From assembly GCA_004298155.1 (NCBI GenBank), contig SCRD01000012.1:496001-560000 (forward strand): DNA of 64,000 bases, read 5' to 3'. Each line of letters opens with the position of its first letter. Position 1 is the first letter of the stretch. Under the pieces are notes generated by a model. That model worked only from the letters and a program-made list of their open reading frames with translations, searched no databases and was not told the origin of the DNA. Source of the stretch: Acidobacteriota bacterium (lineage in GTDB: Bacteria > Acidobacteriota > Terriglobia > UBA7540). The position numbers were made by a program, and so were the translations under genes. Shown here piece by piece: positions 1 to 64,000 of this stretch.

Positions 1-1449
1 GGTAAGAGTGATTGGAGAGTTGGGATTTAGCTTAAGCGCTATGTTCCATTCCTTCTCAGCCTCGCTAATCCTCCCGTGGTTCCACGCCACCACGCCCAGA
101 TTTTCCCGGATGTTGGTAGCCCGGGGCGAGACCTTCAGAGTCTGGCTGTAAAGCGCCTCGTCGCTGCGCCAGTCGCGATTCCTGGCCACTACCCGAACGG
201 CCATCAGCAGACCCAGAGCGCAGGACGTTGCCAGCAGGGCATGCCTCCAGGCACTTGCACGTGCCGATAGAGATTTCCACAGCTTTATACCCGCCCAGCC
301 CATCAGCCAGCAAAAGCCCACTGATGGCAAGTAGAGGTAACGTTCTGCAAAGACGTTCCCTGCCAGGTAACGGATGTCGAGCACAGGAGCAAGAGTCAAA
401 AAGAACCAGACAAACCCAAACGAGGCCGTACGATTTCTACGGTAAAGCAGGACAAAAATCATCAGACAGGCAGAAAGTGCCGCGATGCCCGCCAGCACCC
501 TCGGGTCAAATATTGAGTTTCCCTTATGGAAGACGTAGTAGGCACAGAGTTTGACCGGCCAGAAAAGCTTTTCAAGATACTGGCCTGCCAGCGCCAGTGA
601 CGACAGAACACTTGGATACCAGCCAAGCCGCGATAACTGGACCTGTGGCGCGAAGGCCCCCAAATGCTCAACCCTGAACAGAACGTAAGCCAGGTCCATC
701 AGCCAGAACTCTCCATAGCGGCGCGCTTTCTGCAAGAAGGTGGTTTCAGCACGGTCGTCCCGGAAGAAATGCTCGTAGATCATGGCCACCAAGGGAAGCA
801 TCAGGGCCTGCTCCTTGGAAAAAATGGTCAGAGCAAAACTCACCACAGCGGCCAGCTTGAACCAGGGAGAAATTCCGCCATGCGGACGCGCTATGCAGAG
901 AAACAGCCAGAAAGTGAGCAGGTAGAAAAACGTAACCTCCAGGCTGGTTACGGCTGCAACCCAGGCCACGGCCTCAGTGTGGATGGGGTGGACAGCAAAA
1001 AGGCAGGCGGCCAAAAACGCAACCGCAGTGTCCTTAAACAGCCGTCGCGCCACCGCAAAGACCAGGAGGACGACGCCGACGTGCAGTAAAACATTTACCA
1101 GATGGAAGCCGTAGGCCAAAGGGCCAAATACGTGATAGCACACCGCGTATCCAAAGGTCATCATGGGGCGATAGTAGTTGGAGACGCCTTGCATCCCCAC
1201 AAATGACCAGACGGTCGTGCCAAAGACCTGCGGTAAAAAATGGAAATTCTTCAGGTAGGGGTTGTCCAGCACCTGGCGGTTATCGTCGTAGACAAATCCG
1301 TTGAGGAGCGTATTAAGGTAAGGGAGCGCCGCGAAGAGAATGAGTGCTGCGATCAGAAAAGCGCCGGGCTTCCCGGTTTCACGCCGGCCTCCCTCCTGAC
1401 CGGCTTTCGGGACGGTTTCTGGATTATTCGTCCTGCGAAAAGAAGTCAT
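1..1449 (-). CDS. TMTC-like membrane glycosyltransferase with TPR tail (partial, C-terminus outside window)
   Basis: An open frame runs without a stop from the ATG at 1449 to the left edge (483 codons). The N-terminus holds a first membrane segment followed by a luminal-type loop with FVYDDNRQ. An Asp-Asp in this loop is the hallmark of the GT-C/PMT-TMTC fold, which uses a lipid-linked sugar. About ten more hydrophobic segments follow, including the conserved HPIHTEAVAW loop and a late ERYLYLPSVG loop. A TPR-like stretch (NIRENLGVVAWNHGRISEAE) begins just before the edge, so the full protein should carry more TPRs. It is a paralogue in architecture of the protein at 2473-4311, and both flank pilA on the same strand. 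This suggests, without proving it, that they modify pilin or another exported protein. The sugar and acceptor are not visible from sequence. Confidence 0.82.
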   Translation of the reverse strand, partial: MTSFRRTNNPETVPKAGQEGGRRETGKPGAFLIAALILFAALPYLNTLLNGFVYDDNRQVLDNPYLKNFHFLPQVFGTTVWSFVGMQGVSNYYRPMMTFGYAVCYHVFGPLAYGFHLVNVLLHVGVVLLVFAVARRLFKDTAVAFLAACLFAVHPIHTEAVAWVAAVTSLEVTFFYLLTFWLFLCIARPHGGISPWFKLAAVVSFALTIFSKEQALMLPLVAMIYEHFFRDDRAETTFLQKARRYGEFWLMDLAYVLFRVEHLGAFAPQVQLSRLGWYPSVLSSLALAGQYLEKLFWPVKLCAYYVFHKGNSIFDPRVLAGIAALSACLMIFVLLYRRNRTASFGFVWFFLTLAPVLDIRYLAGNVFAERYLYLPSVGFCWLMGWAGIKLWKSLSARASAWRHALLATSCALGLLMAVRVVARNRDWRSDEALYSQTLKVSPRATNIRENLGVVAWNHGRISEAEKEWNIALKLNPNSPITLT

Positions 1450-1560
1450 CCGCTCTCCGGACGGAAGCTATCGGAATACACGGTCAGCACCGAGTCATTC
1501 GGTTTCATGGCCTTATTCTGTGGAATTGCCGACACAAGGCGTCAACGCAAGCTGTCAGGT

Positions 1561-1594
1561 CGCAAGAAAATGGGGGGAACCATCAGGTTCCCCC
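1561..1594 (-). terminator. Rho-independent terminator of pilA
   Basis: A perfect 9-bp stem (GGGGGAACC / GGTTCCCCC, 1573-1581 and 1586-1594) closes a 4-base ATCA loop. On the minus strand it is followed by the T-rich run TTTTCTT. It sits 44 bases after the pilA stop and before the next gene starts at 1449. It would therefore isolate the abundant pilin transcript from the downstream glycosyltransferase-like gene. Confidence 0.75.
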
Positions 1595-1637
1595 TCGGAG
1601 TTATTGCAACTAGACCTAATTCAGACGCCATGCGAGA

Positions 1638-2144
1638 TCAGCCCGCGAGGGGGGAATCCGCCGAACTGGCCTGGGTGTTGTTCGAGTTCTGGCGGATAAC
1701 GCCGGATTGGTCCGTATAGTAGGAATTCGTACCCGTGGTGCCACGTGTTACCGGATCAGCCCAAAATTCATAAGTATCGATCCGGCCGCCGACAACGGGC
1801 CCTGGGGAATACGTGAAGCTGTAACCGCTCTTCACTGCTCCCATGGCCGCAGCCGTACCGCCTGAAAGCACGTTGTCAACCAGGCCGGCAGCAGTGGATG
1901 TGGGCATGCCGCCCGCGGCCGGCGGGCCCAAGTAACCCATAGTTGACGTGTAGCCGCTATTGTAAGTCGAAGCATAGGTGACTTCGGCTGTATTGTAGGT
2001 CCTCAACGATCCAACCGCCGACGCCTGGTTGGCCGCAATCCTCGAGCGCAACAGGTTCGGTATCGCGATTGCAGCGATAATCAGGATGATCGCTACGACG
2101 ATCAGCAGTTCAATCAGCGAAAACCCTTTTGAATCTCTTCCCAT
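1638..2144 (-). CDS. pilA: Type IV major pilin PilA (prepilin)
   Basis: This is a 168-residue class III signal protein. The start at 2144 is preferred over the upstream ATG at 2192 because AAAGGAGG lies just before it and it leaves a typical short leader MGRDSKG, cleaved before FSLIELL. Glu5 of the mature protein, needed for assembly, is present. The N-terminal helix (mature residues 1-28, LIVVAIILIIAAIAIPNL) is the polymerisation core. The globular part is rich in Ser, Thr, Gly and Tyr and has no cysteine, so the usual C-terminal disulfide loop is absent. Its length is typical of delta-proteobacterial/acidobacterial pilins. It is monocistronic, with a sigma-54 element upstream and a hairpin terminator downstream. 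The many Ser/Thr residues make it a possible glycosylation target of the flanking TMTC-like proteins (inference). Confidence 0.95.
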   Translation of the reverse strand: MGRDSKGFSLIELLIVVAIILIIAAIAIPNLLRSRIAANQASAVGSLRTYNTAEVTYASTYNSGYTSTMGYLGPPAAGGMPTSTAAGLVDNVLSGGTAAAMGAVKSGYSFTYSPGPVVGGRIDTYEFWADPVTRGTTGTNSYYTDQSGVIRQNSNNTQASSADSPLAG

Positions 2145-2202
2145 TCGTTCCTCCTTTAAGCTTACGTGAATCGTCCAATCTGACAAAGGCATTCAGACCT
2201 TG

Positions 2203-2218
2203 TGCATCTCAGGTTCCA
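2203..2218 (-). promoter_or_regulatory. Sigma-54 (-24/-12) promoter of pilA
   Basis: On the minus strand the sequence TGGAACCTGAGATGCA has the invariant GG and GC exactly 12 bases apart and matches TGGCAC-N5-TTGCA closely. Transcription would start near 2192, giving a 48-base leader before the pilA ATG at 2144. The NtrC-family gene pilR lies about 2 kb upstream on the same strand, as expected for PilSR control of pilA. The remaining gene-free bases (2219-2472) should hold the activator sites, but I could not define them by eye. Confidence 0.7.
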
Positions 2219-2472
2219 CATCAACTAAACCTAAAGAATTCTTCATAATCTCCCAGACCCATGAAATTTCAAGGAGTTATCATACCACCGACTGGAAAGC
2301 TCTGATACGTACGTGGCAGATGAGGCTCCCATGCCGGTTTTTGTCGAAACTCTTTGACAAATATCGTCACTTGTCCCACTCGTTGTGTGCAATGGCGGGT
2401 TGACATTCCACAAAGTGGTTTGAGGTCCTCTGTTTCTAGGCAGCTCATTCCACCGGCTTCGGTTAAAAGAAG

Positions 2473-4311
2473 CTACTCTTTTCCGGTTTGGTTTGTGAGG
2501 CCTTTGATGGCCTCGATCTGCTGTCCTGCCCCGCTTTCGCCCGGGAAATTCCTCAATTCCTCTTTGAATTCGGCTAGAGCGCCGGCGGTGTCGCCCTTCA
2601 GCTTCAAAATCATCCCCATTGCAAAATGGTAGGCTAGCCCGCCGGGTTGCAGCCTGAGGGCATGCCGCACGGCTTTTTCCGCGTCTTCAACGTTGCCGAG
2701 CTTCATCCACGTCAGCCCCAGATAAAAATACTCGTCACTGTCGACCCCATTCACGGTGATGGCGCGCTTGAAGTATTCCTCAGCTTCCGGCAGCCTGCCC
2801 ATCCGGTAATATGTGTACCCGGTGTTGTAGATGGCCAGCCAGAACTGCGGATCGCTGGCCAGGACCTCCTGGTAGAGAGCAAGCGCCTCAACATAGCGCC
2901 CCTGCTCCCCCATGGCGTTGCCCAGATTGGTCCTGGCTAGTTTGTTCAGGGGCGTGCGCTCGATTCCGTGCGCGTAAAGGGACATGTCATTCTTCCAATA
3001 ACGGTCCTCGATCGCCGTGGCCGTTCCAAGCACGGTCGCAAGCAGCACCACGACAACAGCCTGAAATGCAGGCAGGGCAAGCGGCTTCACCTTTCCAGTG
3101 TGGATGCGTCGCAGGGCCATGGCCAGCAGGACAGAAAAACCGATCGACGGCAGGTAGAGATAACGGTCGTGCGCGATTTCGCCAACAGGCAATACCGAAA
3201 GATCCAGCAAAGGAACAAACGGAATCAGTATCCACACGCAGCAAAAGAGGGCCACGCGGCCCTCCAGGGGCGAGTCCCTGCCCAGCCCGCGTACCACAAG
3301 CCAGACGAGGAATCCGATTGCCACAAGCCCGGCCAAAGGCAGGACAAAAGGGGCGAAAGCAGGCGTATAGACGTAAGGTACGTTATAAAAAACGCTCAGA
3401 CCAAAGGGCCAGACAAGGTGGCGCAAATAGAATAGCATCAGGTGCGGCCAGGTAAAGACAATCGTCGAGATGCTCAGCGGAACCATGGTGTGCCCCAGCC
3501 CATGGAGCACGTGCCAGCGCACAACTAAATAGATGAACGTAAGCAACACGAAGGGCACAATCCGCACGGCGGAAATGCACGCCCGCTCGAAAATTGACCT
3601 TGGCCATCGGAGCACCGCCGTCTCATGCCAGAGCCATTCATACGCAAAAATGATCATCGGCAGGATCAGTGCCGTTTCCTTTGACAGCATGGCAAACGCA
3701 TAGAGCGCCAGCGAACCCGCAAGCCACGCCCGGCGATGCGCCTTCCCTTCGCTCGCATTGAGATAGCAGAGGAATGAAGGCACCAGGAACAGGGCCAGCA
3801 GCGGGTCGGTAACACCCGAAATCCACGCTACCGATTCGATATGCACCGGATTAACACCAAAGATCAGCGCGGCGATTAGTGCCGTCCAGTTGTCGTGCGT
3901 CAGCCGCCGCGCCAGAACGTACACTACATAAGTAACGCCTGCATGCGAGGCGATGCTCACAAGGTGCCATCCTGCCGCGTAGGGGCCGAAGGCCTTGTAA
4001 TTAAGAAGTAGGAACAGCAGAAAAATGGGGCGGTAATAGTTGCCCTGAATGCTGGGGTAGGCAAAGCTCCAGACTCTTTCAAGAAAGTAGTGCGGAAGGT
4101 AGCGCCAGGCGTGGACCTGCACGTTGGCCAGAATCTGGCCGCGGTCGTCATAAACAAAGTCAAATCGGAGCGTGCTGCAATAGGCGAGAAAGGTGGCCAG
4201 GAGAATCAGGCTGAGCGCCAACCAGGGTTCCGCCGCCCATGACGACGCCGGCGGAAGAGGAGCACGGCCAGGTTTCTTCGCGGAACTTTGCTGGAGCGCG
4301 GGATCTGTCAT
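2473..4311 (-). CDS. TMTC-like polytopic glycosyltransferase with C-terminal TPRs
   Basis: The 612-residue protein has an N-terminal Pro/Ala-rich cytoplasmic tail (about 1-27), a first TM helix, then a loop with FVYDDRGQI carrying the Asp-Asp expected of GT-C enzymes. Ten or so further TM segments follow to about residue 430, with an HIESVAWISG loop and a DRYLYLPSIG loop. At least three TPR units close the protein (about 455-600: LARTNLGNAMGEQGRYVEAL, YNTGYTYYRMGRLPEAEEYF, YFYLGLTWMKLGNVEDAEKA). It starts 20 bases after pilR and ends 328 bases before pilA, so it is probably the last gene of the pil operon. Known family members transfer mannose or related sugars from lipid carriers to Ser/Thr. 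Its placement hints at pilin glycosylation. Confidence 0.85.
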   Translation of the reverse strand: MTDPALQQSSAKKPGRAPLPPASSWAAEPWLALSLILLATFLAYCSTLRFDFVYDDRGQILANVQVHAWRYLPHYFLERVWSFAYPSIQGNYYRPIFLLFLLLNYKAFGPYAAGWHLVSIASHAGVTYVVYVLARRLTHDNWTALIAALIFGVNPVHIESVAWISGVTDPLLALFLVPSFLCYLNASEGKAHRRAWLAGSLALYAFAMLSKETALILPMIIFAYEWLWHETAVLRWPRSIFERACISAVRIVPFVLLTFIYLVVRWHVLHGLGHTMVPLSISTIVFTWPHLMLFYLRHLVWPFGLSVFYNVPYVYTPAFAPFVLPLAGLVAIGFLVWLVVRGLGRDSPLEGRVALFCCVWILIPFVPLLDLSVLPVGEIAHDRYLYLPSIGFSVLLAMALRRIHTGKVKPLALPAFQAVVVVLLATVLGTATAIEDRYWKNDMSLYAHGIERTPLNKLARTNLGNAMGEQGRYVEALALYQEVLASDPQFWLAIYNTGYTYYRMGRLPEAEEYFKRAITVNGVDSDEYFYLGLTWMKLGNVEDAEKAVRHALRLQPGGLAYHFAMGMILKLKGDTAGALAEFKEELRNFPGESGAGQQIEAIKGLTNQTGKE

Positions 4312-4331
4312 TTCCAGTCTGCCTACTACCT

Positions 4332-5702
4332 TCAGACGCCGTGCTTCTTGGCATAGTGGCGGAAAGACCGGTAACTCATGTGCAGCAGATCAGCCGCGCG
4401 GCGCCGCACGCCCCCAGTCAGGTTCAAAGCCTCCACCAGGTAATGTCTTTCGACCTCTTCAATCTGCGATTCAAAATCCAGACCCGCCTTGGGGATTCCA
4501 ACACGCATCTCCCCGTCTGGCCTCATCCCTTGAATCGCAACCGGAAGGTGTTCCATCCCCACCAATCCCTCATGGCTACCGCTTACCGCCACCGCATGCT
4601 CGATTGCATTTTCCAGCTCACGAACGTTTCCAGGCCAGACGTGATGCATCAAGGCGGAAAGCGCACGGGGTTCAAAATCCCTGACTGGCTTCCCCACTTC
4701 GAGCGCATACTTCCTCAGGAAGTGCCGTGCCAGGGGTTCGATATCATCTTTGCGCTCGCGGAGCGGTGGAACGTGGATTGGAATGACGCTGACCCGGTAA
4801 TAGAAATCCTCCCGAAACCGTTTCTCTGCCACCATGGTCTTCAGATCGCAGTTTGTCGAGGCAATCAGGCGGACATCAACTGGAATATCCTGGGTCCCGC
4901 CAAGCGGCCGCACCATCCGCTCCTGGAGAACGCGGAGCAATTTGACCTGCATCCCCGGGCTGGTTTCGCCAATCTCATCGAGAAACAACGTTCCACCGTT
5001 GGCCGACTCGATAATTCCCTTCCGGTTAGCATCAGCACCCGTAAAAGCTCCCTTGAAATATCCGAAAAGCTCGCTCTCAAGTAAAGTCTCAGGGAACGCC
5101 CCGCAATTGATAGACATAAATGTCTTATTGCGCCGTTGGCTGGCCTCATGAATCGCCCTGGCCACAAGTTCCTTGCCCGTCCCGCTTTCACCCGTTATCA
5201 GTACCGTGCTGTTCGTGGGTGCGACGCTGCGCACCATTTCCAGGATGGCAGCAATCTTTTCACTGCGGCCTATAATGTTCTCCTGCGCGAAAAGACGCAA
5301 CATTTCGCGTCTGAGTCCTGCGTTTTCTTCGCGCAGGGCCATCTCTTCCAGCGCGCGATCGACCACCAGCCTGATCTCTTCCACCAGCCTGTTAGTCTTG
5401 ATGACGTATCGATAGGCGCCAAGATTCAGCGCCTGAATAGCGCTGGGCATGGTGGGAACCGCAGTGATCAGGATGAAAGCCGCAGAGCTGTGCGTAGCGC
5501 GCGTGTGAAGGAGCAGATCAATCCCCGTCAAGTCGGGCATACGAATGTCGGCGATAATCACATCATACACCTGCGATTCGATCTTCTTTTTCGCAAGCTG
5601 GCTGCTGGTGGCCGTTTCAACTGCATGGCCTGCCTTCCGGAAAGCAATCTCCAGAAGCTGGCAAATTGATTTCTCATCGTCTACAACCAGCAATCTTGCC
5701 AT
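4332..5702 (-). CDS. pilR: NtrC-family sigma-54 response regulator PilR
   Basis: The 456-residue protein has three domains. The receiver (1-120) has the acidic pair D8/D9, the phospho-acceptor D52 (IIADIRMPD) and a conserved Lys in YVIKTNR. The AAA+ domain (about 140-370) has Walker A GESGTGKE, an intact GAFTGA sigma-54 contact loop (in KGAFTGADAN), Walker B LFLDEIGE and the arginine-finger region. A Fis-type helix-turn-helix ends the protein (RRRAADLLHMSYRSFRHYAKK). All parts needed to drive a sigma-54 promoter are present, and the element in front of pilA is an obvious candidate target. The partner kinase pilS is 116 bases upstream on the same strand. Confidence 0.93.
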   Translation of the reverse strand: MARLLVVDDEKSICQLLEIAFRKAGHAVETATSSQLAKKKIESQVYDVIIADIRMPDLTGIDLLLHTRATHSSAAFILITAVPTMPSAIQALNLGAYRYVIKTNRLVEEIRLVVDRALEEMALREENAGLRREMLRLFAQENIIGRSEKIAAILEMVRSVAPTNSTVLITGESGTGKELVARAIHEASQRRNKTFMSINCGAFPETLLESELFGYFKGAFTGADANRKGIIESANGGTLFLDEIGETSPGMQVKLLRVLQERMVRPLGGTQDIPVDVRLIASTNCDLKTMVAEKRFREDFYYRVSVIPIHVPPLRERKDDIEPLARHFLRKYALEVGKPVRDFEPRALSALMHHVWPGNVRELENAIEHAVAVSGSHEGLVGMEHLPVAIQGMRPDGEMRVGIPKAGLDFESQIEEVERHYLVEALNLTGGVRRRAADLLHMSYRSFRHYAKKHGV

Positions 5703-5818
5703 GTTTTTAATTCCCGGCCTCGGCCGTGCCTTTCAAAACAGCAGGCTGTTCAATATCCGGCTGCCACGAATGCTCCCCATCCTGTGCCTGAGTAGTGCGA
5801 CGAAATGCTGCGTGTAGT

Positions 5819-7597
5819 TCAGAGCCTGCCGCCGGCATGAACCTGTGCCTCCTCCATTTTCTTCACGGGCTGTGACTTCGGCAGTGTAATGCTAACTTCA
5901 GTCCCCTGGGCGGAGGATGACTGCACCTGGATGTGGCCGCCATGTCCCTGCACAATCTGGTAGACGATCGCCAAACCCAGTCCTGTTCCGTGGGCGAACG
6001 CTGGCTGGAAAGGCTCAAAGAGCTTCTCAAGCTGCGGCGGATCAATTCCGATGCCGGTGTCGCGGAAAACAATTTCAGTGACGCCCCGCTCGGCCGGGCG
6101 AATTTCAACTGTGAGGAGTCCGCCATTTTCCATGGCTTTCAAAGCATTGTCGCAAACGTTCCAGAATACCTGGCGGAGCTTGTCCGCGTCAGCCATGATC
6201 ATCACCGGGTGAGGTGGCAGGTTGCGCGCAATCTTTACTCCTTCCGGGAAATCAGGGCGGTGCCGGAGCAAAAGCAGTGTTTCCTCAATCAGAACCCCCA
6301 CGTCAACTTCGCAGAATTCAAACCGCTGCTCGCGCGAATAAAGCAGGAAATCAGAAACCAGCTTGTTCAGGCGCTCCGATTCCCGGCTGACGATGGCAAT
6401 CAGTTTGCGTTCATCCTCGTCGATATCCCTCATGGTTTCCAATACCTTAGCCGACCCTGAAATCGAGGCTAAAGGATTCCGGATTTCGTGTGCGATCCCT
6501 GCGGACAGCCGGCCGAGCGTGGCCATGCGGTCGCGCAGGCGGTACTGCGCTTCCAAGCGCTTCTGGATAGTGAGGTCCTGAAGGCTATAAATGTAGCCAG
6601 CCATTCCGCTCTCAGGGATCACGAGATGCGAAACCGAGACGCCGAGGGTGCGCCGCTCGCCGGTCGGGTGGAGGCACTCAATCTCCTGCCGCCCGGGAGA
6701 TGATACCAAGTCGCGAAATGCATCGGATCGCGGGCCGAGGCTTCCCAGAATTTTTTCAATCGGTTCGCCCAACGCGGAGTCCCGTCGGCAACCCAGTATC
6801 TCCGCGCCCGCAGGATTAAATTCCGTTACAATACCGTCCAGATCCGTAGTAATCAGGCCATCCCTCATGCTCCTGACCACGTTTTCATTGATCGCCTGAA
6901 GACTGGCTACCTGACCCCGCCTGTCGCGAAGTTCGGCGCCGGTCTTGCGCAATGTTTCCGCCAGGAAGCCGGCCAGGTAGGCCACCGCAAAGAACCCGAA
7001 AAAGCTGGCCAGGATTTTGACCTGCAGCGTCCCCAGGTCCATGGGCGTGCCGGGAGAATTTGAAAATTCTGCAATTATGGGATGCCGCGCGACAAGGGCC
7101 GGATAAATCTGAGGCAGGTGGGCAAGCTCCAGCAAGCCGCCCATCAGAATAAAACTGATTCCTGCCACCAGAAAAACTCGAGTGCGCGGCAACAGAATGG
7201 ATGCCAGGATAATGACCACCAGGTATAGAGAGAAGTAGTTGCTTTCCAGATCGCCCGTCACGTGAACGATGGCCGTGATGATGAAAACATCTGCAAAAAG
7301 CTGAAGGTGAGCTTGCAGGGAATAATCAAGACTGATCTGGTTATAAATCAGAAAAAAAAGACTCAGGACGTACCACAAGATGACAAACCCGCCCAGATTT
7401 TCAATTGCGCGGAAGCCGCTGGGGGTGGGTGAAACCTGCTCAATGGCGTATGCAATGGCAAAGACAAAAGTAATGATAACAAACCGGATCTTAATGACCC
7501 AGGGAAGCCAGCTTTGAAGTTCACCAGTGAATTTCATAGGGGAACTAAAGAGCATTATAGGGATTGAGTTCTTATTGGACAACAACTCTTGCTGCAC
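5819..7597 (-). CDS. pilS: Membrane sensor histidine kinase PilS
   Basis: This 592-residue kinase starts at a GTG with GGAGG ten bases upstream. About six hydrophobic segments (residues 30-215) make the PilS-type membrane sensor. A PAS domain (about 235-345, LITTDLDGIVTEFNPAG) follows, then HisKA with the phospho-acceptor His370 in AHEIRNPLASISGS. The HATPase domain has the N box (CDNALKAM), G1 box (DTGIGID) and G2 box (GTGLGLAIV). In other bacteria PilS monitors pilin in the membrane and phosphorylates PilR. The C-terminus runs about 30 residues past the ATPase core with no recognised motif. The gene sits between pilC and pilR and is probably co-transcribed with both. Confidence 0.92.
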   Translation of the reverse strand: MQQELLSNKNSIPIMLFSSPMKFTGELQSWLPWVIKIRFVIITFVFAIAYAIEQVSPTPSGFRAIENLGGFVILWYVLSLFFLIYNQISLDYSLQAHLQLFADVFIITAIVHVTGDLESNYFSLYLVVIILASILLPRTRVFLVAGISFILMGGLLELAHLPQIYPALVARHPIIAEFSNSPGTPMDLGTLQVKILASFFGFFAVAYLAGFLAETLRKTGAELRDRRGQVASLQAINENVVRSMRDGLITTDLDGIVTEFNPAGAEILGCRRDSALGEPIEKILGSLGPRSDAFRDLVSSPGRQEIECLHPTGERRTLGVSVSHLVIPESGMAGYIYSLQDLTIQKRLEAQYRLRDRMATLGRLSAGIAHEIRNPLASISGSAKVLETMRDIDEDERKLIAIVSRESERLNKLVSDFLLYSREQRFEFCEVDVGVLIEETLLLLRHRPDFPEGVKIARNLPPHPVMIMADADKLRQVFWNVCDNALKAMENGGLLTVEIRPAERGVTEIVFRDTGIGIDPPQLEKLFEPFQPAFAHGTGLGLAIVYQIVQGHGGHIQVQSSSAQGTEVSITLPKSQPVKKMEEAQVHAGGRL

Positions 7598-7680
7598 AGA
7601 AGCTCAACCTCCATATGTTCCGTGTCCCCCGCAAAAACATCTCCTTGCACCTCATCACGAATTAACCGCCATAGCAGGGA

Positions 7681-8892
7681 TCACCCTGCCAGTTTGCCGA
7701 TGAGGGAGAACAACGGCATGTACATTGAGATCACCACGCCGCCGACAACGACTCCGAGAAAGAGAATGATCATAGGTTCGAGGGCTGTCAGAAGGTCACC
7801 CACCGCCGCGTCCACTTCATCCTCATAGAAATCGGCCACCTTCTGGAGCATGGAGTCGAGCGCTCCAGTTTGCTCACCCACGCCAATCATCTGGACGACC
7901 ATGTTGGGGAAGACGCCGGTTTCGCGCAGCGGATCCACGATGGTCCGCCCTCCTTCGATGGCTTTGCGCACCTGGCTGATTGCCTTCTCAACCACAGCGT
8001 TCCCTGATGTGCGGGAAGTAATGTCCATCGACTCGAGCATAGGTACGCCGCTGGTGATCAGGGTTCCGAGGGTCCTGGAAAATCTGGCTACGGCAATTTT
8101 TCGCATCACCGGGCCGAGCACCGGAATTTTCAGGATGAGCGCATCGATGACCATTCGTCCGGAAGGTGTACGGTAGTACCATCGGATCCCCAGCCCCATG
8201 AGAAAAAGCAGCACGATCAGAATTAGCCCAAAACTTGACACGAAATGGCTTAGAGCAATCACAACCCGGGTAGGAAGTGGTAGCGCGACACCGAGGCCTG
8301 CAAACAGGGTGGTGAAGATAGGCACCACCTTCCACAACAGCAACGCGACGACACCAGCAGCAATCACCACAACGGCCACGGGATAAATCATCGCTGACTG
8401 CACGGATCGCTTGAGTTTGACCGCCTTCTCGATATAGGTCGAGAGGCGCTGAAGGATAGTGTCAAGGATGCCGCCGCTCTCTCCGGCTTCCACCATGTTG
8501 GTGTAAAGATCGTCAAAGCCCTTCGGATACTGGCGTAAAGCGTTGGCCAGGGAAGACCCTTCCTCCACCGAGCCGCGGACACCCGTCAGCATTCGGGCAA
8601 AAGCCTTATTCTCCTGCTGCGAAGAAAGAATTTCGAGACATTGCACCAGCGGTAGACCCGCGTCGATCATCACGGAAAACTGGCGCGTAAAGACAGCCAG
8701 CTCCTTCGCCTTGACCTTCTCTCCCCACTTGAACTTGGGGATCGCAATTTCACGCCCTTTCTCTACAATCTTGAGTGGAGTAATCGACTCTCGGCGCAAA
8801 GCGGAATCGAGTGCGGCACGGCTAGGCGCAGCTCGAACTCCAGTGACGCTCTCTCCCGTCCGCGATGTTCCTCGAAACTCAAATTGGGACAT
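7681..8892 (-). CDS. pilC: Type IV pilus inner-membrane platform protein PilC
   Basis: The 403-residue length is usual for PilC/GspF. It contains two T2SSF repeats (about 70-195 and 275-395), each with an alpha-helical cytoplasmic bundle and the signature of the family (FTRQFSVMIDAGLPLVQCL and FSRTLGTLITSGVPMLESMD). Three TM segments are seen near 170-195, 215-240 and 375-400. The ATG is preceded by GGAGG at a 9-base spacing. PilC couples the PilB and PilT motors to the growing pilus. The gene follows pilT by 82 bases. Confidence 0.94.
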   Translation of the reverse strand: MSQFEFRGTSRTGESVTGVRAAPSRAALDSALRRESITPLKIVEKGREIAIPKFKWGEKVKAKELAVFTRQFSVMIDAGLPLVQCLEILSSQQENKAFARMLTGVRGSVEEGSSLANALRQYPKGFDDLYTNMVEAGESGGILDTILQRLSTYIEKAVKLKRSVQSAMIYPVAVVVIAAGVVALLLWKVVPIFTTLFAGLGVALPLPTRVVIALSHFVSSFGLILIVLLFLMGLGIRWYYRTPSGRMVIDALILKIPVLGPVMRKIAVARFSRTLGTLITSGVPMLESMDITSRTSGNAVVEKAISQVRKAIEGGRTIVDPLRETGVFPNMVVQMIGVGEQTGALDSMLQKVADFYEDEVDAAVGDLLTALEPMIILFLGVVVGGVVISMYMPLFSLIGKLAG

Positions 8893-8974
8893 TGCCTGCT
8901 ACCTCCGTCCGAGGCATGCTTTACATCTGGATGGCTTCCCTGCTCCAGATCAAACCCTTCCGCCAGCCTCTGCA

Positions 8975-10099
8975 TTACCTCCGTACAGAAACACTCTGCA
9001 CGGGGTTGTGTGCCGGCCCTGCCGAAGCCCCGCGGTTGATCATGTCCTGCAGTTCGTCCTTATTGCTAGACCTGCCCAGCGCAGTTTCCAGGTCAATCAG
9101 CTTTTGCCGATAAAGCGTATAAAGTGACTGGTTAAACGTCTGCATGCCGTAACGTTCCTGACCGGTCTGCATTGCTGAATAAATCTGGTGAATCTTGTCT
9201 TCGCGGACCAGGTTGCGGATGGCGGCATTGGGAACCAGGATTTCCATCGCCATCACGCGCGCTTTCCCGTCACTGCGCGGGAGCAGCGACTGGCAGATGA
9301 TGCCTTCCATCACCATTGAAAGCTGGGCGCGAATCTGTGCTTGCTGGTGTGCCGGAAAGACGTCAATGATGCGGTTGATGGTGGAAGCAGCCGAATTCGT
9401 GTGCAGGGTCCCAAAAGTCAGATGGCCAGTTTCCGCAATCCGCAGGGCCGCCTCGATGGTTTCAAGGTCTCGCATTTCACCGATAAGCACCACGTCCGGG
9501 TCCTCGCGCAGGGCTGCGCGCAGCGAATTCGAGAAGGAGTGCGTATCAGAGTTCACCTCGCGCTGATTCACAAGGCACTTCTTGTGGGGATGGATGAACT
9601 CAATGGGGTCCTCGATCGTGATCATGTGTTCGTGGCGGGTTGAATTGATCAGGTCAAGCATTGTGGCCAGGGTGGTGGATTTGCCGCTGCCCGTCGGCCC
9701 CGTCACCAGGACCAGGCCGCGCGGCCTTTCGCAGAGCTTGCGCAGGATTTGCGGCAATCCCAATTGCTCGAATGTCTTGATCTCAAATGGAATAACGCGG
9801 AAAACGCCAGCCACTGCTCCACGCTGGTGGAACAGATTGCCCCTGAAGCGAGCTATGTTCTTGATGCCAAAGGAGAAATCAAGTTCCAGATTTTCCTCGA
9901 ACCGATGTTTCTGGGCCTCGGTCAGAATGCTATAACATAGCTGTTGACTCTCGGCGGGACCGAGTGTCGGCAGGTTTTCGCAAGGCTTCAGCTCTCCATG
10001 CACGCGAATCCGCGGCGGCGAGTTCGTCGTAATATGGAGGTCGGAGCCTCCGGAGTCCACCATCAGCCGAAGCAAATCACTAAGCGGTGGTATCGACAT
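8975..10099 (-). CDS. pilT: Pilus retraction ATPase PilT
   Basis: The 374-residue hexameric ATPase has an N-terminal PAS-like domain (1-100), Walker A GPTGSGKST, the Asp box, Walker B (DVVLIGEMRD), the His box (TFGTLHTNSAAST) and the C-terminal AIRNLVRE motif that is specific to retraction ATPases. This motif, together with the lack of the zinc module seen in PilB, separates PilT from the extension motor. It drives pilus retraction and twitching. The C-terminal 25 residues are Ser/Pro/Val-rich and not part of the fold. The gene lies 57 bases after pilB in the same operon. Confidence 0.95.
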   Translation of the reverse strand: MSIPPLSDLLRLMVDSGGSDLHITTNSPPRIRVHGELKPCENLPTLGPAESQQLCYSILTEAQKHRFEENLELDFSFGIKNIARFRGNLFHQRGAVAGVFRVIPFEIKTFEQLGLPQILRKLCERPRGLVLVTGPTGSGKSTTLATMLDLINSTRHEHMITIEDPIEFIHPHKKCLVNQREVNSDTHSFSNSLRAALREDPDVVLIGEMRDLETIEAALRIAETGHLTFGTLHTNSAASTINRIIDVFPAHQQAQIRAQLSMVMEGIICQSLLPRSDGKARVMAMEILVPNAAIRNLVREDKIHQIYSAMQTGQERYGMQTFNQSLYTLYRQKLIDLETALGRSSNKDELQDMINRGASAGPAHNPVQSVSVRR

Positions 10100-10156
10100 T
10101 GATTTCTAGCCTCTCTGGTCAACTCTGAGGTCTTGAGAAATTACAGGCAATCCTGC

Positions 10157-11938
10157 TCACAGCATGGTTTCGCGAATGACCTCTTCAAGCGTAGTGACTC
10201 CCTCAGCAACCTTCAGCAGGCCGCTTCGCCGCAGCGTAATCATTCCCTGCTCAATGGCCTTCTTCCTGAGTTCGAGCGCGGAAGTTCCTGCCAGTATGAG
10301 CTCTCGCAGCTCATCTGTAACTTCGAGGACTTCGTAAAGTCCTACTCGGCCCTTATACCCTCTGCTATTGCATACCTGGCAGCCTTCCCCGCGGTAAACC
10401 TTGAAGGACACGGCCTCCTCTGGAGTAAAGCCAGCGTCCACCAGGGCCTGATGGCGGGCTTTTTCCTCAACTTTGCACTGCTGGCAGATACGCCGGACAA
10501 GACGCTGGGCACAGATCAGGTGTACCGAAGTCGCCACCAGAAATGGTTCGATGCCCATGTTCATCAGTCGCGAGATCGTGGAGGGCGCGTCGTTGGTGTG
10601 CAGAGTAGAGAGCACTAGGTGACCGGTCAACGCGGCTTTGATGGCAATTTCTGCCGTTTCGAAATCGCGGATCTCGCCCACCATGATGATGTTCGGGTCC
10701 TGCCGGAGGAACGAACGCAAGGCCGCCGCAAAATTCAGCCCGATCTGTTCTTTCATCTGGACCTGGTTGATTCCCGGCAACTCGAATTCCACCGGGTCCT
10801 CAGCAGTCATAATGTTGATGTCGGGTTTATTCAGTTGAGCGATAGAAGAATAAAGGGTGTTGGTTTTGCCGCTACCGGTTGGTCCCGTCACCAGGACCAT
10901 CCCATACGGTTTGAAGATGGCACGCTGGAATTTATCAAGCGCCTCCTTTTCAAACCCCAGCCGGGTCATATCCAGGCGCAGATTCTCCTTGTCGAGTAGC
11001 CGCAAAACGATCTTTTCGCCGTGGAGTGTTGGAAGTACCGAAACGCGGAAATCGAGTTGTTTCTTCCGGTTGTTGTGGATCATCCGGATCATAATGCGAC
11101 CGTCCTGCGGCAGCCGTTTTTCTGAAATGTCGAGCTTGGCCATGATCTTGATTCGGCTGATAATGGCGTCGCGCAGCTTGACGGGAGGCTGCATAACATT
11201 CTGAAGCACCCCGTCAATCCGGTAACGGACGCGGTATTCCGCCTCGTACGGCTCCAGATGAATGTCGCTGGCTCCGCGCTCAACGGCGTCCTTCAAAAGG
11301 TAGTTGACCAGCCTGATAACCGGTGCTTCTTCCGCGGCTTTTTCCAGGGCGGCCAGGTTCAGAGCTGACTCGTCTTGAGCCTCTACTTCCACGCTGTCGG
11401 TCTGTCCGTCATCGATAAAGCTGACCAGGTCTTCGAATTCCTTCTTGCGGTCCTGCTCCTCAATGGAGCCATAATTCTTCTTGATGGCTTCCGCAATGGA
11501 CAACTCCGAGGCCACCACCGGCTCGATATTGAAGCCGGTCATGAACTTGATGTCATCCATGGCGTAGACATTCGCAGGGTCTGCCATGGCAAGCGTCAGA
11601 GATGAACCTACACGGCTGAGAGGCACCACCTGGTATTTCAGCGCGGTCTCCATCGGAACCAGCCGGGTTACGCTGGCATCGGCCTCAAAATAATCCAGGT
11701 TAATTGACGGGATGCCGTATTGCCGCGAAAGGACTGCGGTGATCTGGTCGGAAGTCAGGAAACCCAGCTTCACAAGGCTGCTGCCCAGACGGCCGCCATG
11801 GTCCTTCTGATGTTCTAGCGCCTGTTTGAGGTGTTCATGTGTAATCAGGCTCTCTCGAATCAGGAGTTCGCCTAATTTCCCGGACATCCCCAATCCACGA
11901 AGATTTTCCGAAGTGCCAGCCGTCGGTTGTATTCCCAT
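10157..11938 (-). CDS. pilB: Pilus extension ATPase PilB
   Basis: The 593-residue protein begins with an MshEN/GSPII_E N-terminal domain (about 18-160, LGELLIRESLITHEHLKQAL). That domain can bind c-di-GMP in related proteins, but I did not test the motif. The T2SSE ATPase domain has Walker A GPTGSGKT, Walker B (NIIMVGEIRD) and the His box (VLSTLHTNDAPST). A zinc module follows, with CQQC and CQVC pairs (about 480-525). The ATG at 11938 has GGAAG upstream at a good distance; an internal ATG 17 codons later is possible. It is the first pil gene of the minus-strand run. pilMNOPQ are not in the window. Confidence 0.94.
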   Translation of the reverse strand: MGIQPTAGTSENLRGLGMSGKLGELLIRESLITHEHLKQALEHQKDHGGRLGSSLVKLGFLTSDQITAVLSRQYGIPSINLDYFEADASVTRLVPMETALKYQVVPLSRVGSSLTLAMADPANVYAMDDIKFMTGFNIEPVVASELSIAEAIKKNYGSIEEQDRKKEFEDLVSFIDDGQTDSVEVEAQDESALNLAALEKAAEEAPVIRLVNYLLKDAVERGASDIHLEPYEAEYRVRYRIDGVLQNVMQPPVKLRDAIISRIKIMAKLDISEKRLPQDGRIMIRMIHNNRKKQLDFRVSVLPTLHGEKIVLRLLDKENLRLDMTRLGFEKEALDKFQRAIFKPYGMVLVTGPTGSGKTNTLYSSIAQLNKPDINIMTAEDPVEFELPGINQVQMKEQIGLNFAAALRSFLRQDPNIIMVGEIRDFETAEIAIKAALTGHLVLSTLHTNDAPSTISRLMNMGIEPFLVATSVHLICAQRLVRRICQQCKVEEKARHQALVDAGFTPEEAVSFKVYRGEGCQVCNSRGYKGRVGLYEVLEVTDELRELILAGTSALELRKKAIEQGMITLRRSGLLKVAEGVTTLEEVIRETML

Positions 11939-12130
11939 TGTTATCTTCCACTTGATCGTCAGGATTTAATAAAGACCCGGTTCACCACTTCACATTCAGT
12001 GGGCGAGGCCCAGCCCGCACCAGGGAGCCCTGATTCATACCCGGCGAAACCTCTGAGACCGGCTAAAAGCTGCCATTCCTCCTGGCCTGCAAGGAGGCTC
12101 TTAACTTTCATCGGAAATCTACGACTGAAC

Positions 12131-12157
12131 TTGACTTTCCTGACAGCGCCGTATTAA
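12131..12157 (+). promoter_or_regulatory. Candidate promoter of the HhH-GPD gene
   Basis: TTGACT (12131-12136) and TATTAA (12152-12157) are separated by 15 bases, slightly short. Transcription would begin only a few bases before the ATG at 12168, implying a nearly leaderless message. No Shine-Dalgarno sequence is visible in front of that ATG, which fits. Confidence 0.35.
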
Positions 12158-12167
12158 TTTCAAACCT

Positions 12168-12953
12168 ATGCAACGCGCGGCTCAGCCGTTTGGAGTTGAG
12201 CCGGGTGAAGTGCTGAAAACGTACTACGAAGAGCTTCTTCGGCAGTTCGGTCCCCAGGGCTGGTGGCCGGCACGCACTCGCCTGGAGGTCATCCTCGGCG
12301 CTATCCTCACCCAGAACACCTCGTGGCAGAATGCTGCCCGGGCCATTTTCAGGCTTCAAGGCGCCGGATTGCTGCGGTGGCCTCGTTTGCGGCAGGCCCC
12401 CTTACCGCAGCTTGAAACCTGTGTCCGTCCCGCTGGATATTTCCGGCAGAAGGCCCGCACTATTCGCAATTTCGCGAAATGGCTGGATGAAGCACACCAG
12501 GGATCGCTCGACGCCCTGTTTCGCCAGCCCCCAGGACTCGCCCGAGCCCAATTGCTGGGCCTTCGTGGCCTGGGTCCGGAGACTGCGGACGCCATTCTGC
12601 TCTATGCTGGTAAGCTGCCATTTTTTGTGGCTGATGCTTATACGCGCCGTATTTTGGCACGGCACAACCTGATTTCCCCGGGAGATGGCTACCCGGAAAC
12701 GCAGCAATTTCTGCATCGGCATTTGCCCGTGGATGAAGGGCTTTTTAATGAGTTTCATGCGCTACTGGTTGAAGCTGGAAAGCGGCACTGCAAACGACAG
12801 GCGCCTGATTGCCACGGTTGTCCGCTTGAGCCGTATCTTCCGCCTAATGGGAATTCACCACGAGCCCCGCTGCGAAATGCCGGGAGATCGCGCAACCACA
12901 CTCAGGCTTATACACGAAAGGAAGTTCACGTAATAGCCGATGTCGCCCAATAA
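12168..12953 (+). CDS. Endonuclease III-related HhH-GPD DNA glycosylase
   Basis: The 261-residue protein has the EndoIII fold: an ILGAILTQNTSWQN segment, the helix-hairpin-helix LLGLRGLGPETADAI (about 125-140) and the catalytic Asp in FVADAYTRRIL. The position of the EndoIII lyase lysine (GxGxKTA) is Glu here (GPETA), so beta-lyase activity is unlikely. It resembles the monofunctional, COG2231-like branch that removes damaged bases. The Fe-S loop reads C-X6-C-X2-C and then Leu where the fourth cysteine is expected, so the cluster may be missing or differently liganded. The C-terminal 35 residues are basic and unassigned. The gene overlaps the following kinase gene by 14 bases, suggesting coupling. 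Confidence 0.83.
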   Translation: MQRAAQPFGVEPGEVLKTYYEELLRQFGPQGWWPARTRLEVILGAILTQNTSWQNAARAIFRLQGAGLLRWPRLRQAPLPQLETCVRPAGYFRQKARTIRNFAKWLDEAHQGSLDALFRQPPGLARAQLLGLRGLGPETADAILLYAGKLPFFVADAYTRRILARHNLISPGDGYPETQQFLHRHLPVDEGLFNEFHALLVEAGKRHCKRQAPDCHGCPLEPYLPPNGNSPRAPLRNAGRSRNHTQAYTRKEVHVIADVAQ

Positions 12954-15195
12954 CAACCCGAATCCTCCCCGACGGGCCTTTCTGATCTTCCTTCTCATCG
13001 CCGTCCCGTTCCTGTTGTTTATTGGCTGGAGCCAGGCTTCGCTGAACCTTTCTTTTATTCACCCCAAAAGCGCTCCCCAGACCATTTTACTCGTGGTCGT
13101 ATCTGCCATCATTTTCCTGGCATTCCTGATTTTCGCCCTGATTCTGCTTCGGATTTTGCTGAAACTCTATGTTGAAAGACGGAGTCACAAACTTGGTTCG
13201 CGCTTTAAGACCAAGATGGTGATTGCGTTTCTCGCCTTGACGCTCGTCCCGGCGTGCTTTCTGTTTGCCTTCTCTTACGGGCTGCTCAACCGAAGCATCG
13301 ACAAATGGTTTGGGATCCCGTTTGACGTGGTGCACATGGATGCCATGGAGGTGGTCCGCCAGCTTGCGATCCAGGCAGAAAACCGCTCACGCCACCTGGC
13401 CGTCCACCTGACCACCAGCCCGCAGCTTGCCGAGGCCGCTTCAATGGGCGATCGCGCAGTGCTGAACCGCCTCCTCGAGCGGGAAGTAGCCGACCTGACC
13501 TCAGAGTCTGCCATGTTTTTCACTCCGGATGGCGTCCTGCTGGCAGCGGCAGGTCCAGTGAAGTTGAACGGAGAGGACGTCCGTGACCTGTTGCCCCGCC
13601 ACAGTTTCAGGGATATCCCTCAGGAGGGCCTCTCCTTCCAGAAGAAGTTCAGCGACGAGGATATTTACTTTTCCGCACGGCCCTTGAAGTTTGCGGGTGG
13701 CGGAATGTCAGGCGTGGTGGTCGCCATGACCCGGCTACCCCTGGACATTGCCCGCGTTGCTGCCCAGATCCAGAGCGAAGCCGTCAAGTATAACCAGCTC
13801 AGCAACCAGAGGAGGGCCGTCCGGCGCGTCTATCTCTTTTCATTATCGCTACTGACTGTGCTCATTCTGTTCGTCGCTTCCTGGTTTGCGCTCTTCTTTT
13901 CAAAACAAGTGACTGTCCCCATCCAGGCGCTTGCCGACGCTACTCATGAGGTTTCCAGTGGAAATCTCGACTACCGCATTCCCGCCCGCGCGGACGACGA
14001 ACTGGGCACCCTGATCCAGTCATTCAACGAAATGACCCGGCAGCTGAAGGAGAACCGGCTGGCGCTGGAAAGCGCCGCCCAGGCAATCCAGAAGGGCAAC
14101 CAGGAGATGGAAGAGCGTGGGAACATTATGGAAGCCATCCTTGAAAACATCCCCACAGCCGTGGTCTCTTTCGACCCCCAGGGGCAAATTATGCGGACAA
14201 ATTCGACGGCCGAGCGGATGTTCGGCCACGATGCCATTCGGAACGCACATCGGATTGTCGACCTTTTCAACCCCGATGAGGCACGTGAAGTGGCAAGGCT
14301 GTTCCGCCGCGCGCTGCGCCAGGGAGTTGTCACCCGGCAGATGGAAGTGGGGCTGGGCGGCCGGCGCGCCTTCGTTGCTCTGACGCTCTCCTCCATTCGC
14401 GCCCGGCACGGCGCAGTAGGATCATTGCTGGTGCTCGAAGATCTCACCGAGCTCTTGCAGGCGCAGAAAGCTGTGGCCTGGCAGGAAGTGGCCCAGCGGA
14501 TCGCACATGAAATCAAGAACCCTCTCACTCCAATCCAGCTCTCCGCGGAACGCATTCGCCGCTGGATTGGCAGGGCTGACGGCAAAGGGGCAGGCAGGGA
14601 CCTTGTGGCAGCAGTGGAGCAGAGTTCCGCCCTGATCGAGCGGGAAGTGGCAACCCTGAAAACACTAGTGGACGAGTTCTCGCACTTCGCGCGGTTTCCG
14701 GCTTCCAGGCCCGTTTATGCCGAGCTGAACGGTATTGTGGCAAAGGCGGTACAGGTTTTTGACGGCCGCCTGGGCGTGATTACGCTGCATTGCGAGTTGG
14801 CGGAAAGCCTGCCCGCCATTCAGGCCGATCCTGACCAGATGAGGCGCGTCCTGGTGAACCTGATCGACAACGCCGCGGAAGCATTGGAAAACTCGCCAGC
14901 CAAGGAAATCTGGGTCCGGACGCTCCTTGATTCGGAACGGGACATGGTTGTCCTGGTGGTTGCAGACAGCGGACCTGGGATTTCTCTGGAGGATAGAGAG
15001 AGGCTGTTTCTGCCGTTTTTCTCCACGAAGCGGCGTGGCACCGGACTGGGCCTGGCTATCGTCAGCCGCATCATTTCCGAGCATAAAGGGACCATCCGGG
15101 TGGAGGAAAATCGCCCGCTTGGGACAAAGTTTATAATTGAGTTGCCAATGGAGCATGCGCCGGCGGCCGCGGCCATTACTCCGGAGAAGGCGTAG
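12940..15195 (+). CDS. NtrY-like membrane sensor histidine kinase
   Basis: The 751-residue kinase has the NtrY layout. Two N-terminal TM helices (about 8-28 and 45-70) are followed by a third near 90-110, a periplasmic region (to about 295), a further TM segment (300-322) and HAMP (about 322-375). A PAS domain (about 390-480, ILENIPTAVVSFDPQG) follows, then HisKA with His523 in AHEIKNPLTPIQLSAERI and HATPase with DNAAEAL, DSGPGIS and GTGLGLAIV. NtrY proteins work with NtrX in nitrogen or redox sensing, but here the signal is unknown. The cognate regulator follows after 37 bases, and the 5' end overlaps the glycosylase gene. Confidence 0.88.
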   Translation: MSPNNNPNPPRRAFLIFLLIAVPFLLFIGWSQASLNLSFIHPKSAPQTILLVVVSAIIFLAFLIFALILLRILLKLYVERRSHKLGSRFKTKMVIAFLALTLVPACFLFAFSYGLLNRSIDKWFGIPFDVVHMDAMEVVRQLAIQAENRSRHLAVHLTTSPQLAEAASMGDRAVLNRLLEREVADLTSESAMFFTPDGVLLAAAGPVKLNGEDVRDLLPRHSFRDIPQEGLSFQKKFSDEDIYFSARPLKFAGGGMSGVVVAMTRLPLDIARVAAQIQSEAVKYNQLSNQRRAVRRVYLFSLSLLTVLILFVASWFALFFSKQVTVPIQALADATHEVSSGNLDYRIPARADDELGTLIQSFNEMTRQLKENRLALESAAQAIQKGNQEMEERGNIMEAILENIPTAVVSFDPQGQIMRTNSTAERMFGHDAIRNAHRIVDLFNPDEAREVARLFRRALRQGVVTRQMEVGLGGRRAFVALTLSSIRARHGAVGSLLVLEDLTELLQAQKAVAWQEVAQRIAHEIKNPLTPIQLSAERIRRWIGRADGKGAGRDLVAAVEQSSALIEREVATLKTLVDEFSHFARFPASRPVYAELNGIVAKAVQVFDGRLGVITLHCELAESLPAIQADPDQMRRVLVNLIDNAAEALENSPAKEIWVRTLLDSERDMVVLVVADSGPGISLEDRERLFLPFFSTKRRGTGLGLAIVSRIISEHKGTIRVEENRPLGTKFIIELPMEHAPAAAAITPEKA

Positions 15196-15232
15196 AGGAA
15201 GACAAATACCGGCTGGTGAAGAAGCCGGCCTG

Positions 15233-16615
15233 ATGGAGCCAGGGTTGAAGAATTATTCAGTGTTGGTTGTCGATGATGAAGCCGGCATCCGTCAGTCTTT
15301 GATGGATGTTCTGCAGGACGAAGGCTATCGTGTCGCTGCTGTTGAAAGCGGCGAGGACTGCCTGAGTTTCCTCGGCAAGGAAAAAGCCGACGTCGTGCTG
15401 CTCGACGTCTGGCTACCGGGCATGGATGGGCTGGAAACGCTGGCCCGAATCCGCCAGCGGGAAAACCCGCCGGTCGTGGTGATGATTTCCGGCCACGGGA
15501 ACATCGAGACTGCCGTCCGCGCCACCAAAAAGGGTGCCTTCGATTTCATCGAAAAGCCGCTCTCCATTGAAAAGACACTGTTGACCCTCAGGCATGCCGC
15601 TGAGGAACTCTCCCTTGAAGATCAGAACCGCCAATTGCGCCGCAAGCTGGAGGGCGATTACCGAATTATCGGAAACAGCGTCCCAATGAAAGCTCTGCGG
15701 CAGCAACTTAGCCTTGCTGCTCCGACCAATGGCCGGGTGTTGGTTTATGGAGAGAGCGGAACAGGAAAAGAACTGGTGGCCCATACCCTGCACCGCCTGA
15801 GCCTGCGCCGTGACAACACTTTCGTGGAAGTCAATTGCGCTGCCATCCCTGAGGAATTGATCGAAAGCGAGCTGTTCGGCCACGTTAAGGGTTCCTTCAC
15901 AGGGGCCGTGGAAGATAAGGTGGGAAAATTTGAACAGGCCGACGAAGGAACACTGTTCCTGGACGAAATCGGCGACATGAGTCTCCGCACGCAATCCAAG
16001 GTGCTGCGGGTCATAGAACAGCAACGGTTTTCGCCCCTCGGCTCCAAGAAGGAAATGGCGGTGGATGTTCGAGTGGTGGCCGCTACCAACAAGAATCTAG
16101 AGGAAGAGATTCAAAAAGGGAACTTCCGCGAAGACCTCTTTTTCCGGCTCAACGTAATTCCCTTCTACGTTCCTCCGCTGCGTGAGCACGCGGAAGACAT
16201 TCCGGAACTGCTGAATTTCTTTTTGGAAACGTTTGCTGCGGCCTATGGCCGCCGGTCAAAACATTTTTCCGAGCCGGCGCTGGAAGCCCTTCGCCGATAC
16301 CGCTGGCCGGGGAACGTCCGCGAGCTTCGAAACCTGGTTGAACGTATGGTAATTATGGCTTCCGGCGACCGCATCGAACGCCGGCATCTTCCCCAGACGC
16401 TCACCAACCATCGTGCGCGCTCCACGCAGCCGCGCGGCACGGCTGGCGGATTTTCCAGCTTGCACGAAGCGCGCGCCGCCTACGAACGGGACTATATCCT
16501 CCGCAAGCTCGACGAGAACCACGGCAACGTCAGCCGCACGGCCGAAGTCCTGGGCCTTGAGCGGAGTCATCTTTATCGGAAGATGAAAGCGCTGGGTATC
16601 AGTGCCACAGAGTAG
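15233..16615 (+). CDS. NtrX-like sigma-54 response regulator
   Basis: The frame is open from 15137, but the upstream part is Arg-rich and overlaps the kinase gene. The ATG at 15233 gives a standard receiver start (MEPGLKNYSVLVVDDE). The 460-residue protein has D14/D15 and phospho-acceptor D58 (VLLDVWLPG), then an AAA+ domain with GESGTGKE, a GSFTGA version of the sigma-54 loop, and LFLDEIGD. A Fis-type HTH ends it (NVSRTAEVLGLERSHLYRKM). Ala-to-Ser in GAFTGA occurs in natural activators, so sigma-54 activation remains likely. It pairs with the kinase just upstream. Confidence 0.88.
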   Translation: MEPGLKNYSVLVVDDEAGIRQSLMDVLQDEGYRVAAVESGEDCLSFLGKEKADVVLLDVWLPGMDGLETLARIRQRENPPVVVMISGHGNIETAVRATKKGAFDFIEKPLSIEKTLLTLRHAAEELSLEDQNRQLRRKLEGDYRIIGNSVPMKALRQQLSLAAPTNGRVLVYGESGTGKELVAHTLHRLSLRRDNTFVEVNCAAIPEELIESELFGHVKGSFTGAVEDKVGKFEQADEGTLFLDEIGDMSLRTQSKVLRVIEQQRFSPLGSKKEMAVDVRVVAATNKNLEEEIQKGNFREDLFFRLNVIPFYVPPLREHAEDIPELLNFFLETFAAAYGRRSKHFSEPALEALRRYRWPGNVRELRNLVERMVIMASGDRIERRHLPQTLTNHRARSTQPRGTAGGFSSLHEARAAYERDYILRKLDENHGNVSRTAEVLGLERSHLYRKMKALGISATE

Positions 16616-16662
16616 CCTGACCACCGTTCGGAGTTCTGCGCCAACTGAGAGTTTGCAAGAGA

Positions 16663-16692
16663 TTTACGGAGGCCCATCCCAACACGTATAAT
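16663..16692 (+). promoter_or_regulatory. Candidate sigma-70-type promoter
   Basis: TTTACG (16663-16668) and a perfect TATAAT (16687-16692) are 18 bases apart. Transcription would start near 16699, just after the first in-frame ATG at 16697. This argues for the later start at 16793 for the following gene. Confidence 0.5.
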
Positions 16693-16792
16693 TGCCTTGG
16701 GCGTCCACTTCAGGAATATCAGCAAGGGCTGCGAGGTACGGAATAATAAAAGTGGAAGGCCCGTCCTTGCCGTAGCCCCAGCCATCACAGAC

Positions 16793-18001
16793 ATGTCCTC
16801 AACCGACGTCATGCAAAATCCCGGTTTCGCGTTCGTGCCTGAGGAAGTCTGCGGCCTGATTCGCGAGCGTATCGCGCCACACTTTCCGGAATTCCTCCGG
16901 TGCAATTCCACTGCCGAGCTCGAAAATCTCTCGTCATATCAGACCATCGAGGCCGACATCCGCGGGGTCCTGGACAGGCTGTACTGCGGGAACTTCAGCC
17001 GCGAGATGGCACCGGCTAACAACAGATACCGATTTGTGGCATGGAACCTGGAACGGGGCATCGAGTTTCAGGGGCAGCTACACGCGTTGCGCACTCATCC
17101 TTATCTGGCCGATGCGGACGTCTACCTGTTGACCGAGACGGACGTGGGAATGGCGCGCTCTGGAAACCGTGCCGTGGCGCAAGAGATTGCCAGTACGCTT
17201 GGCCTGCACTACTGTTTTGCTCCGTGTTATCTCAATCTGTCAAAAGGAGCAGGCCTGGAGAGGATGGCAGATGGAGAAAACGAGCTTGGGTTGCACGGAA
17301 ACGCTATCCTGAGCCGCTACCCCATCCGCAACGTCCGCCCCATCCATCTCAAAAACGGGATCGACAAGATGGCGGGCCGCGAGAAGCGTCTGGGGCGGCA
17401 GACCGCACTTGCCGCCGAAATTGAGTTTTCTAACTATCGTGCCACGGCGGTAACCGTTCATCTGGATGCCAACTCCAGCCAGGCGCACCGCTGCGACCAG
17501 ATGCGCAGCGTCGTGCAGGACCTGCCGCGTGACATGCCTGTTATCCTTGGCGGCGATTGGAACACCTCCACCTACAATTCATCCCGCGCCTTCAATGCAA
17601 TTCTCGGCTTCTGGTTAAGAGTCCTGATGGGTGCGGAAAACGTGATTACGAACCACTATCTCCACCCGGAAAAGCGCTTTGAGCGCGAACTGTTCAGCCT
17701 GCTGGAAGCGCAGGGGTTTGATTACCGCGAGTCGAACCGCATGGGCGAACCTACTGTTCAATACGACGTTGATGACCATAAAACGCGCATGAATCTGGGC
17801 GAATGGGTGCCAGGCTGGTGCTTTGCGTTTATCCAGTGGGCGCTCAGGCGGCATGATGGCAAGTGCCCCTTGAAGCTGGACTGGTTTGCCACTCGCGGGG
17901 CCTGCGTGGAAAACCCGGTCATTGTTGGCGATCTCCGGTCAAGCAATGGCCAGCCTCTGTCCGACCATGCTGCCATCGGAGTGGATATCGTGGTGGAATA
18001 G
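16793..18001 (+). CDS. Endonuclease/exonuclease/phosphatase-family protein
   Basis: The frame opens at 16697, but a promoter-like TATAAT sits at 16687, so the ATG at 16793 (402 residues) is preferred; another ATG lies six codons later. The EEP fold is seen from VAWNLERG (first metal-site Asn) through YLLTETDVG (catalytic Glu), HGNAILSRYPI, the GGDWNTSTY motif and the terminal SDHAAIGVDI. All are canonical DNase I-like active-site elements. The substrate could be a nucleic acid, phospholipid or phosphoester and cannot be read from sequence. No signal peptide is visible. It converges with era after a 52-base gap. Confidence 0.8.
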   Translation: MSSTDVMQNPGFAFVPEEVCGLIRERIAPHFPEFLRCNSTAELENLSSYQTIEADIRGVLDRLYCGNFSREMAPANNRYRFVAWNLERGIEFQGQLHALRTHPYLADADVYLLTETDVGMARSGNRAVAQEIASTLGLHYCFAPCYLNLSKGAGLERMADGENELGLHGNAILSRYPIRNVRPIHLKNGIDKMAGREKRLGRQTALAAEIEFSNYRATAVTVHLDANSSQAHRCDQMRSVVQDLPRDMPVILGGDWNTSTYNSSRAFNAILGFWLRVLMGAENVITNHYLHPEKRFERELFSLLEAQGFDYRESNRMGEPTVQYDVDDHKTRMNLGEWVPGWCFAFIQWALRRHDGKCPLKLDWFATRGACVENPVIVGDLRSSNGQPLSDHAAIGVDIVVE

Positions 18002-18053
18002 CGGGCAGACGGGGCCTCATGTTTGGCGGTCCATGCCAACCGCTCTTCCCGCC

Positions 18054-18959
18054 TCACCCTTCGTTGCGGTAATCCAGGCTCGCAATCAAAGGCCGGGAAT
18101 CACGCCAGCCAGGTTCCACCCGTACGAAGAGCTGAAGAAAAACCTTTGGGGGGAAAACCTTTTCAAGCTCCTGCCGGGCCTCGGTTCCGATCTGTTTGAT
18201 CCGGCTTCCGTGCGCACCAATCACGATGGGCTTCTGTGATTCCCTTTCCACCAGAATAGTGGCGTGGATTCGCGTGATCGTTTCGGACTCTTCAAAACTT
18301 TCAATTAGCACCGCGCTGGCGTGTGGCAATTCCTGGCGGGTATTATGGATCATTCGTTCGCGGACGATTTCAGCGGCAAGAAACCTTTCCGGCTGGTCGG
18401 TATAAACGTCGGGCGGGAAATAGGCAGGGCCGTCGGGAAGCCTTGCGACAACGCCCTCCAGCACCTCTTCCAGGTGCATGCCCTTCAACGCCGAAACCAG
18501 GAAAATCTCTTCAAAATTGTGCAGCTTCGAGTAGCGGTCGATCAGCGGCAGAAGTTTTGGCTTGTGCACACGGTCGATTTTATTCAGCAGAAGGATGGCC
18601 CGCGGCGCATGTTCCGCGACAAGCTGCACCGCGAACTCATCTCCCGTCCCAAAGGGCGCCGAGGCATCGGCAATCAGCAGCGTCAGGTCACGCTCCTCAA
18701 GCGCTTCACGCACAAACGCCATCATCTGGTCGTTCAGCCGGGAAAGCGGGCGATGAATGCCCGGAGTGTCCATCAGAACCACTTGGGCGTCAGGCCGGTG
18801 GACAATTCCGAGAATGCGGTTGCGGGTGGTCTGGGCCACCGGGGTGACAATCGACACCTTGGCGCCCACCAGGGCATTGACCAGCGTGCTTTTTCCGGCG
18901 TTGGGCCTGCCCACAACCGCGACGAAGCCCGATTTAAATGCTTTTTTGAGTTCCGGCAT
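18054..18959 (-). CDS. era: GTPase Era
   Basis: The 301-residue protein has the usual Era length. G1 is GRPNAGKST, G2 lies in TPVAQTTRNRI, G3 is DTPGIH, G4 is NKID and G5 is VSALKG. The C-terminal KH domain (about 205-290) includes VIGAHGSRIKQIG. Era binds the 3' end of 16S rRNA and helps 30S maturation. It overlaps the upstream CBS-protein gene by 26 bases, and ybeY, another ribosome-maturation gene, is in the same operon. Confidence 0.97.
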   Translation of the reverse strand: MPELKKAFKSGFVAVVGRPNAGKSTLVNALVGAKVSIVTPVAQTTRNRILGIVHRPDAQVVLMDTPGIHRPLSRLNDQMMAFVREALEERDLTLLIADASAPFGTGDEFAVQLVAEHAPRAILLLNKIDRVHKPKLLPLIDRYSKLHNFEEIFLVSALKGMHLEEVLEGVVARLPDGPAYFPPDVYTDQPERFLAAEIVRERMIHNTRQELPHASAVLIESFEESETITRIHATILVERESQKPIVIGAHGSRIKQIGTEARQELEKVFPPKVFLQLFVRVEPGWRDSRPLIASLDYRNEG

Positions 18960-20226
18960 GGGTGGGTTGCGATTCGGAATTTGCTACAGGGATGATTAGG
19001 CGGACCTTCAGGACCGTGCGGCGGTTGACTTCCAGTACCTCAAAGATTAAGCCGTTTGCTTCTACTTTCTCGTGAACAGCCGGCATGTGGCCCAGCTTGG
19101 CCAGCACCAGCCCTGAGACGGTAGAGTAATCACCGCTTTCAATTTCCATCTCCAGATGGTAGGCGAGATGGGCCAGCTCGGTATGTCCGGCCACCAGGTA
19201 AGAGCTGGCAGATTCTCTCAGAATGTCGCGGTCGTGCGGCTCAACCTCGTCGCGGATCTCGCCCACCAGCTCTTCCACCAGGTCCTCGACCGTCACCAGG
19301 CCTGAGACGGTTCCATACTCATCAATCACGATGGCGAGTTGGATGGTAGTTTTCTGCAATTCCTTCAGCAGGTCCCGGATGGGTTTGGTTTCCGGAACAA
19401 ACCGCACGGGCTTCATCAGAGTCCTCAAAGTGGCGTGTTTCTGGTCTTCAGGAGATAGCCCCACCAGGTCGCGCACGTTGACCACGCCTTCGACCTGGTC
19501 AAGTGCCTTGCTGTATACCGGGTAACGCGTGTAGCGTTTCTGCCGGAACAGGCTGCGCAATTCATCGATGGGCATATCAATTTCGACTGCGGCAATCTCC
19601 GGCCTCGGCGTCATCACTTCCCGCACCACCTTGCCGCCAAATTCCACAACCGATTGCAGCAACTCGCCTTCACCCTTTTCGATCAGGCCTGCTTCCTCGC
19701 CGCTTTCGATCAGCTCTTTCAATCCGCTGTCGGGAGCTGGCGGCTCCGCTTTACCCTCGGGAGATTCCAGCAGGCGGGCGATAGTGGTCGAAATGAGGAT
19801 CGGAAATGTAACCGGCAAAGCCAGATAGACCGAGAAACGCAGCAGCGGCAACCACTGCCGCAAGATAGCTTCCGGCTCGTCATGGCGCGCCACCATGATG
19901 AACGGGATCAACTGGTCGAAGATCATGATGGTGGCCATCACCAGAATCAGCGCAGCGCCGAGGTTTTCCCATACGGCCGCCGAGTGGTGGAGAATAAAAA
20001 GTGATGCCACCCCGATCGAATACAGCGCCATGGCTACACCGTGCAAAGCGGAAATCGAAACTCCCACCCGCTCGCGGTCAGCACGGATTCGCCGAGGGTC
20101 GTCCGTCCTGAAGAGCGCCCGGACGCCTACCGGCGTCAGCCGCCGCATCAGAAGCCGCAGGTAGGAAGCCACTGAACTGGCGACCACCAGCAGCGCAAGA
20201 ACAACAATCCAGAGAATGATGGTCAT
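18934..20226 (-). CDS. CNNM/HlyC-CorC-type CBS-domain membrane protein
   Basis: The 430-residue protein has N-terminal TM segments (about 3-25, 62-82, 88-110 and 125-150) that form a divergent DUF21/CNNM domain. A CBS pair (about 205-320, with [14 protein letters not shown] and [19 protein letters not shown]) and a C-terminal CorC_HlyC domain (about 340-415) follow. Relatives are linked to Mg2+/Co2+ efflux or homeostasis, and the old hemolysin name is misleading. It sits between ybeY (8 bases upstream) and era (26-base overlap), the very common ybeY-corC-era order. Confidence 0.88.
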
Positions 20227-20234
20227 CTAACGCT

Positions 20235-20726
20235 TCAGCCTGCCTGCCCTGTCGAATGCACGCCTTCACCGGCAGGACCCGTGGCGGGCGGATTCAGCCG
20301 CTCGCGCATAGAGAGTTCCAGCGATTTCATTTCTCCGTGGTCAGCCTCGTGATCGTAACCCAGCAGGTGCAGAACGCCGTGAAGGATTAGCATCCGGAGC
20401 TCTTCCGCGGTGGAGTGGCCCTCGGATTTCGCATTCCGTTCCGCCGTGGCCACAGAAATCACAATGTCACCCAGGAAATTCCGGAACTCTCCGGAAAAAA
20501 CCTCCTCCGGGCCGCTTTCCCCCTCGCCCTCCCACGGAAAGGACAGAACGTCCGTAGGCACTGCTTTGCCCCGGTAAACCGAGTTCATCCTGCTGATGTC
20601 TTCGTCGCTCACGAAGCAAATGTTGAAATGGCGCTGGCCAAGATCCAGGACGCTCGCTACCTGGCGCTCATATTCGCGCAATGCTGGCAGATCCAGCGTA
20701 AACTGGTTTTGTCGGTTGATAATCAT
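20235..20726 (-). CDS. ybeY: Endoribonuclease YbeY
   Basis: The 163-residue protein contains the zinc-binding signature HGVLHLLGYDHEADH with three His ligands, plus the upstream FPWEGEGE region of the family. YbeY takes part in 16S rRNA 3' processing and ribosome quality control. The start ATG has AAGGGGGAA upstream. It lies between phoH (42 bases) and the CBS gene (8 bases). Confidence 0.95.
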   Translation of the reverse strand: MIINRQNQFTLDLPALREYERQVASVLDLGQRHFNICFVSDEDISRMNSVYRGKAVPTDVLSFPWEGEGESGPEEVFSGEFRNFLGDIVISVATAERNAKSEGHSTAEELRMLILHGVLHLLGYDHEADHGEMKSLELSMRERLNPPATGPAGEGVHSTGQAG

Positions 20727-20768
20727 GGCGCAATTCCCCCTTGCTTCACTTAAGTTTCAAAATTCTTT

Positions 20769-21767
20769 TCAGGGCGTACCTGTGGCCCGCTCTGAGCCCC
20801 TGCGCACGGTTTCTGCTGACATCCGCTGCTGATCGAACTCCTCGTAAGCGCGGATTATGCGCTGCACAAGCTGGTGCCGGACAACGTCGCGTTCAGTAAA
20901 ATAAACAAAGCTGATTCCGAGCACCCGCCGCACTACGTCCACCGCCTCCATCAGGCCTGACCGCCTGCCTTCCGGCAGGTCCACCTGAGTTATGTCACCG
21001 GTAATTACCGCCTTGGAGTTGAATCCCAGCCGCGTTAAAAACATCTTCATCTGCTCGCTGGTCGTGTTCTGCGCTTCATCGAGAATGACAAAAGCGTCAT
21101 TCAGGGTCCGCCCGCGCATAAAAGCGATCGGAGCAATCTCAATGGTCCCTTTTTCAATCATTCGTTCGGTCCGCTCAGGATCCAGCACATCATAGAGCGC
21201 GTCATAGAGCGGGCGCAGATAAGGATCAACCTTCTCCTGCAACGTTCCGGGCAGGAATCCCAGCCGCTCACCCGCCTCAACCGCAGGCCGGGCCAGTATG
21301 ATGCGGGTCACCGCTCGGGAAAGGAGCGCATCCACCGCCATCGCGACCGCCAGATAGGTCTTGCCAGTGCCTGACGGTCCGATGCCGAACACCATGTCAT
21401 GCCGCTTGATAGCGTCTACGTAGAGCCTCTGGTTCAGGCTCTTTGGGCTTATGGTTTTCTTCCCCAGTGTGCGGGGATGCCCAGCTTCCGTCAGCCCTTT
21501 CAGAGTGACCGTCGGGTCCTGCGCAAGAATTTTCAAAAACGCCTGAAGTTCCGCCCCGTCAATGTGAACGCCGTTGTCTACCAGCTCTACATACTCTTCG
21601 ACCAGCCGCTGGGCTCTCGCCACATTCAGATCTCCACCCTCAATTTCCAGATGGTCGGCGTTCAAATGCGTCGAAACCTGCAGGCATTGTTCCAGCAGCT
21701 TCAGATTTGCATCGTAGGCCCCAAAAAGCTCCTCAATGCCCCTCTCGATCTTGACACTTGCCTTCAT
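20769..21767 (-). CDS. PhoH-like ATPase
   Basis: The 332-residue protein has an N-terminal helical/KH-like region (1-110) and a PhoH P-loop domain with Walker A GPSGTGKT, FVILDEAQNT (Walker B) and ITGDITQVDLP. The length and order match the PhoH/YbeZ branch that accompanies YbeY. The role is probably RNA-linked ATPase or helicase work in ribosome maturation. It is the first gene of a phoH-ybeY-CBS-era operon. A promoter candidate lies about 110 bases upstream. Confidence 0.92.
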   Translation of the reverse strand: MKASVKIERGIEELFGAYDANLKLLEQCLQVSTHLNADHLEIEGGDLNVARAQRLVEEYVELVDNGVHIDGAELQAFLKILAQDPTVTLKGLTEAGHPRTLGKKTISPKSLNQRLYVDAIKRHDMVFGIGPSGTGKTYLAVAMAVDALLSRAVTRIILARPAVEAGERLGFLPGTLQEKVDPYLRPLYDALYDVLDPERTERMIEKGTIEIAPIAFMRGRTLNDAFVILDEAQNTTSEQMKMFLTRLGFNSKAVITGDITQVDLPEGRRSGLMEAVDVVRRVLGISFVYFTERDVVRHQLVQRIIRAYEEFDQQRMSAETVRRGSERATGTP

Positions 21768-21884
21768 AAAAGAGCGCGAAACTCTTTCACACCTCCAGGC
21801 TAAATTGAGCAGTGGGAAAACCCGGCAATGGGGTCGGAATCGCTCACGTTGATCTTTTGGGGAAGAACTCTCGTATCCGTTCTC

Positions 21885-21913
21885 ACGTTAGCAGAAACGC
21901 GCAACCTCGTCAA
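21885..21913 (-). promoter_or_regulatory. Candidate promoter of the phoH-ybeY-CBS-era operon
   Basis: On the minus strand TTGACG and TAACGT are separated by exactly 17 bases. Transcription would start near 21878, leaving a leader of about 110 bases before phoH. Confidence 0.5.
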
Positions 21914-22013
21914 TTGGAAGCAGGGAATATGATACCGCTTGGGGTTACTACAGAGCGATCAAAAGCCGATGAAACAGAACGGCTTATCTGAAACAATCAT
22001 AACCATGGCAAAT

Positions 22014-22034
22014 ATTACTTGCAGTATGCAACTC
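22014..22034 (+). promoter_or_regulatory. Putative HxlR operator
   Basis: A 13-base dyad TTGCA-GTA-TGCAA (22019-22031), extended to ACTTGCAGTATGCAACT, lies directly in front of the HxlR gene. Autoregulatory HxlR sites are often short dyads of this kind. It overlaps the TTG that would be the longest start of the gene, so that TTG is unlikely to be used. Confidence 0.45.
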
Positions 22035-22051
22035 ACATTGATATCCTTCTC

Positions 22052-22516
22052 GTGGTGCCTGAAAAGCCCAAGCCTAAACACCGGTCTGGCTGTCCGGTAA
22101 GCATTTCGCTCGAAGCTTTTGGCGACCGCTGGTCACTGCTGATCATCCGTGACCTGATGGTGCGCGGCTACCGGACGTTCAAGGAGTTCACGCAGTCCGG
22201 TGAGGGGATCGCCACTAACATTCTGGCTGATCGGCTCAAGAGGCTTCAGGCAAGCGGGATCATCACCACAGAAGCCGATCCGGCCGACGGAAGGCGGCTG
22301 AACTATCGGCTGACGGAAAAAGGCATCGATCTCGCTCCGGTGCTTCTGGAGTTGCTCATCTGGGGTGTACGGCACGAGGACACGGGGGCGCCTTGTGCTG
22401 CAATTGACGAAATGGCGAAAGATCGTGAGGCTGTGCTGGCAGAAGTCCGTCGGCGCTGGCAGGAGCGTGACCCAAGGCCGCTCCTGTCGTCGTTCGCCAA
22501 TAAAGGCCGCGGCTAA
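22052..22516 (+). CDS. HxlR-family transcriptional regulator
   Basis: The protein is about 154 residues from the GTG at 22052 (a second GTG is the next codon). No in-frame ATG precedes the domain, and the TTG at 22019 lies in a palindrome. The winged HTH has the family features: a Cys in SGCPVSISLEAFGDRWSLL, then RTFKEFTQSGEGIATNILADRL and DGRRLNYRLTEKG. HxlR proteins are usually dimeric sensors of electrophiles, aldehydes or redox state. No Shine-Dalgarno sequence is visible. The following DinB, VOC and YCII genes are plausible co-regulated partners. Confidence 0.85.
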   Translation: MVPEKPKPKHRSGCPVSISLEAFGDRWSLLIIRDLMVRGYRTFKEFTQSGEGIATNILADRLKRLQASGIITTEADPADGRRLNYRLTEKGIDLAPVLLELLIWGVRHEDTGAPCAAIDEMAKDREAVLAEVRRRWQERDPRPLLSSFANKGRG

Positions 22517-22585
22517 AGCGACTCGCGATTCCATCAGAGAACGCCTTGACCATTGGGGAAGCAAATACAAACCTAGGAGGAAATA

Positions 22586-23101
22586 ATGGGGACTACTGTT
22601 GAATCTCGCCTGAACGAAATCGAAGTATTCCGGACGAACGCGCACTTGGTAAACGTCGTTCTTCAGAGGAACCTGGAAGGCATCAGCCACGAAGAGAGCC
22701 TGGCCCAGCCGTGCCCCGGAGGAAATTGTTTGAACTGGGTGTTAGGGCATCTGCTCCACGTTTACAACAACGCTCTTCCTCTGCTGCACCAGGAGCCAGT
22801 CATGGAAAAGAAGGTGCTAGAACGGTACGCGCGCGGCGCCGCTCCTTTGTCCGACCCCGCGGAAGCCGTGCCGTGGAATTCTTTGACGAAGTCGTGGAAC
22901 GAAGCAGCCAGGCGCGTTGATGAAGGCCTCGGCCGCCTTTCGCCGGAATTGCTGGACTCGCCGGCACCGTTTTCCCCTACCGATAATCCGGAAGAGACAG
23001 TCCGTTCGCTGCTCACAACCCTCTTCTTCCACCAGGCCTATCATGCAGGACAGACAGGAATCCTTCGTAGGCTTGCCGGGAAAAAGGGGGCAATTGCCTG
23101 A
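22586..23101 (+). CDS. DinB-family four-helix-bundle protein
   Basis: The 171-residue protein has the DinB metal triad pattern, with a His in NWVLGHLLHVYNNAL and the HQAYHAGQ pair near the C-terminus (FFHQAYHAGQTGILRR). DinB/YfiT-like proteins bind a divalent metal, and some are thiol-dependent S-transferases, but most are unassigned. AGGAGG lies six bases before the ATG. It follows the HxlR gene by 69 bases on the same strand and is probably co-transcribed. Confidence 0.85.
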   Translation: MGTTVESRLNEIEVFRTNAHLVNVVLQRNLEGISHEESLAQPCPGGNCLNWVLGHLLHVYNNALPLLHQEPVMEKKVLERYARGAAPLSDPAEAVPWNSLTKSWNEAARRVDEGLGRLSPELLDSPAPFSPTDNPEETVRSLLTTLFFHQAYHAGQTGILRRLAGKKGAIA

Positions 23102-23247
23102 ATCGGGCGGCACGCTTCGCCACCGCAATGAACAAAGGACTTCAAAGGCTTCGTGATCCAAGTCCGTTAGAGCCAGCGGAAATACCGATTGAGAGAATTT
23201 GAAACCGGGGCGAATTTTCAATCCACAAGTCACGAGAGGAGCAGTCC

Positions 23248-23658
23248 ATGCAAATGAATCCCTACCTTCTCTTCACCGGGGAATGTGAAGAGGCCTTTAA
23301 ATTTTACGAGAAGCTGCTGGGCGGCAAAATCCAGATGATGATGACCCACGAGGGAACCCCGGCCGAAAGCGGCGTGCCGGCCGAGTGGCGAAAGAAGACC
23401 CTCCATGCCAGGATGACCACTCCCGGCGGAGTTCTGATGGGGTCCGATGCTCCACCGAGCCGCCAGTCTAAACCGCAGGGATTTTCAGTTTCCATCAGTG
23501 TGGACAATCCCACAGAAGCCGAACGTATTTACAACGGGTTGGCGGAGGGCGCTCTCGCAGTGACCATGCCCATCCAGGAAACCTTTTGGGCCAGGCGGTT
23601 CGGCATGCTCACCGACCGGTTCGGCATCCCGTGGATGGTTAACTGCGAGAAGCAGTAG
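23248..23658 (+). CDS. VOC-superfamily PhnB-like protein
   Basis: The 136-residue protein has two betaalphabetabetabeta modules typical of the vicinal-oxygen-chelate fold. It starts with YLLFTGECEEAFKFYEKLLGG and ends with RFGMLTDRFGIPWMVNC, both typical of PhnB/YjdN proteins. These are often mislabelled 3-demethylubiquinone methyltransferase; no catalytic assignment is possible. GAGAGGAG precedes the ATG. A near neighbour is the YCII protein, with which PhnB-like proteins commonly cluster. Confidence 0.87.
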   Translation: MQMNPYLLFTGECEEAFKFYEKLLGGKIQMMMTHEGTPAESGVPAEWRKKTLHARMTTPGGVLMGSDAPPSRQSKPQGFSVSISVDNPTEAERIYNGLAEGALAVTMPIQETFWARRFGMLTDRFGIPWMVNCEKQ

Positions 23659-23826
23659 CCTCAAGTGGCTGGCACCCGCGCGCGAGCGCGCCGGCAGGTA
23701 GATTAAAAATTGACCGGCTTGTCGAAAATACGAGGACTTGCGCGTCGTACGAATGAGGGGACCTGGCCTGCGGACCGGAGTGGTTCGTCCGCGGCGACTG
23801 TAACCAAATAGAGAGGAGATCCATCG

Positions 23827-24261
23827 ATGCGAGCAATTGTTTTTGTGAAGGCCAACAAGGATTCAGAAGCGGGCGTCCTGCCCGACAAGAAGATCTTCGA
23901 AGCAATGGGAAAATACAACGAAGAACTTGTGAAAGCCGGAGTGATGCTGGCAGGCGAAGGCCTTGCCCCGAGCTCGAAGGGCAAACGGGTCCGATTCGCA
24001 GGGAAAGACCGCACAGTCATCGACGGCCCGTTCGCCGAAACCAAGGAACTCATTGCAGGCTTCTGGATCTGGAAGGTCAAGTCCATGGAAGACGCCATTC
24101 AGTGGCTGAAGCGCGCTCCCTTCGACGGCGGGACGGAGATCGAAATTCGACCCATCATGGAGCTTGAAGATTTCGGAGAGCAATTGTCGCCTGAACTCAT
24201 CGTGCAGGAGAAGCGCCTTCGCGCGCAGACTGAACGGCTTGCGCATGGCGCAAAGAAATGA
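23827..24261 (+). CDS. YCII-related domain protein
   Basis: The 144-residue protein has the YCII/DGPF fold: KYNEELVKAGVMLAGEGL, then the DGPFAETKELIAGFWIW signature. The ferredoxin-like YCII proteins have a conserved His/Asp pair in some members, but their reactions are mostly unknown. In many genomes they lie with ECF sigma factors; none is present here. GAGAGGAG precedes the ATG. The C-terminal 25 residues are charged and helical, beyond the core domain. Confidence 0.86.
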   Translation: MRAIVFVKANKDSEAGVLPDKKIFEAMGKYNEELVKAGVMLAGEGLAPSSKGKRVRFAGKDRTVIDGPFAETKELIAGFWIWKVKSMEDAIQWLKRAPFDGGTEIEIRPIMELEDFGEQLSPELIVQEKRLRAQTERLAHGAKK

Positions 24262-24386
24262 GATGTAGTTATTAGCGCGTGGTCATTGCTATTCAACCTG
24301 TGCCGCTAGTAGCTTGGAATGGATAAAGAATCAGCCGCGTTCTGCAAAACAAAACTCCGCATAACCGTCTGCAAGAAGGAGGTTTT

Positions 24387-24896
24387 ATGAGGATGAACGA
24401 AATATTCCTGGGGCAATTGGAAGCAGAGGCCGGCCGGACACGCCGCGCCCTGGAACGCATGCCGGAAGGCCGCGATGACTGGAAGCCGCACGAGAAGTCG
24501 ATGCCATTCGGCCGTCTGGCTATGCTGGTGGCGGGGATGCCATCCTGGCTGCCCATGATCATCAATCAGGACGAGCTGGACCTGAACCCACCGGGCGGCT
24601 CAAACTACAGCCCATCCCCACTGCGCACAAGCGCTGAGCTGGTGGAATCGCTCGACAAAGGGACCACGGCAGCTCGCGAAGCACTCCGGAGTACTACCGA
24701 AGACCACTTGATGAAACCCTGGAGACTGCTCGTTGCCGGTAAAGTCGTCGATGAAAAGCCGCGACACATTGTGATACGAGACACGTTCGCGCACCTTGCG
24801 CATCATCGCGGCCAATTGACCGTCTACCTGCGCCTTAACAATGCGCCAGTGCCCGCTATTTATGGCCCGTCGGCCGACGACGCAAGGTTTGAGTAG
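24387..24896 (+). CDS. DinB-family protein, second copy
   Basis: The 169-residue protein begins MRMNEIFLGQLEAEAGRTRRALERMPEG. It keeps the C-terminal metal motif HLAHHRGQLTVYLRLN and the PVPAIYGPSADD ending of DinB enzymes. The usual first His of the triad, in a GHLAxM-type segment, appears as RLAMLVAGMP, so one ligand seems to be missing or moved. AAGGAGG precedes the ATG by six bases. It is not closely similar to the DinB protein at 22586-23101, so recent duplication is unlikely. Confidence 0.84.
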   Translation: MRMNEIFLGQLEAEAGRTRRALERMPEGRDDWKPHEKSMPFGRLAMLVAGMPSWLPMIINQDELDLNPPGGSNYSPSPLRTSAELVESLDKGTTAAREALRSTTEDHLMKPWRLLVAGKVVDEKPRHIVIRDTFAHLAHHRGQLTVYLRLNNAPVPAIYGPSADDARFE

Positions 24897-24984
24897 AAAA
24901 TATCGCGGGTTTCTGGAATGAAAGCTTTAAATGACCGCTGATTAAAAGGGTTGGCATTTCACGAAATGTAAAGAGGAGGAATGC

Positions 24985-26163
24985 ATGAGCGGAGTACGTC
25001 TATTGGTGGGCACGGTGAAGGGCGCGTTCATCATTGAATCAGACGGAACGCGCAAGAAGTGGAAAGTAAAGGGTCCCCATTTTACAGGGTGGGAAGTTTA
25101 CCACATGAAGGGCTCGCCGGCTGATCCCAATCGCATCTACTGTTCGCAAACCAGCGGCTGGTTTGGGCAGGTACTCCAGCGCTCGAATGACGGCGGCAAG
25201 ACCTGGGAAGCTCCGGGTGGCGGCGTCACCCAGTCGCCGCAAGGCTTTCCGCAGGGCGAAAGCAACCGGTTTGTCTATGACACATCTTCCGAAACCGGCA
25301 AACCACTGACCACCCACCAGTGGTATGACGGCACGCAGCACCCCTGGGAATTCAAGCGCGTCTGGCACCTGGAACCATCCCTCACCGATCCGGACACGGC
25401 CTACGCCGGAGTGGAAGACGCCGCCATATTCCGCACGGTGGATGGCGGGCACACCTGGCAGGAACTCTCCGGGTTGCGCGGCCACGGTACGGGCCCCAAA
25501 TGGCAGCCGGGCGCGGGCGGAATGTGCCTGCACACCATCGTTCTTGATCCGTCCAATCCCAATCGCATTTTCATCGCCATCTCGGCCGCCGGGGCCTTCC
25601 GCACCGACGATGGAGGCAAGACCTGGAAACCCATCAATCGCGGGCTGCGGTCCCAATACATTCCTGACCCTGCCGCCGAAGTGGGCCACTGCGTCCACCG
25701 CATCGCCCAGCATGGCTCGAACCCCAAGGTCCTGTTCATGCAGAAACACTGGGACGTGATGCGCAGCAACGACGCGGGCGACAATTGGCAGGAGGTCAGC
25801 GGCAACCTGCCCACCGACTTCGGCTTCGTCATCGACGTGAACGCCAACGATCCCGAGACGGTTTACGTGGTCCCCATCAAGAGCGATTCCGAGCATTTTC
25901 CGCTGGATGGCAGGCTGAAAGTATTCCGTAGCCGGTCTGGTGGTAATGAATGGGAGCCGCTGACCAAAGGCCTGCCGCAACGCAACTGCTTCGTTAACGT
26001 TCTGCGCGACTCAATGGCCGTCGACAAGCTTGACCCTTGCGGGGTCTATTTCGGCACCACGGGCGGGCAGGTTTACGGCTCGGCGGATGACGGCGATACC
26101 TGGAAGCCCATCGTCGAACACCTGCCACGCGTGCTCTCGGTTGAGGCGCAGACGCTGGCATAA
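24985..26163 (+). CDS. BNR/Asp-box repeat beta-propeller protein
   Basis: The 392-residue protein contains repeated Asp-box motifs ([50 protein letters not shown]) spaced 50-80 residues apart, the pattern of a six- or seven-bladed sialidase/sortilin-type propeller. No signal peptide is visible, so a cytoplasmic location is likely, and sialidase catalytic residues were not identified. AGAGGAGG lies before the ATG. The next intact gene encodes a MoaD/ThiS-like protein, and this pairing may be functional. The stop codon is in the same frame as the toxin remnant that follows. Confidence 0.83.
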
Positions 26164-26376
26164 GCGGCGGCCATACTCAAGGATCTCGCGGGCGGACCTT
26201 GGCAAGAGGTACAACCGAGCGAGGCGGACGGCCTCAAGGGCCCTTGCGTCGTAAAGCTGCACAACCTTGTCACTGTGCTGAAGGATTGGCTTGGCCGGCG
26301 CGTCACGACGCTCAACCCGGAGCGCCTCGAGGAAATCCGTAGCGCCCTGGGATTTGCGCTGGGTTGTATATCGTGA
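26164..26376 (+). pseudogene. 3' remnant of a MazF/PemK-type toxin gene
   Basis: Seventy codons are open in the frame immediately after the BNR stop, with no start codon. They encode a good C-terminal half of a MazF/PemK mRNA interferase: GPWQEVQPSEADGLKGPCVV, then [20 protein letters not shown] and [16 protein letters not shown]. The N-terminal half (about 40 residues with the catalytic Arg) is absent, and no antitoxin gene is nearby. The fragment is likely what remains of a toxin-antitoxin locus after a deletion that joined it to the end of the BNR gene. Confidence 0.7.
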
Positions 26377-26419
26377 CGCACAGGCGCTGAAACCGTACCC
26401 TGGCCTTCAAGGAATTACT

Positions 26420-26716
26420 ATGATCCGAGTCGTACTTCCCTTCCACCTCAGAACCCTGGCACAGGTCGACGACGAGGTCACGCTCGACCTTCAGGGTGAA
26501 GTGACGCAACGCTCATTGCTGGATGCGTTGGAAGCGAAATACCCGGTGTTGCGGGGTACCATTCGCGACCACGATACCGGAAAGCGCCGGGCGTTCATCC
26601 GCTTCTTTGCCTGCGAAGAGGACCTGTCTCACGAGTCACCCGACGCTCCCCTGCCTGATGAGGTTGTCAGAGGCAAGGAACCCTTCTGCGTGATTGGAGC
26701 CATCGCCGGCGGGTAA
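26420..26716 (+). CDS. MoaD/ThiS-like ubiquitin-fold protein
   Basis: The 98-residue protein starts at the ATG at 26420; the longer frame to 26291 overlaps the toxin remnant and has no homology-like features. The beta-grasp fold ([38 protein letters not shown]) ends in Gly-Gly (AIAGG). This terminal di-glycine can be adenylated and thiocarboxylated, as in molybdopterin or thiamine sulfur transfer. No moa or thi genes are near, so a separate sulfur-carrier or conjugation role is possible. Its partner may be the BNR protein upstream. Confidence 0.8.
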
Positions 26717-26726
26717 CCAAGAGCCA

Positions 26727-26867
26727 TCACGCAAAGGCGCTAAGGCGCGAAGTGGATCATTATGGAAAAGGCAACTACGGGGGCGCCCGTGTATTGTCCC
26801 TGAATCTGCCATGTGGCGCTTCAAAATGACCTCCTGTCTTCCTTTGCGTCTTAGCGCCTTTGCGTGA
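26727..26867. repeat. 18-bp perfect inverted repeat flanking 105 bp
   Basis: TCACGCAAAGGCGCTAAG (26727-26744) is exactly complementary to CTTAGCGCCTTTGCGTGA (26850-26867). The 105-base interior has no open frame of interest. It lies between the MoaD-like gene and the convergent truA. The paired ends look like a small mobile or REP-type intergenic element rather than a terminator, because the loop is long and no T-run follows. Confidence 0.6.
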
Positions 26868-26876
26868 GATTGCTTT

Positions 26877-27638
26877 TCAGTATTCCACCTTAACCAGCCA
26901 CAATCCGCTTGCCGGGGCAGTTATTCCAGCTCTGTTTCGGTCACGCGCTTTGAGGATCACCTGAATATCTCGTGGCGAGAGCTTTCCGCTGCCGACTCCA
27001 AGAAGCGTGCCAACGATATTGCGGACCATATGGTGCAGAAACCCAGATCCGCGAATCTCATAAACGATCATCCGCGATTCCTTCCTTGCCGCGACGCGCG
27101 AATAAAAGACCTTACGAATGTTTGAGTCTTCCCGGCCCTCTTTTCCCCTGCGCGCAGGGTCGCTCCCCGCAAACGATGTAAAATCGTGCTCGCCTTCGAG
27201 CAAGCGCGCCGCCCGTGCCATCCGGCGGTGATCGAGCGCATAAGGATGGTGATAAACGTACCGTGCTAAGTGCGGCGGGCAGATTGCCGACTGCAGAATG
27301 CGGTAGCGATATATCTTTGCCTTCGCGCAATAACGCGCGTGGAACGCCGCCGGAGATTCTTCCGCCTCGCGCACTCGGATGGAAGCGGGAAGAAGATTGT
27401 TGAGTGCCTTCAGCAGACTTGGGCACGGGATGGGACATTCCGTCCTGAAATTCGCTACCTGCCCGGCGGCGTGGACGCCGGCGTCCGTACGCCCTGCCCC
27501 GTAAAGCGTAACGGCAGCGCTGGTGATTTTTGCGATCTGCGTTTCGAGCGCCCCCTGGATGGTGGCTGCCTGAGGCTGGTGCTGCCAGCCGTGAAAATCC
27601 GTGCCGTCATAAGCGATGGTCAGGCGAATGTTCCTCAT
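26877..27638 (-). CDS. truA: tRNA pseudouridine(38-40) synthase TruA
   Basis: The protein is 253 residues from the ATG at 27638; a GTG two codons earlier (27644) is an alternative. The catalytic Asp lies in GAGRTDAGVHAAGQV. The N-terminal IRLTIAYDGTDFHGWQHQP and the C-terminal GSGFLHHMVRNIVGTLLGVG are family signatures. TruA modifies U38-U40 of the tRNA anticodon arm. It stands alone, downstream of a gene-free stretch. Confidence 0.96.
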   Translation of the reverse strand: MRNIRLTIAYDGTDFHGWQHQPQAATIQGALETQIAKITSAAVTLYGAGRTDAGVHAAGQVANFRTECPIPCPSLLKALNNLLPASIRVREAEESPAAFHARYCAKAKIYRYRILQSAICPPHLARYVYHHPYALDHRRMARAARLLEGEHDFTSFAGSDPARRGKEGREDSNIRKVFYSRVAARKESRMIVYEIRGSGFLHHMVRNIVGTLLGVGSGKLSPRDIQVILKARDRNRAGITAPASGLWLVKVEY

Positions 27639-27644
27639 GCTCAC

Positions 27645-27998
27645 ACAGAGTATTGCGGCAGCACTTCCCCGCGCAACCCCCAGACTTCAAAAAATCACCC
27701 GATGAATCGCAATTGAGACGTAGTTTGGGTTCTGGACCAGGCATCAAACCTGGGACAACGTGTCTGGACTCATCTTTGATCGAACTGAGGGAGGGTCTGG
27801 ATCTGTGGCGAAGGACGTTCCGTCCATCCTGGGCGCTCCTGCCTTCCGCTCGTTGGACACTTCCCGATAAACCGGCTATGCGTCAAAGAGAACAACCAAA
27901 TTGCTTCCGAGTTGCCGACTATGCAGGAGAATCCGCCCGAGGCACGCGCATGGTCCGCCTCTGAACCGATTGAACCGTCACCGAAACAAGAAGCTATC
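27645..27998. other. Gene-free stretch between truA and the ADOP permease
   Basis: About 350 bases without a convincing gene. Open frames seen here are short and lack a Shine-Dalgarno sequence and family features. I see no clear hairpin terminator for the permease and no strong promoter for truA. Confidence 0.5.
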
Positions 27999-30782
27999 TT
28001 ATTCAGCGCGCAGTGCTTCCGAGGGGGGAACCAGGCTTGCCCGCCATGCCGGAAACAATGCAGCGACCAGCGCCGACAGCCCGAGGGTCAGGACGGCCAC
28101 GATCATCACCACAGGGTCGTACGGATTCAATCCGTAGAGTTCGCTGCCCAGGAAGCGCCCAGCCGCCAGAGCTAACGGCAGTCCAACGAGGAGACCCACC
28201 GCCACCACTGCGAAGGCGCCCCGAACAATGAGCGCAGCCGCTTGCCTGCGAGTAGCGCCCAGCGCCAGCCGCACGCCAATTTCGTTGGTGCGGCATCCGG
28301 CATTATACGCCGTTACGCCATAGAGACCGATGGACGCCAAAACCAGCGAGAGAATTCCAAAGAACGATGCCAGTTGCGCGATCAACCGCTGCTGTGTGAA
28401 CTGGCCGGCCACCTGCTCTCTCAAGCTCTGAATCGAGACGATCGGCAGGTTGGGATTAACCGAGGCGATGGCCTGGCGCACCTGCGGAAGGGGCAGGCTG
28501 GCGCCCGCGCGGGTCACAATGACAATATCATGCAGGAAATGCGAGCCCGGAGTCGCGTCCGCTCCAGTCTTTGGCGAGATGTCATGCTGCGCTTCAGGCA
28601 GGAAGAAAAACGGGCCAATCGGCTTGGCGAGATTGAAAGCCAGGTAGCGGGCATCCTGGGCGATACCGACAATTTCGTATTGGCGGGAAGTCCCCACTCC
28701 AGCCTGTGTGAAATACTTTCCGATGGGATCTCCATTCTTGAAGAACTTGCGCGCAAACGCCTGATTGATGACCGCCACGTGCCGTGATGTTGCCGTATCC
28801 TGCTCGGAAATGCCGCGTCCCTTGAGGATGGGGGTTCCGATGGCGTCGAAGTATCCCGCCGTGACCCGGTCCCAGGCAGCAGAATTGTCGTCATTGGGTC
28901 CCGGAGCTGGCCGGCCATCTATCCACACTCCCGTCCCCCAGGCGTTACCGCTTAGCGGTGAGTAGGTGCAGATCGCCACTGCCGAGATGCCGGGAAGGCT
29001 GGCGAGCGAATCATGAATGCGTCCGTAAAGTGGCGTCACCTGCTCGAGTCGATAGCCGGCAAGCCTGGGATTGATGCTCACGATGGTGCGCTCGGCCTGC
29101 GTAAAACCAAATTTCTGGCTCTCAAGGTTGTGCAGAGCCAGCGTCAGAAGGCCTGACGTAGCCAGCAGCACCAGTGAGAGCGCCGCCTGGAGCGCTACCA
29201 GCATCTTGCGCGGGAGTGACGCCGTGCGGATGGTGGAGCGGCCGGCTCCCCGCAGCGCTTCGATGGGGTCCACTCGTGTCGCCATCCATGCGGGGGCGAT
29301 GCCAAAGCCAACGCCCGTGATCAATGAAACGACGAAAGCGAAAACCAGCACCGGCACGGAAGGCGACGCGCTGATGGGCACGCCTGCCAGGCCGGCAAGG
29401 TGCGGGAACGCAAAATGCAGAATCAGGCGCACGCTCGCAAATGCCACCGCCAGGCCTGCCGCGCCTCCTGCCAGCGAGAGCAAAATGCTTTCCGTGAGCA
29501 CTTGCCGCACCAGCCTTCGCGCCGGCGCGCCCAGAGCCATGCTCAGCGATATCAGCCGGCGCCGCTCCATGCCGCGCACCAGCACCAGATTGGCAACATT
29601 GGCGCATACGATAAGGAGCACAAATCCCGAAACCATCATCAGGATCTGGAGCCAGTGCTCGTATTCCCCGCGCATGCTCGAGATTCCAGCGCCGCCGGGC
29701 CTCAGGGAGACGGTCTGCTCAGGAAATCGCGCGCGATCGCTGACGGTCATGTCACCCCAGTGCGAGCGCAGCCACTGCTTCAACTCCACCCGCATTTGAG
29801 CCTCAATGGATGAGGGTGCCGCGCCTGGCCGGATGCGCCCGATCAGGTCCAACCAGTGCAAGTCGGGCTTGTTGAGATCGGAATCGGCTTCCATAAACGG
29901 TTCGGTATTGAGCGGCAGAAAGAGATCGGGCGGAGTGTTGCGCAGCGTGTCGCCAAAAAATCCAGGCGGGGTGATTCCAACCACAGTGAACGGTTTGTTA
30001 TCGAAACTAAAGAGGGCGCCGATGATGGAAGGATCCGATCCATACTGCTGCTCCCACAATCGATAACTCATCACCGCGACAGCGGGAGCGCCAGGCCGAT
30101 CGTCGGCGAGCGTCAGCATGCGGCCAGCGTAGGCATTGATGCCAAACGTGGTGAAGTAATTGCCCGAGACGAACTCGCCTGGATAGCTCTGCGCCGCTTC
30201 TCGACCACCCGAGCGCCGCACGCCCATCAGCGTCGGGCCCGCCTGGAACGCCGCCAGCTCTTCAAAGCCTTTGGTGTTGTTGCGGAAATATTTGTACAGA
30301 TCATACGAAAAAATCAAGAACTCATTCTTCTGCGTGTACGCGCCCCATGCGCAGCAATATGGCTGTTTGCCGACGACATACAAATCATCTGGATTTGCGA
30401 CCGGAAGTGATTTCATGAGCACCGCGTGCGCCAGCGTGAAGATGGCAGTGGTCACTCCGATGCCCAGGGCTAGGGTGAGGATGGCCGTGAGCGTGAACGC
30501 GTGAGAGTTCCGCAATCGGCGCACGGCATAGCGGAGGTCTTGCCACAGGCTTTCCAGCAGGGGCAGTCCCCTGCGGTCCCGATACTCTTCCTTGATCGCC
30601 TCCACGGCTCCGAACTTCAGCACCGCCTGGCGGCGTGCCTCGTCCGGCGAGAGGCCGGCGCGAACATTGTCCTCAGTCTGCAGCACGATGTGCTCTTCGA
30701 TCTCCGCCCGCAAGCGTGCTTCATCCTGCTCGGCTCTCGCCCAAGAGGTGAACCGCTTAACGAATCGTCTGAGTTGCTTCAT
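27999..30782 (-). CDS. ADOP-type MacB/FtsX permease
   Basis: The protein is 927 residues from the ATG at 30782. It starts with a charged cytoplasmic helix region (MKQLRRFVKRF, EEHIVLQTEDNVRAGLSPDEARRQAVLKFG), which is the typical ADOP leader. A first TM (about 82-103, FTLTAILTLALGIGVTTAIF) precedes a MacB periplasmic core domain. An FtsX permease unit follows (about 390-510), then a second periplasmic domain and a second FtsX unit (about 790-925), ending EALRAE. The duplicated FtsX structure without an ATPase in the gene marks an orphan permease. Its ATPase partner is not in the window. The start overlaps the padR stop as ATGA, indicating translational coupling. Confidence 0.9.
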   Translation of the reverse strand: MKQLRRFVKRFTSWARAEQDEARLRAEIEEHIVLQTEDNVRAGLSPDEARRQAVLKFGAVEAIKEEYRDRRGLPLLESLWQDLRYAVRRLRNSHAFTLTAILTLALGIGVTTAIFTLAHAVLMKSLPVANPDDLYVVGKQPYCCAWGAYTQKNEFLIFSYDLYKYFRNNTKGFEELAAFQAGPTLMGVRRSGGREAAQSYPGEFVSGNYFTTFGINAYAGRMLTLADDRPGAPAVAVMSYRLWEQQYGSDPSIIGALFSFDNKPFTVVGITPPGFFGDTLRNTPPDLFLPLNTEPFMEADSDLNKPDLHWLDLIGRIRPGAAPSSIEAQMRVELKQWLRSHWGDMTVSDRARFPEQTVSLRPGGAGISSMRGEYEHWLQILMMVSGFVLLIVCANVANLVLVRGMERRRLISLSMALGAPARRLVRQVLTESILLSLAGGAAGLAVAFASVRLILHFAFPHLAGLAGVPISASPSVPVLVFAFVVSLITGVGFGIAPAWMATRVDPIEALRGAGRSTIRTASLPRKMLVALQAALSLVLLATSGLLTLALHNLESQKFGFTQAERTIVSINPRLAGYRLEQVTPLYGRIHDSLASLPGISAVAICTYSPLSGNAWGTGVWIDGRPAPGPNDDNSAAWDRVTAGYFDAIGTPILKGRGISEQDTATSRHVAVINQAFARKFFKNGDPIGKYFTQAGVGTSRQYEIVGIAQDARYLAFNLAKPIGPFFFLPEAQHDISPKTGADATPGSHFLHDIVIVTRAGASLPLPQVRQAIASVNPNLPIVSIQSLREQVAGQFTQQRLIAQLASFFGILSLVLASIGLYGVTAYNAGCRTNEIGVRLALGATRRQAAALIVRGAFAVVAVGLLVGLPLALAAGRFLGSELYGLNPYDPVVMIVAVLTLGLSALVAALFPAWRASLVPPSEALRAE

Positions 30783-31135
30783 TTTAGATCCTCCGCCCTC
30801 ACGGCAAAAAATCGGGCGATGATCGCCGCCGTCTGGTCCCAATCATTTTTCTCAGCCTGCAACTGCCTGCGTCCCTGCCGCGTGAGCCGGTAGAAGCGCG
30901 CCTTGCGGTTGCTTTCCGAAGCACCCCACGCCGAAGCTATTGAGCCCTCCTGCTCGAGCTTTAGCAGCACCGGATAGAGAGTACCCTGGTTCACGGAGAG
31001 CAACTCTCCGCTGATTTGCTCGATGCGGCGGGCGATCCCGTAACCGTGCATCGGCCCCAGCACATCAAGGGTCTTGAGGACCATCAGAGCCAGCGTCCCC
31101 TGTAGAACGTCTTTCTTTTGCTTCTTCCCGCCCAT
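30779..31135 (-). CDS. PadR-family transcriptional regulator
   Basis: The protein is 118 residues from the ATG at 31135. A TTG at 31180 would fall inside the -35 box of the predicted promoter and is rejected. The winged helix has the PadR pattern: DVLQGTLALMVLKTL, GPMHGYGIARRIEQ, VNQGTLYPVLLKLEQEG and RKARFYRLTRQGRRQL. PadR/ADOP pairs are very common in Acidobacteriota. The last bases overlap the permease start, so the regulator probably controls its own operon. Confidence 0.9.
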   Translation of the reverse strand: MGGKKQKKDVLQGTLALMVLKTLDVLGPMHGYGIARRIEQISGELLSVNQGTLYPVLLKLEQEGSIASAWGASESNRKARFYRLTRQGRRQLQAEKNDWDQTAAIIARFFAVRAEDLK

Positions 31136-31184
31136 TGGGTTTCCAACAGGAAAGATAACGCATCTCCATTGGGAAAGCAACAGG
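31132..31184. repeat. Direct repeat spanning the padR promoter, possible operator
   Basis: Two 19-base copies, CCATTGGGTTTCCAACAGG (31132-31150) and CCATTGGGAAAGCAACAGG (31166-31184), agree at 15 positions and start 34 bases apart. They flank the -10 box and cover the -35 box of the padR promoter. A PadR dimer on each copy could repress the operon (inference). Confidence 0.5.
31152..31180 (-). promoter_or_regulatory. Candidate promoter of padR-permease operon
   Basis: On the minus strand TTGCTT and TATCTT are separated by 17 bases. Transcription would start about ten bases before the ATG at 31135, giving a very short leader. Confidence 0.5.
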
Positions 31185-32191
31185 ACGGCTCGCTAAACTC
31201 CACTTAGTGCATCGCGCAAATCCAGGAACCGGCCGGGCCTGCGGAGTTGGCGGCTTATTGGCCGCTTCGTGCCGAGATCATTTCTCAGATAGGGATCGGA
31301 TCACGAGCGACTCGGAAATAATCCACTTGGTCGACATCCGGCGGCCTCGGACAGCGGGCACTTCGCCCCCCTTTGACACACGGCCGCACACGAGGGCGGA
31401 TGAGTGGGCGGGAACAACGGAAAAGCCTGCCACATGGCTATGAGTGGATTCCGGACTGCTACTCTCACTAGGGGGGCTGCACCGGTCGTTTCGACAGCAA
31501 CCGGTCCCGCCTGTCGGTGGCAAGCCTGTATCTGCAAGAAACAGCGAGAGATACATAAAATATGCAAAATTTTGCATTATTTACTTGACAGTAAAGTATC
31601 GAAGTATTAATTATGTGGTAGCAGTAATAGCGTTTTTGCCTGAACGGGGGAGGCAGCGTTTCAATGCTAAACAATCTTTCAGAGCTTGGCTCTTCAGTTT
31701 GACCTCGCCCATCGGTGTCACGATGGCGCGGTTGCATGACATTTTAAAGGTGGTTTGGTTCGGTCAAAACATCGGCCAGACCAACGAGGCCCCCCTCCCG
31801 CAGCGGACGGAACGTGAGCATGTCCCGTCCGCTGCACCTCGTCCCCTTCCCGCATGGCATCGGTTAAATTAAAGCCCACGCGGCTTCACGAATCCGTTAA
31901 TCGAGCCCGCCCCATTGCCAGAACGCCCCGCCGAATGTTAAATTGAGCCTCTAGCACGAACGAAACCGGTTCAGCCGCAGTGGTGGCCGGGGGTCTGCGG
32001 CAAACTCGAATCATAGTTCCAACGGGAGCGGAAAATCGCCGCGCGACTTCACAAAACAGGCCCGGCCCATTTTCCGCCGCGTCGAGCATTTTCTCCCACC
32101 TCTGTGAAACTAAGCGCCTAAATTGTTCGTATGTAACTTATCAGGCGCTAAAATTCAGATATTTAATCCTGGAGTAATGAGAGGTTACGAG
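31185..32191. other. Gene-free kilobase before the TolC-family gene, with a palindrome and a promoter-like site
   Basis: No open frame here shows family features or a good ribosome site. A perfect 16-base palindrome ATGCAAAATTTTGCAT (31562-31577) lies 7 bases before TTGACA (31585-31590), which is followed at 17 bases by TAATTA. The local sequence is AT-rich against a GC-rich background. If this is the promoter of the TolC-family gene, the leader would be close to 600 bases. It may instead make a small RNA. Confidence 0.4.
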
Positions 32192-34102
32192 ATGCAAATG
32201 GAAAAAGCCAAAAGGGTTGCCGCGCTGGCGGCGTTTTTCTTTTTATGGGCAGCAATGGCGTTGCCGATGGCCGCCAATGCCCAGCAGCCACACACCCAGT
32301 CGCAGCAAGCCAAGGGCAGTTTTGAATACACGAGCGGCCCGTCCATTTTTAAAGCTTACTCCTATCCTTACGTACCTGCCCCGTCACTGGCCAATGCGCC
32401 GCAATTAAACCAGTTGATACAGGCCAACAAGCTGGCACTCACACTGGATGCGGCCATCGAGCTGGCCCTCCAGAACAATCTGGACATCGCAGTCTCCCAT
32501 TATGAGCGGCCGCTTGCCCAGCTCGACGTTCTCAGGACGAAGAGCGGCGGCGCCGCGCGCGGCGTGCAGGGGGCAGTCATTTCAAACGCTCTTTTCGCAG
32601 GCGCCATCGGTGCGGGCATCGGCGGCGTGTCCGGTCTTGGCGGGACGGGTGGCGGCGGTTTTACGGGCGGGGGCGTCACCAGCACGAGCTTCGTGGGCTG
32701 CTGCGACCCTTTTACCGGTTTCAGCTTCGGATGGAACAACAGTTCAACGCCTCTGAATTTCAAATCACTCACCGGCGTCGCCGTTGAGGGCAACCACACG
32801 TCCAATTACTCAACATTCTTCGGCAAAGGCTGGCTTACGGGAACCAGCTTTCTGACATCAGTAAGCGGCTCCAGGAACAGCACCAACTCGACCAGCACAT
32901 TGTTCAATCCTTCAATTCCGACCACGTTGACCGTCGGCCTCAACCAGCATCTGCTCAACGGGTTCGGCCGCCGCGCCAATGCGGTGTTCATCCATATCGC
33001 ACAGAACAACCTGAACGTGGCAGACAGCGTGTTCCGCCAGCAGGTCATCACCACCATGACTGCGGTGCTGAACGCCTACTACATGCTGCTGGCCGACCGT
33101 GACCAGGTCCGCGTGGCCCAATCTGCCGTGAATTACTCGCAGAGGCTCGTCGAAGACGACAAGAAGCAGGTTGAGATCGGGACGCTTGCGCCGCTGGACG
33201 TGGTCCAGGCGGAATCCGAACTCGCCACTGACCAGCAGAGCCTGATCGTCGCCCAAACCACCTATTTGCAACAGCAGGAAGTCCTCAAGACCATGATCTC
33301 GAAGCGCGTAACCCCAGAGCTGGCAGCTGTTGAAATCGACGCAACGGACTCTCTCCCGGAGCCGAAATCCAATGACATTCCTGTCCTTCAGGAGGCCATC
33401 AACGAGGCGCTCAAGAACCGGCCCGAGCTCGTTCAGGATGAATTGAACCTGCGCAACCAGAACTACACCATTCAATCCAACCGCAACGGGTTGCTGCCAA
33501 CCCTCGATGCCTTCGCCACGTATCAGTCAAACGGTCTCGCCGGCTTGCCGTTCGGGACCTTTATTGCCCAGCCAGGAGGGTTCAACGATTCACTCGGCCA
33601 GGTTTTCAGTGGGAAGTATCCCAGCTATTCCGTGGGACTCAGCCTGCGCATCCCGATCCGCAACCGCAACCAGCAGGCCAATGCCGCCCAGGCCGTCGTC
33701 GAAATGCACCGTATGCAGACCAGCATGCAGCGCGACAAGAATGTGGTGGAGCAGGACGTGCGCAATGCGGAAATCGCCGTAACGCAGGCTAAGGCCCAGA
33801 TCAACGCCGCGCTCAAAGCCAATGATTATGCCCAGCAGGCGTTGGACGCGGAAATCAAGAAGTTGCACCTCGGCGTTTCCACTACGCTTAACGTCATCCT
33901 TCTGCAACGCGATCTGATAAGGGCGGAAGGCAATCTCGCCAAAGCCCGGCAGGTCTACGCACAGGCTCTGGTCCAGTTCCACCAGGCGACGGGCACTACG
34001 CTCGACGCGCATAACATTGTGGTCTCTAACCCCGAGACGGGCGAATACGGCCGCCAGACAAATATTCCAGGAGCAGCTTCGCAGCCGGCTGGCCAGCCCT
34101 GA
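32192..34102 (+). CDS. TolC-family outer-membrane efflux channel protein
   Basis: The protein is 636 residues from the ATG at 32192, which has GAGAGG eight bases before it and gives a clean signal peptide (MQMEKAKRVAALAAFFFLWA, cleaved after ANA). Two OEP repeats form the body: LTLDAAIELALQNNLDIAVS near the start, long coiled-coil helices (about 280-400), then a second set with EAINEALKNRPELVQDELNL and the last helices (about 540-620). An unusual Gly/Ser-rich insert with FVGCCDPFTGFSFGW (about 135-190) is not normal for TolC and may be a surface loop. No inner-membrane pump or adaptor gene is adjacent. Confidence 0.9.
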   Translation: MQMEKAKRVAALAAFFFLWAAMALPMAANAQQPHTQSQQAKGSFEYTSGPSIFKAYSYPYVPAPSLANAPQLNQLIQANKLALTLDAAIELALQNNLDIAVSHYERPLAQLDVLRTKSGGAARGVQGAVISNALFAGAIGAGIGGVSGLGGTGGGGFTGGGVTSTSFVGCCDPFTGFSFGWNNSSTPLNFKSLTGVAVEGNHTSNYSTFFGKGWLTGTSFLTSVSGSRNSTNSTSTLFNPSIPTTLTVGLNQHLLNGFGRRANAVFIHIAQNNLNVADSVFRQQVITTMTAVLNAYYMLLADRDQVRVAQSAVNYSQRLVEDDKKQVEIGTLAPLDVVQAESELATDQQSLIVAQTTYLQQQEVLKTMISKRVTPELAAVEIDATDSLPEPKSNDIPVLQEAINEALKNRPELVQDELNLRNQNYTIQSNRNGLLPTLDAFATYQSNGLAGLPFGTFIAQPGGFNDSLGQVFSGKYPSYSVGLSLRIPIRNRNQQANAAQAVVEMHRMQTSMQRDKNVVEQDVRNAEIAVTQAKAQINAALKANDYAQQALDAEIKKLHLGVSTTLNVILLQRDLIRAEGNLAKARQVYAQALVQFHQATGTTLDAHNIVVSNPETGEYGRQTNIPGAASQPAGQP

Positions 34103-34643
34103 GGGAAGATTTCCCATGGCTGGCAAGCCACACCCTGGGAGGAGCCTGGAACTACGGGGGACTCTTCCCGTCCGCCCCGGGTTGGGGAGGCAATTGTTTG
34201 CCTTGGCGCACGGTCCCACGGCCAGAAGCATACCCACAGCCAAACTTCTGCTAACCAACTGAATTTGGGCATCTTAGCCATTTGCCTGGCTGGATGCTTC
34301 GAATGAGGGCGTATCAAACTGCCTGAGAGGTCCAGACTTTTCATACCTCACTTCCCTAGACCTTCAAGGAAATGTGTTCAGTTTTATGGGGGCATCAAGT
34401 CATTTTTTAGTAACCATCAGACCCCTGTTGGGTGTAGATTATCTGATGTTTCAAAGGGCTGGCAGAACCGCAAGCCCTGCGGTAGAATGCGGCCCTCAGG
34501 TAGTAGACGGAACCTGATCGAAAGCTTTGGAATAGGTGGGGATAAGGGGAGCTTTATACTGAGTCACGCTTGGGTCAGCGCCGGGGCCCTCGGAAATCAC
34601 AATAGATGTGTGATTAGGAAAAGTAAAGTAAGGAGGTCGTGAG
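34103..34643. other. Gene-free stretch after the TolC-family gene
   Basis: About 540 bases. A weak GGGAA-GAT-TTCCC stem lies just after the TolC-family stop (around 34105-34117) without a T-run. A TATACT (34555-34560) without a matching -35 is near the end, before the winged-helix gene. Nothing else was recognised. Confidence 0.4.
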
Positions 34644-35225
34644 ATGATTGACAAAGAACCCACCACTGTGCAGGCAGCGTTTGAAATCCTGCTGGAAGAA
34701 ATGGAAACGGAGATCGAGGTTATCAATCAGTCTGGAGCAAAAGCTTTTGCAGCACGCAATTATGATGCGGCACGGGCGGTCCTGGAGCGCGCAGATCAGG
34801 TCACTACGGTCCGCGAGAAGCTTGCAGCGCTTCGCACTGAATGGGAAAAGCTCGCTCCGGTGGTAAGCTCAAATGGCACGGGCGCCAAGAAAAATGGCAG
34901 CCACGATCTCAGCCGCCTGCAGCGCGGAATTCGGACGCGGGAAACGTCTTATTTCAAACCGATCCTGCAAGTCCTGAATCAGATGGGCGGCGTTGGCGAC
35001 ATGGCGGAAGTTCTGGAACGCATTCCCAAGTTGATGAAGGGAACGCTGACGGACGTTGATTTTGAGCCGTTAGCCACCAACTCTGAAGTCCCGCGCTGGT
35101 GGAATACCGCACAGTGGGCACAGAGCGCGATGGTGCAGGCAGGTCTGCTGAAGTCTGACTCCCCGCGTGGTGTCTGGGAAATGACGGAAGCCGGGCACAA
35201 GCTAATCGCCGAATTCGCAAGCTAG
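34644..35225 (+). CDS. Winged-helix protein with an Mrr N-terminal-like domain
   Basis: The 193-residue protein starts at an ATG preceded by AAGGAGG at 7 bases. The N-terminal half (1-75) is a helical, charged coiled-coil-like segment. The C-terminal half (about 100-190) reads as the winged helix found at the N-terminus of Mrr restriction proteins: ILQVLNQMGGVGDMAEVLER, VPRWWNTAQWAQSAMVQAGL, SPRGVWEMTEAGHKL. No nuclease domain follows, so it is not a restriction enzyme; a DNA-binding or adaptor role is likely. No partner gene is obvious. Confidence 0.65.
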   Translation: MIDKEPTTVQAAFEILLEEMETEIEVINQSGAKAFAARNYDAARAVLERADQVTTVREKLAALRTEWEKLAPVVSSNGTGAKKNGSHDLSRLQRGIRTRETSYFKPILQVLNQMGGVGDMAEVLERIPKLMKGTLTDVDFEPLATNSEVPRWWNTAQWAQSAMVQAGLLKSDSPRGVWEMTEAGHKLIAEFAS

Positions 35226-35482
35226 CTGCTTTGGCGCCTTAGGCATCGGTAAGCTTCAGAGGCGATCACGTCTCCCACTCCCGCCGCGATTGCCGAGCAC
35301 CCACAGGGGTTATCCGGTGGCCAGTTGCGACTGGCGCAAATTCCATCCGCCCGCGTTAAGGTTTCAAGAACCATTAAGGCTGCAGGGTTCGTGTGCTTCC
35401 ATCCGGGTCCGGCGATGGCCTTGTGTGGAATTTTGCCCGCCGTATTCTGCAAATCATCGGCGGCTGTAGGTGGGGATTCATC

Positions 35483-37090
35483 ATGCGCGGCCACAAACAA
35501 AATTTACTGTTCACGAAACCATCCATTCTGCTGGCGCTTGTTCTCGCTGTGTCACAAGCTGCTGCCGCGCGCGCCGCTGACCAGGTCACGATCGCTTCCG
35601 GCACGCTCCTCGGCACAACGTCACCCGCCCCTGGCATCCACGCCTTTCTCGGGATTCCATTCGCCGCCCCGCCCGTGGGCAAACTACGCTGGCAGCCTCC
35701 TCAGCCCGTCGAGCCGTGGCAGGGCGTGCGCAAAGCGAACGCCTTTGGTCCGCGTTGCATGCAGCAAGCAATCTATTCGGACATGGTCTTCCGCGATAAC
35801 GGGCCCAGCGAAGATTGCCTCTACCTGAACGTCTGGACCCCGGCGAAATCGGCCTCGGAAAATCTTCCCGTGATGTTCTGGATCTACGGCGGCGGCTTCC
35901 AGGCCGGAGCAACTTCCGAACCCCGGCAGGAAGGTATGAACCTGGCAAAAAAGGGCGTGGTGGTGGTCAGCTGCAATTATCGCCTGGGGATTTTTGGTTT
36001 CTTTTCCGACCCCGCCCTCACGAAAGAATCGCCAAACCACGCTTCCGGCAACTACGGGCTGATGGACCAGATCGCGGCGCTTCGATGGGTGAAGCAGAAC
36101 ATCGCCGCCTTCGGAGGCGATCCAAGCAATGTCACGATTTTTGGCGAGTCAGCGGGATCTTTTTCGGTCAGCGATCTGATGGCTTCTCCGCTGGCCAGGG
36201 GATTCTTCGAGAAAGCCATCGGCGAGAGCGGTGCTTCCTTTGGCGCAGGCCCGAGTTTGCACTCAGCCGAAACGCTGGTCCAAACCGAGAAGGCCGGTGA
36301 AAAGTTTGCCCAATCCATTGGAGCGACATCGCTCGCCGCCTTGCGCGCCATCCCCGCCCGCAAGCTCTCGGAGGAATCAGTGAAGGGTCATTTCTGGCCG
36401 AACATCGACGGCTATGTTCTTCCCCAGGATGTAAATGCAGTCTTTGCTGAAGGCAAGCAGAGCCATGTGCCGCTGCTGGCGGGCTGGAACAAGGACGAGC
36501 AGGCCGGAGACCTGTATTCCAAAAAGACTCCTCCCACGGCTGCGAACCTCGTCAAGCGTATCAGGGAGCGTTTCGGACCCGATGCAGACCAGGCGCTCAG
36601 GTATTATCCGCATGGCACCGAAGACGAGACGCGGCAATCCACCGAAAACCTCGCAAGCGATTTCTTTACCGTCTACGACACCTGGAAGTGGCTCGAAATG
36701 CAGAACAAGACCGGCGACGCGCCTGTGTATCGCTATCTCTTCACGCGCACGCCCCCCGAACCACTGAGTGAAACGGACGATGGAATTCCGCTCGCCAAGC
36801 TGGGCGCCCGGCACTCGGCTGAAATCGAATATGTCTTCGGAGTTTTGAGATGGAAAAAGATTGACTGGGAGCCCGTGGATTTCAAAATCTCAGATGCGAT
36901 CATGACCTACTGGTCGAATTTTGCGAAGACCGGCGATCCCAACGGAGCAGGCCTTCCCCACTGGCCGCGCTACACCCCGCAGGACCGCCAGGTAATGATC
37001 CTCGGTGATGACATCCACGCCCAGCCCGCCACAGATCAGAAGCGCTTCGAGTTTATCGATTCGTTTGTCGCCCGCTACCGCGAGGAATAG
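35483..37090 (+). CDS. Secreted type-B carboxylesterase
   Basis: The protein is 535 residues from the ATG at 35483, after a GGTGGGG stretch. A signal peptide (about 1-32, ending AARA) is followed by the carboxylesterase/para-nitrobenzyl esterase fold: FLGIPFAAPPVGKLRW, SEDCLYLNVWTP, oxyanion hole YGGGFQAG and nucleophile FGESAGSFSV. The late His of the triad is probably in GARHSAEIEYVFG. It hydrolyses carboxylic esters of unknown kind, outside the cytoplasm. A 257-base gap separates it from the winged-helix gene. Confidence 0.92.
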   Translation: MRGHKQNLLFTKPSILLALVLAVSQAAAARAADQVTIASGTLLGTTSPAPGIHAFLGIPFAAPPVGKLRWQPPQPVEPWQGVRKANAFGPRCMQQAIYSDMVFRDNGPSEDCLYLNVWTPAKSASENLPVMFWIYGGGFQAGATSEPRQEGMNLAKKGVVVVSCNYRLGIFGFFSDPALTKESPNHASGNYGLMDQIAALRWVKQNIAAFGGDPSNVTIFGESAGSFSVSDLMASPLARGFFEKAIGESGASFGAGPSLHSAETLVQTEKAGEKFAQSIGATSLAALRAIPARKLSEESVKGHFWPNIDGYVLPQDVNAVFAEGKQSHVPLLAGWNKDEQAGDLYSKKTPPTAANLVKRIRERFGPDADQALRYYPHGTEDETRQSTENLASDFFTVYDTWKWLEMQNKTGDAPVYRYLFTRTPPEPLSETDDGIPLAKLGARHSAEIEYVFGVLRWKKIDWEPVDFKISDAIMTYWSNFAKTGDPNGAGLPHWPRYTPQDRQVMILGDDIHAQPATDQKRFEFIDSFVARYREE

Positions 37091-37651
37091 CGCAGGCAGG
37101 ATAACTGCGCACCGGGGTGAGGCCTCAGCGTCTCTCTATCCTTGGTGACCGTGAAGCTCAACTTGGAGCACACAGAGGACCTTCATGACCTCCGTGTGCG
37201 ACATTTTCCAGGCGCAGAGATCACAGAGAAAAAACTCCATTCCCGCTTCCTCTGATTGTCGCTGCTCCCCAGCCCCGGCATGGGCGGCAGAATTTAGCCC
37301 ATGGCACAAGCCATGGGAAGACGCACCGGGCCGCCCTCGCCGCCCTCTCTCGCATGCAGGAGAAGGGCGACACCGCCCTGGCGGGGTGGGTGAGGGCCTG
37401 TTCCGAGCCATAAGGCCTGGCGACAGGGTATAGCGGAATAAGCCCGCCGTGACGCTCCTCCGCAGCGCTTTTCCACAGTGTCACTTTTGAACAAACGGCC
37501 TGAATTTTGTTAATGTAACACTTCATTTTCCAACCTTAACCTGCTGATCCTGCCACAGCCAAAAATTTATCGTCCTATTTGTCCCATACGTCCCAAACGT
37601 CTCATTCCGGCCTGCTATGCTTGATGCGGCAGGCTTCCCGGGCCGGAACAG

Positions 37652-37782
37652 GCGTCTGTAGCGGCGGCTTTACGCCGCCAATCCCGGATGTGGCGCGCTA
37701 AACGCGCCGCTACTCGTGGTGCGGCAGTGCCATGTGATCGAATGTCGCGGCCTGCGTCTGTAGCGGCCGCTTTACGCCGCCA
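37652..37782. repeat. Two copies of a 29-base hairpin-forming repeat
   Basis: GCGTCTGTAGCGGCGGCTTT (first 20 bases) begins a 29-base unit at 37652-37680. A near-identical unit with one base change lies at 37754-37782. Each has GGC(G/C)GC and GCCGCC arms around TTTAC. Between them lies another stem, GGCGCG-CTAAA-CGCGCC. They look like REP-like intergenic elements. Confidence 0.6.
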
Positions 37783-37909
37783 TCGCCTGCTGAAGCATCC
37801 GAAGTGCCGGTGGGATGGACCCGTCACCACGGTTAGCATAAAGAGGACGCTATGGAAAAGATAAACGATCATCTCACGCCCAGGCAATGGAACATGACGT
37901 GCGCGGGAC

Positions 37910-38097
37910 AAAAAACACGATTTTTGAAAAACGAACCGGAGAGGTTGTTGAAAACAAAGGGTCGGCACCAAAAAACGAACCGGAACGAACCGAAAAACGA
38001 AGCGGAGAAGTTATTGAAAATACGTACCTGTGGAAAAAACGAACCGGAAATGAACCGAAAAACAGAGCGGGCTATGTTGTTGAAAATACGAGAAGGA
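37910..38097 (+). repeat. Tandem array of three 60-64-base units
   Basis: Units start at 37910, 37970 and 38034. Each opens with AAAAAAC followed in units 2 and 3 by GAACCGG, then a GAAAAACGAA(C/G)CGG-like block and a GTT(G/A)TTGAAAA block. Units are degenerate. The 64-base length of units 2 and 3 is not a multiple of three, so the open frames across the array are unlikely to be conserved proteins. Confidence 0.65.
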
Positions 38098-38353
38098 AGA
38101 AATCGGTCTGCATGAGATGATTTTGCAGTGCCGGGCTCCGATTCGGCATCTTCGCCATGTTGTTCCACAACCATATCGGGCTGGAGTCGACGCTACAAGG
38201 ACACAGGGCGCAACCCGGTGTGTCACGGTCGACTCGTCCCGCCAAGGCGGGATCACGGCCCTGACGCCCGTGGCACAAACCCCTGCGCTGGCAAGCACGC
38301 GCGTTATATAATCTCTCCCTTGCAGGCCAACCTACGTCATGATTGGGAGTCAG

Positions 38354-41300
38354 ATGAACCAGGCTTACAAAAAAGTCCTATTCATTTCAGGCACGCTCGC
38401 TGCTGCTGCGCTCCTTCCCTTCCTCGTGGCCGGACGACAGTCGGCGGCCCAGCAGGGCAAAAGCCCCAGAGCGGTACAGGCCACTGCGCCGGATTCGGCA
38501 ACAATCCAGACCTGGCGCAACGTGGGCAAGGCGTACTATGAGCAAGGCAAGTACCCACAGGCGGCGGACGAATTCCAGAAGGTCGTCAAGTCGGGCCACG
38601 CCGTCGCCACAGATTATCTTGACCTGGGCCTTGCCTACACGCAGGCAAACGACCTCAACCGGGCGCTTGCCGCGCTCACCACTGCCAGGCAGATGGCGCC
38701 GAACCTGACAGCCGTTGATTACAACCTGGGGATCCTTTACAAGCGGGAACTCCACTACGGGCCCGCCGAAGAAGCGTTCAAGAAAGTCATCGCCGCCGAT
38801 CCTGAGGACCCGGCCTCGTGGTTCAATCTGGGCACCGTCTACTTTGCTGAACGCAAGCTCGATCCGGCGCTCGAAGCCCATGAGCGGGTAAACAAGATGG
38901 GCTTTGCGCGCGGGCAAAACTTTTACGTCGCTTCCCTGTTCCGCGCTTTCACCATTCTGGTCCGAATGGACCGCCGGCCGGAAGCGCAGAAGGTACTGAA
39001 GCTCCACCAGGAGTACAGCGACAAGGTCCCCGGCATCTCGCTCCAGAGTCCCGCGCTGGAAAAAGGCAAGTACGGAGCAATTCTGGTCCCGGCAGCGCCG
39101 CCAGTAACTGTGGCAGGCCGCGCCGCCACGCGACCCGTCAGTTTCCACGAGATCACTTCGGAACTGGGAATCTCCCTGCGCGGCGGAGGGCAAGCCGGGA
39201 GCGGAGACTCAGCCGAAATCAAGGCGGCGGATTACTCGCCGGATTTTGCACAAGCAAAGCTCCTGCCGCTGTTCGGTCCCTCGATCGCCATCGGCGACTA
39301 TAACGGCGACTCACATCCCGACCTCTACATTGTGAATCCTGGCGGGAAAAATCAGCTTTTCCATAACAGCGGCGCGGGAACTTTCCAGGACGTTACTGCG
39401 AAGGCTGGAGTCGAAGGGCCGAGGCATTCCATTTCCGCCACTTTTGCGGATTATGACAACAGCGGAAACCTGAGCCTTTTCGTGGCCGGCCTCGGCGGCG
39501 TTCACCTCTACAAAAACAACGGCAACGGCACCTTCACGGATGTTACGGAGAAGGCTGGAATCAAGCCCCAGCCTGGCGAAGTGGACACACGCGCGCTTTT
39601 GTTTGACGCTGATAGCGACGGCCTGCTGGACCTTGTTGTCACTTCCTACACCAATTTGAATCAGCCGCCGCATGGGTCGAGTTTCCGTTTTCCCGACAGT
39701 TTCTCACCCGCCGCCATCCACTTTTATCGAAACAACGGCAATGGCACCTTCACCGACATAACACAGGCGGCGGGCCTGGGCAGCGTCCGCGGCCGCTTCC
39801 GCAGTGCGCTGTTTGCCGGCTTCACCGGCAGCACCTATCCGGACCTTGTCTTCTTCCGCGATGACGGTCCGCCTGTTTTCTTCAAGAACCTCGGAGGCGA
39901 CAGGTTTCGAGACCGCTCTCGCGAGGCAGGCGCAGCCTTCAGCAAGGCCACCGCTCTTGGCGGTGCTGTGGCTGATTTTGACCACGATGGCAGGTTCGAT
40001 CTTGCGCTTTGGACCACCAGCGGCTACGAAGTGCTGAAGAACGACGGCGACGCCAAGTTCACGCCGTTTCCGAATCTCCCTGCCGTCAAGCCGCCTGCTC
40101 CACTGCTGGCTTTTCGGGGACTCGCCGCCGACATCATTGGCAACAGCTATGAAGATCTGCTGGTGGCCGATTCTGCCGGGAAGCTGCACCTGCTGGCCAA
40201 CCGGCTGGGACGCTTCCACGAAGAAGCCATTCATCTGCCGGTAAGCCCCTCGGTGAAACTCGCCACGCTGGACGCCGCCTGGATCGGCAAACCCGGGGCC
40301 CTTGATTTGATCGGCGCCACCCGCAACGGAAAGCTCGCGGCCTGGGCCAAAGCCGGACCGCCCGAACATTGGCTCGAAATCAGCATGGATGGTTCAAAGA
40401 GCAACAAGCAGGGCGTGGGATCAGAAATCGAGCTGAAGCAGGGGAATTTTTATGACAAGGTCCTGATCAGCAACGGCCCGGCCTATGTCTACACCGGCAA
40501 CCTGTCAAAACTGGATGTGGTGCGCGCCACGTGGCCGACGCAGATTATCCAAAACAACCTTGCCGTCGCCACCGATACGGCAATCCGCTTCCGCGAGTCG
40601 GAGCGCCTGGCGAGTTCCTGCCCCATGCTTTACGCGTGGAACGGCAAGCGGTTCGTCTTTGTTACGGACATCCTGGGCGTGGGCCCGCTGGGCGAGCTGG
40701 CCGCGGACGGCACGCTGATCAAGCCCTATTCGCGCGAATTCGTCCGGCTGCCCGGCACGTTGCGCCCCGTGCCAGACGGGGCCGGGCAGCGCCAGCGCGG
40801 CGGGAACTATGAGTTCCAGATGACCGATGAGCTGCGGGAGGTTGATTACTTCGACCGGCTGCGCCTGCTGGCCGTTGACCACCCCGCCGGCGAAAAGATT
40901 TATGCGAATGAAATCTATTCTTCAACGCCATCTGAGCCCAGCCTTTACGCGGTCCCGAACGAGCAGTTGCCGGTGTCGGCGGTGGATGACCTCGGCAACA
41001 ACGTTCTGCCGCTGATCAGCAAAGAGGACCATCAATATCCTCACAGCTTCCAGCGACTGCGCATTCCGGGCATGGCCAAAATGCACTCGCTGACGCTCGA
41101 CCTCGGCAAACTGCCTCAAGCCGGGCGCGTCTCGTTGTGGCTGACGGGATGGGTGTTCTGGACCGACTCGAACGGATCAAGAGCGCTGATGCACGACCCC
41201 GGCACGCCCATGATTTCGCCCTACGTGCAGGTGCGGAACCAGCAGGGGAAATGGGTCACTGTTATATCCGATATGGGCCTGCCCAGCGGCACTAACCGCA

Positions 41301-41920
41301 CCATGCGCGTTGACCTGACAGGCAAATTCCTCTCTCAGGACCATCATGTCCGCGTCGTCACCAACCTTTGCGTCTACTGGGACCGCATCTTCTTCACCAG
41401 CAACGACCGGATTGTGCAACCTGACCGCGAGGCATCACCCGAGTATGCCGATCTCCATTATCGCGGTTTTTCCACGCCAGCCACTGATCCCGACCACATC
41501 CGCCCGGACCATTATGAATACGCCTCATTGATGAACCGGGCGCCCTGGAACCCCATGCGCGGCGTCTACACGCGCTACGGCAACGTCGGAAAACTCTTGA
41601 GCCAGGCCGACAATCAGATGGTCGTGATGTCTACCGGAGATGAGATGACGGTGCGCTTCAGCGCAGCAAATTTCCCGCCGCTGCGGAGGGGCTGGGTGCG
41701 GTCATTCTTCCTGGACGCCACCGGCTACGCAAAAGACGGCGAACCGAACACGGCCTACTCAGCCACCGTGGCTCCGCTTCCCTTCCATACGATGGCGAAT
41801 TATCCACCGGGACCTGAGGACCGCGCGCCCGACAGCGCAGCCTATCGCGAATATATCAGGACGTACGAGACGCGGCCATCGTATCAGTTGATACCATCGC
41901 TGGCCCCGCCGGCGGATTAG
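38354..41920 (+). CDS. Large exported TPR, FG-GAP/VCBS and ASPIC/UnbV protein
   Basis: The protein is 1,189 residues from the ATG at 38354 (another in-frame ATG is five codons upstream). A signal or TM segment (about 8-27) is followed by TPRs (about 53-190). An FG-GAP/VCBS propeller (about 300-640) carries calcium-type DYNGDSHPDLYIVN, DADSDGLLDLVV and DFDHDGRFDLAL loops and repeated NNGNGTFTD motifs. An ASPIC/UnbV (CRTAC) segment (about 670-740, GVGSEIELKQGNFYDKV) comes next. The last ~440 residues begin SCPMLYAWNGKRFVFVTDIL and match no domain I can name. Such proteins are frequent in Acidobacteriota and are thought to act at the cell surface. Confidence 0.88.
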   Translation: MNQAYKKVLFISGTLAAAALLPFLVAGRQSAAQQGKSPRAVQATAPDSATIQTWRNVGKAYYEQGKYPQAADEFQKVVKSGHAVATDYLDLGLAYTQANDLNRALAALTTARQMAPNLTAVDYNLGILYKRELHYGPAEEAFKKVIAADPEDPASWFNLGTVYFAERKLDPALEAHERVNKMGFARGQNFYVASLFRAFTILVRMDRRPEAQKVLKLHQEYSDKVPGISLQSPALEKGKYGAILVPAAPPVTVAGRAATRPVSFHEITSELGISLRGGGQAGSGDSAEIKAADYSPDFAQAKLLPLFGPSIAIGDYNGDSHPDLYIVNPGGKNQLFHNSGAGTFQDVTAKAGVEGPRHSISATFADYDNSGNLSLFVAGLGGVHLYKNNGNGTFTDVTEKAGIKPQPGEVDTRALLFDADSDGLLDLVVTSYTNLNQPPHGSSFRFPDSFSPAAIHFYRNNGNGTFTDITQAAGLGSVRGRFRSALFAGFTGSTYPDLVFFRDDGPPVFFKNLGGDRFRDRSREAGAAFSKATALGGAVADFDHDGRFDLALWTTSGYEVLKNDGDAKFTPFPNLPAVKPPAPLLAFRGLAADIIGNSYEDLLVADSAGKLHLLANRLGRFHEEAIHLPVSPSVKLATLDAAWIGKPGALDLIGATRNGKLAAWAKAGPPEHWLEISMDGSKSNKQGVGSEIELKQGNFYDKVLISNGPAYVYTGNLSKLDVVRATWPTQIIQNNLAVATDTAIRFRESERLASSCPMLYAWNGKRFVFVTDILGVGPLGELAADGTLIKPYSREFVRLPGTLRPVPDGAGQRQRGGNYEFQMTDELREVDYFDRLRLLAVDHPAGEKIYANEIYSSTPSEPSLYAVPNEQLPVSAVDDLGNNVLPLISKEDHQYPHSFQRLRIPGMAKMHSLTLDLGKLPQAGRVSLWLTGWVFWTDSNGSRALMHDPGTPMISPYVQVRNQQGKWVTVISDMGLPSGTNRTMRVDLTGKFLSQDHHVRVVTNLCVYWDRIFFTSNDRIVQPDREASPEYADLHYRGFSTPATDPDHIRPDHYEYASLMNRAPWNPMRGVYTRYGNVGKLLSQADNQMVVMSTGDEMTVRFSAANFPPLRRGWVRSFFLDATGYAKDGEPNTAYSATVAPLPFHTMANYPPGPEDRAPDSAAYREYIRTYETRPSYQLIPSLAPPAD

Positions 41921-41985
41921 CACGGAGGGAAAAGGGGAGATCGGCGAAGTGCTTCGCCGCCTTCTGCCTGTGGCGAGCTTCCCGC

Positions 41986-42243
41986 CTACTGGACCCGGCT
42001 TGGAGACTCCGCGCTCGTAAGGGCTGCAGCCGGTGCTAAAAGCCCCAGGCCTTGCAGCAGGAAGATGGTTCGCTGGGCGGCGTCGCGCCAGACCAGCTGG
42101 CAACTTTCTCCCTGGCAGTTCTGGACGTATACGTCCCCTCCCGAATATTCCAGGCTGCAATTCTTGAATACGCAGTTGACAAACACGCCATCATCGAGGA
42201 TGACGTGCTGGTTTTCAAATGTTCTATCTTCATATCGAGTCAT
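41986..42243 (-). CDS. Small hypothetical protein with a pentapeptide-like core
   Basis: The 85-residue frame runs on the minus strand from the ATG at 42243. The core FENQHVILDDGVFVNCVFKN, then CSLEYSGGDVYVQNCQGE, alternates hydrophobic and Cys/Asn residues like a short right-handed beta-helix. An LVWRDAAQRTIFLLQGLGLL helix follows. The pattern looks conserved rather than random, but I do not know a function. The ribosome site is weak. It lies downstream of the sigma-factor gene on the same strand, 236 bases away. Confidence 0.55.
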   Translation of the reverse strand: MTRYEDRTFENQHVILDDGVFVNCVFKNCSLEYSGGDVYVQNCQGESCQLVWRDAAQRTIFLLQGLGLLAPAAALTSAESPSRVQ

Positions 42244-42479
42244 ACTCGTACACCAAGTCCTTTATCGGAGCATTCGGGAATTTCAGCTTTTGCCCCCTCC
42301 CCTCCTTCGTGACTTGACGAAGGCATCTGAAGTTATTCTGATGGGGAGAGGGTATCACTTGCTGATCCTTGATGCAATCGTACGGTGATGTGCATTGCCT
42401 TCGCGATGACGTTTATCATCAGTACCTTGCGCCACGACCGGCCTGTTCGGTACCCGGCTGAAAAGCCAGAAAATTCAGC

Positions 42480-43421
42480 TCATCCGATCTCGCCCGCGGC
42501 AATGCTCCGGCCACGTGCTCCATCCACGCCCTGCGCGGGCTGGCGAAGCCTTCTGCCCACTGGCGCGGACATGGCCGCAACCCCGCTGCGCAGTCTCGCC
42601 AGGGCGCCTGAGTGCAGTTGCGAAACCCGCGATTCGTCGATGCCAAGTCTGGAGCCAATCTGCTTCATGGTCAGCCCGTCCTGGTAGTAAAAGGCAATAA
42701 TGGAGCGGTCGCGTTCGGTCAGGCACCTTAGAGCGCCTGAAAGCAGGTCTCTCTGTTCGCGACGGTAGCACAGTTGATAGGGGTTGCCATCAGAGGAATC
42801 CGGCAGGTCCTCTTCACTCACTCGCTTGCTGGTACCCGGCAAAAAACGGGTGCCTGTCCCTTCAAAACCAAGCGGCTGCAATTCGGCGGCCCGTTCATGC
42901 CATCGCGCAAGGCCCATTCCCATCGCACGGGCCATCTCCGCGTCTTCCGGCGGGCGGCCCAGATTGCGTTCAAGGGCCTCACAGGTGGATTCAACTTTCT
43001 TGACCCTCCTCCGCATATCACGCGAAGCATAGTCCTGCTTCCGCAGTGAATCGAGGATGGCGCCGCGAATACGGTAGCGAGCGTAACTCTCGATCGTTAC
43101 CCCTTTGGCCGGGTCAAATTTTCTGACGGCGTCAATCAGGCCCACTGTCCCGTCACTCACCAGGTCGTCGAGTTCCACATGGGCGGGGAGTCGCCCGCGC
43201 ATTTGAAGAGCAACCCGCTTAACCAGCGGGATCAGCTTTACGACCAGGCTGTTCGAACCATCCCAATCGTGGGATGGTCCGCGACTCGGCGCCGGGTGCG
43301 GACTACTGGTAGTACAAACCTGGCTGCTGCGGCAATTTCCACGAGCGCGACGCCTTCCACACCCGTACTTATCGTCGTGATGATGACCATGACTTGAGGA
43401 AACACCAAATTGAATCGCCAC
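42480..43421 (-). CDS. FliA/WhiG-type alternative sigma factor
   Basis: The protein is 313 residues from a GTG at 43421, with GGGGG upstream. The first 55 residues (His/Arg/Cys/Ser-rich) are not part of the fold, and a later start is possible. Region 2 is clear: LVVKLIPLVKRVALQM, then ELDDLVSDGTVGLIDAVRKF and SYARYRIRGAILDSLRKQDY. Region 3 (about 125-185) and region 4 (RDRSIIAFYYQDGLTMKQIG, then SRLGIDESRVSQLHSGALAR) follow. This is the sigma-28 arrangement without region 1. No flagellar, chemotaxis or anti-sigma gene is near, so motility control is only one option. Confidence 0.85.
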   Translation of the reverse strand: MAIQFGVSSSHGHHHDDKYGCGRRRARGNCRSSQVCTTSSPHPAPSRGPSHDWDGSNSLVVKLIPLVKRVALQMRGRLPAHVELDDLVSDGTVGLIDAVRKFDPAKGVTIESYARYRIRGAILDSLRKQDYASRDMRRRVKKVESTCEALERNLGRPPEDAEMARAMGMGLARWHERAAELQPLGFEGTGTRFLPGTSKRVSEEDLPDSSDGNPYQLCYRREQRDLLSGALRCLTERDRSIIAFYYQDGLTMKQIGSRLGIDESRVSQLHSGALARLRSGVAAMSAPVGRRLRQPAQGVDGARGRSIAAGEIG

Positions 43422-43994
43422 TTCGACACCCCCTTCGAAATCATCTCAGTCGCAAATGGAACCAGGCGGAAAGGAGGTCCGAAACAAGTTTCCGGCCTCC
43501 ATTGGCCCGGCGCCGTCGCGTACAGCAACTCTCTTATGCACGGAGCGCGCCAACTCGGCTTCGAGGCTAGAAAAAGGCACGGCCACGGCGACTTTTCATA
43601 AGTGGTGAGGGATCGGGCCCGTCACCATCCCGCCGTCAGCGAATCAACTCGCTTCCGATGATCGAAAAGGTGGACTCCAGGGCAAGTGGCGTATTTGCAG
43701 ATTGTTAGAGAATTCCTTCTCCGCCCGCCTGCCGGCCAGGGAATGCCCGCCGAGGTTTTGCAAGATTGGCTTCAGGAGGTCCCCAAAAAAAGATTTTGCG
43801 GTGATGTGATGCGTGATGCCCACATCATCAACTGAAGTCAAAGGAGGCTAGGAAGTTTCAATACGGGAAGATTTCCGAACTTGAAAAGTGGCGGTTGTCG
43901 GGCACACTCTAAGAATGCCTTCATGAGAATATCCTAGTATTTTCTATCTGGAACGCGGAGTGATGAAGTTGGCTTGGGAAGGACGCGGGGTAAA

Positions 43995-44028
43995 ATTCCA
44001 AATCGGGACAGATTCCCAAATCGGGAAT
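43995..44028. repeat. Paired operator-like elements upstream of actA
   Basis: ATTCCAAATCGGGA (43995-44008) and ATTCCCAAATCGGGAAT (44012-44028) start 17 bases apart. The second is an inverted repeat with 6-base arms (ATTCCC/GGGAAT) around AAATC. A tandem pair at this spacing resembles a regulator binding site, about 300 bases before the predicted promoter. Confidence 0.45.
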
Positions 44029-44319
44029 GACAGCGCGAACCGCCCAGTAGAAATGTGTCCGCACGCGAAGGGCGACAAAGGATGCGCAATGCCACTTCAG
44101 CGGACTGAATACGCGACGCGCTGTATTACACAGGCAGCAAGCTATCGGCGGTTCCACCACTGGGAAGCAGCCACCCGCTTCCAATCTGCGAATGGGGCGC
44201 AATGCTTATTCCGGTGTGGAGCAACTTCCTCCACCTTTACGATGCGCCATGAATAAGCGGTGGGCTGCCACAGATATTGTCATTGGAATGTGTTTTTTGG
44301 TGGGTCTCCAGAATAACTT

Positions 44320-44348
44320 TTGCAAAAAATTGACACATCGTGTATATT
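44320..44348 (+). promoter_or_regulatory. Candidate promoter of the ACIII-caa3 operon
   Basis: TTGCAA (44320-44325) and TATATT (44343-44348) are 17 bases apart, in an AT-rich patch. The leader to actA would be about 140 bases. Confidence 0.5.
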
Positions 44349-44495
44349 CTCAGGTTTCATTGTGCTGTCAGGCGAGTAGCAAGGACCACGTGGGGCGTGG
44401 TCAAACCCAATTAATGTACGGACAATTCAGAGGATTCTGACTGCCTCGATAACCGCAGATTTATATTCTGCAGGATTGCATGTAAGGCTCTCAAC

Positions 44496-45146
44496 ATGTC
44501 CCAAATCTTTCATCGCAGCATGAACGCCATCGCCAAGGCGAGCATTTATGGCATCGTTCTTGTCGTTGCATTGATCGGCTACGTGAGTTGGCAGGTAAAC
44601 CAGTCGGCCTACTATACTTATATTAAACGTCCGCTTCCGCAGCCGGTTCCATTCAGCCACGAACACCACACGGCACAACTCGGCATTGACTGCCGTTACT
44701 GCCACACTTCGGTTGAGAACTCGTTTTATGCGGGCGTTCCTCCCACGCACATCTGCATGTCGTGCCACTCGCAGCTATGGACGAACGCCGACATGCTGGA
44801 GCCAGTGCGGGCCAGCTACCGTACCAACGAGTCGATCCAGTGGAACAAGGTCAATGCCCTGCCCGACTTTGTCTATTTCAACCACAGCATTCATATCAGC
44901 AAAGGAATTGGTTGCACGACGTGTCACGGGCAGCTTGGCAAGATGCCGATCACATGGCGGGAAAACACCCTCTACATGAGGTGGTGCATTAACTGCCATA
45001 AGTATCCGGAACGTTATGTCAGGCCAAAGAAAGATGTGTTCGATCCCATTTATACTCCGCCTTCGAACCAGATTGCCATGGGCAAAAAGCTGGTGAAGGA
45101 GTACGAGATAAGGAGTCTTACCAGTTGCGAGACGTGTCATCGATAA
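44496..45146 (+). CDS. actA: Alternative Complex III pentaheme cytochrome c subunit ActA
   Basis: The 216-residue protein has an N-terminal membrane anchor (about 12-34) and five CxxCH heme sites: C66-H70, C87-H91, C140-H144, C164-H168 and C211-H215. ACIII ActA has this size and heme count. It accepts electrons from the Fe-S subunit and passes them toward the oxidase on the periplasmic side. It is the first gene of the respiratory operon; actB begins 22 bases later. Confidence 0.93.
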   Translation: MSQIFHRSMNAIAKASIYGIVLVVALIGYVSWQVNQSAYYTYIKRPLPQPVPFSHEHHTAQLGIDCRYCHTSVENSFYAGVPPTHICMSCHSQLWTNADMLEPVRASYRTNESIQWNKVNALPDFVYFNHSIHISKGIGCTTCHGQLGKMPITWRENTLYMRWCINCHKYPERYVRPKKDVFDPIYTPPSNQIAMGKKLVKEYEIRSLTSCETCHR

Positions 45147-45168
45147 ACCGCAAACATAGGGATAATCA

Positions 45169-48100
45169 ATGAAGGACAACAATTTCATCGACCTAGCCAC
45201 GGTCCGGGCAGGCCATGAAAACGGCGGCAAAAAACAGTTCTGGAGAAGCCTGGAACAACTGGCTGGCGCAGAAGATTTTCAGGAACTTGCGCAACGGGAG
45301 TTCCCCAAGAACCCTCCCGTCAAACAAGCGGAATCCGGAGTGAGCCGTCGAAACATGCTGAAATTGATGGCCGCTTCCGCCGGGCTGGCGGGATTGACCG
45401 CTTGCACGAAGCTACCCATCGAACACATTGCGCCTTACGTCCGGCCTTCGGAAGAGTTTGTTCCCGGCCACCCCTTGTTTTATGCCACTTCGATGCCCCG
45501 CCCTGAAGGGGGCGCGATCGGACTCCTTGTCAGGAGCAACATGGGCCGCCCGACCAAGGCGGAAGGCAATCCCGACCACCCTGCCAGCCTTGGCAGCACG
45601 GACATCTTTGGCCAGGCATCCGTACTCGATTTATGGGACCCTGATCGCGTCCAGACCGTATTGCACGAAGGCGCCATCACCAATTACAGCGAGTTCCTGG
45701 ATTTGCTGGGCCAGTTGCGCGGTTCGTACCTGACTCAGAAGGGCGCAGGATTCCGGGTCTTGACTGAGACCATTACGTCACCCACGCTGGGGAGCCAGCT
45801 CAAGTCGCTGCTGGCGCAATTCCCCGAGGCGAAGTGGCACCAGTACACCCCGGTCAACCGCCATGCGGAACGGGAAGGCATACGGGCGGTTTACGGCGAA
45901 GCGCTCAGCGTCTATTACAAGTTTGACCAGGCTGACGTGGTCGTATCGCTGGATTCTGACTTCCTGTGTTCCGGTCGAGGCGGAGTACGCTACAGTCGTG
46001 ATTTCGCTGACAAGCGGCGGATTCGAGACGCGCACAGCTCGATGAATCGCCTGTACGTGGTTGAATCCATGGCAACGATCACGGGCGCTACGGCCGATCA
46101 CCGGCTCCCGCTGAAGCCCAGCCAGATCGAGGCTTTTGCAACCGCGCTGGCGGCGGCAGTGGGTGTGAAAGGGATTGACGCTGGCGCACAGGCCCCGGCC
46201 GGGGTTCCGGCTGCATGGTTGTCTGGCGTTGCACACGACCTCCAGCAGCATCGCGGCGCCGGCATTGTTCTGGCCGGTGAGCAGCAACCGCCCGCCGTCC
46301 ACGCCCTGGCGCATGCCATCAATGCAGCGCTCGGCAATACCGGTAAAACCGTCATCTGCACTGCTCCGATTGAAATCCAGCCCGTCAACGAGATGGATTC
46401 CATCAAAGAACTTGTGGATGACATGAACGGCAGCAAGGTCGACACCCTTTTGATCATCGGCGGCAACCCGATATACAACGCTCCGGCCGATCTGGCTTTT
46501 GAAAAGGCGCTCGACCTCGTCAAACTGCGGCTTCGTCTTGGTATCTACAACGACGAGACCTCCTACCGCTGCCACTGGGTTGTTCCACAGGTCCATTTCC
46601 TGGAAGCCTGGAGCGACGAACGCGCTTATGACGGCACGGCTTGCGTCGTTCAGCCGCTGATCGCGCCGCTCTACGGAAATCGCTCTGCCCATGAGGTCCT
46701 GGGGGCGCTTCTTGGAGACCCTGGCCGCACTCCGCACGAGTGGGTGCGCGGTTATTGGTCAGACCAGAAACTTGCCACACCCACCGAGTATGAAACTTTC
46801 TGGGAGACCGCCCTCGAGAAAGGCGTTATACCGGGAACCGCCTTCCCGGCTAAAACCGTGACTCTCAAACCCGGCTTCGCCGCCGCTCTGGGTAAACACT
46901 CAAATGGTGGGAGCGCAAGCGCCGGTCCAATGGAGATTGCCTTCCGCCCGGACCCGACTGTCTGGGATGGCAGCTTTACCAACAATTCCTGGCTGCAGGA
47001 ACTCCCGAAACCGCTGACGACCATGACCTGGGATAACGCGGCGTACATCAGCCTGGCCGCCGCCGAGCAGCTCGGCGTCACAAATGGTGATGTGGTGGAG
47101 ATCGCCTACGATGGGCGCAAGCTCCGGCTCCCGGTCTGGATCCTTCCCGGGCATGCTGACGGCTGCCTGACCGTCACTTTTGGATACGGCCGGGCACGCG
47201 CGGGACGGGTTGGCAACGGAACAGGTTTTAATGCCTACTCCATCTGGACATCCGACAAGCCTGGCTTCGGTCCGATTTCCACGCCCAGAAAAACCGGAGA
47301 TCGCTACCATCTTGTGACCATGCAAAGGCACAACATCATTGGGGAAGGAGGCCACAAGCAAGAAGAGGAGAGCGTGGCCGCTTTTCGCCGGGACCTGGTG
47401 CGTGTCGCAAACCTTGACGAGTTTCGTTCCAATCCGGATTTCGCGGCTGACCCGCCGGAAGAAACGGTCCAGGCCCCCAACCTTTATCCCCGCTATGACT
47501 ACAGCACGGGATACCAGTGGGCCATGGCTATTGACTTGAACAGTTGCGTGGGCTGCAATGCCTGCGTGGTGGCCTGCTACGCCGAGAACAATATTGCCGT
47601 CGTGGGCAAGGAGCAGGTTGACCACGGGCGCATCATGCAATGGGTCCGCGTGGATACCTACTGGCGCGGCAGCCTGGAAAACCCCGAAGCCTATCACGTC
47701 GTAATGCCCTGCATGCACTGTGAAAACGCGCCCTGCGAATATGTATGCCCGGTGGGCGCGACCGTGCACAGCCCCGAAGGGCTCAACCTGATGGTTTACA
47801 ACCGCTGCGTCGGAACGCGGTATTGCTCCAATAACTGCCCCTACAAAGTGAGAAGGTTCAATTTCTTTCTATTTTCCGACTGGCAAACGCCCAGCCTTTA
47901 CGGCGTGCGGAACCCGGACGTTACAGTCCGCAGTCGCGGCGTGATGGAGAAATGCACGTACTGTGTGCAGCGCATCAAGGAAGCCGAAATCAGGACTCAG
48001 GAAGAAAATCGCACCATTCAGGATGGCGAGGTGGTCACCGCCTGCCAGCAGGCTTGCCCCACGCAGGCCATTGTATTTGGAAATATTAACGATCCCAAGA

Positions 48101-48222
48101 GCAAGATTTCAAACCATAAGGCTCAATCGAGGAACTACGTCTTGTTAGCCGAACTGAATATTCGTCCACGAACGTCGTACTTAGCGCGGCTGCGAAATCC
48201 GAATCCGGAGATCAAGGAGTAA
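45169..48222 (+). CDS. actB: Alternative Complex III molybdopterin-like/Fe-S subunit ActB
   Basis: The 1,017-residue fusion has a twin-arginine motif at residues 60-61 ([14 protein letters not shown]) ahead of a lipobox-like LTAC. An inactive molybdopterin-oxidoreductase-like body follows (about 90-740). The C-terminal part is a ferredoxin-like module with cysteine clusters beginning at C793 ([11 protein letters not shown]), C848 ([14 protein letters not shown]), C880 ([12 protein letters not shown]), C929 (CTYC) and C959 (CQQACP). Those ligands suit four clusters. In known ACIII the MopB part binds no cofactor. It carries electrons from the membrane quinol sites to ActA and ActE. Confidence 0.93.
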
Positions 48223-48226
48223 GGGG

Positions 48227-49615
48227 ATGGCTGGAATAGAACCCGATAATGTGGGTACCCTGGTTTCCCCGGGAAGCGATGTCCTTGGCCCCGGCCATTC
48301 TTACGGGTCGGTAACCGACAAGATCAGCGCGATCGTCCTCACCCGAGGGACCGGCAATAAGTATAAGGTTGGATTCGGGGTCGCCGTGTTGCTCTTCATT
48401 GGGCTTAACATGGGCATCACGGTCCTGATGGCGTATGGCGTCGGGGTATGGGGCATTAATATTCCGGTAGGCTGGGGCTATGCCATCACCAATTTTGTCT
48501 GGTGGATCGGAATCGGCCACGCCGGGACACTGATCTCGGCCTTCCTTTTGTTGATGCGGCAGAAGTGGCGCACATCGATCAACCGGTTCGCGGAGGCCAT
48601 GACGCTTTTCGCAGTGGCTTGCGCGGGCATGTTCCCCCTGCTGCACATGGGTCGGCCTTGGCTCTTCTACTGGCTGCTTCCCTACCCTGACACAATGGGC
48701 GTGTGGCCGCAGTTTCGCAGCCCTCTGGTATGGGACGTTTTCGCGGTCTCGACTTACGCGACTGTTTCATTGCTGTTCTGGTACGTTGGCCTGATCCCAG
48801 ACCTTGCAACTCTTCGCGACCGTGCTACAAAAAAGTTCAAGCAGGTCATTTACGGAGTTTTCGCGCTCGGATGGAGAGGCTCGGCGCGGCATTGGAAGAA
48901 CTATGAAATGGCCGGATTGCTGCTCGCGGGACTGGCAACACCACTGGTTGTCTCCGTCCACACGGTGGTCAGCTTCGACTTCACCATTGCGGTCCTTCCA
49001 GGCTGGCACAGCACGATCTTCCCGCCCTATTTCGTTGCGGGCGCCATCTATTCCGGCTTTGCGATGGTGATTGCGCTGGCCGTGCCCCTGCGGAAGTACT
49101 ACGGGCTCGAAGATTTCCTCACCATCCGCCACCTGGACAATATGGGCAAGATCATGCTGGCCACGGGCCTGATCGTCGCTTACAGCTACGTCATGGAAAC
49201 CTTCATGGCGTTTTACAGCGGCAACAAGTTTGACATTTACATGATCATGAACAGGATGACAGGGCCATACGCGGTTATTTACTGGGTGCTGATCGCAGTA
49301 AACCTGGTCATTCCCCAATTGCTGTGGTCAGCGCGAATCCGGCGCAACCCCCTGTATCTTTTCCTGATGTCCTTCTCCGTCCAGACCGGCATGTGGCTGG
49401 AACGCTACATGATTATCGTTACCAGCCTCCATCGCGATTTTGTTCCCTCTTCGTGGGGAATGTTCGCTCCTACACGCTGGGACTGGATCGTCTTCCTTGG
49501 CACCATCGGCTTTTTCTTTACTCTCTTCTACCTGTTTATCCGCTTCCTGCCCATGATCTCGATCTTCGAGATGCGGGACCTGGTCCACAAGACCGCAGAG
49601 GAGGCCAGACCTTAA
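48227..49615 (+). CDS. actC: Alternative Complex III NrfD-like membrane subunit ActC
   Basis: The 462-residue polytopic protein has about ten TM helices of the NrfD/PsrC type. Conserved features include VWWIGIGHAGTLISAFLLL and LLHMGRPWLFYWLLPYP. ActC is a likely menaquinol-oxidising subunit. It starts 4 bases after actB and is directly followed by actD. It is related in fold to ActF, also in this operon. Confidence 0.93.
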   Translation: MAGIEPDNVGTLVSPGSDVLGPGHSYGSVTDKISAIVLTRGTGNKYKVGFGVAVLLFIGLNMGITVLMAYGVGVWGINIPVGWGYAITNFVWWIGIGHAGTLISAFLLLMRQKWRTSINRFAEAMTLFAVACAGMFPLLHMGRPWLFYWLLPYPDTMGVWPQFRSPLVWDVFAVSTYATVSLLFWYVGLIPDLATLRDRATKKFKQVIYGVFALGWRGSARHWKNYEMAGLLLAGLATPLVVSVHTVVSFDFTIAVLPGWHSTIFPPYFVAGAIYSGFAMVIALAVPLRKYYGLEDFLTIRHLDNMGKIMLATGLIVAYSYVMETFMAFYSGNKFDIYMIMNRMTGPYAVIYWVLIAVNLVIPQLLWSARIRRNPLYLFLMSFSVQTGMWLERYMIIVTSLHRDFVPSSWGMFAPTRWDWIVFLGTIGFFFTLFYLFIRFLPMISIFEMRDLVHKTAEEARP

Positions 49616-50155
49616 ATGAGAAGCATGAATTCGTTTTACGGACTGATGGCCGAGTTTATTTCGGCGGAAGAACTTCTCGAAGCAAGCCAGCGCGCCAGCG
49701 AAGCCGGTTACCGGAAGATGGACGCGTATTCGCCTTTTCCCATCGAGGGGCTTTCTGAAGCCGTAGGGTTTTATAAGTCCAAGCTCCCGCTCCTCGTCTT
49801 CTGCGGAGGCTTATTTGGCTGTTGCGGCGGCTTCTTCCTCCAGTGGTGGCCGAACGTCATTGGGTACCCGCAGAATATCGGCGGCAAACCTTGGGACAGC
49901 TGGCCTGCCTTTATTCCGATTACATTCGAACTGACAATTCTGTGCGCCGCATTGTCGGCCACGTTCGGCATGATTGCGCTCAACCGGCTGCCATCTCCTT
50001 ATCACCCTGCGTTCAACGTTGAGCGATTTGCGCTGGCGAGCAAGGACCGTTTCTTCCTGATGATCGAGGCGGAAGACCCCATGTTTGACCTGGAGCGGAC
50101 TCGGCAATTTCTGAATGAACTCAATCCTCGCGAGGTATCTGAAGTTGAAAGCTAA
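49616..50155 (+). CDS. actD: Alternative Complex III subunit ActD
   Basis: The 179-residue DUF3341 protein has a soluble N-terminal part (FYGLMAEFISAEELLEASQR, then MDAYSPFPIEGL) and two TM segments (about 60-80 and 100-122). Length and pattern fit ActD. It starts immediately after the actC stop. It scaffolds ActC, ActF and the heme subunits in known structures. Confidence 0.9.
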   Translation: MRSMNSFYGLMAEFISAEELLEASQRASEAGYRKMDAYSPFPIEGLSEAVGFYKSKLPLLVFCGGLFGCCGGFFLQWWPNVIGYPQNIGGKPWDSWPAFIPITFELTILCAALSATFGMIALNRLPSPYHPAFNVERFALASKDRFFLMIEAEDPMFDLERTRQFLNELNPREVSEVES

Positions 50156-50810
50156 CAGGGGCCAGAGACAACACGTAACGACGGCAGCCTCATCCGTCTC
50201 TTTCCCAGGGTCATTTATCACTCAGACGCGTACCGGAACGGCCCTGCGATGGGCGGCCATCGCGATGGTCGGGGTCCTGATGGCGGGTTGTCGGCTCGAT
50301 ATGCACGTCGAGCCGAAATATAAAGGTCTTGAGCCAAGCAGCTTCTTCAACGACGGGCGCTCAGAGCGGCCGGTTGTTCCCGGGACAGTTGCCAGAGGAG
50401 AGCTAAGGACCGACGAACTGTACTACACCGGCAAGATCAACGGCCAGATCGCTAACCTCTTCCCATTTGCGATCACAAAAGAAGATCTCGACCGCGGCCA
50501 GGAACGGTTCAACGTTTACTGCGCCCCTTGCCACGACTATACGGGAAGCGGCAACGGAATGATCGTACAAAGAGGATTTCCGGCGCCGCCTTCCTACCAC
50601 ATCGACCGCCTGATGAAGGCGCCGGTTGGCCATTTCTTTGACGTTATGACCAATGGCTATGGGACCATGTACAGCTACGCGGGCCGCGTCTCTCCCAGAG
50701 ACCGCTGGTGCATTGCGGCTTATATCCGCGCTTTGCAGTTGAGCCAGAATGCTCCCACAAGCGATGTTCCGCCAAACGAACTTACGAAACTTGAAGGATC
50801 GGCACAATGA
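50115..50810 (+). CDS. actE: Alternative Complex III monoheme cytochrome c subunit ActE
   Basis: The 231-residue frame starts at an ATG inside actD (41-base overlap). A later non-ATG start closer to the signal peptide is possible, because the first 40 residues are polar and unlike a signal sequence. A lipoprotein signal (AIAMVGVLMAGC) leads to an acylated Cys. The heme motif CAPCH is in RFNVYCAPCHDYTGSGNG, with a distal Met candidate in GTMYSYAGR. It overlaps actF by four bases. Confidence 0.9.
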   Translation: MNSILARYLKLKANRGQRQHVTTAASSVSFPGSFITQTRTGTALRWAAIAMVGVLMAGCRLDMHVEPKYKGLEPSSFFNDGRSERPVVPGTVARGELRTDELYYTGKINGQIANLFPFAITKEDLDRGQERFNVYCAPCHDYTGSGNGMIVQRGFPAPPSYHIDRLMKAPVGHFFDVMTNGYGTMYSYAGRVSPRDRWCIAAYIRALQLSQNAPTSDVPPNELTKLEGSAQ

Positions 50811-51958
50811 ACGAAGATACCCTGAAGCCCGGACTCGATCGTGCCCAACGCTGGTTTTTGATGGTCGGCGTGGTCGCCCTGGCAGCATGCGCCTACGGGG
50901 CCTATTCCAACTGGACAGGGTTCCTCAGGGCATACCTCGTCGCATACATGCTCTGGTTTCTAATCGGGATTGGATGCCTCGCCATACTCATGTTGCACCA
51001 CATGGTGGGCGGCAAGTGGGGATACGTGATCCGGCGCACACTCGAGGCCGGCACCCGAACCATCCCGCTGCTGGCGCTGTTCTTCATCCCTCTGGCCATT
51101 GGACACTCAGACCAGCAGTTGTATCCCGCGGTGAGTGGCACTTCGTTCAAGGCACTATATCTGAGCCCGTCTTTTTATTTCGCCCGTGTCATTATTTATT
51201 TCGCCGCATTCCTGTTCTTCGCGTATTCCCTGAACAAGGTGTCGTCGCTGCAGGACCAGGGAACAGCGCATGGGTTACTAAAGAGGTTCAGCAACCTTAG
51301 CGCCCCCGGGCTGTTGATCTATTGCGCGGCCATCAGCTGGGCCTCCTTCGATTGGGTCATGGCGCTGGAACCAAACTTTTTTTCAACCATCTTTGGCATG
51401 ATCTTTATCATAATGTCGGCCCTGGCGGCAATGTCGTTCACGATTATCGTTTCCATGATTCTGTCGAAACACAAGCCGTTGTTAGGAGTCATTACTTCGT
51501 ACAACTTCAACGACCTGGGCAATATCCTGCTGACGTTTGTGATGCTTTGGGCTTACTTGTCTTTCTCCCAGTTTCTGATTATCTGGGCCGGCAACATGCA
51601 GGATGAGAATTTCTGGTATGCGGTCCGAGGGACCGGCGGCTGGAGATGGGTGGCGCTGTTCATCATTCTTTTCCACTTTGCCGTGCCCTTCATCCTTCTA
51701 TTGAACCGGCCGGTAAAAAGGCACATGAAGGCCCTCGCATTTGTAGGCGGCAGCCTGGTTGTGATGACCTGGATTGACCTCTACTGGTTCATCATGCCCG
51801 CCTTCTATCCGCTGGGGCCGCATATCGATTGGATAGACATTGTTGCTCCTTTCGCGGTTGGCGGGTTGTGGCTGGCGTTCTTTGTCCGCCAGCTCAAGGC
51901 CAAACCCCGCCTGCCTTTGCACGATCCAAGGTTCGAGGGAGTCGTTCAGCATGGATGA
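50807..51958 (+). CDS. actF: Alternative Complex III second NrfD-like membrane subunit ActF
   Basis: The 383-residue polytopic protein has about ten TM helices, a paralogue of ActC in fold, with MLHHMVGGKWGYVIRR, then ISWASFDWVMALEP. The ATG overlaps the actE stop. ActF completes the six-gene act set found in Rhodothermus-like ACIII. Together with ActC it forms the membrane core. The gene overlaps the next small gene by eight bases. Confidence 0.92.
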   Translation: MNEDTLKPGLDRAQRWFLMVGVVALAACAYGAYSNWTGFLRAYLVAYMLWFLIGIGCLAILMLHHMVGGKWGYVIRRTLEAGTRTIPLLALFFIPLAIGHSDQQLYPAVSGTSFKALYLSPSFYFARVIIYFAAFLFFAYSLNKVSSLQDQGTAHGLLKRFSNLSAPGLLIYCAAISWASFDWVMALEPNFFSTIFGMIFIIMSALAAMSFTIIVSMILSKHKPLLGVITSYNFNDLGNILLTFVMLWAYLSFSQFLIIWAGNMQDENFWYAVRGTGGWRWVALFIILFHFAVPFILLLNRPVKRHMKALAFVGGSLVVMTWIDLYWFIMPAFYPLGPHIDWIDIVAPFAVGGLWLAFFVRQLKAKPRLPLHDPRFEGVVQHG

Positions 51959-52418
51959 GAATATGCCTCATTCTGGGGACCCGAAGCACCGGCATGAAAC
52001 TCGAGAGGCGGTGCCTCGATATATCCTGTTCTTTGCCGCGGGTCTTGGCATGGCCGTTGTGGCAGGCTTCCTTGTCAGTTGGGGGACCCTTGCATACTTC
52101 AAGAGCCATCAGAATTACGCTCCCCCAAAGTCGGCTATTTCAGCAGGCCGCGTTCTGCCGCCACCGGGAGTGCCGCAGCTTCAGACGCATCCCGAAGCGG
52201 ACCTGCAGGTATATCTTAAGAAGCAACATGAGATTCTCGACTCATACGGATGGGTGGACCGGAAGAATAATGTGGTTCGACTTCCGATACAGCGCGCAAT
52301 GAATATCCTGCTCCAACAGGGCCTTCCGGTGCGCAACAGCAAGACGCCAAAAGGCGCGGTACAGCCTGGCGAAGTCCAGCAGTACGAGGTCCCGCAGGGC
52401 TATATGCCGCAGAACTAA
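51951..52418 (+). CDS. One-TM protein of the ACIII-oxidase operon, uncharacterised
   Basis: The protein is 155 residues from the ATG at 51951; longer frames upstream lie inside actF. It has a His/Glu-rich head, one TM helix (about 24-48, YILFFAAGLGMAVVAGFLVS) and a periplasmic tail. The tail carries a motif EILDSYGWVDRKNNVVRLPI, then QRAMNILLQQGLPVR. I have a recollection of this tail motif in unnamed proteins beside SCO and cytochrome oxidase genes, but cannot search. Overlap with actF and position before sco suggest a role in coupling or assembling ACIII and the oxidase. Confidence 0.75.
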   Translation: MDENMPHSGDPKHRHETREAVPRYILFFAAGLGMAVVAGFLVSWGTLAYFKSHQNYAPPKSAISAGRVLPPPGVPQLQTHPEADLQVYLKKQHEILDSYGWVDRKNNVVRLPIQRAMNILLQQGLPVRNSKTPKGAVQPGEVQQYEVPQGYMPQN

Positions 52419-52470
52419 GATCAACACTAAAGCTGGTGGTCAACTGGCTGCCAGAAAGTCAGGGTTCATC

Positions 52471-53448
52471 ATGGCTGTGGAGCATAATCAGGAAAGGTTC
52501 GGCGCCGCAAGGCGCGGTCTGCATGGCAGTTTGCCGATGAAATTGGCATATATTTTTGCATTGTGCATGACCATAACAGTCGTCTACCCGTCCGTTACAA
52601 GAGGACAAATTTCCAAAATCCTTCAAGCCCGTGGGTTTCAGGGGCCTCCGCAAGGGGGAGCTTCCGCCCAGAATTCCAAAGTGGTGCCTCCCCAGCTGAA
52701 AGATGTTGGCATCGACCAGCGGTTGAACAGCCAGGTTCCCCTGGATCTGGTGTTCCACGACGAGACCGGGAAGACGGTCCGGCTGGGCGACTATTTCGGC
52801 AATAAACCTGTCATCGTTTCCCTGATTTATTTCAACTGCCCGCAGCTCTGCCCCATGGTCGAAAACGGGCTTCTGGAGAGTCTCAGGGAGGTCCGGTTTG
52901 ATGTCGGCAATCAGTATAATGTGCTGACGGTCAGCTTTGACCCAAAGGACTCATCCAACCAAGCCTATGCGAAAAGGGCGACTTATCTTTCCATGTATAA
53001 CCGCAAAGGCGCAGCCGCTGGATGGCACTTCCTGACGGGAGACGAACCCTCGATCGCCGCCCTCACCAAAGCGCTGGGGTTCCGCTACAATTACGATCCG
53101 CAAACCCAGCAGTATTCCCATGCCACGGCCATCGTCGTCTTGACGCCTCAGGGCAAAGTTTCGCAGTACTTTTACGGCATTCGTTATCCAGCCGGCGCAG
53201 TCCGCCTGGCCCTGGTGGAGGCATCGCAGGGAAAGATTGGAAATCCCGTCGATGCCGTCCTGCTTTTTTGCAGCCATTACGACGTGAGCACGGGGAAATA
53301 CAGCCTGATCATCTCCCGCGTCCTCTTTATTGCCGGCCTGGCAACCGTAATTATTTTGGGCGTGTTGTTACTGGTCCTGTTTAAAAGCAAGCCCTCCAAA
53401 CAGCACGGGCGGCTCGCCGCGCAGGGGTCTGTTCGGGTCGGGAGGTAG
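52471..53448 (+). CDS. SCO1/SenC-type copper chaperone
   Basis: The 325-residue frame starts at an ATG with AGGG upstream. An alternative ATG 22 codons later gives a clean signal peptide (MKLAYIFALCMTITVV). The thioredoxin-like domain has the copper site CPQLCP (first Cys at residue 123 of the long form), and the distant His is in QQYSHATAIVVL. A C-terminal TM helix (about 285-307) is unusual for SCO but seen in bacterial forms. It would load the Cu-A centre of CoxB, encoded next. Confidence 0.9.
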   Translation: MAVEHNQERFGAARRGLHGSLPMKLAYIFALCMTITVVYPSVTRGQISKILQARGFQGPPQGGASAQNSKVVPPQLKDVGIDQRLNSQVPLDLVFHDETGKTVRLGDYFGNKPVIVSLIYFNCPQLCPMVENGLLESLREVRFDVGNQYNVLTVSFDPKDSSNQAYAKRATYLSMYNRKGAAAGWHFLTGDEPSIAALTKALGFRYNYDPQTQQYSHATAIVVLTPQGKVSQYFYGIRYPAGAVRLALVEASQGKIGNPVDAVLLFCSHYDVSTGKYSLIISRVLFIAGLATVIILGVLLLVLFKSKPSKQHGRLAAQGSVRVGR

Positions 53449-53500
53449 AACAATTAGCATTGCGTGAGTGGGCCTGAATCGGAGAGGGTGAAAGAATACA

Positions 53501-54451
53501 ATGCCACAAGCTTTTCCATTATTTCCGCAGCAAGCTTCGACGGTCGCTCCGGCAGTTGACCACCTTTTTTATTTTCTGACGGCGGTGTCCGTTTTCTTCG
53601 GCACGCTCATCTTCCTGCTGATTTTCTACTTTGCAGTCAAATATCGCCGGCGTTCGAAGGATGAGGGGCCGCCGAAAAACCAGGTGGTAAACAATATTCC
53701 GCTCGAGGTCACCTGGACGGTTATTCCAATGATCCTGGTCGCCATCATGTATTTCTGGGGCGCCAAAATTTTTGTCAGCAACGCAACGCCGCCCAAGGAT
53801 GCCATGGAGGTGTTCGTAATCGGAAAACAATGGATGTGGCACATTGAACACACGAATGGGAAACGTGAAATCAATGCGCTGCACATGCCGGTTGGAGTCC
53901 CGGTCAAGCTCACCATGACGTCCCAGGATGTTATTCACGATTTTTCAGTTCCCGCCTTCCGGATGAAGATGGACGTGGTGCCAGATCGCTATACCACTGA
54001 ATGGTTTGAAGCAACCACCCCGGGCAAATACCACCTCTTTTGCGATCAATATTGCGGAATGGGCCATTCTTTAATGGCAGGTTGGGTGTACGTCATGAGC
54101 CAGGAAGATTACCAGAGGTGGCTCAACAGCGGGGTAACGGGCACAACCATGGCAGAAAAGGGTGAAACTCTTTATCATCAGTACGGATGCATCACCTGCC
54201 ATGGCACGGGGAAAGGTCCGGCGTTCGTAGGATTATACGGCAAGCCGGTCAAACTATCAGACGGCCAGACGGTGATAGCCAATGATGCCTATATTCGTCA
54301 GTCGATTCTGGACCCGAGCTCCCAGATTGTTAATGGATACCCGGCGATTATGCCAACATTTAAGGGCCAGGTGACCGAGGAGCAGATCCTGCAAATCACG
54401 GCCTACATCAAATCGCTGGCATCAAAAGAAAGGAATTTGGGGACACCATGA
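53501..54451 (+). CDS. coxB: Cytochrome c oxidase subunit II with fused cytochrome c (caa3-type)
   Basis: The 316-residue protein has two TM helices (about 22-46 and 68-88) and a Cu-A domain with its His in [11 protein letters not shown]. The cluster [13 protein letters not shown] starts at C181 and has all Cys, His and Met ligands. A fused cytochrome c domain has CITCH (C230) and a late Met in AIMPTFKG. This makes it a caa3-type enzyme that can receive electrons directly from ACIII. The last four bases overlap coxA. Confidence 0.95.
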
Positions 54452-56076
54452 GCAGTGCAGAAGTCGCAATCGAGCCCCGCATTCATTACCTGAATGTGGA
54501 CTACAGCATTAAATCGTGGCTGCTTACCACCGACCACAAGAGGATCGCCTGGCTTTACCTGATGTCGATCACGTTCTTCTTTACGATCGGTGGGCTGGCC
54601 GCGACCCTGATGCGGCTGAACTTGCTTGAGCCCCAGGGTCTGCTGGTCGAGCCGGAAACCTACAACAAGCTTTTCAGCATCCACGGGATCATCATGGTCT
54701 TTCTCTTCCTGGTGCCCTCGATCCCTGCCGTGCTGGGCAACTTCCTGCTTCCCATCATGCTCGGCGCCCGCGACGTTGCGTTCCCCCGGTTGAATCTGTT
54801 GAGCTGGTACATCTTCATGACGGGCGGATCGCTTGTCATTTACGCGGTGATTGCCGGCGGGGTTGATACCGGCTGGACCTTTTATACGCCTTTGAGCAGT
54901 CTGTACCTCAACACCCACGTGATGGCAGCAGCAGGCGGCGTCTTTATTGCGGGTTTTTCGTCGATCCTTACCGGCCTGAATTTTGTTGTGACCATTCACA
55001 AGATGCGAGCCCCCGGCCTCACATGGTTCCGTCTGCCGCTCTTTGTCTGGTCCATGTACGCGGCCAGCATCATTTTTATCATCGGAACGCCGGTGATCGC
55101 TATCTCCCTCGCCCTGATCGTTATCGAGCATTTTTTCCACGTCGGGCTTTTTGACCCGGCCCTCGGCGGAGACCCCGTTCTCTTCCAGCACCTTTTCTGG
55201 TTCTATTCCCATCCAGCCGTGTATGTTATGGTTCTGCCGTCAATGGGAGTGATCAGTGAATTGATCACCGCCTTTTCTAAGAAGAAAATTTTCGGATACC
55301 ATTTTGTTGCGTTTTCGAGCATTGCGATTGCCGCCATCGGATTTCTCGTGTGGGGACACCACATGTTCGTGAGCAGCCAGTCAGTCTATGCCGGCCTGGT
55401 TTTCTCTGCCCTCAGCATGGCCGTGGCTATACCATCCGCGATCAAGGTTTTTAACTGGACAGCAACCCTTTATAAAGGGTCTATTTCCTATGAAGCTCCC
55501 ATGCTCTACGCGCTGGGTTTCATCGGACTTTTCACGATCGGTGGGCTGACCGGTCTGTATCTGGCCAGCATTGGAGTGGACCAGCATGTGCACGACACTT
55601 ACTTTGTGATCGCACATTTCCATTACATCATGGTTGGCGGCGCCGTCATGGGCTACCTGGGAGGGATCCACTACTGGTGGCCTAAAATGACCGGGCGCCT
55701 CTATCCGGATGGTTGGGCGAGGGTTTCGGCCATCATTATCTTTATTGGCTTCAACCTCACATTCTTCCCGCAGTTTATCCTGGGTTACCTTGGCATGCCT
55801 CGCCGCTATGCCGTCTACCCGGCTGAGTTCCACACGCTGAATGTCGTGTCGACCGCCGGCGCCTCGATTCTGGGCCTTGGCTATGTTATCCCTCTGATTT
55901 ATCTTGCCTGGTCGGCACGCTACGGCCCCATTGCAGGTCCCAATCCTTGGAAAGCAACCGGCTTGGAATGGACTACCACGTCTCCCCCTCCGACCCACAA
56001 TTTTGAGGAAACGCCTGTCGTTACCGAAGAGCCCTATGGGTATGATCGACTCGCGGAGGAAATACAAGTTGCATAA
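54448..56076 (+). CDS. coxA: Cytochrome c oxidase subunit I, A2-type
   Basis: The 542-residue protein has twelve TM helices and all heme and copper ligands, including [13 protein letters not shown], the GHHMF pair and [14 protein letters not shown]. The key stretch is [10 protein letters not shown] (residues 250-259). Glu of the A1 type (GHPEVY) is replaced by Ala, with Tyr-Ser just before His255, the mark of the A2 family known from Rhodothermus and Thermus caa3 oxidases. His255-Tyr259 would make the cross-linked pair. It overlaps coxB and coxC. Confidence 0.95.
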
Positions 56077-56719
56077 CAGTCAAACCGCCGTCTACGAACA
56101 GTTTGATGACCGGACGCAGCAACATGAGGCATCCAGCCTCGGAATGTGGATTTTCCTGGCTACGGAAATCATGTTCTTTGGGGCAGTCTTCACGGCTTAT
56201 ACGATCTACCGAAACCTTTTCACCACAGCTTTTGAGGCCGGAAGCCATCTCCTGAACACGCCGGTCGGGGCCTTCAACACGGTGGTCCTTATTGGCAGCA
56301 GCTTGACAATGGCCCTGGCAGTGCATGCGGCGCAGAAGGGCAAGCGCAAGCAACTGATGGCATATCTGGTGTCGACCATGTGTCTGGGCAGCGTCTTCCT
56401 GTTTGTAAAGTTTGTGCTCGAGTGGATGCACGAGTATAAGGACGGCCTGGCCCCCGGTTTGCACTGGACATACGCCGGCCCTCAGTCCGGCCATGTGGCC
56501 ATGTTTTTTTGCTTTTACTTTATTTTGACGGGCATTCACGCAACCCACATGATTGTGGGCGAAGGAATCATGGTCGTCCTCCTCTATATGGCATGGAAAG
56601 GAAGGTTTTCCACCGAGCGCTATAACCCCATCGAAATGTTCGGGCTCTATTGGCATTTCGTCGATATTGTGTGGATCTTTCTGTTCCCATTACTGTACTT
56701 ACTTGGAGCACACTTCTAA
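56069..56719 (+). CDS. coxC: Cytochrome c oxidase subunit III
   Basis: The protein is 216 residues. The frame is open from far inside coxA, but the TTG at 56069 is preferred: GGAGG stands nine bases before it, and it gives a start ([10 protein letters not shown]) before the conserved [20 protein letters not shown]. Five TM helices are seen, the usual short caa3-type subunit III. Conserved [10 protein letters not shown] and [20 protein letters not shown] follow. It overlaps coxA by eight bases and shares TAATG with coxD. Confidence 0.92.
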
Positions 56720-57060
56720 TGTCAGAACACATTGCGCCTCTGAAACTTTATTTCACTGTCTTCATCACCCTTCTGGTTTTGACCCTGGTGACCTGGAGAA
56801 TTGCCTACATCGATCTTGGCCGCTGGAATACCGTTGTGGCGCTGGCCATCGCTATCGGCAAGGCAACATTGGTGGGCACGTTCTTCATGCATCTCCGCTG
56901 GAGCGCCTCGACTGTTCGATTAGTGCTCTTTGCAGCCATCTTCTGGCTGGCGATTATGATCACACTCACCGCCGGAGACTTTTTTTCGCGCAGCACGGTC
57001 CAGCCATGGCAGGCTTCGTCTGCGGCCTCGCAACCCATGCCCTCGGCCGCACTACGCTAG
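56719..57060 (+). CDS. coxD: Cytochrome c oxidase subunit IV-like protein
   Basis: The protein is 113 residues starting in the TAATG junction with coxC. Three TM helices are present (about 8-28, 35-57 with the TFFMHLRW motif, and 65-88), matching the small prokaryotic subunit IV (COX4_pro) family. It is the last gene of the operon. No convincing hairpin with a T-run follows. Confidence 0.85.
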   Translation: MSEHIAPLKLYFTVFITLLVLTLVTWRIAYIDLGRWNTVVALAIAIGKATLVGTFFMHLRWSASTVRLVLFAAIFWLAIMITLTAGDFFSRSTVQPWQASSAASQPMPSAALR

Positions 57061-57334
57061 AGCATTGGCGTAATAACTTTGAGAACAACAGGAAAGCCTG
57101 CGCGCAGGTTATTATCCTTTGCGGTCCCGATTTCTTGAGTTGATCCGGGAAGCACCATCCACGCCACGTCCAGACCAACTGTCCTTCTCCCGCCCCGGTA
57201 CGAGCCGGGCATAGTGGCACGTGATGCGGAGGCCGTGGACGAGCATGCCCAGGCCCTCGCGCCCGGAAATCGACAATCGAGGCCAAACTGGATCCAATAG
57301 GCCGCTAATGGAACTGCCAGCAGCCGCGCCTTCT

Positions 57335-59764
57335 CTATTCCACATAAACACTCAGTTTTGCGCCAAGCGCCAGAAATAACCTCAGCCACTCCTGTGCAGA
57401 CCCGTCGCCACCGGCGGCACGGTTTCTGAACTCCATGCACCGCTGTTGCAGCACTTCGTAAAAAACATTTTGAGGCTGCCACAACCTCACCTGAAACGGC
57501 AGCATCCCTGCAACCTCAACCGCCGCTTCAAATGTCTGAAGCCGCAGAGTATCATCAGGCATCGCAAGGAACGCCGCTGCATGTTTCTCCAGGTTTCGCC
57601 GGACTGCAAATTCCAGCGCTGCCTTGTCAAAGACGATCCCCGCCCTTCTCATTTCATCGAGTAGTGGCCGGATCTGATCTGCATCCAGTATTTCAGTTTC
57701 GAGCAGCCGCCTGAGTTCGGAGTTTAAAGTGAATTCTGCAGCAATTCGAAAATGCTTTGGCTGGGCCATTCCAAGCGACGTGACAAAGCGAATCAGGGGT
57801 GCACCGCGCTCATAAATCCTTCGATATGCGGCTTCCGCCTCTGCCAGCGCGGATTGCAGAATGAGCCTTAGAATGTGCTGCTGCTGATCTCGAAACAGCA
57901 TTTTGAGCGTGTATGTTGCTGAACCGAAATGCTTGTCGACGATCCGCAATTTCTCCGGGAGATCTCCCCGCTCAAAGCTTTCGCTGGTCTCATTCACCAT
58001 CGCCTCATATTCAGCTTCGCTGCGGAACTTCCTGACTCCACCGCTAAGGTTATGATCGCCGAGGTGCAGAACACCAAAACTGATTTGTGAGCTTTCCCGC
58101 GTGATTTCCGAAGTGATCTGCGCGCGGCCGAGCGCCAGCCGTGTTTTGCCTTCGTCCAAGACCCTGTAGTCCTTGCGGTCAATGGTGTAGCAATAGATTT
58201 TTGTCTGTTGGCTATAAGGCTCGAAAAGCGAGCTGACCGCGTAATGGGCGCCCACCTTCAGCAAATTGATTGCGGCCGGGCGGACAAACTTCTCAAATAT
58301 CACCGCCCCGTTCCTGTGGTCCGGAACATTGCTCTCAGCTTTCTCCAGCTTCTCGATAAAGCGGGGTTCATAAGACTGCAGGAAGGCCTCTTCAGCCAGT
58401 TGGATTGCTCGCGCCGCGTATTGTATGACCTGGACAGTTTCAATGCCGGACAGCTCGTCAAAAAACCACCCACAGCTCGTATACATCAGCATCAGGTGAC
58501 GCTGAAGCTCCATCAGCTTGAGCGCCTCGACGCTCCGCTCCGGGCTGAGCGGGCCCGCGCCATACGCGTCCAGAAAGCGCCGGATACTCTCCTGGGAACG
58601 GTCCAGCATAACGTCAACATAGCCATTCCGCGCAGCCCACGGATCCTTAAAAAACTCCTTCCCCTTCCTCCCAAATGAAGCGTTGATGGTGTCACGCAGC
58701 CAGTCCAGAGCGTCGCGCAGCGGCGCTCTCCATTTCTGGTTCCATCCTTCGTGCCCGCCACTGTTGCATCCGCAATCATTTCGCCATCGCTCAACGCCGT
58801 GAGGACAACTCCAGGAGCTCTTATCGAATATTCGCGCTTCGTGGGCCGGCGGATGTTTCTCCAGGAATTCGCCGTAGTTGGTCAGTTTAACGGAGCCCTT
58901 AGCTTCGATGGAGTTCAAGGCGTAGGCAAGCGCCATGTCCCCATGCGGGTGGTGATGCCCATAGGTCTCGCCGTCCGTGGCAATATGGACCAATTGAGGC
59001 CCGTCGCGCTCGTCTGAAAACGCTCCAAGCAGCCTGTCTGCAAACCGATCACCGCTTATCAGCAAGCCTTCAAAAGCGACGGCACGGGAAATCGGCCCAT
59101 CGTAGAAAAACACATTGATCCATCGTCCGTAGCGAAGGCGCACACGATAGGCAATGGAGGGGTCGATGCGTCCGCCGCTTGTATCCCGCCAGTTACGCGC
59201 GCCGATGGCCCGTGCCCGCGAGGCCTGGTATGGCGATAGGACCGTGTACTTGATGCTATGTTGTGCCAGGATGTCCAGGGTTTCCAGATCGACAGCAGTT
59301 TCTGGCAGCCACATCCCCTCCGGGCTCCGTCCGAACCTGCGCTCAAAATCTCGGATTCCCCAGATGACTTGCGTCTCCTTGTCCCTGGTGTTCGCCAGGG
59401 GCATGATCATGTGGTTATGCGCCTGCGCTATTGCCGATCCGTGGCCCGAGTAATTTTTCTGGCTCTCCCGATCGGCCGCCAGGATGGCGCGATAGACATC
59501 CGGAGCGTTAACCTCGAGCCACATGAGTAACGTCGGACCGATGTTGAAACTTATCCTTGAGTAGTTATTGACAATCTTTTGAATACGCCCCTCTCCATCC
59601 ATGATTCGAGAGGCAGCATTCGGTCCGTAACACTCGGCTGAAATCCGCTCGTTCCAGTCATGATAGGGAAAAGCCGAGTCCTGGATTTCGATGGCTTCCA
59701 GCCAGGGATTCTCGCGCGGGGGCTGGTAGAAATGTCCGTGGATGCAAATATACCGATCTTGCAT
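57335..59764 (-). CDS. GH57-family alpha-glucan enzyme with DUF3536 domain
   Basis: The protein is 809 residues from the ATG at 59764, with GAGG just before it; a TTG three codons upstream is less likely. The GH57 catalytic barrel begins YICIHGHFYQPPREN, has the likely nucleophile region GMWLPETAVD and the later acidic IATDGETYGHHHPHGD. A DUF3536 C-terminal region occupies about 330-800. GH57 enzymes are retaining amylases, 4-alpha-glucanotransferases or branching enzymes. The exact reaction is open. It ends a malQ-glgB-treZ-GH57 run, with 18 bases to treZ. Confidence 0.88.
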   Translation of the reverse strand: MQDRYICIHGHFYQPPRENPWLEAIEIQDSAFPYHDWNERISAECYGPNAASRIMDGEGRIQKIVNNYSRISFNIGPTLLMWLEVNAPDVYRAILAADRESQKNYSGHGSAIAQAHNHMIMPLANTRDKETQVIWGIRDFERRFGRSPEGMWLPETAVDLETLDILAQHSIKYTVLSPYQASRARAIGARNWRDTSGGRIDPSIAYRVRLRYGRWINVFFYDGPISRAVAFEGLLISGDRFADRLLGAFSDERDGPQLVHIATDGETYGHHHPHGDMALAYALNSIEAKGSVKLTNYGEFLEKHPPAHEARIFDKSSWSCPHGVERWRNDCGCNSGGHEGWNQKWRAPLRDALDWLRDTINASFGRKGKEFFKDPWAARNGYVDVMLDRSQESIRRFLDAYGAGPLSPERSVEALKLMELQRHLMLMYTSCGWFFDELSGIETVQVIQYAARAIQLAEEAFLQSYEPRFIEKLEKAESNVPDHRNGAVIFEKFVRPAAINLLKVGAHYAVSSLFEPYSQQTKIYCYTIDRKDYRVLDEGKTRLALGRAQITSEITRESSQISFGVLHLGDHNLSGGVRKFRSEAEYEAMVNETSESFERGDLPEKLRIVDKHFGSATYTLKMLFRDQQQHILRLILQSALAEAEAAYRRIYERGAPLIRFVTSLGMAQPKHFRIAAEFTLNSELRRLLETEILDADQIRPLLDEMRRAGIVFDKAALEFAVRRNLEKHAAAFLAMPDDTLRLQTFEAAVEVAGMLPFQVRLWQPQNVFYEVLQQRCMEFRNRAAGGDGSAQEWLRLFLALGAKLSVYVE

Positions 59765-59782
59765 AAACCTCAATTCGTTTTA

Positions 59783-61615
59783 TTAATTAGACTGAAAAAG
59801 GACTATCGAGCTTGCGGCAAGTGAGAGGGACAAATTCCCGTCTGTTTCCAGCAGCTCAGGGCACAAGCACCCACTACCGCTCCATCGCTGGTCTGCGGAG
59901 TCCAGAATCCTCCTGAAATGTGCCTTCGGGAAAGGAAACACCGCAGTAGTTGGCCTGTTGCCGAAGTTAATGATGATAATAACCTGCCCCCCGCTTCCAC
60001 ACCTTCTGAGCCAAAGAAGCTTTTCGCTTTCAAACGCAACCGTCTCGATCGCATCCTGACAATTCCGTGGCAGATCGGGCAATTGTCTTCGCAATCGAAT
60101 CACCTCACGAACAAAATTATAAAGTACCTGATGGTGGCCCTCCTCTTTCAAATGATGATTCAATTTGCAGCCCTGAAATGTCTCCGTGCTCTGCGGATCA
60201 GGGATCTCTCCCGCCCAGTTGAATGCGGAAAATTCCTTCTGGCGCCCCTTCCTGACGACCTCGATCAGCTCGGGATCGGAGTGGCTGACAAAATACCTGA
60301 AGGGAGCGGTCTCGCCATATTCCTCTCCCATAAAAAGGAGAGGAGTAAATGGAGACAACAGCAACGCGCCTGCAGCCACCTTTAAAGCCTCAAAGGAAAC
60401 GATCTGGCTCAACCGCTCACCCAGCAGCCTGTTGCCAACCTGGTCGTGGTTCTGCGCAAACACCACAAACTTTTCCGGAGGCAGCTCTCTTGACGAGTTT
60501 CCATGCCGCCTGCCGCGGTAAGTAGAATACTGCCCGGAAAAGACAAATCCCTCCCGGTAGGCCACGGCCAGCTGTTCCACTCGACCGAAGTCCTTGTAAT
60601 AGCCATTCCGCTCAGGCGTCAGCAGAGTGTGCAGCGCATGGTGGAAGTCGTCGCTCCACTGGGCGTCCAGGCCATATCCGCCCGCCTCGCGGCGTCGAAT
60701 CACTCTCGAATCGTTCCGGTCGCTTTCAGCGATTACGTAGATCCTGCGCTTGAGCTCCAGTGCCTGCCGGTGGACAGCCATGCCGAGTTCTTCAAGAATC
60801 GGCCTGGCTGACGGGTCTACTATGGCATGAACCGCATCCAGCCTGAGCGCGTCGATACGAAACTCTTTCGTCCAGTAGAGAGCGTTTTCGATAAAAAACC
60901 GGCGGACTTCATCACTCCCAGGACCGTCAAAATTGATCGCCTGTCCCCACGGAGTTCGATACCGGTCAGTGAAGTATGGGCCGAATTCTGCCAGATAGTT
61001 CCCTTCCGGCCCGAGATGGTTGTAAACCACGTCGAGGACCACGGCCAGCCCGCGCGCGTGGCAGGCTTCAACGAGCGCCTTCAGGCCACGAGGTCCGCCA
61101 TAGGAATTCTGGACCGCAAACAGGAAAACCCCATCGTAGCCCCAATTTCTGCTTCCCGGGAACTGCGCGACCGGCATCAACTCGACAGCAGTGACGCCAA
61201 GCGTACGGAGTCCGTCAAGGTGTGGAATAACGGCCTCAAGCGTTCCGATATCCGTATAGGCGCCAACGTGAATTTCGTAGATGATATATTCGGAAAGATC
61301 GAGGCCCTTCCAGCCCGCATCACTCCACTCCGAAGACAGACCGACCACTTCAGAAGGCCCGTGCACGCCTTCCGGCTGGTAGCGCGAAGCCGGGTCCGGC
61401 CTCTCAGCTTTACCATCAGTCCGGTAAAAATAGCGTGTCCCGGGAGCGACTTCATCTGCAAGTACTTGATGGTAGCCGCGCTCGATCCGTTCCATTTCGA
61501 CAGCTCGGCCAGGAGAGCCGACCACAAGAAGCTCCACTTTTTGGGCGCGGGGCGCCCATACCTGAAAATGGCAGCGCCCGTCTCCAAGATAGGCCGCGCC
61601 CAGTGGAAAGCTCAT
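59783..61615 (-). CDS. treZ: Malto-oligosyltrehalose trehalohydrolase TreZ
   Basis: The 610-residue GH13 enzyme has an N-terminal E-set/CBM48 domain ([18 protein letters not shown]). The barrel includes [34 protein letters not shown], nucleophile region [14 protein letters not shown] and acid region [12 protein letters not shown]. The GSRNWGYDG and NHLGPEGNY stretches are distinctive of TreZ. It frees trehalose from maltooligosyltrehalose. TreY, which makes that substrate, is not in the window. It overlaps glgB by ATGA. Confidence 0.95.
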
Positions 61616-63585
61616 CCACGCTGTTCCTTATTCCTGAAAAAGAGGATCGAAAGCGCTGGCAGCGTAACCAGAACCGACCACGGACGCCTGTGATGCGAAA
61701 CCGGGCTTGCGTCCACTCCTCCCAGGTTACCCCAATTGCCGCCCCAATACCGGGCCGCATCACTGTTCGCAATCTCATGCCAGTAGCCGCCGCGGGGCAC
61801 GCCGATCCGGTAATTGGTCCGGGGCACAGGAGTGAAGTTGCACGCAACCAGTATCACGTCGTCAGTGGAATGCCCCTTCCGTATAAACGTCAGAACAGAC
61901 TGATCACTATCGCCGCAATCGATCCACTCAAACCCAGCGGGATCAGAATCTATTTCGTAGAGCGCTGGTTCCCGGCGGTAAGTTTGATTCAGGTCCTCTA
62001 CCCATTTATGCAGTCCTGAATGGCTTGGATACTGAAGAACGTGCCACTCCAGGCTCTCGTCATGGCTCCATTCTCTCACCTGCCCAAATTCCCCACCCAT
62101 AAACAGCAATTTTTTCCCGGGCTGGGCGTACATGCATCCCAGCAGCAGGCGCAGGTTTGCAAACCGCTGCCACTCATCACCCGGCATCTTTCCGATCAGA
62201 GAACCTTTTCCGTGGACGACTTCATCGTGAGATAAGGGAAGCACAAAATTCTCAGTAAAAGCATAAAGCATGCGGAAGGTCAGTGAGTTGTGGTGGAACT
62301 TTCTGTAGATGGGCTCCTGCTTCATGTATTCCAGCATGTCATGCATCCATCCCATGTCCCACTTCATTCCGAAGCCAAGCCCGCCAACGTACGTCGGGCG
62401 GGACACCATGGGCCAGGCAGTCGATTCTTCAGCAACCGTCTGGGTGTCAGGATGCGACTGGTAAATGTCCGTGTTAAAGCGGCGCAGAAAGCTGATGGCG
62501 TCAAGATTTTCGCGCCCGCCGTATTGATTGGGAATCCACTCGCCTTCTTTCCTGGAGTAGTCCAGATAGAGCATTGACGCGACCGCATCCACGCGCAACC
62601 CGTCTGCATGATAAACATCCATCCACATCATGGCGCTGCTCATCAGGAAGCTCCGTACCTCATTGCGCCCGTAATTGAAAATATAACTTCCCCAGTCCGG
62701 ATGAAAACCCTGGCGAGGGTCAGCGTGCTCAAAAAGGTGCGTGCCGTCGAAAAAGGCAAGCCCGTGCTCATCTGTCGGGAAGTGTGATGGGACCCAATCC
62801 AGATAAACGCCGATCCCGTGCTGGTGCAAGCAATCGATCAGGTACATGAAGTCCTGCGGTGTTCCGTGGCGGCTGGTGGGAGCAAAGTAACCCGTCGTCT
62901 GGTATCCCCACGATCCGCTGAACGGGTGCTCCATGATGGGAAGAAATTCCACGTGAGTGAAGCCCATCTTGAGCACGTAATCGGTCAGTTTTTGGGCTAG
63001 TTCACGATAAGTCAGAGGACGGTTGCCATCTTCGGGGACACGGGCCCAGGAACCCAAATGCACTTCATAGATTGACTGGGGACTGCCAAGAGAATTGTGC
63101 TGGCGTCGCTTTTCCATCCACTCCCTGTCACCCCATTCATAATGCAGGTCCCAGACCCGGGAAGCTGTGTCAGGCGGTACCTGGCGATAAATGGCAAACG
63201 GGTCCGTCTTGTCAACCCGATACATGTGGTAACGTGAGGCAATGTGATACTTATACAACTCACCCCGCCCGAGCCCAGGAATAAAACCTTCCCAGATCCC
63301 TGATTCCCCTCGCGGTCGCAGAGGGTGGCTCTCCTTGTCCCAGCCATTAAAATCTCCAATCACTGAAACATGCTCGGCGTTTGGCGCCCACACAGCAAAA
63401 CACACACCGCCCTGCCCGTCAACGTTCCGCGAGTGCGCACCCAGTTTCTGATAGAGCCGGAGGTGAGACCCTTCGTTGAAAAGGTAAACATCGTCTTCAG
63501 TCAGCATCGAAACTTCATAGTTCACGCGAGTGATCTCTCCCGCGGCCCGGCCTGTCTCGATGGAGTTATTCTCAGGCATCATCAT
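61612..63585 (-). CDS. glgB: 1,4-alpha-glucan branching enzyme GlgB
   Basis: The protein is 657 residues from the ATG at 63585, preceded by AAAGGAG; the TTG one codon earlier is a weaker start. CBM48 (about 50-130, [20 protein letters not shown]) is followed by the GH13 barrel with [40 protein letters not shown], nucleophile in [17 protein letters not shown] and TVAEESTAW. The GEFGQVREW and C-terminal barrel-end domain are typical. It adds alpha-1,6 branches to glycogen. It is coupled to malQ (TGATG) and treZ (ATGA). Confidence 0.97.
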
Positions 63586-64000
63586 CAAATCTCCTTTCGG
63601 CGCCTCGCTGTGTCGAGCGCTTCAAGCATTTCTGCGATTTCCACTATTTGGGTAATCTGTTGCAGGCTGTATCTTGCTTTCCGTTTCCAGTTGGGGCGTT
63701 CTCCGCACGTCCCCGGAACATTCTGTGGCCGCTTCTCAAACCACAAGTCTTCAAGATTCACCATGGCTATCCGATTGCGGCCACTGCCCAAAAACTTCAA
63801 TGCAGCTTTCAAGACATCAACTATTGACGGGTTGGTTCGCTGGTGCCTGTCCGCGCACAAAAATCTTGCAAGCGCATTTCTCAGCCTGCTCCGGTTACCT
63901 AACTCGGTGATGGCTTCCTCTTTGGCGAGCAAGCCGAGGTCAACGCGGTCCTGAACATCCAGGCCCTCCCAGAAAGCAGCGAACGGAGGCATGTCGTGCG
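63585..64000 (-). CDS. malQ: 4-alpha-glucanotransferase, MalQ-like (partial, N-terminus outside window)
   Basis: The frame is open to the right edge, covering 138 C-terminal codons. It reads [12 protein letters not shown], a form of the THDxPT-FW segment of GH77 enzymes, and ends with [20 protein letters not shown], then [13 protein letters not shown], the conserved C-terminal ending of MalQ (MVQLEDL-NLPGT-PNWRR). It would rearrange maltodextrins. The stop overlaps the glgB start by one base. The N-terminal catalytic residues are outside, so the call rests on the C-terminal signature. Confidence 0.85.

What the first reader, a model, noticed from the sequence alone, without database searches (positions are those of the whole stretch)
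51951..52418. Uncharacterised one-TM protein between actF and sco
It overlaps actF and has a distinct periplasmic motif (YGWVDRKNNVVRLPIQRAM). It is a candidate linker or assembly factor for the ACIII-caa3 unit.
Basis: inference. Interest (0 to 1): 0.55.

Follow-up and report, generated by a model that had tools for sequence, protein, structure and literature searches.

The report
ActG, a respiratory-complex accessory subunit
The unnamed gene is ActG, a small membrane subunit of a bacterial respiratory complex (alternative complex III) that databases still call "hypothetical"; its gene travels with oxidases that carry their own cytochrome c, hinting that it helps dock the two machines together.

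Summary
The ORF is real: 51951-52418, 155 aa, overlapping actF by 8 bases, one predicted transmembrane helix, the motif at residues 99-117. It is not an unknown kind of protein. A profile of its relatives finds the cryo-EM-resolved ActG subunit of Chloroflexus aurantiacus alternative complex III (ACIII) at E = 2e-11, and the order actF-actG and actG-sco-cox matches published actG loci. No Pfam or NCBIfam model covers it.

Where an oxidase gene beside ActG is readable, its CoxII nearly always carries a fused cytochrome c. In Chloroflexota act loci without cox genes nearby ActG is degenerate or absent, and one natural protein fuses ActG to a cytochrome c. This favours a docking role between ACIII and caa3 oxidase.

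Against: the Bacteroidota association is essentially one evolutionary event; one C. aurantiacus ActG belongs to an ACIII operon without oxidase genes; and 20 Acidobacteriota genomes link act genes to a cytochrome-c CoxII without detectable ActG.

Verdict: known subunit, role unproven, interpretation partly supported.

The parts
51951..52418 (+). actG: 155 aa, N-terminal tail with HExRD-like motif (HETREA), TM helix 22-53, Pro-rich linker (PPPGVPQLQ), helix 81-98, motif YGWVDRKNNVVRLPIQRAM, tail
51951..51958 (+). 8-base overlap of actF stop and actG start; translational coupling is inferred
44496..45146 (+). actA, multihaem cytochrome c
   Evidence: cytochrome c7/c3 families
45169..48222 (+). 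actB, Fe-S/molybdoenzyme-like
   Evidence: Fer4 domains only; the molybdoenzyme relation is from family knowledge
48227..49615 (+). actC, NrfD-like membrane subunit
   Evidence: PF03916
49616..50155 (+). actD
   Evidence: PF11821, 6e-66
50115..50810 (+). actE, monohaem cytochrome c (start uncertain)
   Evidence: PF13442
50807..51958 (+). actF membrane subunit
   Evidence: no Pfam hit; named by position and by the conserved order in relatives
52471..53448 (+). sco (start uncertain)
   Evidence: PF02630
53501..54451 (+). coxII with fused cytochrome c domain (caa3 type)
   Evidence: PF00116, PF02790, PF00034 at 218-306
54448..56076 (+). coxI
   Evidence: PF00115
56042..56719 (+). coxIII
   Evidence: PF00510
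56650..57060 (+). coxIV-like (start uncertain)
   Evidence: not scanned against Pfam; conserved position in relatives

Best explanation
The gene is actG (identity about 0.95). It encodes a cofactor-free, single-helix subunit of alternative complex III, most likely with its N terminus in the cytoplasm and its C terminus in the periplasm. Most likely mechanism (role about 0.45, inferred): the C-terminal 'YGWVD...IPI.RAM...GLP' segment binds ACIII near where electrons leave it, while the N-terminal HExxD tail and Pro-rich linker make contacts needed when the acceptor is a caa3 oxidase whose subunit II carries its own cytochrome c. ActG would thus stabilise ACIII and hold ACIII and oxidase in register for electron transfer from ActE/ActA to the CoxII cytochrome c. 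Shown: identity, gene order, association. Inferred: topology, binding sites, docking. The confidence given is for identity and role together.
For: Identity: phmmer hit to 8k9e chain G 'ActG' (E 5.8e-4), profile hits 2.2e-11 and 6.9e-11; published order actF-actG (Caur_0626-0627) and actG-SCO-COX (Caur_2139-2144) (PMC3150298 passages). Locus L164 ActG is 112/112 identical to that PDB chain; the R. marinus-like genome (L180; ActD 216/217 identical to 6f0k_D) has a family member in the same slot. Role: (a) ActF is the next recognised gene upstream in 80 of 80 genome-contig loci kept, of 370 confirmed, and in 11 of 11 plasmid loci opened, of 16. (b) ActG with ACIII: 141 of 797 genomes, 140 with ActD and one with ActF adjacent. 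(c) Oxidase beside ActG is caa3 type: 72 of 72 genome-contig loci with a readable CoxII (of 80), 11 of 11 plasmid loci, 9 of 9 readable near-relative loci, 8 of 9 Chloroflexota (sets partly overlap), 30 of 30 Acidobacteriota tried (of 67). (d) Bacteroidota, loci of 100 of 147 ActD genomes: ActG in 55 of 55 caa3 operons with separate actD/actE, 0 of 37 aa3, 0 of 7 without cox, 0 of 1 caa3 with ActD-E fusion. (e) Chloroflexota: ActG score 0.65-0.96 of reference in 9 cox-linked loci, 0.28-0.46 in 8 without cox nearby and none in L167, while ActA/B/C/D/F, where present in full, stay at 0.73-1.09. N-terminal and linker motifs 9/9 versus 0/8. (f) The Cr-type operon of C. aurantiacus and three relatives carries actB-E-A-G-sco-cox without actC, D, F. 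(g) L062 encodes ActG fused to a CoxII-like cytochrome c.
Against: The Bacteroidota association needs only 2 changes of each trait on an ActC tree, so it is essentially one event. C. aurantiacus Cp-type ActG belongs to an ACIII with no oxidase genes beside it, so ACIII stabilisation alone could explain it. Of 44 Acidobacteriota genomes with ActD but no detected ActG, 20 have a linked CoxII whose match runs through the cytochrome c domain; 19 of these have a long ActD frame, suggesting an ActD-ActE fusion type. L178 pairs ActG with a short CoxII without CXXCH, near a contig end. R. marinus ActG had no cryo-EM density (PMC5928083 passages). AlphaFold confidence outside the helix is low (mean pLDDT 72, pTM 0.35), and structure searches found nothing. 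The operon profiles were built from ActG-bearing, mostly cox-linked loci, which biases scores against unlinked ones; other subunits served as the control. The tail and linker motifs are not universal among caa3-linked members. Of the 8 'unlinked' loci L166 and L168 were read for only 1.4 and 3.4 kb downstream. The genome searches scored only the best first-look candidates (up to 12-25 a genome where many), so remote ActG-like proteins elsewhere could be missed.
Confidence: 0.55

Rival explanations
1. ActG only stabilises ACIII internally and has no contact with the oxidase; its link with caa3 is operon hitchhiking within one lineage of ACIII.
For: Cp-type ActG is a chain of C. aurantiacus structures and its operon has no cox genes beside it; I recall, from no call, that the authors ascribe complex stability to it. 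The caa3 association in Bacteroidota is one event on the tree. Acidobacteriota loci with caa3 but no detected ActG exist.
Against: Degeneration of ActG in cox-unlinked loci while other subunits hold, travel with actA/B/E and cox without actC/D/F, fusion to a cytochrome c.
Confidence: 0.35
2. ActG is an assembly factor for the caa3 oxidase, working with the neighbouring Sco in CuA or cytochrome c maturation.
For: Sco is the next recognised gene in 77 of 80 loci.
Against: The window protein has no cysteine (by reading). ActG persists where no sco was found beside it: M. radiotolerans, L212 and L223. ActG is a chain of solved structures deposited under that name.
Confidence: 0.1
3. The ORF is a chance or unrelated small membrane protein without a link to ActG.
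For: Foldseek finds no match with E under 1; no Pfam/NCBIfam family.
Against: Profile E-values of about 1e-11 to PDB ActG and a conserved slot across phyla.
Confidence: 0.02

Closest known systems
ActG of Chloroflexus aurantiacus photosynthetic (Cp) ACIII, PDB 8k9e/8k9f/8x2j/9ilt chain G
   Same: Gene directly after actF, one hydrophobic helix, C-terminal segment with GKVHIPIDRAMDLIVERGLPVR aligns to window 80-128
   Different: 112 aa; lacks the HExxD tail and PPxPRLQ linker, and two residues of the YGWVD loop; no sco-cox genes in the 7.7 kb read downstream
ActG of the C. aurantiacus respiratory (Cr) operon, L163 (taken to be Caur_2139 from its gene order)
   Same: Keeps HExxD-like tail, PPAPRLE linker and SYGWVN...IPIERAM; followed by sco-cox
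   Different: Operon lacks actC, actD and actF
ActG of Rhodothermus marinus (slot gene in L180; that it is the ActG detected by peptide fingerprinting in PMC5928083 is inferred)
   Same: Slot between actF and sco, caa3 oxidase downstream
   Different: Divergent: profile score 34, matched at the core motif
ACIII-aa3 supercomplex of Flavobacterium johnsoniae
   Same: ACIII working with a haem-copper oxidase
   Different: Described as six subunits ActA-F, without ActG; ActA carries six haems (PMC8552683 passages); fits the aa3/no-ActG pattern

Membership tests
ActG (ACIII accessory subunit) | Gene follows actF in an act cluster | tested here: met
   published order in PMC3150298
ActG (ACIII accessory subunit) | Sequence homology to a structurally resolved ActG | tested here: met
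   (C-terminal segment only)
ActG (ACIII accessory subunit) | One transmembrane helix, no redox cofactor motif | tested here: met
   helix 22-53 predicted; no cysteine, hence no CXXCH
ActG (ACIII accessory subunit) | Same fold as resolved ActG | tested here: inconclusive
ActG (ACIII accessory subunit) | Physically present in purified ACIII of this organism | not testable with these tools
   needs proteomics
Sco-linked copper assembly factor | Cysteine-based copper site | tested here: not met
   no cysteine in the 155 aa (by reading); no Pfam/NCBIfam family
ACIII-caa3 linker (as a function) | Occurs whenever ACIII is paired with caa3 | tested here: not met
   met in 55 of 56 Bacteroidota caa3 loci read, but 20 Acidobacteriota genomes break it as far as the A2 search can see
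ACIII-caa3 linker (as a function) | Contacts both complexes in a structure | not testable with these tools

The most novel reading that the evidence does not exclude
ActG is the acceptor-side adaptor of ACIII: a separable module that adapts ACIII to an oxidase carrying its own cytochrome c. Lineages shuffle the carrier: the cytochrome c sits on CoxII (most), also on ActG itself (L062), or on a TM-cytochrome c protein that occupies ActG's slot and keeps a faint IPVxxA motif in ActD-E-fusion operons; ActG decays when ACIII no longer has an oxidase beside it.
Probability: 0.35. Interest if true: 0.68.

Novelty: new member of a known kind. Interest (0 to 1): 0.45.

Why it matters
ActG is among the least understood named ACIII subunits: reported as not present in all act clusters and without density in the R. 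marinus map (PMC5928083 passages), and in one paper as specific to C. aurantiacus (PMC9316378 passages). The survey shows instead a family across many phyla, found with ACIII. That gives a gene to delete and a motif set (HExxD, PPxPRLQ, YGWVD-IPIxRAM) to mutate to test how ACIII and caa3 recognise each other, an open question for supercomplexes that may bypass soluble carriers. A family model could be built from alignment A2 at once.

Tried and rejected
Family libraries gave nothing (the single weak matches look like chance). Viral contigs gave no relative. Foldseek on the first AlphaFold model found one unrelated chain at E 7.4; the VIA-align second look on the second model aligned no chain. 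The second-copy idea (odd matches) was rejected: of the 12 regions fetched, 10 are ordinary actF-actG-sco loci, one (L119) breaks off inside ActG at a contig edge, and one (L117) is an unrelated cytochrome c. A strict 'ActG if and only if caa3' rule was rejected. The claim that the DE-fusion slot protein is an ActG with an inserted cytochrome c is left open: hhalign score 30.8 against 200 column shuffles (mean 10.7, maximum 25.8, none as high), but only 19 aligned columns and probability 57%. A bug skipped loci L031-L099 (wrong id padding); one search repeats the count with all. In one search L174 is labelled cox-linked through one weak CoxII match (score 24); it is a divergent act locus and is not counted among the nine linked. 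Coexpression, co-evolution of residues and docking were not tried.

Full report
Observation. The ORF 51951-52418 (+) is 155 aa, overlaps actF by 8 bases and contains the motif as described. The surrounding order is actA-B-C-D-E-F, this ORF, sco, coxII (with cytochrome c domain), coxI, coxIII, coxIV. The own genome has one match.

Identity. Pfam and NCBIfam have no model for it, also when 28 sequences of the family are scanned. Against PDB sequences the single protein hits chain G of 8k9e, named ActG, at E = 5.8e-4; a profile of 28 sequences raises this to 2.2e-11 and one of 78 gives 6.9e-11 (three of 80 loci, L053, L062 and L102, were left out of the 78). The aligned part is the C-terminal segment. 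In C. aurantiacus actG follows actF in the Cp operon and precedes SCO and COX in the Cr operon (PMC3150298, passages). The window gene has both neighbours. It is therefore ActG. PMC9316378 (passages) calls ActG specific to C. aurantiacus and absent from R. marinus; PMC5928083 (passages) reports ActG in R. marinus by peptide fingerprinting, with one predicted helix and no density. Here the genome whose ActD is 216/217 identical to 6f0k_D, the R. marinus chain, has a family member in the same slot, so the second account fits; that the fingerprinted protein is this gene is inferred.

Anatomy. AlphaFold2 gives one confident helix (22-53), two short helices (81-98, 113-123) and low confidence elsewhere. 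Invariant in 78 sequences: P75, W101, P112, I113, A116, M117; at 90% or more: M1, E16, D at 19 (E in the window), L77, L96, Y99, G100, G107 (N in the window), G124, P126. The protein has no cysteine.

Distribution. A scan of named genomes found 370 relatives and kept 80, with titles naming Acidobacteria, Verrucomicrobia, Planctomycetota, Chloroflexi, Chlorobi/Ignavibacteria, Caldithrix, Hydrogenedentes, Sumerlaeaceae, Methylomirabilota, Proteobacteria and others. ActF is the next recognised gene upstream in 80 of 80 (in L057 and L074 with gaps of 0.6 and 2 kb); downstream it is Sco in 77, nothing before the contig edge in 2, and in L062 the cytochrome c part of the ActG protein itself. These 80 overlap partly with the near genomes. 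Sixteen plasmid records carry it; the 11 opened are act-actG-cox cassettes, in Azospirillum, Mesorhizobium, Rhizobium, Nitrobacter, Bradyrhizobium, Methylobacterium, Paraburkholderia and planctomycetes; one shows no sco. Five plasmid hits were not opened.

Genome survey. ActD (PF11821) and ActG (A2) were sought in 151 Chloroflexota, 198 Bacteroidota, 149 Acidobacteriota and 299 Pseudomonadota genomes. ActG: 18, 46, 67, 10; ActD: 54, 147, 111, 24. Matched by handle, every ActG genome has ActD except G203, whose 4.3 kb contig shows ActF beside ActG. The centre genome of each set was chosen because it has ActG. ActD without ActG: 37, 101, 44, 14. In Chloroflexota 17 of 18 genomes with a strong ActD (over 190 bits) have ActG and none of 36 with a divergent ActD; of the latter two were opened and show no ActF or ActG (L174, L175). 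ActG counts are lower bounds: 9 further Bacteroidota members appeared only when the slot was read, and only the best first-look candidates were scored in each genome. Published reports of act clusters without actG exist: Melioribacter roseus, where an ActD-ActE fusion is also reported (PMC3534657 passage), and Nitrospirales, without actF and actG (PMC12342949 passage).

Oxidase type. From Bacteroidota, one locus each of 100 of the 147 ActD genomes was read: 46 with ActG and 54 of the 101 without. With iterated profiles (no match outside the slot in three rounds, one marginal in the fourth), ActG occurs in 55 of 55 loci with a CoxII bearing CXXCH and separate actD/actE, 0 of 37 with CoxII lacking CXXCH, 0 of 7 without cox, and not in the one caa3 locus with an ActD-E fusion. 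An ActC tree of 126 rows (quick method; 99 of them Bacteroidota, the rest a hand-picked sample) needs two changes of each trait, so the pattern is in essence one event. In loci chosen for ActG, CoxII has CXXCH in 72 of 72 readable cases of 80 (genome contigs), 11 of 11 plasmids, 9 of 9 readable near relatives and 8 of 9 Chloroflexota; the exception, L178, has a 190 aa CoxII near a contig end. These sets partly overlap. In Acidobacteriota 30 of 30 ActG genomes tried (of 67) have, within about 2.3 kb downstream, a CoxII whose match reaches residue 307 or more of 316. Against the rule, of 44 Acidobacteriota genomes with ActD but no detected ActG, 20 have a linked CoxII match (same contig, within 12 kb) that runs through the cytochrome c, 19 of them with a long ActD frame; 6 have a CuA-only match in a short frame, 3 a CuA-only match in a long frame, and 15 none linked. 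These loci could not be read.

Natural experiments. Four Chloroflexus-like genomes opened (of seven with two ActG matches) carry a Cp-type operon (actA-F with a short ActG, no cox in the stretch read) and a Cr-type operon actB-E-A-G-sco-cox. The Cp copy in one is identical to the PDB chain. Relative to 43 complete reference loci, ActG scores 0.65-0.96 in nine cox-linked Chloroflexota loci and 0.28-0.46 in eight without cox nearby, with none in L167; ActA, B, C, D and F, where present in full, stay at 0.73-1.09 in both kinds (L168 is a fragment; L167 also has a low ActE, 0.34). Downstream of ActG the eight were read for 1.4 kb (L166), 3.4 kb (L168) and 5.7-8.5 kb (the other six). The HExxD-like tail and Pro-rich linker are found in 9 of 9 linked and 0 of 8 unlinked. 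The same regular expressions find them in 75 and 66 of 79 genome contigs rows but only 4 and 6 of 11 plasmid rows and 28 and 3 of 53 Bacteroidota rows, so they are not universal among caa3-linked members, and the window itself has E for D. The references are themselves cox-linked, a bias that the other subunits only partly control.

Fusions. L062 encodes one 300 aa frame with ActG followed by a cytochrome c domain (PF00034, 8e-11) like that of its CoxII. In eight Bacteroidota ActD-E-fusion loci the slot holds a TM-cytochrome c protein with an IPVxxA-like segment after the cytochrome c; seven of the eight have a CoxII without CXXCH and one (L253) has it. The similarity to ActG exceeds 200 column shuffles but covers 19 columns.

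Reading. ActG is an ACIII subunit. The best-supported role is at the acceptor side of ACIII, docking or positioning a caa3 oxidase, with internal stabilisation of ACIII as the main rival. I recall, from no call, that the C. aurantiacus structure paper (Xin et al. 2024; its citation seen, text not held) says ActG contributes to complex stability. In the listings and the passages I opened I saw no statement that ties ActG to caa3-type oxidases in particular; most listed papers were not opened. PMC5928083 treats both in one system, PMC8407424 (passages) describes ACIII-caa3 superoperons in Acidobacteria and does not hold the word actG, and the 'actg' of PMC8788690 is primer sequence.

Noticed in passing
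L062:9965-10864: Natural ActG-cytochrome c fusion in one open frame, with a caa3-type CoxII also encoded downstream.
   Followed up: partly
L228, L240, L249, L251, L253, L261, L268, L274 (slot between actF and sco): ActD-E-fusion act operons carry a TM-cytochrome c protein in ActG's slot with a faint IPVxxA segment, and gene order sco-coxI-III-IV-II.
   Followed up: partly
L123-L133: Whole ACIII-oxidase cassettes on plasmids of rhizobia, Azospirillum, Nitrobacter, Paraburkholderia and planctomycetes, a respiratory module of about 11-12 genes that may move as a block (inferred).
   Followed up: partly
G000:C25:156373-156732: A second, divergent ActD-like match (E 5e-16) in the window's own genome, away from the window.
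   Followed up: no
L074 (7980-10001): About 2 kb lie between actF and actG in this Chloroflexi MAG; content not examined.
   Followed up: no
L068, L071, L073, L093, L095, L097, L110 and the fusion L062: Several ActG tails share a C-terminal SSGRT-like segment of unknown meaning; other clades end differently (by eye).
   Followed up: no
window 38339-41920 and 42480-43421: Upstream of the operon: a 1193 aa TPR/FG-GAP-like protein (+) and a sigma-70-like protein (-); named by eye only.
   Followed up: no
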